A stretch of 32,143 nucleotides of DNA. Source: Acidobacteriota bacterium (GTDB lineage Bacteria > Acidobacteriota > UBA4820 > DSQY01). Position 1 is the first letter of the stretch, and each line of letters starts with the position of its first letter. Below are positions 1 to 32,143 of this stretch, one piece after another. The translations under genes and the position numbers were made by a program. The notes beneath the pieces are model-generated. The model did not search any database, had not been told where the DNA came from, and saw nothing but the letters and a program-made list of their open reading frames with translations. The stretch is from the NCBI GenBank assembly GCA_021833665.1, contig JAKBES010000012.1, positions 1-32,143 of the forward strand. Reading direction: 5' to 3'.

Positions 1-85
1 AGAGGGGTTCATCGCTCGGGCCGGCCGCCGCCGTTTTCGCATTCCCTCCATGGATCGGTTGCGGGTCCTAGCCGAGGAGCGGTGA
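1..85 (+). CDS. possible 3' end of a gene entering from the left
   Basis: Frame 2 is open from the first base to a TGA at 83-85 and gives about 27 residues rich in Arg and Leu, ending in LRVLAEER. The composition looks like a genuine C-terminus, and a + strand terminator-like hairpin follows at 198-218. Frame 1 is also open, to about base 130, and looks less protein-like. The stretch is too short to name a family. Treat it as a tentative partial gene. Confidence 0.3.
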   Translation, partial: EGFIARAGRRRFRIPSMDRLRVLAEER

Positions 86-197
86 AGGGACGCCTCTTGC
101 GATCCTTGCCATCCCTTCGTCGGAGTCAATAACAACTTTCCCCATCCCAGCGCCCAAGATCAACCCCGTCTTCTCTCATTAGCTCCCTCTTCTTTTC

Positions 198-218
198 GGG
201 GCCCTTCGGGGCCCCTTT
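198..218 (+). terminator. intrinsic terminator with TTCG tetraloop
   Basis: A perfect 7-bp stem GGGGCCC/GGGCCCC closes a TTCG tetraloop and is followed by TTTCT. UUCG loops on GC stems are unusually stable. It would end transcription arriving from the left before the helicase gene. The T-tract is short. The rest of 86-329 shows nothing recognisable apart from a GGAGGG ribosome binding site at about 320-326 for the next gene. Confidence 0.5.
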
Positions 219-329
219 CTCCTAATGCCTCCCCGGCCACCTGATCACCCCTCCACCCCTTCCCCGCGGCGTGCTTTGTGTGTAGGCTGAAAGCAAGAGC
301 CCGCGGGCTCCCCATTTCTGGAGGGTTGG

Positions 330-1793
330 GTGCCGGATCTCCAGCCAGAGCCTTCGATCCCTGATGTTCTTCCCACGCCAGTTTTGCGTTTCGCTGGCGG
401 GACGTTGATCTTGGAGGGCCTGCCCAAGGCGGCCCTGGCGCGTCTCTTTGGCGAGGGACTCTGGGCCTGGGATGCCCGGGCCAGCGTGTGGCGCGCGGAT
501 GCCATGGCCTACGCCACCGTTCATGCGCGGCTGAAGGCCAGGGGAGTGGCTTTCCAGGATGAGGTCCCCCGGTGGCGCCCCGTGCGCTGGGGAGAGAATC
601 ACATCCACCCGCTTCGCCCCGAGCAGGAGGCGGCGCGGCGGGCATGGCTGGAAACTCGCCGGGGCACGGTGGTCATGCCCACGGGGACGGGCAAGACCGA
701 GGTGGCGTTGAGCATCCTTGAGGAAACGGCCGTCGCCACGCTCGTCGTCGCTCCCGTTCGCGACCTCATGTACCAGTGGCACCGGCGCATCCTCGGGGCC
801 CTCGGCGTGGACGCGGGCATCATCGGCGACGCCACCTTCAACGTGCGCCCCGTCTCCGTCACGACCTACGACAGCGCCTGCATCCACATGGAGAAACTGG
901 GGGCACACTTCCAGTTGCTGGTCTTTGACGAGTGCCACCACCTGCCCGGCCCCCTGCGCTCGGATGCGGCGCGCATGAGCGCGGCCCCTTGGCGGCTGGG
1001 GCTCACCGCGACCCTGGAGCGCGCCGATGGCCGCCACCAACTCCTGGACGGCCTCATCGGGCCCGTGGCCTATCGAATGCCCCTCGCCGCCGCCCGTGGC
1101 AAGACCCTGGCCGAGTATGAAGTCGTCCGCATCCCCGTCCACCTCTCGGAGGAGGAACAGAGCCTCTACGACCGCCTCTCGCTCCAAGTGCGCCGCTTCG
1201 TGGCCGATCGCCGCGTGGCGGACGCCTCCTTCACGTGGGAAAGCGCCTGCGCCCAGATGGGCGAGGACCCCGAGGCGCGCAAAGTTCACAAGGCGTTCCT
1301 CATCAAGCGAGCGGTGGAGGACCGGGCCCAGGAGAAGCTGCGCGTCTTAGAGGACATCTTCCGGCTCCACCAGGAGGAGCGCGTGATCGTCTTCACCGGA
1401 ACCAACGCCATGGCTCGCGAGGTCTCCCTGCGGTTCTTGCTGCCGTGCTTGCTGAGCCATTGCGGCAAAAAGGAGCGGCTGGAGATTTTGGAGGGGCTTC
1501 AAAGCGGGATCTATCCCGCCCTCGTGGCCAACCAGGTTCTAGACGAAGGGGTGGACCTTCCCGAGGCCAAGGTCGCCGTGGTTCTAGGGGGTATGAGTTC
1601 CACGCGGCAGGCCAAACAGCGCCTCGGGCGCATCCTAAGGAAGACCGGCGAAGCTCGCGCCACCCTCTACGAGGTCGTCTGCCAGGACACGAAGGAGGAA
1701 GAGCGCTCGCGCAATCGCCGGCGCAGTGACGCCTATCCCCGCGCCTCGCGGCGGCACCCGAGAGGGCAAGGCGGGCGAACAGGGAGCCGGTGA
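330..1793 (+). CDS. XPB-family SF2 DNA helicase
   Basis: The product is a 487-residue ATP-dependent 3'-5' helicase of the XPB/RAD25 type, which acts in DNA damage processing. The N-terminal 95 or so residues fit the damage-recognition domain seen in archaeal XPB. Motifs visible are Walker A PTGTGKT (117-123), the DECH box (200-203), motif III LTAT (225-228) followed by ERADGR where XPB has its RED motif, and motif VI QAKQRLGRILRK (428-439). The arginine-rich tail after about residue 460 looks disordered. The start is GTG at 330, preceded by GGAGGG. The next gene begins 12 bases after the stop and encodes the known XPB partner Bax1, which strongly supports XPB over a generic DEAD/DEAH helicase. 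A repair role in this bacterium is inferred from archaeal relatives. Confidence 0.92.
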   Translation: MPDLQPEPSIPDVLPTPVLRFAGGTLILEGLPKAALARLFGEGLWAWDARASVWRADAMAYATVHARLKARGVAFQDEVPRWRPVRWGENHIHPLRPEQEAARRAWLETRRGTVVMPTGTGKTEVALSILEETAVATLVVAPVRDLMYQWHRRILGALGVDAGIIGDATFNVRPVSVTTYDSACIHMEKLGAHFQLLVFDECHHLPGPLRSDAARMSAAPWRLGLTATLERADGRHQLLDGLIGPVAYRMPLAAARGKTLAEYEVVRIPVHLSEEEQSLYDRLSLQVRRFVADRRVADASFTWESACAQMGEDPEARKVHKAFLIKRAVEDRAQEKLRVLEDIFRLHQEERVIVFTGTNAMAREVSLRFLLPCLLSHCGKKERLEILEGLQSGIYPALVANQVLDEGVDLPEAKVAVVLGGMSSTRQAKQRLGRILRKTGEARATLYEVVCQDTKEEERSRNRRRSDAYPRASRRHPRGQGGRTGSR

Positions 1794-1805
1794 GGCCGTG
1801 GCCCC

Positions 1806-3020
1806 ATGTTGACGCGCGAACACGCCATCGCCGTTTACAAGGACGGCAAGGTTCTCCCCGACCGGCTGACCCGGCGCGTGCACAGCCACTATGCCGTTTA
1901 CGCCGAAGGCATGCTGGCGGTTTACCGCGCGGGGCTTGGCAAACCCCGGAGGGAGCTTCACCGGGCGGTCCAGTCCCTTCTGGAAAACGAGCCCGAGTGT
2001 CCCTCGCGGCGCATCGAGGCCTTCTGCAAGCTCCTGGACGACGCAAGCGTCTACGACCAGGACTCGCGCGGCAAGGCGGCGGCCCTCAGGCGCGAGGTCT
2101 TTCACATGGCCGCCCCCCACCATCCCCTCGTGCGCGAGGCGGACAAGCTCTTCGACTCGGAGGAGGCCCGCGTCAAGGAGGCCATCGCCCAGGCCCTGGG
2201 GCGGCCGTGGGAATCCATCGAGGGGGATCTCTTCGCCGATGTGCCGGACTTCCACCGCCTCGCGGAGTTCAAGGGCTACGCCGACGGGCCGGCGTTTCTC
2301 TCCCGCTACAACGTGGCCCAGGTCCAGGCGGCGCTCTACAGGGCCACGGCCATGACGATTTGGGCCGAAGCGGATTTCAAGACGATCCTGCGCCAGGCCA
2401 AACTCGCCAAGCTCATGCACGCCATCAAGCGAATGGGGCCGGGGTGGTACGAAATCCGTTTGGACGGCCCCGCCTCCATGCTTCGCGAGACGCGCCGTTA
2501 CGGCGCCGCCATGGCGGTCTTCCTGCCCTCCCTCCTGGCCTGTTCGGGCTGGCGGATGCGGGCCCTCATCGCGCCGCCCTGGGCGGGAGCGCCCTTTCAT
2601 CTGGACCTCTCGCCCAAGGATGGCCTTCGCGGCCACTTGCAGCCGCCCGAAGCCTTCGATTCAAGCGTGGAGGAGAGTTTTGCCCGGAAATGGGGTGAGG
2701 AGCCCCGCGAAGGCTGGCACCTTTTGAGGGAGGCGGCCATCCTTCACGAGGGCCAGCACGTCTTCGTCCCCGATTTCGCCTTCCGCCACGAGGGCGGCCG
2801 AGAAGTCCTCCTCGAAGTCATTGGCTTTTGGACCCCCGAATACCTCGCCGCCAAGAGCCGGACGCTGAGCCTCTTCGCCGCTCACCCCATCCTCCTCGCC
2901 GTCCAGAAGAGCCTCATCCACAAGCTCCCGGCCCTGCCTTCATGCACGATCTCTTACGGCACGGGCCTCAAGGTCCAAGATGTGCTGGGCGCGCTGGGTG
3001 GAGTGAGGAGCGAAGGGTGA
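1806..3020 (+). CDS. bax1: Bax1/DUF790 family nuclease, XPB partner
   Basis: This 404-residue protein matches the DUF790 family. Its archaeal members, called Bax1, bind XPB and cut DNA at bubble or fork structures during repair. The C-terminal third carries the nuclease signature: VPDF with Asp323, then LLEVIGFWTPEYLAAK with Glu337 and Lys350, a PD-(D/E)xK-like arrangement. The N-terminal region with HSHY and the AQVQAALYRAT helix is typical of the family. The ATG at 1806 has GGTGAGG (1789-1795) overlapping the helicase stop, so the two genes are one operon. The last residues, GGVRSEG, are encoded by an intergenic-type GAGTGAGGAG repeat and are probably not part of the fold. The family call is firm; activity in this organism is inferred. 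Confidence 0.9.
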   Translation: MLTREHAIAVYKDGKVLPDRLTRRVHSHYAVYAEGMLAVYRAGLGKPRRELHRAVQSLLENEPECPSRRIEAFCKLLDDASVYDQDSRGKAAALRREVFHMAAPHHPLVREADKLFDSEEARVKEAIAQALGRPWESIEGDLFADVPDFHRLAEFKGYADGPAFLSRYNVAQVQAALYRATAMTIWAEADFKTILRQAKLAKLMHAIKRMGPGWYEIRLDGPASMLRETRRYGAAMAVFLPSLLACSGWRMRALIAPPWAGAPFHLDLSPKDGLRGHLQPPEAFDSSVEESFARKWGEEPREGWHLLREAAILHEGQHVFVPDFAFRHEGGREVLLEVIGFWTPEYLAAKSRTLSLFAAHPILLAVQKSLIHKLPALPSCTISYGTGLKVQDVLGALGGVRSEG

Positions 3021-3032
3021 AGAGTGAGGAGT
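3001..3032. repeat. GAGTGAGGAG-type purine repeat
   Basis: Degenerate units of GAGTGAGGAG, GTGAAGA and GAGTGAGGAG run through the bax1 stop codon. The same motif recurs at about 9139-9173 and, inverted, at 26414-26446. Confidence 0.7.
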
Positions 3033-3101
3033 AACCCCCGCATGACATGGAAGGCGTTCCGGTCTCCTGGATATCCCGGGCCAGCTACTCATGCCTCAGC
3101 C

Positions 3102-3135
3102 CTTAACACTTAACACTTAACTCAAAACTCAAGAC
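3102..3135. repeat. CTTAACA/CTCAAAA-type tandem repeat
   Basis: Short tandem units TTAACAC, TTAACAC, TTAACTC followed by AAAACTC and AAGAC form an AT-richer island in the bax1-arsR intergenic region. It resembles short tandemly repeated intergenic sequences known from cyanobacteria, with different sequence. No coding potential is visible. Confidence 0.6.
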
Positions 3136-3145
3136 CTAAAACTTT

Positions 3146-3161
3146 CTTGACGCCCGTCAAG
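3146..3161. promoter_or_regulatory. palindrome, candidate ArsR operator with TTGACG -35-like element
   Basis: CTTGACG-CC-CGTCAAG is a perfect inverted repeat with a 2-base centre. It contains TTGACG, a fair -35 hexamer, about 75 bases before the arsR start. No convincing -10 hexamer is seen 16-18 bases downstream. ArsR-family dimers bind inverted repeats that overlap their own promoter, so an operator is plausible but unproven. Confidence 0.4.
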
Positions 3162-3196
3162 GCGCGGCCTCTTCAGACGCCCCATGATGGGAGTGC

Positions 3197-3218
3197 AGGC
3201 GCGAGGGAGCGCCTTTTT
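3197..3218 (+). terminator. intrinsic terminator or attenuator just before arsR
   Basis: Stem AGGCGC/GCGCCT with a GAGGGA loop is followed by an uninterrupted T run (3214-3218). It lies 16 bases before the arsR start at 3235. It either ends the bax1 transcript or, if the promoter is near 3146, is a transcription attenuator in the arsR leader. It also argues against the upstream in-frame ATG at 3184. Confidence 0.55.
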
Positions 3219-3231
3219 CAAGGGCGGGGTA

Positions 3232-3251
3232 CATATGAATATGGACATATG
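3232..3251. promoter_or_regulatory. CATATG-N8-CATATG element over the arsR start
   Basis: Two copies of the palindrome CATATG are separated by 8 bases, with a third ATATG between them, overlapping the arsR start codons. Sites containing ATATGAA are common in operators of the SmtB/ArsR family. This could be a second operator, or a coincidence of ATG-rich start sequence. Confidence 0.3.
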
Positions 3252-3582
3252 GCCACGGGACGCATGCGGCGCGGCGGGGTACCAGAGCCTGTCCCGGCTC
3301 TTCGGCGACCTGTCCCACCCCTTGAGGCTGGCCCTCGTGCGGCACCTGCTCGCGACGGATGAGGAGTGCGTGTGCAGCCTATCGCGCGGATGCCGGGTCG
3401 ACCAGCCCACCCTCTCCCGCCACCTAAGGATTCTCAAAGACCACGGCGTTGTTTCGGACCGCCGGGAGGGCGCAAGAGTTTTTTACCGGGTCATTGACCC
3501 CCGCGTGGCCCCCGTTCTAGACTCCCTGGGAGTTCTGGACATGAGCCGGAGAAGCACACGATTTACCGAGGAGGAACCATGA
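3235..3582 (+). CDS. ArsR/SmtB-family metal-sensing repressor
   Basis: This is a 115-residue winged-helix repressor. The HTH region reads VDQPTLSRHLRILKDHGVV (55-73), followed by the wing around REGARVFYRV. In the preceding helix EECVCSL carries Cys45 and Cys47, the CxC arrangement that ArsR proteins use for As(III)/Sb(III). The third ArsR cysteine position is Ser50, but Cys53 lies nearby. Cys11 is another possible ligand. I chose ATG 3235, preceded by GGGCGGGG, over in-frame ATGs at 3184 and 3241; the longer form would translate a terminator hairpin. Its stop overlaps the tolC start as ATGA. As first gene of the run it is the likely regulator of the efflux genes that follow. The inducer (As, Sb, Cd or other) cannot be fixed from sequence. 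Confidence 0.9.
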   Translation: MNMDIWPRDACGAAGYQSLSRLFGDLSHPLRLALVRHLLATDEECVCSLSRGCRVDQPTLSRHLRILKDHGVVSDRREGARVFYRVIDPRVAPVLDSLGVLDMSRRSTRFTEEEP

Positions 3583-4919
3583 GGAGAATCTGTCGGTTGG
3601 CTACAGGCGTGGCCCTGCTGGCCACGCTGGTGGTGGCGCCCGCCGCCCGGGCCGCGGAGCCACTGAGCCTGGCGCAGGCCGAACAGAAGGCCATGGCCGC
3701 GAACCCGAGCCTCCAAGCGGCGAAGCTGGAAGCGGTGGCGTCCAAGGCACGCACGGGCGAGACCTTCGGCCGCCATTTCGGTGAGCTGGACCTGGTTGGT
3801 AGTTACAACCACTTCGAGCAGAACCGGATCGTCGTGCCCATGGCGGAGGAGCTCTTCGCCATCCCCGCTCTGGGCATGAGCCAGCTCCCGTGGGACCGTA
3901 ACCAGGTCCACTACGGCCTCACCTGGCAAGTTCCCCTCCTGGCGGCCGGCGGCCTCCATGAGGGCGACCGCATCGCGCGGCTCTCCCAGAGCGCCACCGA
4001 GCACCTGGCCCTCTTCACCAGGGACCAGATCCTCTACAACGTCCGGGCCTCCTACCGCAATGCCCTCATCGTCCGCCACGCCCTCGAAGCGGGGCAGGCC
4101 TATCAGAAGGCGCTGGAGAAGGACGAGGCCGATGCCCAGCTCAGGGTGAAGATCGGCGCCATGGCCCCCGTGGACGCGGCCAAGGTGACCTACGCCCTGA
4201 GAGGGGCCGAAGCCCAGGTGGCCGAGTTCTCGGCCCAGTCGCAAACGGCCCAGGCCTATCTCGCGGCCTTGCTGGGGGAAGAACCTCCCGCCGGCGGGTT
4301 CGAGCTGAGCGACATCCCCGGGGAGCCTCCGGCGCCCGCCGCCTCCGCCGAGGACAACACGAAAGCGGCCCTCGCGGGCCGGGGTGACCTCATGGCCACG
4401 CGCGAGGGCACGGCCATCGTGGAGCACAAGAAGCACCTGGCCCTGGAGGCCTTCTCGCCCCAGCTCGTTTTGCAAGGGACGTACCTTCGCAACGACGCGC
4501 CCTCCCTCAAGGATCCGATCTACACCCGGGAATGGGCCCTCATGATGAAGATTCCCCTCTTCACCGGCCTGAGCCGGATCTACGCGGTTCAGGAGGCGGA
4601 CGCCAACCTGCTCGCGGCGCGGCAGCGGGAGAAGGCCAAAGAGCTGGAAATCGCCACGCAGGTCACGGACGCCGAGGGGCGGCTGGACTCGGCCAAGGCC
4701 CTCTATCAAGCGGGCCAGGCCCAGCGCGGCCTCGGCCAGGAGGTGGCCCGCGTGGAGCACCTCAAACTCGAGCAAGGGGCCGGCAAAATGGAAGATTACC
4801 TGGCCGCGAGGGGCCAGGAGCTTGCGGGTGAAACATCCTACTGGCGCGGGCTTTACGCGTACCAAGGCGCCGTGGACTACTTGGCCTTCGTGACCGCGCG
4901 GGGAGGAGATCATGAATAA
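3579..4919 (+). CDS. TolC-family outer-membrane efflux channel
   Basis: This is a 446-residue outer-membrane component of a tripartite pump. A signal peptide (residues 1 to about 26, ending APAARAAE) is followed by two outer-membrane-efflux-protein repeats starting at LSLAQAEQKAMAANPSL, with long helical segments rich in Ala, Gln and Glu typical of the periplasmic tunnel. It forms the exit duct for the adaptor and pump encoded next. It starts at ATG 3579 after GAGGAGG, overlaps arsR by 4 bases and the adaptor gene by 8, so translation is likely coupled. Family assignment is secure; substrate is unknown. Confidence 0.93.
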   Translation: MRRICRLATGVALLATLVVAPAARAAEPLSLAQAEQKAMAANPSLQAAKLEAVASKARTGETFGRHFGELDLVGSYNHFEQNRIVVPMAEELFAIPALGMSQLPWDRNQVHYGLTWQVPLLAAGGLHEGDRIARLSQSATEHLALFTRDQILYNVRASYRNALIVRHALEAGQAYQKALEKDEADAQLRVKIGAMAPVDAAKVTYALRGAEAQVAEFSAQSQTAQAYLAALLGEEPPAGGFELSDIPGEPPAPAASAEDNTKAALAGRGDLMATREGTAIVEHKKHLALEAFSPQLVLQGTYLRNDAPSLKDPIYTREWALMMKIPLFTGLSRIYAVQEADANLLAARQREKAKELEIATQVTDAEGRLDSAKALYQAGQAQRGLGQEVARVEHLKLEQGAGKMEDYLAARGQELAGETSYWRGLYAYQGAVDYLAFVTARGGDHE

Positions 4920-6024
4920 GAAAGCCCTTGCCATTCTCATCGTCGTGGTGGTGGTCATCGCCGGCGCGGCCGTGATCATTCACAAGAAGCGTGCCCTGGC
5001 CCATCTCGCCCCGCCTGAGAACCCTCCCGTGCCCGTAGCCACGGCCACGGTGAAGGACGGCTCCGTGGGAAGCACGGTGGACACCGTAGCCCTCGTCGTC
5101 TCGGAAACCGCGGCGACGGTCTCGGCGCAAGTGCCCGGATCGGTCCTGGAGGTCCGCTTCCACGAGGGCGACACGGTGAAGAAGGGCGAAATCATGGCCC
5201 GCATTGATCCCAGCGTGCTGGACGATGCCGTGCAGGCGGCGAGTGCGCGCATTTCCGCCGCGAAGGAAGACCTGGCCAAGCAGCAAGCCATCTACGACCG
5301 CGACAAGGTCCTCTTCGACAATCAGGCCATCGCCAAGCAAGCCCTCGACATCAGCGGTGCCCAGCTCGCCGCCGTGAAAGCCGCCGAAGTGGGGGCCGAG
5401 AAGGCGCTCGCCAGCACGCGCACGTACCGCGCCTACGCCAACGTGCCCGCTCCTTACTCGGGTGTCGTGACGGCGCGCCTCGTGGAGCCCGGCGACCTGG
5501 CCGCGCCGGGAAAACCTCTCTACACCCTTCAGGTCCCCGGATCCGTGAAGCTCATCTCCAAGCTCTCCCAGGAGACTCTCGCCCAGCTCAAGCCGGGTGA
5601 CACGGTGACCCTTGACGCCGCGGGCCAGACCCTGGCCGCCAAGACGACGCGCCTCTATCCGGCGCTGGACGCCGCGCACTTGGGCACGGTGGAAACGGAC
5701 CTGCCCGCGCCCCCCTTCGGCCTGCAACCCGGCGCCACGGTGACGGCCCGCTATGCCGCCACGCCCTCCTCGGGCCTCGTGGTTCCCGCGGCGGCACTGT
5801 TGCAGGGGCTTTACGAAACTCTGGTGGTCCGCGTGAAGGACGGCAAGGCCGATCCCGTGCCCGTATCCGTCATCAGCGAAAGCGGCACTCAGGCCACCGT
5901 CCGCGGCGCGCTGGCGCCCGGCGACGTGTTGGCCACGGGCCTGCCCAGCGAACTCATGGCCCTCACCGCGGGCACACCGGTGGCCGCGCAGGCGCCGGCG
6001 GGCGCCGCTGAAACGGGGAGGTAG
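4912..6024 (+). CDS. RND efflux periplasmic adaptor (HlyD/AcrA-type)
   Basis: This 370-residue membrane-fusion protein links the RND pump to TolC. An N-terminal hydrophobic segment (about residues 4-23) anchors it in the inner membrane; no lipobox is present. The biotinyl-lipoyl-like halves appear as VSAQVPGSVLEVRFHEGD and later VPAPYSGVVTARLVEPGD, flanking a helical hairpin (about 100-160). A beta-barrel domain follows. The start ATG 4912 overlaps the tolC stop, and the pump gene begins 2 bases after this stop. No histidine- or methionine-rich metal-binding tail is seen, so cation specificity cannot be read from it. Confidence 0.92.
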   Translation: MNKKALAILIVVVVVIAGAAVIIHKKRALAHLAPPENPPVPVATATVKDGSVGSTVDTVALVVSETAATVSAQVPGSVLEVRFHEGDTVKKGEIMARIDPSVLDDAVQAASARISAAKEDLAKQQAIYDRDKVLFDNQAIAKQALDISGAQLAAVKAAEVGAEKALASTRTYRAYANVPAPYSGVVTARLVEPGDLAAPGKPLYTLQVPGSVKLISKLSQETLAQLKPGDTVTLDAAGQTLAAKTTRLYPALDAAHLGTVETDLPAPPFGLQPGATVTARYAATPSSGLVVPAAALLQGLYETLVVRVKDGKADPVPVSVISESGTQATVRGALAPGDVLATGLPSELMALTAGTPVAAQAPAGAAETGR

Positions 6025-6026
6025 CC

Positions 6027-9000
6027 ATGCGCCTCGTGGAGAGCTACGTCAAGAAGCCCCACCTGCTCCTCTCCGTCGTGCTCCTCCTGGCGGTGGTGGG
6101 CATCGTGGGCTTCTTCAAACTCCCGGTGAACCTCTTCCCCGACAGCGAACGGCCGCAGATCGCCGTGGTCACCGTGTGGCCAGGGGCCTCCGCCGACGAC
6201 GTGAACGGGGACGTGAGCCGCGTCATCGAGAAGGAGCTCAAGACCATTGAGCTGGTGCGGCGCGTGACCTCCACCTCCAACGACGAGGTCTCGGTGGTGA
6301 TGGCCGAGTTCCAGTACAAAAAAGGGCTCGATTCGGCGGCCACGGACGTCTCCAACTCCCTCAACAAGATCCGCCCCCTGCTGCCGCCGGACATCCGGCC
6401 CTACCAGGTCTATAAGGTTTCCTCCGCCACGCCCGCGGTGCTGACCCTCTCGCTGACGCCCAGGGAGGGCTCGCACCTGGACCTCTCCATGATCCGCCAG
6501 CTCGCGGACAACCCCATCAAGGAGGCGCTTCTGCGCCTTCCCGACGTGGCCAACGTGGAGGTCTTCGGGGCCTACCAGCCCGTCATACGCGTGACCCTCG
6601 ATCCCAACAAACTTCAGGCCTATCACCTGAGCCCGGGACAGGTCGTGCAAGCCTTGAACGCCTGGAACCGGAACACGCCTGAGGGGCTCCTCGTCACGGA
6701 CCAGAGCCACATCCTCCTCAAGAACGAGGGGGAGTTTAAACGGTCCGAAGAGGTGGGCGGCGTGGTGGTGAGCGCCGGGGCCGGCCCGCCCGTGTATCTG
6801 CGCGACGTGGCCACGGTGGAGCGTAGCATCCAGGAGCGCCTGTCCGCCTTCCATGGCAACGGCAAGAGCGCCATCGGGATCAACATCCAGCGGGCCTTGT
6901 CTGGCTATGCGCTGCCCACCATCGCCTCGGTGACGGCCAAGCTGCCCGCGCTCGAACGGCAGTACCCGGGCATTCACTTCGAGATCGCCGACACCCAGGG
7001 CGAGCTGATCCACACGAGCGTCTCCAACATGGTGGACGCCCTGCGCGACGCCATCATCATGACCGTCATCGTCATTTTCCTCTTCTTGGCCGACGTGCGA
7101 GGCATGATCCTGGCGGGCATCTCCATCCCCTTCACCTACCTCATCACCTTCGCCTTCATGTGGCTCTTCGGCTTCGAGTTCGACCTCGTGACCCTCACGG
7201 GGGTCATCCTCGGGGTCGGCATGCTCCTGGACGACGCCATCGTCGTCCTGGAGAACATCGAACGGCACTACCACAAGCTCGGCCAGGATTTGAACGAGGC
7301 CACCATCGGCGGCACGCAGGAGGTGATGCTCGCCATCCTCTCGGGCACGTATGCCACGGTGGTGGTGCTCCTGCCCATCATTTTCATCGGCGGGTTCGTC
7401 CAGACGGTCCTGCGGCCCCTGAGCCTGACCCTTTCCATCGCCCTCATGGCCTCCTACTTGGTCTCGGTCACCATCCTGCCCATCCTGGCGCCCTTCATTC
7501 TCAAGCTGGGCGGGCGCGTGGAGCGGTGGAAGTGGGAGCTGAAGCTCGACCACATCGTGACGGGCAAGATCCTCCACGCCATCCAGGAGTTCTTCGTTTC
7601 AGCCGTGGATTTCGCCCTGGGCCACAAGCTCCTCTTCATCCTTCCGGCCATGATGATGCTCGTGCTCACGGGCCGCGTCCTCATGCCCCTCATCGGGCGC
7701 GACCTCATGCCCCCCATGGACACGGGCATCTTTCGCGTGACCTTCGAGGCGTACCCCAACACGTCGCTCAAGGATACGGAGGCGCTGCTCTCCACCGTGG
7801 AAGGCGTGATCAGAAAACAGCCGGGCGTCACCATGACCTCCTCCACCCTCGGCTCGGAGCCAGGCATTCTCTCCTTCGGCTCGGGCCGCAACCCCCAGCA
7901 GGCCTTCGTCACGGTGCATCTGGTGAGCCGCTTCCAGCGCAAACAGACCATGTGGCAGGTCGAAAAGTCCGTGGAGGACCAGCTCCTCAAGGTCCCCGGC
8001 CTGCGCTTTCCCGCCGCTTTCGACTACGGCGCCACGCCGCTTTCCACCATCCGCTCCACCGTGGATCTCATGATCTCCGGGCCCGATCCCAAGGTCCTGG
8101 CCCAGCTTCAGCAGGAGGTGACGAAGCGGCTCAAAACCGTCGGCGGCCTCACGGCGGTGGCGCCCACGTGGACGCTGGACCGGCTGGAATACCGCTATCT
8201 TCCCGATGCGGACCGCCTCGCCATCTACGGCACCGACGCGGCCACCGTGGCGGCTCAGGTGAGCGCCCAGGTGAAGGGTTTCCCCGCCACCCTCTTCCGC
8301 GTGCCCGGCCAGGACTCCTTCGCCGTGTGGGTGCAGGCTCAGGCCTCCCGGCGCGAGAATCCTATGGACCTGGCCACCCTTCCCATCCTCACCCCCAAGG
8401 GGACCGTGCCCCTCTCGGCCCTTGGCCGCGTGGAGCGGGCCTTCGTTCCCACGCTTCACACAAGGCAGAACTTGCAAGAGACCGTGGACGTGCTCGGCTA
8501 CCGGTCCACCACGGCCGTCACCCACATCAACGACAACGTCACCGCCGCCCTCAAGGGCCTTACGATCCCCGTGGGGTACACGATCCAGGACGAGGGCGAA
8601 CGCAAGACCATGGACGAAGCCTTTTCGTCCCTCATGGCCGCCCTGGTGCTCGGCCTCATCCTCCTCTACTTCTCGCTGATACCCGCCTTCAAGTCGTTCA
8701 TCCACCCGCTCACCATCATGGTGGCCATCCCCCTCGGCATCATCGGCGCGGCATGGGCTATGCTCATAACGGGCAAGCACTCGTGCATGCCCTCCTTCAT
8801 GGGGATGATCCTGCTCGCCGGCATCGTGGTGAAGAACTCCATCCTGCTCATCGATTTCATCCTGGAGGCTCGGGCCAAGGGTGAGAGCCGCCACGATGCC
8901 CTCGTGGGTTCCGTGCGCGTGAGAACCCGCCCCATCCTCATGACCGCCGTGGGAACCTCCGTGGGCATGCTCCCCATCGCCTTGCAGTGGGCCATCGGCC

Positions 9001-9164
9001 TGGAGCGCCTGAGCCCGCTGGCCGTGGTGGCCATCGGCGGCCTCATGGTGTCCACGTTCCTGACGCTGATCTATGTTCCCGTGTTCTACGAAGTGTTCGA
9101 TACGCTGCAGACCAAGGTGGCGGGACTGTTTGGAAAACGTGAGGAAGTGAGGAGTGAAGAGTGA
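6027..9164 (+). CDS. RND-family efflux permease (AcrB/HAE-like)
   Basis: This is the proton-driven inner-membrane pump of the tripartite system, 1045 residues, full length for the superfamily. TM1 is at about 11-30 and a large periplasmic porter loop follows to about residue 337. TM4 carries the paired aspartates Asp402-Asp403 in GMLLDDAIVVLENIERH, which relay protons. A second loop and TM7-12 follow, with MILLAGIVVKNSILLIDF near the C-terminus. The sequence is closer to acriflavine/hydrophobic-efflux pumps than to CusA/CzcA, so metal transport is suggested mainly by arsR upstream. The last residues, EEVRSEE, are encoded by an intergenic GAGGAGTGAAGAG repeat, so the native end may have been somewhat different. 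Confidence 0.94.
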   Translation: MRLVESYVKKPHLLLSVVLLLAVVGIVGFFKLPVNLFPDSERPQIAVVTVWPGASADDVNGDVSRVIEKELKTIELVRRVTSTSNDEVSVVMAEFQYKKGLDSAATDVSNSLNKIRPLLPPDIRPYQVYKVSSATPAVLTLSLTPREGSHLDLSMIRQLADNPIKEALLRLPDVANVEVFGAYQPVIRVTLDPNKLQAYHLSPGQVVQALNAWNRNTPEGLLVTDQSHILLKNEGEFKRSEEVGGVVVSAGAGPPVYLRDVATVERSIQERLSAFHGNGKSAIGINIQRALSGYALPTIASVTAKLPALERQYPGIHFEIADTQGELIHTSVSNMVDALRDAIIMTVIVIFLFLADVRGMILAGISIPFTYLITFAFMWLFGFEFDLVTLTGVILGVGMLLDDAIVVLENIERHYHKLGQDLNEATIGGTQEVMLAILSGTYATVVVLLPIIFIGGFVQTVLRPLSLTLSIALMASYLVSVTILPILAPFILKLGGRVERWKWELKLDHIVTGKILHAIQEFFVSAVDFALGHKLLFILPAMMMLVLTGRVLMPLIGRDLMPPMDTGIFRVTFEAYPNTSLKDTEALLSTVEGVIRKQPGVTMTSSTLGSEPGILSFGSGRNPQQAFVTVHLVSRFQRKQTMWQVEKSVEDQLLKVPGLRFPAAFDYGATPLSTIRSTVDLMISGPDPKVLAQLQQEVTKRLKTVGGLTAVAPTWTLDRLEYRYLPDADRLAIYGTDAATVAAQVSAQVKGFPATLFRVPGQDSFAVWVQAQASRRENPMDLATLPILTPKGTVPLSALGRVERAFVPTLHTRQNLQETVDVLGYRSTTAVTHINDNVTAALKGLTIPVGYTIQDEGERKTMDEAFSSLMAALVLGLILLYFSLIPAFKSFIHPLTIMVAIPLGIIGAAWAMLITGKHSCMPSFMGMILLAGIVVKNSILLIDFILEARAKGESRHDALVGSVRVRTRPILMTAVGTSVGMLPIALQWAIGLERLSPLAVVAIGGLMVSTFLTLIYVPVFYEVFDTLQTKVAGLFGKREEVRSEE

Positions 9165-9222
9165 AGAAGGAAGCGCGTGAAGTCGGGTTTGATTGGCTCC
9201 CCGCTTCCTGCTTCCTGCTTCC
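9139..9222. repeat. purine repeat with complementary pyrimidine arm
   Basis: GAGGAAGTGAGGAGTGAAGA units (9139-9173) overlap the end of the pump gene. They are followed at 9202-9222 by CTTCCTG tandem units. AGGAAGCG (9168-9175) and CGCTTCCT (9202-9209) are perfectly complementary, so the element can fold as a hairpin between the pump gene and the next gene. Confidence 0.6.
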
Positions 9223-9260
9223 GCAACAGTAACGGCTCATAGCCGAGAAAGAGGACGACA

Positions 9261-9635
9261 ATGGACATGAACGCGCCGCCCACGGCCGAACAGGTTCTGG
9301 GCATGATGCGAACCAAGATGGGGCCTACCATGCCCGAGTGGCCCGAATCGCTGGCCAAGCTGGCCCCCGACCTGCTCGTCGCCACGGGCATGACCTCGGC
9401 CCAGAGCGTGGGGCGAGAGGAGAGCACGATACCGGCCAAGTACCGCCATCTCATGGGTGTGTCCGCGGCCCTGGCCCGGGGCCACATGAACTGTGCCTGC
9501 GCTCAAGCCCATATGGCGCGAGCCGCGGGGGCTACGCGCGACGAGATCCTCGACGCCGTGCGCATCACGCGCCACCTCGCCGCGTCGGGCGTGCTGGACG
9601 TCTCCGTAGATCTGCTGCGGGATCTGGCGGGGTAA
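9261..9635 (+). CDS. carboxymuconolactone decarboxylase (AhpD-like) family protein
   Basis: This 124-residue protein has the CMD/AhpD fold signature: YRHLMGVSAALARGHMNCACAQAH followed by AGATRDEILDAVRI. AhpD proteins are thiol reductants that use a CxxC-x3-H site; here the spacing is Cys78-Ala-Cys80-x3-His84, a CxC variant. Enzyme activity is therefore uncertain: it could be a redox protein or a thiol-based metal binder. It starts at ATG 9261 (a second ATG at 9267 is possible). It sits within the efflux run, 96 bases after the pump. The real decarboxylase role in aromatic degradation is unlikely in this context. Confidence 0.85.
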   Translation: MDMNAPPTAEQVLGMMRTKMGPTMPEWPESLAKLAPDLLVATGMTSAQSVGREESTIPAKYRHLMGVSAALARGHMNCACAQAHMARAAGATRDEILDAVRITRHLAASGVLDVSVDLLRDLAG

Positions 9636-9646
9636 GTAGACAGTGA

Positions 9647-9710
9647 GGAGCGGGGAGCAAGAGGCTGCGGCCGTTGTCTTTCGGCTCCCTGCTTCCCGCT
9701 CCCCCTTTTT
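9647..9710 (+). terminator. repeat-derived hairpin with T5 in front of fmdE
   Basis: A left arm (9647-9665, starting GGAGCGGGGAGC) pairs with a right arm (9684-9702, ending CCCGCTCC) at 15 of 19 positions, plus two G-U pairs. CCCC and TTTTT (9706-9710) follow, then the fmdE ribosome binding site. The shape is that of an intrinsic terminator or attenuator inside the operon. It is also a member of the intergenic GGGAGC-type repeat family. Confidence 0.45.
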
Positions 9711-9729
9711 AGACGAGGAGAAGCCTACC

Positions 9730-10341
9730 ATGACTGAGCACAAGCACCATTATTCTCCGCCGCAATGGGCTTTCGACTTTCACGGACACGTCTGCCCCTT
9801 CATGCCCCTAGGCTACCGGATGGGCATGCTCGCCCTGGAGAAGCTCGGGGTGGCCCACGAGAAGGACCACACGCTCCACGTCGCATGCGAGCTGGGGGAG
9901 GGCCACCCCCAGACCTGCCTGATGGACGGCATCCAGATCGCGACGGGTGCCACCTTCGGCAAGACCCTCATGGAGAAAGCCTACTGGGGTAAACTGGCCG
10001 CCACCTTCTGGTATCCCGGCAAAACACCCGTCCGCTTTGCTCTGCGGGCGCCCTTCCTCGACCAGTTCGGGGGCTTCGAGTTCTTCGCCTACAGAAAGAA
10101 GGGAATCGAACCCTCCCAGATCCCGGTGGAGGTCACGAATCAGGTAGTATCCTGGACGCTGAACCAGCCCGACGACGCGGTCTACGCCATCTCCGAACGA
10201 CCGGAGTTCAAGTACACGCCCCCCAAGGGCTCTTTCGCGAAGTTCCTCTGCTCCACGTGCGGCGAGTACGTCTTCGAGCGCTACGTGCGAATGAAGGACG
10301 GCAAACCATACTGCATTCCTTGCTCCGGGTACAAGGGGTAG
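9730..10341 (+). CDS. FmdE-family protein with C-terminal zinc ribbon
   Basis: This 203-residue protein resembles FmdE (formylmethanofuran dehydrogenase subunit E family). The N-terminal domain has FHGHVCPFMPLGYRMG with His18, His20 and Cys22, then Cys53 and CLMDGIQIATGATFGK with Cys63 and Asp66, the usual conserved metal-ligand set. A C-terminal zinc ribbon has Cys174/Cys177 and Cys195/Cys198. No methanofuran genes are nearby, so a methanogenesis-type role is unlikely; a metal-handling or redox role within the efflux operon is my inference. I chose ATG 9730, preceded by GACGAGGAG, over an upstream GTG at 9643 that would translate the hairpin repeat. Confidence 0.87.
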   Translation: MTEHKHHYSPPQWAFDFHGHVCPFMPLGYRMGMLALEKLGVAHEKDHTLHVACELGEGHPQTCLMDGIQIATGATFGKTLMEKAYWGKLAATFWYPGKTPVRFALRAPFLDQFGGFEFFAYRKKGIEPSQIPVEVTNQVVSWTLNQPDDAVYAISERPEFKYTPPKGSFAKFLCSTCGEYVFERYVRMKDGKPYCIPCSGYKG

Positions 10342-10367
10342 ACCAGCGGACTTACCAGGCGCTGGTC
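10341..10367 (+). other. 8-bp hairpin at the fmdE stop
   Basis: GACCAGCG (10341-10348) and CGCTGGTC (10360-10367) are exact complements around an 11-base loop, beginning on the last base of the fmdE stop codon and ending just before the next ribosome binding site (GGGAGG). No T-tract follows, so it is more likely an mRNA stability or processing element than a terminator. Confidence 0.4.
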
Positions 10368-10381
10368 TCGGGAGGCTTCGG

Positions 10382-11641
10382 ATGAACGGAATCTGGCCAT
10401 TTGCTCCCCCCGACGCATTCAAGATCGTGCTGATCCTCTTTCTCTCCTTCCTGCTCGGACTCGAGCACGAGGAGCACCGGCCGCAGAAGGGCTACGCTTT
10501 CGGAGGAGTCCGGACCTTCCCGCAACTTGGTCTCTTCGGATACATCCTGGCGACGTTGGCCGATCCCTCCATTTTCTTGGTGGCTATCGGCTTGGTCGTC
10601 GCCGGGGTGTTTCTGACGGTCTCCTACATCCACAAGCTGAAGATAGACCCCGGGGCGGGCATCACCACGGAGATTTCAGGCCTCGGGACGGTGTTGCTGG
10701 GGGCGCTCGTTCAGCGCGACCGCCTCTGGCTCGCTGCAGCCCTCGTGGTCGTCGCCCTTCTCCTCCTGGAGCTCAAGACCGGCCTTGAGAGCATGGCCCG
10801 GCGCGTCGACCCGGCCGAGATCATCACCTTTACCAAATTCCTTCTTCTCTGTGCCGTGATCCTCCCGATCGTGCCGAACCAGCCTTTCACCCCCTTCGCC
10901 ATCAACCCCTTCAAGACCTGGCTCGTGGTGGTGGCGGTGAGCGCCATCTCCTACGTGAGCTATGTCTTGCAGAGACTTACCAAAGGCAAGGGCGGCATCC
11001 TCCTTTCCGCCCTTTTGGGGGGCGCGTACTCCTCCACGGTAACCACGGTCGTGCTGGCCAAGCGCGCGGCCAAGGAGGAAAGGCCACACCTCTTCGCGGG
11101 CGCTACGCTGCTGGCTTCCGGAGTCTTTTACCTGCGCCTCATCCTCTTGCTGGCCTTTTTCAGCCTCCCCCTGACGCGCCTTCTGGCGCCGGGATTTCTC
11201 ATCCTCGGCGTGTCCGCAACGGTGGCGGGGTGGCTCTGGTCGCGCCTGCCCGACGTTCACTCGCAGGAGATCGAACGGGAGTGGACCTCCAGTAACCCCT
11301 TGGAGCTGCGCGCGGCCTTCACCTTCGCGCTCATCTTCGTGGCCATGCTGGTGGCGACGCACCTCACCGTGACCTACCTCGGCGCGGGGGGCGTCTATAC
11401 CCTCGGAGCGCTGATGGGACTCACGGACATCACTCCCTATGTCATGGGATTGGCTCACGGACTCAACACCCCCACCGCGCTGACCGTGGCGGCTGGGGGC
11501 ATCATCGTATCGGCCGCCAGCAACAACCTGGTCAAGGGAGGCTACGCGTACTTCTTCTCCGACCGAAAGACGGGTAGGCAGAGCCTCGCCCTCCTCCTGG
11601 TCCTGACCTTGGCAAGCCTGGCGCCCCTGTTCTTCTTGTGA
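10382..11641 (+). CDS. MgtC/SapB-DUF4010 family membrane protein
   Basis: This 419-residue inner-membrane protein has about 12 hydrophobic segments. The N-terminal part (residues 1 to about 125) matches the MgtC/SapB family through FLLGLEHEEH and GGVRTFPQLGLFGYI. The rest matches DUF4010, with GKGGILLSALLGGAYSSTVTTVVLAKRA and the C-terminal GIIVSAASNNLVKGGYAYFF. MgtC relatives affect magnesium and phosphate homeostasis; the DUF4010 fusion proteins have no established transport substrate. The start is ATG 10382 after GGGAGGCTTCG. Its place among metal efflux genes suggests ion transport, which is inference only. Confidence 0.88.
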   Translation: MNGIWPFAPPDAFKIVLILFLSFLLGLEHEEHRPQKGYAFGGVRTFPQLGLFGYILATLADPSIFLVAIGLVVAGVFLTVSYIHKLKIDPGAGITTEISGLGTVLLGALVQRDRLWLAAALVVVALLLLELKTGLESMARRVDPAEIITFTKFLLLCAVILPIVPNQPFTPFAINPFKTWLVVVAVSAISYVSYVLQRLTKGKGGILLSALLGGAYSSTVTTVVLAKRAAKEERPHLFAGATLLASGVFYLRLILLLAFFSLPLTRLLAPGFLILGVSATVAGWLWSRLPDVHSQEIEREWTSSNPLELRAAFTFALIFVAMLVATHLTVTYLGAGGVYTLGALMGLTDITPYVMGLAHGLNTPTALTVAAGGIIVSAASNNLVKGGYAYFFSDRKTGRQSLALLLVLTLASLAPLFFL

Positions 11642-11782
11642 GGGACTCCGCCCGTGGGCATTCGCAGATCAATGGACTTACCCATCGTGGCTTTGGGGGG
11701 ACGCACGGATCAGCCCCCGCTGGGTCTGTTACACGCACCGGCCTCTGAGGGCAACCCCCCTCGGCAATACAGGGATGCAACG
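11642..11782 (+). other. non-coding spacer with a GAGGG/CCCTC hairpin
   Basis: This 141-base gap lies before the decayed permease. CTCTGAGGG, a CAA spacer and CCCCCCTCGG can form a short GC hairpin near 11743-11764. I compared the spacer by eye with the fluoride, NiCo and manganese riboswitch consensus cores and saw no match. An in-frame extension of the permease from 11654 exists but does not look like a transporter N-terminus. Confidence 0.3.
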
Positions 11783-12306
11783 ATGAGCGTCTCATTCTTG
11801 ATCATCGCCTTCGTCACCATTCTGGTGATCTCGATCGTCTTCTCCATATTCGGCAAGGGGGGCGGGTCGCTCTATACGCCCGTATTGGTCATGCTGGGAA
11901 TGGCGCTGCAGCCGGCCATTTCTACCGTTTCTGTCTGGTCTTCCTGCCGGGGACCATGGCCGGTTCCTTCTTGGGGGCCGTGCTCTCCAGCCTCATCGGC
12001 GTGGGAGGCGGACGGATCATCTTCCCCTTCCTGGTGCTGTACATGAAGTACGGGGCGCAGAGGGCGGCGGGGGCCAACTCGCTCATCGTGACAGTCAGCT
12101 CACTCGTGGGAACCGTTGGCCACTTTGCACTGGGCCATGTGGATTACCGGTTTCTCGCGGGCGCGATGCTGGCTTGCATCATTGGCGCCGCTGCCGGTTC
12201 GCATGTCACGGTAAAGGCGAGCCCGGGGTTCTTGAAGGTGGCCTTCGCCTGCATCATGTGGTGCTTCGCGACCCCAATCGCCCTGAAGCTCATGGGCATC
12301 CTCTAG
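11783..12306 (+). pseudogene. decayed TauE/SafE (TSUP) permease, internal deletion and frameshift
   Basis: Two pieces of one TSUP-family anion permease lie in different frames. The first (from ATG 11783) has a TM segment and the glycine motif FGKGGGSLYTP. The second, read in another frame from about 11930 to the TAG at 12304-12306, has FLPGTMAGSFLGA and the second glycine motif IGVGGGRIIFPFLVLYM, then further TM segments. In intact family members these motifs are usually well over 100 residues apart; here only about 55 codons separate them, so a block of roughly 60-80 codons is missing and the frame is lost near 11920-11936. TSUP proteins move sulfite, thiosulfate or organosulfonates. A short separate protein from an internal ATG at 11956 is possible. 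An assembly error cannot be excluded. Confidence 0.75.
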
Positions 12307-12318
12307 GAGTGACCGGTC

Positions 12319-13242
12319 ATGGGCCATAGCCACAACCACGAGATCCCCGAGAACGGCTCCATGGACCTGAGGCTCTGGGCGAGCGCGGCCCTCAACGGGG
12401 CCATCACGCTGACGGAATTCTTCGGCGGCCTCTTTTCGGGCAGCCTTGCGCTGCTTTCGGACGCGGCCCACAACCTGAGCGATGTGGCAGCCGTTGTGCT
12501 GGCCCTCTGGGCCCGGCGCTTCGGCCGCCGCCCGCCCACCGCCCGCCACACCTACGGCTTCAAGCGGGCGGAGGTGCTCGCGGCGCTGGCCAATGCGGCG
12601 GTCCTCATCGCCGTGACCGTGCTCATCGCGAGGGAAGCTTTCGTGCGCTTGCTCCATCCCGAGCCGGTCCAGCAGGGGCTCATGCTCGCGGTGGCGCTCG
12701 TGGCACTCTTTGCCAACGTGGGGTCGGTCTTCCTGCTGAAGCACCACGAGAAGGACGACCTCAACGTGCGCAGCGCCTTCCTCCACATGGCCCAGGACGC
12801 CCTCGCCTCCCTCGCCGTGGTGATCGCCGCCCTCCTGGCCCACACGGGTGTTGGGCCCTACGTGGATCCGGCGGCGGCGCTCCTGGTGGGCCTGGCGGTC
12901 TTGCGCAGCGCCCTGTCGCTCGTCTGGGAGACGGTCTCCACGCTCATGGAGGGTGTGCCCCAGGACGTGGATTTGGAGGCGGTCGTGGCGGGCGTGAGCC
13001 GCGCCTTTCCCGCCGCGCGGCTCCACCACGTTCACCTTTGGCAGAACGGCCCAGGCCAGCGTCTGCTCACCGCCCACGTGACGCTCGAAAGCAACATGGA
13101 CGGCGCGGCCATCGAAGCGCTCTTCGATCAGATCAAGGACCTGCTTCACGAAGAGTGGGAGGTCACCCACGCCACGCTGGAGCCCGAAGTGGCCGGGTGC
13201 GGGGAGACAGGCCTGCTCGGCCAGTGGGAGGACCACGCATGA
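12319..13242 (+). CDS. cation diffusion facilitator, CzcD/ZitB-type Zn/Co exporter
   Basis: This 307-residue inner-membrane antiporter would export Zn2+, and possibly Co2+ or Cd2+, in exchange for protons. The N-terminus is His-rich (MGHSHNHE). TM2 contains SDAAHNLSD with His51 and Asp55, and TM5 contains LHMAQDALAS with His156 and Asp160; this HxxxD/HxxxD pair is the transport site of zinc CDF proteins. The cytoplasmic C-terminal domain (about 210-290) includes HHVHLW and HVTLE, which fit the regulatory zinc-binding ferredoxin-like fold. It starts at ATG 12319, 12 bases after the decayed permease. The ATGA at 13239-13242 ends the gene. Confidence 0.93.
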   Translation: MGHSHNHEIPENGSMDLRLWASAALNGAITLTEFFGGLFSGSLALLSDAAHNLSDVAAVVLALWARRFGRRPPTARHTYGFKRAEVLAALANAAVLIAVTVLIAREAFVRLLHPEPVQQGLMLAVALVALFANVGSVFLLKHHEKDDLNVRSAFLHMAQDALASLAVVIAALLAHTGVGPYVDPAAALLVGLAVLRSALSLVWETVSTLMEGVPQDVDLEAVVAGVSRAFPAARLHHVHLWQNGPGQRLLTAHVTLESNMDGAAIEALFDQIKDLLHEEWEVTHATLEPEVAGCGETGLLGQWEDHA

Positions 13243-13290
13243 GAGGGCGAATCCGCCTCGGACTCCAAGGGCCTTTCACAGGGAGACGCG

Positions 13291-13350
13291 GAGGAAGGGA
13301 GAAGAAAGGCGGCGTGCATGAGAGCCATCCTCCCCTCCTCTCCTCCTCAC
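13291..13350. repeat. purine/pyrimidine paired repeat before the porin
   Basis: GAGGAAGGGAGAAGAAAGG (13291 onward) faces CCTCCCCTCCTCTCCTCCTC (about 13329-13348), which is largely complementary. It is a weaker member of the intergenic family seen at 9647, 18759 and 23191, and it makes translation of this stretch as porin N-terminus unlikely. Confidence 0.45.
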
Positions 13351-13385
13351 TATTCACGCTTGCTCCGTCGCGGGCACGGCGGGCA

Positions 13386-14480
13386 TTGAGGCCGGCTTGG
13401 CGCGGTTGGGCGGTGATGCTCTTCTGGCTGCCGCTGGCGGCCTTGGCGGATGGGGCGCCGGCTCCCTCGCCCTACCTTCCCGTGCTCAGTTCCTACGTTC
13501 AGATCCGCTACACCGATCCCAGCCAAGGCGACGACACGTGGGCCATCCGCAGGCTGAAACTCATGCTCGACGGAGGGCCATCGGAGGGAATCCACTACCA
13601 CCTCCAGTTCATCTACAAAACGAACCTCCAAAGCTCCACCGACGACCAGATCTACCTCCAGGACGCCTACGTCGTGATTCCCGCGGCCAAGGCTCTGGTG
13701 TTTAAGCTCGGCCAGTTCGTGCCCCCCTTCGGCCCCGAACGCTTCGAGCCCGACTGGAAACTTGACCTCGTGGACCGCACCGACGTGACCAATCGCATGG
13801 TGGTGAACGGCAACCTGGGCAAGAGCTTCGCGCGCGACCGGGGCGTGGAGGGCGACTGGACGAAGGGGGGCTTCTCATTGTCCGTCGGCTTCTTCCAGGG
13901 CGAGGGGGCCAACATGAACCCGATGGGAAACGGTCCCCTGGGCGTCGCTCGCCTGAGCTACGGCGGAAAAGGAGGGGCGGACGGATCCGCCTGGCATTGG
14001 CGGGCGGGCCTGGCCGCCTCGGACCGGCACGACAGCGACTTGAACCTCTCCGCAGAGTTCCCGGGCGTCAGTCCCAAGCTCACGAGCCACTTCGCCGGGC
14101 GTGACAGCCGCTTCAACGTCTTCGCTGAAGCGAGCTTCGGAAAGGTTCGGGGGCAGGTCGAGGTGTTCAGAACGTGGCTTTCGCCGTCGAGGGGCAGCGA
14201 AATCTCCGCCCACGGCGCTTACGGCCAGGTGGCCTACCTGCCGGTCCGGCAGATCATCCTCGCCCTGCGCTACGAGGCCTTCACGCCGGACGTCCACGAA
14301 CCCGACGTGGCCAGCCAGGATCTCTGGACCGCCGGCGTCACGGTGGACGTACCCAAGACCTCCCTGCGTCTCGCCTGCGACTACAGCCATCCCACCACCA
14401 CCTGGCCCAGGACCCACGGCGACGTGGTCCGAGTCCAGCTTCAATGGATCTTCCCGTCGTGGCACGTGAGCGGCGAATGA
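13386..14480 (+). CDS. OprO/OprP-family (phosphate-selective type) porin
   Basis: This outer-membrane beta-barrel protein of about 364 residues belongs to the OprO/OprP group. Diagnostic stretches are YVQIRYTD, WAIRRLKLMLDG, YLQDAYVVI, FKLGQFVPPFGPERF and an alternating aromatic pattern of strands to the end (VRVQLQWIF). The signal peptide WRGWAVMLFWLPLAALADG is clear, but the start codon is not: TTG 13386 gives a positively charged n-region, GTG 13413 and ATG 13416 are shorter options, and ATG 13239 overlaps the CDF stop but would put about 50 odd, repeat-encoded residues in front. OprO and OprP pass phosphate or polyphosphate, and related anions such as arsenate can enter the same way. The stop overlaps the chromate transporter start. 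Confidence 0.82.
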   Translation: MRPAWRGWAVMLFWLPLAALADGAPAPSPYLPVLSSYVQIRYTDPSQGDDTWAIRRLKLMLDGGPSEGIHYHLQFIYKTNLQSSTDDQIYLQDAYVVIPAAKALVFKLGQFVPPFGPERFEPDWKLDLVDRTDVTNRMVVNGNLGKSFARDRGVEGDWTKGGFSLSVGFFQGEGANMNPMGNGPLGVARLSYGGKGGADGSAWHWRAGLAASDRHDSDLNLSAEFPGVSPKLTSHFAGRDSRFNVFAEASFGKVRGQVEVFRTWLSPSRGSEISAHGAYGQVAYLPVRQIILALRYEAFTPDVHEPDVASQDLWTAGVTVDVPKTSLRLACDYSHPTTTWPRTHGDVVRVQLQWIFPSWHVSGE

Positions 14481-15721
14481 GCAGGCAGGAAGTGAAAGCC
14501 GGCAGCTCGCCCAAGCCCCGGATGGATGCCTCCGCCGGGTGGTCCGGACGCCCTCTTCCAGGACTTCTTGCGCAATTCCTGTGGATCGGCGCCATCGGTT
14601 TCGGGGGCGGCATGGCCAACATCGCCCTCATGGAGCGCGAGCTGGTGCGCAAGCGCCGTGTCATCTCCCATGAGGAGTTTCTGCACGGCGTGGGCTTCGG
14701 CCAGCTCTTGGGCCCCTTCGCCGTGAACACGGCCTTCTTCGTGGGGTGCAGGCTTTTCGGACCGTTGGGGGGGCTCCTCTGTGCGACGGCCTTTATGGCG
14801 CCCTCGGTTCTCATCGTCATCGTCCTCTCCTGGCTCTACTTCGCCTACCACAGCATTCCGTCCCTGCAGGCGGCGGTGAGGGGCGTCGGCCCGGTCGTCA
14901 TCGCCCTCATCCTGGCCGCCGCCTGGTCCCTGGGGCGCAAGGCCCTCCGGCGCTGGCCCGCCGCCGTGGTGGCCCTGCTGGCCCTGGCGCTCTCGCTGCT
15001 CAAGATCAACGCCGTCTACGTGCTGGCGGCGGCTGGCGTGCTGGGTCTCGTGCTGGGCCGCTCCCGGTTCGGGGGCTCCGGCTCCTCCAAGAGCGCGGGC
15101 CGTAGGGAGCGGGCGGCCCCCGGTGTGGCCGGAGTGGCCTTCTCCCCCAAGCTCGCGCAGCTCCCCGCCGCCGCGGCGGCTCCGGCGGCCGGAGGGGGCG
15201 TGGGGCTGGCGGCTCTGAGCTGGACCTTCCTCAAGATGGGTCTCGTCTTCTTCGGGGGCGGCTTCGTCCTGATCCCCATCCTCCACCAGAAGCTCGTAAC
15301 CCAGCTCCACTGGCTCGACAACCGCGAATTCCTAGACGGCGTGGCCATCAGCAACCTGACGCCCGGCCCCATCGCCGTGCTCGCCACCTTCGCCGGGTAC
15401 CACCTGCACGGCGTCGCGGGCGCCCTCGCCGCCACCGTGGCGCTCTTCGCCCCCGCCATGGCCCTCATGACGGTGCTCACGATGGGCTACGGACGCTTCA
15501 AGGGCAACGAGCGCTTCGAGGACTTCCTCGCGGGCGTTTCACCCGCCGTGGCGGGCCTCATTGTGGGAGCGGCCTTCCTCCTCGGCCCCTCGGTTCTCCA
15601 CGGCCTTCCGGGCTGGGCCCTCATGGCGCTGGCCCTCGTGCTGCTCCTGAGGTTGAAGGTGCACCCCGTCTTCCCGCTGGCGGCGGGGGCGCTTCTGGGC
15701 GCCGCCGGGTGGATCACCTGA
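14477..15721 (+). CDS. chrA: chromate transporter ChrA, two-domain form
   Basis: This 414-residue inner-membrane protein has two homologous CHR domains, the long form of the family. The first half has IGAIGFGGGMANIALMER and GFGQLLGPFAVNTAFFVG; the second has MGLVFFGGGFVLIPIL, LDGVAISNLTPGPIAVLATFAGY and a matching run of TM segments. A poorly conserved Ser/Arg/Ala-rich linker (about 195-250) joins them. ChrA proteins expel chromate, and some may move related oxyanions. The ATG at 14477 overlaps the porin stop as ATGA, so the two are translationally coupled. It is the last gene of the arsR-headed run. The substrate is known for the family, not shown here. Confidence 0.93.
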   Translation: MSRQEVKAGSSPKPRMDASAGWSGRPLPGLLAQFLWIGAIGFGGGMANIALMERELVRKRRVISHEEFLHGVGFGQLLGPFAVNTAFFVGCRLFGPLGGLLCATAFMAPSVLIVIVLSWLYFAYHSIPSLQAAVRGVGPVVIALILAAAWSLGRKALRRWPAAVVALLALALSLLKINAVYVLAAAGVLGLVLGRSRFGGSGSSKSAGRRERAAPGVAGVAFSPKLAQLPAAAAAPAAGGGVGLAALSWTFLKMGLVFFGGGFVLIPILHQKLVTQLHWLDNREFLDGVAISNLTPGPIAVLATFAGYHLHGVAGALAATVALFAPAMALMTVLTMGYGRFKGNERFEDFLAGVSPAVAGLIVGAAFLLGPSVLHGLPGWALMALALVLLLRLKVHPVFPLAAGALLGAAGWIT

Positions 15722-15748
15722 GCCGGCGGGGGTGAATGGAGGTTGATC

Positions 15749-16225
15749 GTGGCGAGAATGAAGAGAGTCGTCATGGCCGTGCTTTTCGTCGTGAACTGCC
15801 CGGTCTTGGCGCAAGAGACCTTCGTGCTGGTGGGGCCCGCCGTGGGCAACGTGCGGAACCAGAACCGGCACCTATACGGGTCTCTGGAGATCAGGCACGT
15901 CTTTCAATCTTGGGGAAAGCTCTCGCTGGGGTTCGGCGGGGCCCTTGAGGTGAGTTCGATCGAGAACTACGCGGGGCTTAACCTGACTCTCCGGTACACC
16001 CTTTTCGACCCGTGGAGCCTCTCCCTGACCTCGGATCCGGGCTGTTTCTCGGACCGTTACTTCGACCTCGGGAGCCACCTGGAATTCTGGTCGGGCCTTG
16101 AAGCGTGCTATCAGTTGAGAAGGGGCTATGGCCTGGCCTTCGGGCTCTTTCATTACTCCAACGGCGGGGTGGCTACCCACAATCCCGGCATGGAATCGGT
16201 CCGCGTGGCCTTCGTGATACCCTAA
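15749..16225 (+). CDS. PagL-like lipid A 3-O-deacylase
   Basis: This 158-residue outer-membrane beta-barrel protein has a signal peptide (MKRVVMAVLFVVNCPVLAQ). The C-terminal motif FHYSNGGVATHNPGMESVRV holds His135, Ser137 and Glu149; the His-x-Ser spacing and the 14-residue His-to-Glu distance equal those of the PagL catalytic triad. PagL removes the 3-O acyl chain of lipid A and softens or remodels LPS. I prefer GTG 15749 because GGAGG (15738-15742) is 6 bases upstream; TTG 15743 and ATG 15758 are alternatives. It follows chrA by 27 bases and may be read through from that operon. Confidence 0.87.
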   Translation: MARMKRVVMAVLFVVNCPVLAQETFVLVGPAVGNVRNQNRHLYGSLEIRHVFQSWGKLSLGFGGALEVSSIENYAGLNLTLRYTLFDPWSLSLTSDPGCFSDRYFDLGSHLEFWSGLEACYQLRRGYGLAFGLFHYSNGGVATHNPGMESVRVAFVIP

Positions 16226-16259
16226 TGGCAAAGCTGGGCAGGGTGAAGGAGGGGCCGAA

Positions 16260-17765
16260 ATGAGGAGCAGTGCGCCAGGCCTGGTTCGGGGCCGCGCGGC
16301 AAGAGGGCCTCGATGGTTCATCGGCCTCTGCCTCCTGTTCTTGGGCGCCTCCGGGTGCGCGCACCGCGAGCCGGACCTGGCGCTCCTCTATCACGACTGG
16401 GCGAGCCAGAAGGAGGGGCGGCCTCCGCTGGTGGGGATCCACGGCCTCATGGGTTCGGAGATCGTCAATCCCAGCAATGGGAAAGTTCTCTGGGGCAAAC
16501 TCAGGGATCTCTTGCAAGGCACGGCGGACATGCGGCTCGCCCTGCCTATCGAGCCGGGCCAGACCACGGATTTGGTGCCCGTGGCCTCCATCAAGAAGAT
16601 CGGGGGGAGGGACGTGTATGCCGGCATCGTGGAGACCCTGACCCAAATGGGCGGCTACACCATGGTGACCCGGCCGGGCCCCGCGCCCCCCGCGCCGTTT
16701 TTCCCCTTCGCCTACGACTGGCGCCTGAGCTGCGCCGACAACGCGGGGCGCCTCGCCGCGTTCATCGCCTCCATCCAGGAGCGCTACCACGACCCCTCCC
16801 TCAAGGTGGACATCGTGGCCCACTCCATGGGAGGGCTCGTGGCGCGCTACTACATCCTCTACGGCGGCCGCAACGTGCTGGACGAGAAGAACCCCGTGCC
16901 CACCTACGCCGGCGCCGCCAACGTGAGGAAGCTCATCATGCTCGGCACGCCGAACATGGGCTCCGCCGGGGCGCTGTTGGCCCTCATTGATGGCAAGCGC
17001 GTGGGGCTCGCGCGCATTCACCCCGACCTTCTAGCCACCATGCCTTCCATGATCGAACTCATGCCCTCGCCCTCCGAACAGGTGCTCCGCACGGCGGGCG
17101 GAGTGCCGGTGCCGCTGGACATCTACGATATCGAAACCTGGAGACGGGAACGCTGGGGCATCTTTAATCCCGCCAACGAGCCGGGAATCCTCCGCCGTTA
17201 CCAAGCCGCCCATCCGGGGGCGAGCGGCGAGGAGGCCAAGGCGTACCTGCGGGAGCTGCAACCCCACTTTGGCCTGCTGCTGGAAAGGGCCGCGGCCTTC
17301 CACCGGGCCCTGGAGGCCGGCCCCGTTCCCGCCTCCGTCCAAACGCTCCTGCTGGGCGGGGACTGCACGCCGACCCTCCGGGGATTGGTGGTGGAGGCTG
17401 AGAATAGCCGCTGGGCGGTGCGGCGCGATCCTGAGGACGTGAGGAACCGGGTGAAGGGCGTGGATCTTTGGCGCCTCTACTACGGGCCCGGCGACGGCGA
17501 CGTGACCAAATCGAGCCTCTTGGCCGAAGTGCCCGCCAATACGCTGTGCGAGCCCCACACGGACTTGCCCTACGCGATGTCCGGCTTCATCTGCGAGAAG
17601 CACATGGACCTGGTGAACAACTGGACCTTCCGGGACAACCTCCTTAACTTCCTGCTCTACAAACCCCTGTCGGCGGCTACCGCCTGCCGGTTGCCGGCGG
17701 AAGACACGGTGCGGCCGTGCCCCCCTAGGCTCGAGCCTGGGAGCCTCAAACCGAAAGGGCGATGA
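16260..17765 (+). CDS. LCAT-like lipase/acyltransferase lipoprotein
   Basis: This 501-residue alpha/beta-hydrolase resembles lecithin:cholesterol acyltransferase and phospholipase A1-type enzymes. The N-terminus has a signal peptide ending in a lipobox LGASGC with Cys33, so the protein is a lipoprotein. HGLMGS (61-66) is the oxyanion region and AHSMGG (187-192) gives nucleophile Ser189. PFAYDWRLS (149-157) is characteristic of LCAT relatives. Candidate acid and base are Asp412 or Asp414 in GPGDGDVTKSS and His448 in EKHMDLVNNW. It likely acts on phospholipid or lysophospholipid acyl esters in the envelope; the substrate is inferred. It starts at ATG 16260. Its 3' end overlaps the convergent yhhN-like gene by 20 bases. 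Confidence 0.85.
   Translation: MRSSAPGLVRGRAARGPRWFIGLCLLFLGASGCAHREPDLALLYHDWASQKEGRPPLVGIHGLMGSEIVNPSNGKVLWGKLRDLLQGTADMRLALPIEPGQTTDLVPVASIKKIGGRDVYAGIVETLTQMGGYTMVTRPGPAPPAPFFPFAYDWRLSCADNAGRLAAFIASIQERYHDPSLKVDIVAHSMGGLVARYYILYGGRNVLDEKNPVPTYAGAANVRKLIMLGTPNMGSAGALLALIDGKRVGLARIHPDLLATMPSMIELMPSPSEQVLRTAGGVPVPLDIYDIETWRRERWGIFNPANEPGILRRYQAAHPGASGEEAKAYLRELQPHFGLLLERAAAFHRALEAGPVPASVQTLLLGGDCTPTLRGLVVEAENSRWAVRRDPEDVRNRVKGVDLWRLYYGPGDGDVTKSSLLAEVPANTLCEPHTDLPYAMSGFICEKHMDLVNNWTFRDNLLNFLLYKPLSAATACRLPAEDTVRPCPPRLEPGSLKPKGR
17724..17741. other. hairpin at the convergent gene junction
   Basis: CCTAGGC-TCGA-GCCTGGG forms a 7-bp stem (one G-U pair) with a TCGA loop, inside the lipase 3' end and just beyond the stop of the opposing gene. 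There is no T-tract on either strand. It might slow polymerase at the convergent junction but is weak as a terminator. Confidence 0.3.
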
Positions 17766-18387
17766 GGCCTTGAGCGGCGTAGTAGGTGCTCATGATGAGG
17801 AGCTGGGCGCTGGGGTAGGGCTTGCGAAACCGGTCGAGGGCCAGGGACGAGTCGGAGGCCACGAAGAGGAGGGCTCCCATGGCGGCCAGCAGGGTGCCGG
17901 TTCCGCCCACCTGTTCCCAGCGGGAGAGGGCGCGCCAGGCCATGGCCAGGATCACGGCCATGTAAATGAGAACGGGTCCCTTCATGGGGCCGAGGTGCGG
18001 CCAGAGGATGGGGAGGAGAAGGGCTCCGTAGAGCACGAGCGGCAGCGTCGTCCAAGGTGACAGACCCAAGCGGGTGCCGGAGGAAAAGGCGGCGATGTAG
18101 CACAAGTGGGCGGCCAGGAAGCTGGCCAGCCCCGGCAAGAAGCGGTCCCCGGGAAGCATGAGAAAGACGTCTCCCGCCAGGGAGAAGGCGAGACCCACCA
18201 GGATGGCGGCCCGGTACACGGAACCGCCGGGTGCGGGGCCGAGGGCGGCCGCCAGAAGAATCAGCCCAGTTGTCATGGGTTTGCAGAGGTAAACCACCCA
18301 GCGGGGACCGGCATACTCGGCGCGAATGTGGAGCACCGCCGAGACCAGGGCGAGGGCGTACAGCAGGGTGGTCCCGTGGCTGCTCAT
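17746..18387 (-). CDS. YhhN/TMEM86-family lysoplasmalogenase
   Basis: This 213-residue integral membrane protein with about eight hydrophobic segments fits the YhhN family, whose characterised members hydrolyse the vinyl-ether bond of lysoplasmalogens. Recognisable pieces are YLCKPMTTGLILL near the N-terminus, LVGLAFSLAGDVFLMLP with its conserved GD, AHLCYIAAF, GALLFVASDSSLALDRF and STYYAAQGLI at the end. It starts at ATG 18387. It lies alone on the - strand between a terminator (18402-18419) and the convergent lipase, so it probably has its own promoter, which I could not identify. Confidence 0.87.
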   Translation of the reverse strand: MSSHGTTLLYALALVSAVLHIRAEYAGPRWVVYLCKPMTTGLILLAAALGPAPGGSVYRAAILVGLAFSLAGDVFLMLPGDRFLPGLASFLAAHLCYIAAFSSGTRLGLSPWTTLPLVLYGALLLPILWPHLGPMKGPVLIYMAVILAMAWRALSRWEQVGGTGTLLAAMGALLFVASDSSLALDRFRKPYPSAQLLIMSTYYAAQGLIALSV

Positions 18388-18401
18388 GGGTCCTCCGCCA
18401 C

Positions 18402-18419
18402 AAAAAGGCGCCGGCGCCT
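18402..18419 (-). terminator. intrinsic terminator of the RND2-PII operon
   Basis: On the - strand AGGCGCC/GGCGCCT (18419-18406) is a perfect palindrome that can fold as a 5-bp stem with a CCGG loop, followed by TTTTT and GTGG. It sits 12 bases after the stop of the PII-like gene and before the start of the yhhN-like gene. Confidence 0.65.
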
Positions 18420-18430
18420 CCTCGATTTAC

Positions 18431-18730
18431 TTACTCCGCGTGCAAGGCGGCATCCACGGGGAGGACCCACGCGTGCGTGGTGGGACAGAATCGCTTGTCG
18501 GCGATGCATCCCTGGATGCACTCCATGAGGCCGGGGATCACTTCGTCGGGCACCACGGCGATGATGACCATGGAGGCGCCCGGATGGACGCGGTCGCCCA
18601 TCTTGGACCCCGTTCGTCCCGCGCCGAAGACCTCAGGGATCACCGTGTAGCCCGTTACCCCATTTTCCCTCAGCGTGTTCATGCAGTGCGGCTCGTACTC
18701 GCTGTCCGTGACCAGAAAGAGCATCTTCAT
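18431..18730 (-). CDS. PII-like protein linked to RND efflux (PII-NG type)
   Basis: This 99-residue protein has the beta-alpha-beta pattern of the PII superfamily: MKMLFLVTD, a first helix, then YTVIPEVFGAGRTGSKMGDRVHPGA in the T-loop position and SMVIIAVVPDEVIPGLMECI. The tyrosine-bearing T-loop of GlnB/GlnK is absent. A divergent PII group (PII-NG) is known from genes beside heavy-metal RND pumps, and this gene is 104 bases downstream of such a pump. His15, Cys16, His49, Cys71, Cys75, Cys82 and His86 are potential metal ligands. It starts at ATG 18730 after GGAGCGGG. Its role, perhaps sensing metal or nucleotide and modulating the pump, is inferred. Confidence 0.75.
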   Translation of the reverse strand: MKMLFLVTDSEYEPHCMNTLRENGVTGYTVIPEVFGAGRTGSKMGDRVHPGASMVIIAVVPDEVIPGLMECIQGCIADKRFCPTTHAWVLPVDAALHAE

Positions 18731-18758
18731 TTTCCCGCTCCCAAAAGACGCTTACAGT

Positions 18759-18824
18759 GAGGCGATGAGACGGTGAGATTCTGTTTCCCGGAGCAAGCTA
18801 ATTTGCTCACTGCCTCACCGCCTC
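18759..18824. repeat. paired GAGGCG/CGCCTC hairpin repeat
   Basis: Two 19-base arms (18759-18777 and 18806-18824) are complementary at 16 of 19 positions, with an inner hairpin GAGCAA/TTGCTC (18791-18808) partly competing with them. It lies between the pump stop and the PII-like gene and could form a strong mRNA structure that sets their relative expression. Confidence 0.6.
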
Positions 18825-18834
18825 CCTGTGAAAT

Positions 18835-22076
<3,242 letters not shown>

Positions 22077-22080
<4 letters not shown>

Positions 22081-23162
22081 GGCTTCACCTCGGCGCTGGA
22101 GGCCGTGATCTCCACGGGCTGTCCGTCACTGAGGCCCGGGGGCACGGGGACGATGACCCGCTCCCCGGGATTGAGGCCCGCCATGACCTGGACCAAGCCT
22201 TCCCCACGGGCACCCGTCTGAATCCAGCGAAGGCGCGCCAGCCCCGCCTGGTCCGCCACGAAGACGCCGTCCATCTGTCCCTCCGTCTGGAGGGCGGCGG
22301 CGGGCACGGCGAGGGCTTTGAAGGCGAGGCTGCCGAAGCGCACGCGGGCGAACTGTCCCGGCGCCAGGCCCGACCCGTCGGGGATGGAGAGCTTGACCGT
22401 GGAGGTGCGCGTCATGGGATCGGAGGCGCCCACCACGGCCGTCACGGGCACGGTGAGTGTCTTGCCCAGGGCGTCCACGGTGACCTGGGCTTGCTGGCCC
22501 GGGCTGATGAGGCGGGCCTTGTCCTCGGACACGGATACGGAGATCTCCAGGTCCTTGGGGTTTTCCAGGGTGAGGATGGGGGCACCGGGGAACGCCATGT
22601 TGCCCGCGTCCATCCACTTCTTGGTGATAATGCCCGCGTCCGGGGCCAGGATCTTGCCGTAAGACAGGAGGGTCCCGGACATCTTGAGTCCCGCCTCGGC
22701 CTGGGCCTTCTGGGCCTTGGCCGACGCCAGGCCCATCTCCACCTGTTCGAGCTGATGCTTGGTGACGGCCTTCTGCTCGTACAGGCTCTTGAAGCGTTCG
22801 TGATCCCGCTCCATGTTCCGCACGGCCACGTCGGCGGCGTCCACCCCCGCCTTGGATTGGGCGTAGGCGCTCTGGGCCTCGGAGGCGTCCACGTCCACGA
22901 GGGGCTGGCCCTTGGTGACGGCTTGGCCCTCCTCCACGAAGAACCTCACCACCCGGCCCATCATCTTGGTGGAAATGACCACGGCCTGCCTGCTGCGGAT
23001 GTTGCCCACGAACTCCTCCGCCGAGGGCAGGTTCTGCTCCGCCGCGGCCACCACCTGCACGGGCACTTTGGGCCCGGCCTCCCGCTGCTCCACCTTGTGC
23101 CCGCACGCCGTGAGCGCGAGAAGGGCGGCCATCCCGGTAAGGATCATAAGTGCTTTCTTCAT
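22077..23162 (-). CDS. RND efflux periplasmic adaptor lipoprotein
   Basis: This 361-residue membrane-fusion protein partners the pump encoded next. The signal sequence MKKALMILTGMAALLALTACG contains lipobox LTAC, so it is lipid-anchored, unlike the adaptor of the first system. A lipoyl half (VVISTKMMGRVVRFFVEEGQ), a helical hairpin (about 80-145), a second lipoyl half (KILAPDAGIITKKWMDAG) and beta-barrel and membrane-proximal domains follow. I chose ATG 23162; an upstream in-frame start at 23222 would add 20 residues encoded partly by a repeat. It lies 91 bases after the tolC-type gene, across a hairpin repeat. Confidence 0.92.
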
Positions 23163-23190
23163 CCCTCGACTCCCAAAGATCTGGCCGAAT

Positions 23191-23248
23191 CGGGGAGCGG
23201 GGAACGGGGAGGGGGCCAACACACCCCGCTCTCTGCTCCCTGCTCCCG
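23191..23248. repeat. paired GGGAGCGGGGA / GCTCCCTGCTCCC repeat
   Basis: CGGGGAGCGGGGAACGGGGA (23191-23210) faces CCCCGCTCTCTGCTCCCTGC (23224-23243), largely complementary around a short loop. It lies between the tolC-type and adaptor genes and is a close relative of the element at 9647-9702. Confidence 0.6.
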
Positions 23249-23253
23249 GTTCA

Positions 23254-24621
23254 TCACTTCCCCATCGCCCAAGTAAGGCGCGCGCGCTCTACGATCTCGT
23301 CATGGATGGCCTGGGCCCTGGTCAGCGACGCGCTGGTGAGGGCCATGTCCGCGTCCAGAAGGTCCGTGATCGTAGCGAGCCCCTCGTTGTACCTAAGAGC
23401 CACGATGCGCTGGTTCTCCTTCGCCTGGGCCTCGGAATCCGTGGTCACGGCTACCCGCTCCGCGGCGGATTTGGCGCGCAGCCACGCGGCCTTGGCTTCC
23501 ACCCGGGCCTTCTGCTGCAAATCCAGGAGGGCCTGCTGGGCCTGCAACTGCTGGGCGCGGGCCGTTTCCACGCGGCCCGCGCGGGCCCCGCCGTCAAAGA
23601 TCGGTATTTTCACCTGAACGCCGAGCATCCAGTTGTCGCCCCACGCCGCTTTCGTCCAGCGCTGGGTGTCCTGCTCGTAGGCCGCCATGACGCCCACCTG
23701 CGGCCAGTAATCGGCCCGGGACATCTTGACCCCCTGCTCCGCCTGTTGGGTTTGCAGGGCCATGGACTTGAGGTCTCCCCGTCCCTCCAGGGCGGCTTTC
23801 TCGGCCTCCTCGAGGGGGGGGAGATCCGCCGCCGGCAGGGTGAAGTCCCCCTTCGGGTCCACGTCCTGCTCCGTGCCCATGGCGTACCCCAGATAGGCGC
23901 GGGCCACCTGGGCATCGGCGGCCCTGGCCGAGGCCTGCTGGGCCATGTCGGCGGCGAAGACCCGGATGCGGAGGAGGTCGGAATCCAGCACGAGGCCCTG
24001 CTTGTACATGGCCTCCACCTGCTTTTGATGGGCCTGTGCAGTCTTCACGGCCTCCTGCATGACCCCCGCGGCCTGCTGGGCCAGGAGGCTCCCGTAGAAG
24101 GCTTCGGTGACGCCCTTCACCACGCTCGCCTCGGCGAAGTCTCCCTCGCTGCGGGCCGCGTCGATGCCGAGCTTGGTAGCCCTGTAGGCCGCCGTCAGCT
24201 TGCCGCCCGTGAACAGGGGGAAGGTCACCTCCACGCGGGACTGGAAGTTGGTGAGCGGCTCGGGATTGTTGAGGCTCGGGATGTAAAAGTCCTGCATGCC
24301 GAAATTGGCCTGCGTGAGCTTGCCCATGAACACGTAGACGGGATTGTTGGTGCGGCTGTAGTTCTCCGAGAAGGACAGGTTGGGGAGGAAGTACGACCGG
24401 GCCTCCTTGAACTGGCCCTCCTTGGCCTGGACGTCGGCCCGGGCCGCCTGGAGGAGGGCGTTGTTGGCCTTGGCCCGCGAAATGGCCTCGTCGATCGTCA
24501 CGGTGACGGCCGGGCCGAGGGCTGGGGCCGGGTCCGGGGCGGGGACCTGCGCTGCCGCGTTCAATCCCCCGAGGGCCAGCGCCAGCGCCGCGGCCCACAA
24601 GACGGGTTTGGTTCCGTTCAT
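23254..24621 (-). CDS. TolC-family outer-membrane efflux channel, second system
   Basis: This 455-residue outer-membrane channel is the first gene of the second tripartite system. A signal peptide (to about residue 24, ALGGLNAAAQ) is followed by two efflux-protein repeats; the first begins VTIDEAISRAKANNALLQAARADVQAKEG, and the second is recognisable around EAEKAALEGRGDLKSMALQTQQAE. Long Ala/Gln-rich helices form the periplasmic tunnel. The start at ATG 24621 is preceded by GGGGGAACC. The order tolC, adaptor, pump, PII-like gene on one strand indicates a single transcript ending at 18402. Confidence 0.93.
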   Translation of the reverse strand: MNGTKPVLWAAALALALGGLNAAAQVPAPDPAPALGPAVTVTIDEAISRAKANNALLQAARADVQAKEGQFKEARSYFLPNLSFSENYSRTNNPVYVFMGKLTQANFGMQDFYIPSLNNPEPLTNFQSRVEVTFPLFTGGKLTAAYRATKLGIDAARSEGDFAEASVVKGVTEAFYGSLLAQQAAGVMQEAVKTAQAHQKQVEAMYKQGLVLDSDLLRIRVFAADMAQQASARAADAQVARAYLGYAMGTEQDVDPKGDFTLPAADLPPLEEAEKAALEGRGDLKSMALQTQQAEQGVKMSRADYWPQVGVMAAYEQDTQRWTKAAWGDNWMLGVQVKIPIFDGGARAGRVETARAQQLQAQQALLDLQQKARVEAKAAWLRAKSAAERVAVTTDSEAQAKENQRIVALRYNEGLATITDLLDADMALTSASLTRAQAIHDEIVERARLTWAMGK

Positions 24622-24930
24622 GGTTCCCCCTTAAAGCATCATGGCGGTTTCACTTGATCCAATATAGCGCGTTCCGAGGCTCGGGAACACCCTCCAAGAT
24701 GCGGGAGGGATGACGGGGTAACAGGGGGCCGGGGAGATGGGAAGCGGCAGGCGGGATTCGGAAATGGGAAAGCGGGAAGCGGAAAGCGGGGGAAAACGCT
24801 GCCCACCCGAGTGCCATGACTGTCTTGGAACAAGGCGATAGGCGGAAAGGAGAGTGCGGATTGAGGAAGCGGGGTTAGGTACTGTAGGCTCACGCGTCTT
24901 GCGTTTCGCCTCTTCGCTCCCGTCTCCCGG
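24622..24930. other. intergenic region with promoter-like elements and purine repeats
   Basis: This 309-base gap separates the second RND operon from the pseudouridine synthase gene upstream. TATATT on the - strand (24666-24661) could be a -10 element for the tolC-type gene; no good -35 hexamer precedes it. The rest is degenerate GGGAAGCGG/GGAAAGCGG units (24736-24797) and complementary CTCCCTGCTAGCTGCTCCCTC (24938-24958) just inside the neighbouring gene. Short open frames here translate repeats and are not credible genes. Confidence 0.5.
24671..24688. promoter_or_regulatory. inverted repeat, candidate operator for the second RND operon
   Basis: GTTC-CGAG-G-CTCG-GGAAC is an inverted repeat with one bulged base, placed where the -35/-10 spacer of the candidate TATATT promoter would fall on the - strand. 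A repressor site is plausible. No regulator gene for this operon lies in the window. Confidence 0.3.
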
Positions 24931-25809
24931 CTACCTGCTCCCTGCTAGCTGCTCCCTCTTCATGTCCTCCGGCACGGGCGCCTCGACGGCCTGCTCGCCG
25001 CCGCCGGGCAGAGGGAAGACGATCCGCCACGCGTGGAGGAGGGCTCGGTGGGCCGTGAGCGGGCCGCCGTATGCCTTGTCACCTACAATGGGGCACCGGG
25101 CGGCGGCGCAGTGGGCTCGGAGCTGGTGGGTGCGGCCCGTGAGGGGTCTGAGTTCAAGGAGGCTTTCGCCGCCGCGGGTGTCGAGGATACGGTAGAGGCT
25201 CGTGGCCGGGCGGCCGTCCACGTCCACTCTGACGCGCCCCCCCTCCACGCTGGAGAGGGGCCATGTCCATTCTCCCTCGGGAGGGCCCGGTGTACTTGCC
25301 GCCCAAGCCAGATAGGTCTTGCGCACGCGGCCCTGCACGAGGGCGTCCCCCAGAAAACCCGCGGCCTTGGCCGTGAGGGCCACGAGCACCACTCCGGAGG
25401 TGGGCGTGTCGAGCCTGTGGACGGGATGGAGCTGGTTCATGGGCCTTCCCAGGCGACGGGCCAGGGCGTGAAGGACGCTTCCCTCTACGGCCGATCGCGT
25501 GGGGGCAAAGGGGACACCCGCAGGCTTATCCAGGGCCAGGATCCCTTCTCCCTCCCACAGGATGCTGATGTCCACGAGAGCGGCGCGTTGCCGCCGGTGA
25601 AGGCTCTCTTCAAGCCCCACCTGCACGCCCGCCTGTACGAACTTGGAGGCCGTGCGGCAGCGCCGCCCCCCCAGATACACGGCTCCCGCTTGAATGAGGG
25701 CTCGGGCGCCCCGCCGGCTCAGGTCCGGAACCAAAGCGGTGAGGGCCTGGTCCAGGCGAAGGCCCGCCATGTTCGCCGGGATATGAAGCGTGCGCTTGGC
25801 CATGGCCAC
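24931..25809 (-). CDS. RluA/RluD-family pseudouridine synthase
   Basis: This 292-residue RNA pseudouridine synthase has an N-terminal S4 RNA-binding domain (about 17-65, LRLDQALTALVPDLSRRGARALIQAGAV style). The catalytic motif HPVHRLDTPTSGVVL has Asp134 as nucleophile, and LRPLTGRTHQLRAH lies in the C-terminal half. Substrate (23S rRNA or tRNA position) cannot be assigned by eye. It starts at ATG 25809 or 25803, after GGAGGAAGG. The final residues, KREQLAGSR, are encoded by an intergenic GGGAGCAG-type repeat that has replaced or extended the native end. It is the last gene of the - strand operon that begins with smc. Confidence 0.9.
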   Translation of the reverse strand: MAMAKRTLHIPANMAGLRLDQALTALVPDLSRRGARALIQAGAVYLGGRRCRTASKFVQAGVQVGLEESLHRRQRAALVDISILWEGEGILALDKPAGVPFAPTRSAVEGSVLHALARRLGRPMNQLHPVHRLDTPTSGVVLVALTAKAAGFLGDALVQGRVRKTYLAWAASTPGPPEGEWTWPLSSVEGGRVRVDVDGRPATSLYRILDTRGGESLLELRPLTGRTHQLRAHCAAARCPIVGDKAYGGPLTAHRALLHAWRIVFPLPGGGEQAVEAPVPEDMKREQLAGSR

Positions 25810-25841
25810 CTTCCTCCGCGGGTTCGGGGCGCCGGCTGTGC

Positions 25842-26429
25842 TTACCCGGCGTCCTCCCCCTCCAGGTCAAGCAGGACCGCGCCGATCTTTTCACGCAGAT
25901 CCTGAATCGTGCCGTCGTTCACGACCACGAGGTCCGCCAGGGCGAAGGTGGCGCTCAGCCGCTGGGCCGCCGGATCGGACGAGTTCTCTTCCGCCTCCTT
26001 GGCGAGGAAGGCCTCCAGGCTGGAGAGGGCATCGCCCCGCCCATGGCGATTCAGGGCGCGGGCGAACCTCACCTCGGGGGATGCCGTGACGCCCAGGAGG
26101 ACGAATCCCCCAACGCGCCTCAGCACCTCCACCTCCGCCGGGTTTCGAATGGAGTCCACGAGGTCCCGCACGCCCAGTTTGGGAACCGTAAGCTCGGCCA
26201 GGACCCCCGGCCCGCGTTCGCGCCTAAGCTCGTTGCCCGTGAGAATGAGGTCGTCGCGCCCGGTGGTTCGGCCGCGCCGCGCCGCCTCCTCGCGCACCAC
26301 GTCGGAGAGGCTGTGGCAGGAAAAGCCTCGGGCCTGGAAGGCCGCGGCGGCCTCGCCTTTGCCCGCCGCGTTGGGTCCCGTGAGGCCGATCACGATGGGC
26401 GTGTTGTTCCGATTCTCCTCACTCCTCAC
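25842..26429 (-). CDS. P-loop kinase related to dephospho-CoA kinase / UPF0200
   Basis: This protein of about 195 residues has Walker A GPNAAGKGE (18-26) in which the usual Ser/Thr after GK is Gly, as in archaeal UPF0200 and some deaminase-linked nucleotide-kinase domains. LSDVVREEAARRG is the next helix, resembling the CoaE/NMP-kinase layout. VVVNDGTIQDLREKI near the end matches the C-terminus of dephospho-CoA kinases. Substrate is unknown. The start is GTG 26429, which falls inside a GAGGAGTGAG repeat that also supplies a Shine-Dalgarno-like GAGGAG, so the first 9 or so residues (MRSEENRNN) are repeat-derived. It follows the previous gene by 24 bases. Confidence 0.75.
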   Translation of the reverse strand: MRSEENRNNTPIVIGLTGPNAAGKGEAAAAFQARGFSCHSLSDVVREEAARRGRTTGRDDLILTGNELRRERGPGVLAELTVPKLGVRDLVDSIRNPAEVEVLRRVGGFVLLGVTASPEVRFARALNRHGRGDALSSLEAFLAKEAEENSSDPAAQRLSATFALADLVVVNDGTIQDLREKIGAVLLDLEGEDAG

Positions 26430-26446
26430 TCCTCACTCCTCATCTT
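26414..26446. repeat. ACTCCTC tandem repeat (GAGGAGT on the - strand)
   Basis: Three near-perfect copies of CACTCCT flanked by degenerate copies overlap the start of the P-loop kinase gene. It is the cleanest tandem example of the GAGTGAGGAG family in the window. Confidence 0.8.
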
Positions 26447-26453
26447 CCATGGC

Positions 26454-27722
26454 TCACTCCTCCACCTCCGCCAGGTGCTGCCTGGCGAGCTTCCGGAGGA
26501 GGGCGCTGTCGGGGTCGAGGGCCGCGAGCATGTACTCCTTCAGGGCAAGGGGCCGGTACCCGGCGAGCTGGTAAGCGCGCCCCAGGAAATAGTGGGCCTT
26601 GCCCTGCCACGTGGTGGTCGCGGGATCATTCACCAGAAGGTCCGTGAACCCGTTGATGGCGTCCTCGTAATCGCCCAGGCGGAACCTGGCGTAGTTGAGG
26701 AAGTACTTGGCATTGCCCGCGTAGAGGTCCAGGGGGTTGTTCTGGACGAAGGTCGTCAGCAGCGCCGCCGCCTCCCCTTCCTTCTGAAGGCGCAGGAGGG
26801 CTACGGCGTCGGCCACGGCCTGGCGGTTGGCGCACCGGTCCCGAAGACGAGCGGTGGCCCGCGCCATGTATTTTTCCTGAAAGGCTTGCGGCGTCTCGCC
26901 CGAGGCGTCCAGGAGAGCCTCGGTCCACGTCCTGCCTTCGAACATCCGCTGCACCCAGCGCTTCACAGCCTCATCTCCTCTTCGGGCCGAGAGCGCCCGG
27001 ACGGCCCAGTAGCCGTCCAACCAGGCCAGATCGCCCGCTTCCTCCAGGGGCCGCACGAGCTGGGCCGGCGGCAGGGTGCTGTCCAGCACCGCGCGGTTGG
27101 CGTAAGTAGGGCCGAACCGGGACAAATAAAGAGCAATGCCGTGGCGGAGCCAGGCCGGGGCCTGCGCGTACCTCGGGACTTCCTGGAGGAGGATGGCCTC
27201 CGCGAGAGCCGAGGCCAAAACCTGGCGCGACGGCCACCAGGCCAGAACCAGGGGCTCCAAGGGCACCTCCACCCGCACCCCGCCCTCCGCAGGCGCGGCT
27301 GCATAGGCCTCGCGGAAGGATGCCTCCGTGCGGGAGACGGGCACGAAGGACACGCGATCCTCCGCCACGGGAAACAGGCCCGAGGCGTCCTTCAGGTCCT
27401 TCACGGCCGCCAGGAGGTCCTGGTCCAGCCGCCCCAGGACGGGCGTCACCATGGGATCGAACCGCAGATCGCTCTCACAGGTGGCAATCTGCAGGCCGGT
27501 CCAGGACACTATCTGGGCGCGAGGGGCTACGGTGGGTGCGGGGGGGGGTGGGGGTACGAGAGCCTGAGAGGAGACGGCCGGAGGAGGCTTGGCCGGGGCG
27601 GCGGCGACGGGAGCCGGAGGCCGGGGGCTTGGACGGAAGAAATAGAAGGCGAGGGCCCCTCCCGCGGCACAGGCTACCGCCGCACCGAGGGCCGCCCAGC
27701 GCCTCGCGCGGGGGCTCATCAC
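26454..27722 (-). CDS. membrane-anchored TPR protein with degenerate peptidase-MA-like domain
   Basis: This 422-residue protein has an N-terminal TM anchor (about 9-28) and a Pro/Ala-rich linker (30-67). A central domain (about 75-290) has the layout of the peptidase MA/gluzincin family, and the C-terminal tail has TPR-like helices (about 300-420, e.g. YEDAINGFTDLL and KAHYFLGRAYQLAGYRPLALKEYML). Where active relatives have HEXXH followed by WLxEG, this protein has SALAEA (171-176) and WLRHG (191-195), so zinc ligands and catalytic Glu look lost. A scaffold or regulatory role is likely. The start ATG 27722 overlaps the BatE-like stop as ATGA. The family placement by eye is tentative. Confidence 0.65.
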   Translation of the reverse strand: MMSPRARRWAALGAAVACAAGGALAFYFFRPSPRPPAPVAAAPAKPPPAVSSQALVPPPPPAPTVAPRAQIVSWTGLQIATCESDLRFDPMVTPVLGRLDQDLLAAVKDLKDASGLFPVAEDRVSFVPVSRTEASFREAYAAAPAEGGVRVEVPLEPLVLAWWPSRQVLASALAEAILLQEVPRYAQAPAWLRHGIALYLSRFGPTYANRAVLDSTLPPAQLVRPLEEAGDLAWLDGYWAVRALSARRGDEAVKRWVQRMFEGRTWTEALLDASGETPQAFQEKYMARATARLRDRCANRQAVADAVALLRLQKEGEAAALLTTFVQNNPLDLYAGNAKYFLNYARFRLGDYEDAINGFTDLLVNDPATTTWQGKAHYFLGRAYQLAGYRPLALKEYMLAALDPDSALLRKLARQHLAEVEE

Positions 27723-28510
27723 GGCGTTTCCACGTCCGGGGCGGCGGTCCAGCCGCGCCCTTCACCCCAAATCACCAGGGCCCGGTCGCCGGCGCGTGCG
27801 GCCAAGATCACCTCCGAGCCGGGTGGCAGGGTCACCAGCGGGGCGCCCTTCCCTTCGGGGGAGGCGTAGACGGGTGCGGGCTGAAGGATCACCGCGGGCC
27901 GGTGGGAGGGGAGGATGGTGAGGGCGTAGGCCAACGTCCCCGCGAGAAGGAGGGCGCACGCGAAGGCTCCCACAAGGAACCCCGAGGCGGCCCTCCGTCC
28001 TCGGCCCGCCGGGCCCAGGAGAACGAAGGCGAGGGCCGCGTTCCCCAGAAGGGAACATCCCAGCAGCAGCCCTTGGAGAAGACCCAAGGGCACCGAGGCG
28101 ATGAACGCTTCCCACGGTGAGGGTTGCCACGGGGCCACCCGGGCCGGGAGAAGGCGCCGGGCCACGGCCAGGTTGCGCTCCGCGAGGTCCAGCCCGGGGG
28201 AGAATTTGAGGGCCCGCCGGTACTCCAGGATGGCGCGCCCCAAGTCGCCCGCCTTGAGGTAGCAGTTGCCCAGGTCGTATCGGGTCTCGCCTCCGTCGTC
28301 TCCCGAGACCGTGAGCCGCTCGTAGAGCTGGGCCGCCTCCTCATAGTGCCCTTGGTCGTAAGCCTCCGCCGCGCGGGCGGCCAGGAGGGTGGAGGCGTCA
28401 CCCGAGAAGGTGGCCGAGGGGATGCACATGAACAGGAGGACGAAGGCGGCGGCCAGGACGAGAAGGCGGCGCCTTCGGGAGGCGCGCGGTTTCTTGAGAC
28501 GGAGGCTCAT
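27719..28510 (-). CDS. BatE-like TPR/SH3 membrane protein
   Basis: This 263-residue protein begins with a basic N-terminus and a signal/anchor segment (about 15-33). TPR repeats follow (AAEAYDQGHYEEAAQLYERL and RYDLGNCYLKAGDLGRAILEYRRAL). Two TM segments (about 130-160 and 172-195) come next, and then a C-terminal SH3-like domain (PAPVYASPEGKGAPLVTLPPGSEV). This is the layout of BatE proteins of the Bacteroides aerotolerance cluster. Start and stop overlap BatD above and the peptidase-like gene below by 4 bases each. Function in most bacteria is unproven; envelope stress tolerance is proposed for the Bat cluster. Confidence 0.8.
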   Translation of the reverse strand: MSLRLKKPRASRRRRLLVLAAAFVLLFMCIPSATFSGDASTLLAARAAEAYDQGHYEEAAQLYERLTVSGDDGGETRYDLGNCYLKAGDLGRAILEYRRALKFSPGLDLAERNLAVARRLLPARVAPWQPSPWEAFIASVPLGLLQGLLLGCSLLGNAALAFVLLGPAGRGRRAASGFLVGAFACALLLAGTLAYALTILPSHRPAVILQPAPVYASPEGKGAPLVTLPPGSEVILAARAGDRALVIWGEGRGWTAAPDVETP

Positions 28511-30312
28511 GATTCCATCTCCTTGGCCCGCCTGGCGACCTGCTCATATCGAGCCTGAAGGTCCTGCCGGGTGGGACGCTCGGGGGCATAGCGGGCCGTC
28601 TCGATGTCCTCCCGAAGGTCCAGAACGCCCGTCACGTCCTCCTCCTTCATCCCCGCGGCGGCTAAGGCCTCCTGGAGCTGTCCCCGGCTCAGGCCGCCCG
28701 TGGCGCGCGCCGTGAGCAGATCCAGAGATGCGGTGAGCGCCGAGCTCAGGGCGTCGTGGAACGCGTCGGCCTTGCGCACGTCCATAGAGCGCCGTGCGTG
28801 GTGGAGGCCGCGCCTGGCCTGGCGGGCGAGGGCCCTCGCCCGCGCCTTTTCGGGGGCCAGGAGGAAGGTCTTGTAGAGAGCCGAACCCGCGCCCAGCAGG
28901 AGGTTCACCACGAAAGGCAGGGCCAGCAGCGACCAGAAAAGGCTCGGAGCCATGGGCCGCTTGGGAGCAGGGCCCGGACGGGGAAAGCGGATGAGGGGGG
29001 CCAAGCTCGCCTCTCCCTGGTGTGAAGCCGCCTGTCCCGTCACCAGAACTTTTCCGCCGCCTGCCTCCAGGGTTTCATAGGCCCGTGCCTTGGGATCGAA
29101 ATACACCAAGCGCACGGGAGGGAGGAGCGCGTCTCCCGCCAGCTTGGGCAGCAAGGGGAGCCGCACGGTTCTTTGCGTCTGGTAAGTTCCTCCGCTAAAC
29201 GCGCTCTCGTCCTCGCTCGTGGCAGGATAGGGAGAGAAAAAGGGCGATGAAGGCCGCTCCAGCGGGTCCTCCGGGAGGAAGCCCGATCCTTCAATTCGGA
29301 GGCCGAGGGAAAAGGGCTGGCCCATATCGGCCCTGGCGGGCGGCGGGGTGACGCTCGCCAGGCGGAAAGTTCCCACGGCCCCTTTGAAGCCCGGCGGCGG
29401 CGGAGGCAACGGAAGAACGTCCAGGGAGGCCTGGCCTCCCGTCACGGTCACGCGCTGAGGGCCACCGGTGCCCGAGGGTTCGAGTCGCAAGTCGGCGGTG
29501 AAGGGACCCACCTCCAGCCGTCCCGTGCGGAGCGGAAAGAGCGCCGCACGCTTCACGACCACGTCCAGATAGACTCGCCCTTCCCGGTTGGCTTGCCGCG
29601 TGGGGCTCCCCGTGGCGTTCGGATCCTCCACCCGCTGAAAGCCTGAGAAGTCAGGGGATTGGACCAGGTCCAGGCCGCGCACGGACCGCCTCGTGAGGAG
29701 GTGCAGCGTATAGATGACGGGCTGGCCCTGGTAGACCCGGGAGGCGGAGAGGGAGCCCGACAGAAGAAGGTCCGAGCCCGCCTTTGGCAGGGGCTGCGCC
29801 TCGCTGGGAGGTCGCCCTTGGGGACGCCCCGGGGCCGTCTCCACGTCCGCCGTGAAGCCTTTCACGGGATAAGTCTCCCCCCCGATGCGGAGGTCGAAGT
29901 CGGGTACCGCGATGTGGCCCGCATCGGTGGGGGTGAGGAGGTAATGATAAGCGAGGGCCGTGCCCGAAGGGGTGGACTCGGGCGTCATGTATTGCCCCAC
30001 GCTCTTGAACCCTGGGAGAGGGGGGAGGGCCGGTTGGGGGATGGCCGACTTGGCGCCGGAGATGACCAGGGTGAAGGTGAGGTTTTCGCCGATGCGAAGG
30101 CTCGTCCGGTCCGTCCGCGTGGAGACGTGAAGGTTTTGTGCGACGGCGGCGAGGCCGAGGACGGCCATGGAGAGGGCGAAGAAGACAAGCCTTACGTTTC
30201 TCAGGCGAGAGGCGGGACGCGAAGACGTGAGGGCGGACAAACTCCCACGCCGATCGGCTGTCCCTGCCCGAAGTCCGAGGTCCGAAATCCGAATTCCCAC
30301 ATCCTTCCTCAC
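28507..30312 (-). CDS. BatD-family protein
   Basis: This protein of up to 601 residues fits BatD (oxygen tolerance). It has an N-terminal export signal (VRLVFFALSMAVLGLAAVAQ) and beta-sandwich domains (SLRIGENLTFTLVISG, then AGHIAVPDFDLRIGGETYPVKGF). A late TM segment (FWSLLALPFVVNLLLGAGSAL) and a helical cytoplasmic tail follow. GTG 30312 overlaps the smc stop as GTGA, but residues 7-15 (IRISDLGLR) are encoded by an intergenic ATTTCGGATTTCGG-type repeat, so the native start may lie nearer ATG 30168. BatA and BatB, the usual MoxR-linked von Willebrand partners, are not in the window. Confidence 0.82.
   Translation of the reverse strand: MRKDVGIRISDLGLRAGTADRRGSLSALTSSRPASRLRNVRLVFFALSMAVLGLAAVAQNLHVSTRTDRTSLRIGENLTFTLVISGAKSAIPQPALPPLPGFKSVGQYMTPESTPSGTALAYHYLLTPTDAGHIAVPDFDLRIGGETYPVKGFTADVETAPGRPQGRPPSEAQPLPKAGSDLLLSGSLSASRVYQGQPVIYTLHLLTRRSVRGLDLVQSPDFSGFQRVEDPNATGSPTRQANREGRVYLDVVVKRAALFPLRTGRLEVGPFTADLRLEPSGTGGPQRVTVTGGQASLDVLPLPPPPPGFKGAVGTFRLASVTPPPARADMGQPFSLGLRIEGSGFLPEDPLERPSSPFFSPYPATSEDESAFSGGTYQTQRTVRLPLLPKLAGDALLPPVRLVYFDPKARAYETLEAGGGKVLVTGQAASHQGEASLAPLIRFPRPGPAPKRPMAPSLFWSLLALPFVVNLLLGAGSALYKTFLLAPEKARARALARQARRGLHHARRSMDVRKADAFHDALSSALTASLDLLTARATGGLSRGQLQEALAAAGMKEEDVTGVLDLREDIETARYAPERPTRQDLQARYEQVARRAKEMES
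30268..30297. repeat. ATTTCGGACTTCGG-type repeat at the BatD start
   Basis: On the - strand the units GAATTCGGA, TTTCGGACC and TCGGACTTCGGG succeed one another. The codons in this stretch give low-complexity sequence at the proposed BatD N-terminus. It is another intergenic repeat type distinct from the GAGTGAG and GGGAGC types. Confidence 0.5.
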
Positions 30313-32143
30313 GCCTTCCCCACGCCCAGCTTTTCCTCCACCTCGGCCAGCCGGACGGAGACGATCCGGGAGATGCCCCCTTCAGGCATGGTGACGCCGT
30401 ATAGGACTTCCGCCATCTCCATGGTCTTCTTGTTGTGGGTGACTACGATGAACTGGGTCTGGCCGCGGAACTGCTCCAAGAGGCGGTTGAACCGGTGGAC
30501 GCTCGCTTCGTCCAGGGGGGCGTCCACCTCGTCCAAGATGAAGAAGGGCTGGGGACGGTAGCGGAAGAGGCTGAAAAGGAGGGCGATGGCCACCATGGCC
30601 TTCTCGCCGCCCGAGAGCTGGTCCATGTGCTGGAGCTTCTTCCCGGGAGGCTGGGCGAAGATCTCCACGCCCGTATCCAGGGGGTTCTGCTCATCCAGCA
30701 ATCCCAGTCGGGCTTCACCGCCCTCGAAGACCTCCTTGAAGAGATGGGCGAAGTGGATTCGCACCGCCTCGAAGGCCTCCATGAAGCGCTCTTTCGTGGT
30801 TCGGTTGATTTTGCGTATGGTGTCCTGGAGGTTGGCCACGGCTTCTTCCAGGTCTTTTCGCTGGCCCGTGAGGAATTCGAAGCGCTTTTCCAGTTCGCCG
30901 TACTCGTCCCTGGCCAGCATGTTCACGGCGCCCAGCTCGGCGATGCGCTCCTCCAGGCGGGCCAGGGCCTTGTGCTCCGCTTGGCGCTCCTCGTCGCTCA
31001 GGGGCGGTTCGCCTGAGAAGGCCTGGGCGAGGGCTTCCGGATCCTCCTCGAAGACCTCCCCCATGCGCTCCGACAGGTTGCGCAAGTCCGCCTCCACTCC
31101 GGCCAGGGCCACTTCGGTGCGGGCCACCTCCTCGCGAGCCGCCTCCAGGGCCTCCCTGGCATCTTTCACTTGCCGTTGGGAGGCTTCCACGCCTGCCTTG
31201 AGGTTTTCCAGTTCCTGCTCGAAGGTGACCTTGCGCTGCCGCAGCTCCTCGAGGGCCAGGAGGAGGCCGCGGAGGGACCGGTCCCCTTCGGTGATCTCGG
31301 CGGTGAGCGCGGCCACGCGTGCGGTGAGCCCCTCTCCCTCGCGGGCGATTCTGGCATCCGTCGCGGCGAGGTCTTCCAGGGCCTTGCCCGAGCGTTCCAG
31401 GGTGTCGCGGCACGCCTGGAGGCGCTGGTTCACTTCGCTCCACGCGGACCGGGTGTCGGCCACGGCCTCGTGGGCCGTGTTCTGGGCGGCCTTGGCGGCT
31501 TCCGCCGCCGTCTCGCCGGCCTTGATCTGGCGGTCCACACGGGCGGCCTCCGCGGAGGCCTTTTCCAGAAGCCTCGCCATCTCGGCCAGTTGCGGTTCCC
31601 AGGTGGATCGCTCCTCACGGGCTTGGGCCGCCTCTGTTTCGAAAAGCTCTCGGGCGGACTCCAGGCGGCGCCCTTCCGATTCGAGGGCCTCGACGTCCCG
31701 GGCGAGACTGGCGGCCACCTTGGCCGCCTCGGTTTCGGCGGCTCTTGCCAGATCAAGGGCCCGCTTGGAGGCCTCGCGCTCACCCCGGACCTTCTCCAGG
31801 GCGGCCTGGGCATCCGCCGTGGCCGAATGAGCCGCCTCCAGATCCCGCTCCGCCGCGCGCCGTTCCCGCTGGTGTTCGAGGAGCGAGGCGCCGCCCTTTC
31901 CTCCCGCGCCGCCTCGCATCCAACCCTTCGGATGGGCGAAGATCCCGTCCAGGGAGACCGCGGCCACTCCCTCCATGGCGAGGGCGCGGGCGGCTTCGGG
32001 ATGGGGAGACAGGGCGACCAAGGGCAAGAGGCCCTTCAAGTCTGCGGGGATCCCTTCGGCTTCGTGGAGCCAGCCTTGAAACTCCGGTCTTCCCTGGAGG
32101 GTGGGCAAGACCTCATCCTCCCGCGGGGTCGCGTCCAGGAAGA
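30309..32143 (-). CDS. smc: chromosome segregation protein SMC, C-terminal half (cut by window end)
   Basis: The reading frame is open to the window edge, giving the last 611 residues or so of SMC. It enters within the hinge domain (AVSLDGIFAHPKGWMRGG). A long antiparallel coiled coil follows, rich in Glu, Ala, Arg and Leu, and then the C-terminal ATPase head. The head carries the ABC signature LSGGEKAMVAIALLFSLFR and Walker B FFILDEVDAPLDE, near 30620-30500. SMC loads with ScpA/ScpB and compacts and segregates newly replicated DNA. The true start lies beyond 32143. The stop overlaps the GTG proposed for BatD, so smc heads the operon that continues to 24931. Confidence 0.93.
   Translation of the reverse strand, partial: FLDATPREDEVLPTLQGRPEFQGWLHEAEGIPADLKGLLPLVALSPHPEAARALAMEGVAAVSLDGIFAHPKGWMRGGAGGKGGASLLEHQRERRAAERDLEAAHSATADAQAALEKVRGEREASKRALDLARAAETEAAKVAASLARDVEALESEGRRLESARELFETEAAQAREERSTWEPQLAEMARLLEKASAEAARVDRQIKAGETAAEAAKAAQNTAHEAVADTRSAWSEVNQRLQACRDTLERSGKALEDLAATDARIAREGEGLTARVAALTAEITEGDRSLRGLLLALEELRQRKVTFEQELENLKAGVEASQRQVKDAREALEAAREEVARTEVALAGVEADLRNLSERMGEVFEEDPEALAQAFSGEPPLSDEERQAEHKALARLEERIAELGAVNMLARDEYGELEKRFEFLTGQRKDLEEAVANLQDTIRKINRTTKERFMEAFEAVRIHFAHLFKEVFEGGEARLGLLDEQNPLDTGVEIFAQPPGKKLQHMDQLSGGEKAMVAIALLFSLFRYRPQPFFILDEVDAPLDEASVHRFNRLLEQFRGQTQFIVVTHNKKTMEMAEVLYGVTMPEGGISRIVSVRLAEVEEKLGVGKA

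Follow-up and report, generated by a model that had tools for sequence, protein, structure and literature searches.

What does a long, arsR-headed run of transporter genes do when it contains neither acr3, arsB nor arsC? The question is raised by a locus on contig JAKBES010000012.1 of an Acidobacteriota bacterium, where the window analysed here (the whole stretch of 32,143 nucleotides) holds no unambiguous arsenic gene. A first-pass annotation had noted the absence of acr3, arsB and arsC, which is upheld, and had taken it as the sign of a broad metal/oxyanion defence module built around one sensor. Gene content and context point instead to a probable ArsR-controlled accessory cassette of arsenic-resistance islands, and not to a generic multi-metal operon.

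Gene Content and Junctions

All of the genes named in the first-pass annotation were found on the forward strand where it had placed them, with Pfam matches over cut-off. Their order is arsR-OEP-MFP-RND-CMD-FmdE-DUF4010-TSUP (broken)-CDF-porin-ChrA, followed by PagL-like and LCAT-like genes (Table 1). The Pfam families over cut-off are HTH_5, OEP, HlyD, ACR_tran, CMD and FmdE with a C4 zinc finger in the first half of the run, and MgtC/DUF4010, a TauE fragment, Cation_efflux, Porin_O_P (weak, 3e-7) and Chromate_transp in the second.

Table 1. Positions of genes and sequence elements in the window.
Feature	Position	Strand	Evidence or remark
Operator-like palindrome CTTGACGCCCGTCAAG	3146..3161	+	contains TTGACG, possible -35
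Leader hairpin GGCGC-GAGGGA-GCGCC, then T tract	3197..3218	+	between operator and arsR
arsR, ArsR/SmtB repressor	3235..3582 (alternative start 3184)	+	PF01022 1e-10; NF033788 over cut-off
OEP, TolC-like outer membrane channel	3579..4919	+	PF02321 6.9e-20
MFP, periplasmic adaptor	4912..6024	+	TIGR01730 over cut-off
RND permease, HAE-type (GMLLDDA)	6027..9164	+	PF00873 3.9e-203; nearest solved structure MdtB
Gap with hairpin of dispersed purine/pyrimidine repeats (RND-CMD)	9165..9260	+	z -3.05
CMD-fold protein without AhpD CxxC	9261..9635	+	PF02627 2.1e-8; alignment
Terminator-like hairpin + U5 (CMD-FmdE)	9646..9713	+	z -3.44
FmdE, two-domain	9730..10341	+	PF02663 1.1e-22; PDB 2gvi 2.6e-48
MgtC-DUF4010 membrane protein (variable slot)	10382..11641	+	PF13194 8.3e-49
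TSUP (TauE/SafE) permease pseudogene	11783..12306	+	PF01925 on C-terminal part
CDF exporter, HxxxD/HxxxD (Zn/Cd-type) motifs	12319..13242	+	TIGR01297 over cut-off
Porin O/P-like beta-barrel, start uncertain	13239..14480	+	PF07396 3e-7
ChrA, two-domain chromate transporter family	14477..15721	+	PF02417 1.3e-83; TIGR00937 over cut-off
PagL-like outer membrane protein	15743..16225	+	PF09411 1.1e-9
LCAT-like hydrolase	16260..17765	+	PF02450 9.9e-11

The earlier picture was of a single 12.5-kb run, ending at 15721 and joined mostly by start/stop overlaps. The run itself is real, but it continues into the PagL-like gene, 21 nt past ChrA, and the LCAT-like gene another 34 nt on. Overlaps occur at 4 of the 10 junctions (arsR-OEP, -4 nt; OEP-MFP, -8; CDF-porin, -4; porin-ChrA, -4), while the remaining six are gaps of +2 to +141 nt (MFP-RND, +2; RND-CMD, +96; CMD-FmdE, +94; FmdE-DUF4010, +40; DUF4010-TSUP, +141; TSUP-CDF, +12). 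The hairpin in the RND-CMD gap is also present in related loci L021 and L022, and the position of the CMD-FmdE hairpin is kept in L021-L023. With gaps of 94-141 nt, two of them holding strong hairpins, the run is likely split into blocks; the hairpin gaps, together with mosaic ancestry, argue against one seamless transcript. Scans of the window with Rfam, tRNA and tmRNA models gave no match, and matches to promoter and terminator consensus sequences were at chance level.

The Operator-Like Palindrome and ArsR

The palindrome CTTGACGCCCGTCAAG also lies upstream of arsR in L021, L022 and L129, with a variant, TTGACGCCCGTCAA, in L062; it precedes arsR in every relative whose available sequence includes the cluster head. 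Genomes G000, G003 and G006 each have one such site and G002 has two, making it unique in three of the four genomes (the reversed pattern, used as a control, gave 0 sites), and the next-best match within the window has 3 mismatches. Conserved gene order with this palindrome at its head makes the run more than a chance arrangement. The leader hairpin is conserved in sequence in L021 and L022; the fold of the window copy is no better than that of shuffles (z -0.7), and that of the L021 copy reaches z -3.8. A CATATG-N8-CATATG element at 3232 was also considered as an operator and dropped, as it is not intact in L021.

The repressor is of the CxC type, as first proposed, with ECVC plus a third conserved cysteine (Cys45, Cys47 and Cys53), so that the cluster is headed, like a canonical ars operon, by an ArsR/SmtB repressor with a metalloid-type Cys site. 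CxC is also found in Cd/Pb sensors. The CadC-type combination of N-terminal Cys ligands with CxC does not hold across the relatives, however, since Cys11 occurs in G000 and G002 and is absent in G003. The conserved cysteines suggest that ArsR most likely senses As(III) or Sb(III). The idea of a module around one sensor thus survives in part: a single ArsR stands at the head, the operator-like palindrome occurs only there and the order is conserved, but a broad metal/oxyanion role outside an arsenic context does not follow.

The RND Pump and the CMD Protein

By motif, the permease is of the AcrB/MdtB (HAE) type and not the heavy-metal type: it carries the TM4 Asp-Asp pair (GMLLDDAIVVLEN), and its nearest PDB structure is MdtB. 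It scores 413 bits against the HAE1 model TIGR00915 (cut-off 940) and 370 bits against the CusA/CzcA model TIGR00914 (cut-off 701), with GMLLDDA in TM4. Lying below all NCBIfam cut-offs, it would form a separate subfamily. The TM4 signature, full-length fold and TolC and MFP partners are those of MdtB/AcrB pumps; an ArsR head and linkage to FmdE set it apart. In G084, G227, G024 and G275, its clear best match is the FmdE-linked RND. As to the next gene, the label "AhpD-like" stands for the CMD fold but not for the redox CxxC...H of AhpD: the window reads NCACAQAH, and relatives have a single Cys.

Arsenic-Island Context

The same gene order, which the first-pass annotation had proposed to seek in related genomes, was found in four Acidobacteriota MAGs, with DUF4010, TSUP and ChrA variable; all genomes compared are drafts, mostly MAGs. 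Two of these relatives show physical linkage to ars genes. Directly upstream of the cluster lie arsR-acr3-arsR-arsD-arsA-arsC and an arsM-like methyltransferase gene in G003 (contig C36), and arsR-acr3-arsC in G006 (C22). In the genome from which the window comes, acr3 is complete on three contigs (C183, C245 and C84) and a fragment of ACR3 lies on C216; two of the three complete copies are beside arsC, with LMWPc matches on C245, C84 and C62 only. Given these genes, the missing acr3 and arsC no longer argue for a broad module. Compared with canonical ars operons and islands (arsR-acr3-arsC, arsDA, arsM), the cluster shares the ArsR head, the adjacency seen in G003 and G006 and, with plasmid islands, accessory genes; it differs in lacking acr3/arsB, arsC, arsA and arsD, and in having a tripartite HAE-type RND as its main pump.

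In 11 further acidobacterial families, two-domain FmdE likewise adjoins arsR, TSUP, CDF, acr3 and arsC; there, ArsR was found at 17 of 22 FmdE loci, TSUP at 16, ArsC at 10 and ACR3 at 8, against 0 of 20 random windows (compared by Fisher test, the loci being phylogenetically non-independent and 6 of the 22 from one family). Among 10 loci of other FmdE subfamilies, ArsR occurs once, ArsC and ACR3 never, and TSUP only as one 40-aa fragment. The 106 nearest FmdE neighbours, searched against all Pfam, gave TauE 17 times, ArsR 11, CDF 6, ACR3-type SBF 4 and ArsC-type LMWPc 4. The same subfamily lies beside arsenic genes on proteobacterial (including Enterobacteriaceae) and haloarchaeal plasmids, whose arsenic islands hold FmdE, TSUP and CDF together. 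In other loci, arsR/acr3/arsC are repeatedly accompanied by genes for FmdE, TSUP, CDF, ChrA and porin, with ChrA encoded beside FmdE in some.

The arsenic region of Sulfuricella denitrificans plasmid pSCD (NC_022358) offers a close parallel, with TolC-MFP-RND, TSUP, FmdE and CDF in one forward-strand run, which adjoins arsC and an arsenite methyltransferase gene; its RND is 40% identical to that of the window. Unlike the window cluster, it has a sigma-70 factor and not ArsR at its head, thioredoxin/CcdA/OsmC between RND and TSUP, and neither porin nor ChrA.

FmdE as a Candidate Arsenic-Resistance Protein

Structures of PF02663 proteins exist, but we know of no established role for the family outside methanogens. 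The window protein has the two-domain architecture, an FHGHxC motif with a distal Cys site and a C-terminal Cys4 zinc finger. Its metal site (His18, His20, Cys22, Cys63) and finger (Cys174, Cys177, Cys195, Cys198) are invariant in 34 of 34 sequences. Thermoplasma Q9HJ63 (2gvi) likewise has two domains, an identical His2Cys2 site and the C-terminal finger, and in its structure Zn is bound by the corresponding four residues (PMC2954224). The report of that structure already described the family as adjoining metal-ion transporters, and arsenic context is absent from it (PMC2954224). Unlike PF02663/2gvi proteins, the window FmdE lies outside any formylmethanofuran dehydrogenase operon; no catalytic fmd/fwd subunit occurs among the window genes or the 25 commonest FmdE-neighbour families. 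Searches of the literature found no description of an FmdE-arsenic link or of TauE with CDF in arsenic resistance, and within the literature that could be searched FmdE does not appear to have been described from arsenic islands.

How might such a cassette work? ArsR would sit on the single palindrome overlapping the -35-like hexamer and block transcription until freed by a bound metalloid. A TolC-MFP-RND pump would then be made from the first block and move arsenicals across both membranes, probably thiol-bound or organic ones because acr3 elsewhere handles free arsenite. The CMD protein and FmdE could be made by weaker read-through past the two hairpins. By homology, FmdE would be thioredoxin-like and dimeric, exposing a His2Cys2 metal/thiol site and also carrying a zinc finger; in the cytosol it may bind a soft metalloid or its thiol/sulfur adduct. 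Its partner would be an anion/sulfur-type permease, TSUP where intact and conceivably ChrA in some other loci, while CDF would export Zn/Cd and products would leave through the porin. More tentatively, two-domain FmdE (HGHxCPxMPLG plus zinc finger) could possibly be an unrecognised arsenic-resistance protein of bacteria and haloarchaea, a cytosolic carrier of arsenic-thiol or thioarsenic species to TSUP (or ChrA), with the dedicated HAE-type RND subfamily completing export.

The recurrent place of FmdE beside arsR, TSUP, CDF, acr3 and arsC thus leads to a specific function proposal for PF02663. Arsenic islands would, moreover, not be limited to ArsB/ACR3 for export: they would include an exchangeable cassette with an AcrB-type RND at its core, a point relevant to genome-based prediction of arsenic tolerance and perhaps of cross-resistance.

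Alternative Explanations

Some of the genes speak against an arsenic cassette: CDF does not export arsenic, and ChrA takes its name from chromate. The families of the parts, the Zn-type HxxxD motifs of CDF and the single operator-like site all fit an operon in which one ArsR releases every exporter for a different ion (drugs or metals by RND, Zn/Cd/Co by CDF, chromate by ChrA, anions by TSUP and porin). Such a broad defence is nevertheless unlikely: the arsenic-island context is recurrent, the RND is not of the heavy-metal type, and no family for resistance to other metals (P-type ATPase, mer, cop) is among the 25 commonest FmdE-neighbour families. A sulfur/thiol stress module is quite improbable. 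In that reading, sulfite, thiosulfate or thiol adducts (thioarsenates perhaps among them) would be dealt with by FmdE and TSUP, with ArsR acting as a sensor of the sulfur type; arsenic islands would carry the module because arsenic and sulfide share their habitats. TauE is the commonest FmdE neighbour, rhodanese, DsbD/CcdA and thioredoxin are among the others, and BigR is the second-ranked NCBIfam match of ArsR, below cut-off. At several loci (L027, L066) FmdE accompanies TSUP without acr3/arsC, and its main association could therefore be with TSUP, that is, with sulfur chemistry. On the other hand, the CxC of ArsR is a metal-type site, acr3/arsC are enriched near FmdE, and FmdE is kept in the 3 of 5 cluster genomes where TSUP is broken or lost.

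A further question is whether separately transcribed cassettes (the RND block, FmdE-DUF4010 and CDF-porin-ChrA) were joined by recombination, with ArsR governing the RND block only. The hairpin-bearing gaps are consistent with this, as are the mosaic identities of the window: arsR-CMD is 88-98% identical to G002, DUF4010/ChrA/PagL 89-98% to G001, and FmdE 91% to G006 but 76% to G002. Yet the order is the same in four other genomes, there is no second, downstream copy of the operator-like palindrome, and the promoter scan stayed at chance, all of which leaves this origin unlikely.

Variable and Flanking Genes

Relative to the intact 255-aa copy in L026, the window TSUP has lost two internal segments, one frameshifting and one between short direct repeats, which bears out its earlier description as decayed and shows that it is dispensable in the window's genome. 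L022 too carries an intact TSUP. DUF4010 is present in L020 and L026 and absent in L021 and L022; it was rejected as a replacement for TSUP, given that L026 carries DUF4010 and an intact TSUP. The CDF scores 227 bits against the ZitB equivalog NF002923 (cut-off 408), outside that type, while ChrA is of the long-CHR type, with two CHR stretches and 222 bits against TIGR00937 (cut-off 171.7). A link to Tso/SAO selenoprotein systems was dropped, the NCBIfam matches to TsoR and GSU3128_fam being far below cut-off. In L021, a molybdoenzyme adjoins the cluster; its match to the arsenate respiratory reductase ArrA is weak and a tetrathionate-reductase-like match is better, both below cut-off. At the far end, the PagL-like gene also follows ChrA in L020, L021 and L026, and the LCAT-like gene is found in L020 and L026 as well.

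Organization of the cluster

The arsR-headed multi-exporter run, which the first-pass annotation took for a broad metal/oxyanion defence operon, is best read from sequence comparison as an ArsR-controlled accessory arsenic-island cassette. The original observation stands overall, with its junctions and CMD assignment corrected. The window spans contig C69 in full; the draft genome to which it belongs has 3.8 Mb, its relatives being Acidobacteria MAGs, and all of the genes named for the + strand run are present. Mostly overlapping junctions had been described; this holds at the run's two ends only, and gaps of up to 141 nt lie between (from arsR to the LCAT-like gene, in order: -4, -8, 2, 96, 94, 40, 141, 12, -4, -4, 21 and 34 nt). 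The RND-CMD and CMD-FmdE gaps fold into hairpins far stronger than shuffled controls (z -3.1 and -3.4), kept in position in relatives with altered sequence, and the CMD-FmdE hairpin ends in U5. The cluster is probably transcribed as two or three blocks.

Coordinates of the cluster and associated features
Locus	Position	Strand	Feature
Window	from 3146	+	arsR, OEP, MFP, RND, CMD, FmdE, MgtC-DUF4010, broken TSUP, CDF, porin O/P-like barrel, ChrA
Window	after ChrA	+	PagL-like then LCAT-like genes; run continues past ChrA
Window	15743-18387		PagL-like and YhhN genes
Window	18431-24621	-	separate second efflux operon: P-II-like protein, HAE-type RND, MFP, OEP
Window	9149-9164; 26419-26441		(GAGGAGT/GAAGAGT)n
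L124	10324-11648		PagL-like and YhhN genes
L125 (G000:C245)	14179-14751		second, one-domain FmdE-like gene between thioredoxin and ArsP_1
L167 (G002:C87)	1240-7951		molybdenum-cofactor/molybdate-uptake-like genes (by sequence look) immediately upstream of arsR-Trx-CcdA-FmdE-ArsP cassette
L021 (G003)	14936-19101		TAT-signal molybdopterin oxidoreductase (tetrathionate/arsenate reductase clade), Fe-S subunit and chaperone, adjoining cluster

The window RND carries GMLLDDA, the Asp-Asp signature of HAE pumps, has MdtB as its closest solved structure and fell below the CusA/CzcA cut-off in a family-model search. The RND of the second efflux operon is about 27% identical to it. The supposed AhpD-like protein is not a CxxC AhpD, because its counterparts in L021 and L023 have a single cysteine at the position of the window's NCACAQAH. 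Decay of the TSUP permease was borne out: relative to an intact 255-residue copy (L026), two internal segments are missing, one loss frameshifting and the other between short direct repeats. A second relative (L020) has different deletions, and L021 has lost the gene. In ArsR, Cys45, Cys47 and Cys53 are kept in relatives and the N-terminal Cys11 is not.

Conservation and mosaic ancestry

In a search of related genomes, four from the window's own family carried the order arsR-OEP-MFP-RND-CMD-FmdE-[DUF4010]-[TSUP]-CDF-porin-[ChrA]-PagL, complete or over split contigs. As judged from protein identities, the cluster is mosaic: arsR to CMD are 88-98% identical to G002, DUF4010, ChrA and PagL are 89-98% identical to G001, and FmdE is 91% identical to G006 and 76% to G002. 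The 7-nt repeat (GAGGAGT/GAAGAGT)n, which forms the purine arms of intergenic hairpins, has about 80 sites across the genome; it also occurs upstream of arsR in L022, and one mosaic breakpoint lies near such a site.

The palindrome CTTGACG(CC/GG)CGTCAAG occurs 5' of arsR in L021, L022 and L129, where the flanking intergenic DNA has diverged; the form upstream of arsR in L062 is TTGACGCCCGTCAA. There is one site each in G000 (the window's genome), G003 and G006 and two in G002, with none for a reversed-pattern control in these four genomes, and within the window the second-best match differs from it at three positions. The palindrome overlaps TTGACG, which would fit repression by ArsR through occlusion.

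Association with arsenic genes

As first noted, acr3 and arsC are absent from the window. This would reflect contig and cluster placement and not a non-arsenic role, since the cluster adjoins ars genes in two relatives, and arsC and three complete acr3 genes lie on other contigs of the window's genome. In G003, arsR-acr3-arsR-arsD-arsA-arsC and an arsM-like methyltransferase gene precede the cluster, and arsR-thioredoxin-CcdA-thioredoxin-ArsP-like permease lies further downstream; in G006, arsR-acr3-arsC is upstream. Contig G000:C245 has arsR-acr3-arsC and an arsM-like gene, then arsR-Trx-CcdA-Trx-(second, short FmdE)-ArsP_1. The one-domain FmdE-like gene of this last cassette occurs in L125 and L167, and PF02663 matches fall inside the cassette in L166 and L171. 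PagL-like and YhhN genes border both the RND-FmdE and the ArsP cassettes (window, L124 and L171), which suggests exchange at a shared site.

FmdE homologues (about 33-72% identity) were surveyed at 22 loci in 11 other acidobacterial families. Within 8 kb, ArsR was found at 17/22, TSUP at 16/22, ArsC at 10/22, ACR3 at 8/22, CDF and RND at 6/22 each and ChrA at 3/22. Among 20 random 16-kb windows from eight sampled genomes, RND occurred in two and the other six families in none (Fisher p about 1e-7 for ArsR, 4e-7 for TSUP, 4e-4 for ArsC and 0.003 for ACR3, the loci not being fully independent). Other FmdE subfamilies, sampled at ten loci, had one ArsR, one TSUP (a 40-residue fragment), one ArsP-like permease and no ArsC or ACR3. 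Because the survey queries came from arsenic islands, all of Pfam was also scanned against the nearest genes (up to three per side of FmdE; 106 proteins), giving TauE 17, ArsR 11, CDF 6, ACR3-type SBF 4, ArsC-type LMWPc 4, OEP 4, ChrA 2 and porin 2; P-type ATPase, mer and cop families were absent from the 25 commonest. In four genomes from two other families, the RND that most resembles the window's is the FmdE-linked one, with a large lead (56% vs 29%; 43-44% vs 30%). In the literature searched, no description was found of an FmdE-TSUP-CDF association with arsenic islands, or of an RND subfamily tied to that association; both are apparently new.

Proposed role and spread of FmdE

The closest solved relative of the window FmdE, 2gvi, is an intertwined dimer that combines a thioredoxin-like domain with a zinc finger; in it His16, His18, Cys20 and Cys61 coordinate zinc, the last also carrying an unknown ligand, and most genes of its family adjoin metal-ion transporters, and arsenic is unmentioned (Axelrod et al. 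2010, PMC2954224). The counterparts in the window, His18, His20, Cys22 and Cys63, are invariant together with four zinc-finger cysteines in 34/34 homologues from the surveyed loci. FmdE is proposed to bind a soft metalloid, or a thiol/sulfur adduct thereof, and to serve a permease. With TSUP as its commonest partner, the true ligand may be a sulfur species such as thioarsenate.

FmdE also occurs on plasmids: Citrobacter amalonaticus Y19 has it in an arsenic island together with TSUP and CDF, Sulfuricella in one with RND, TSUP, CDF, arsC and arsenite methyltransferase, Halorubrum as FmdE-TSUP-CDF, and other Enterobacteriaceae as FmdE-TSUP, with no acr3 nearby. This FmdE-TSUP pair, flanked by transposases (L051/L052; FmdE 39% identical), is found on some 20 plasmids of Citrobacter, Klebsiella, Enterobacter and Kosakonia.
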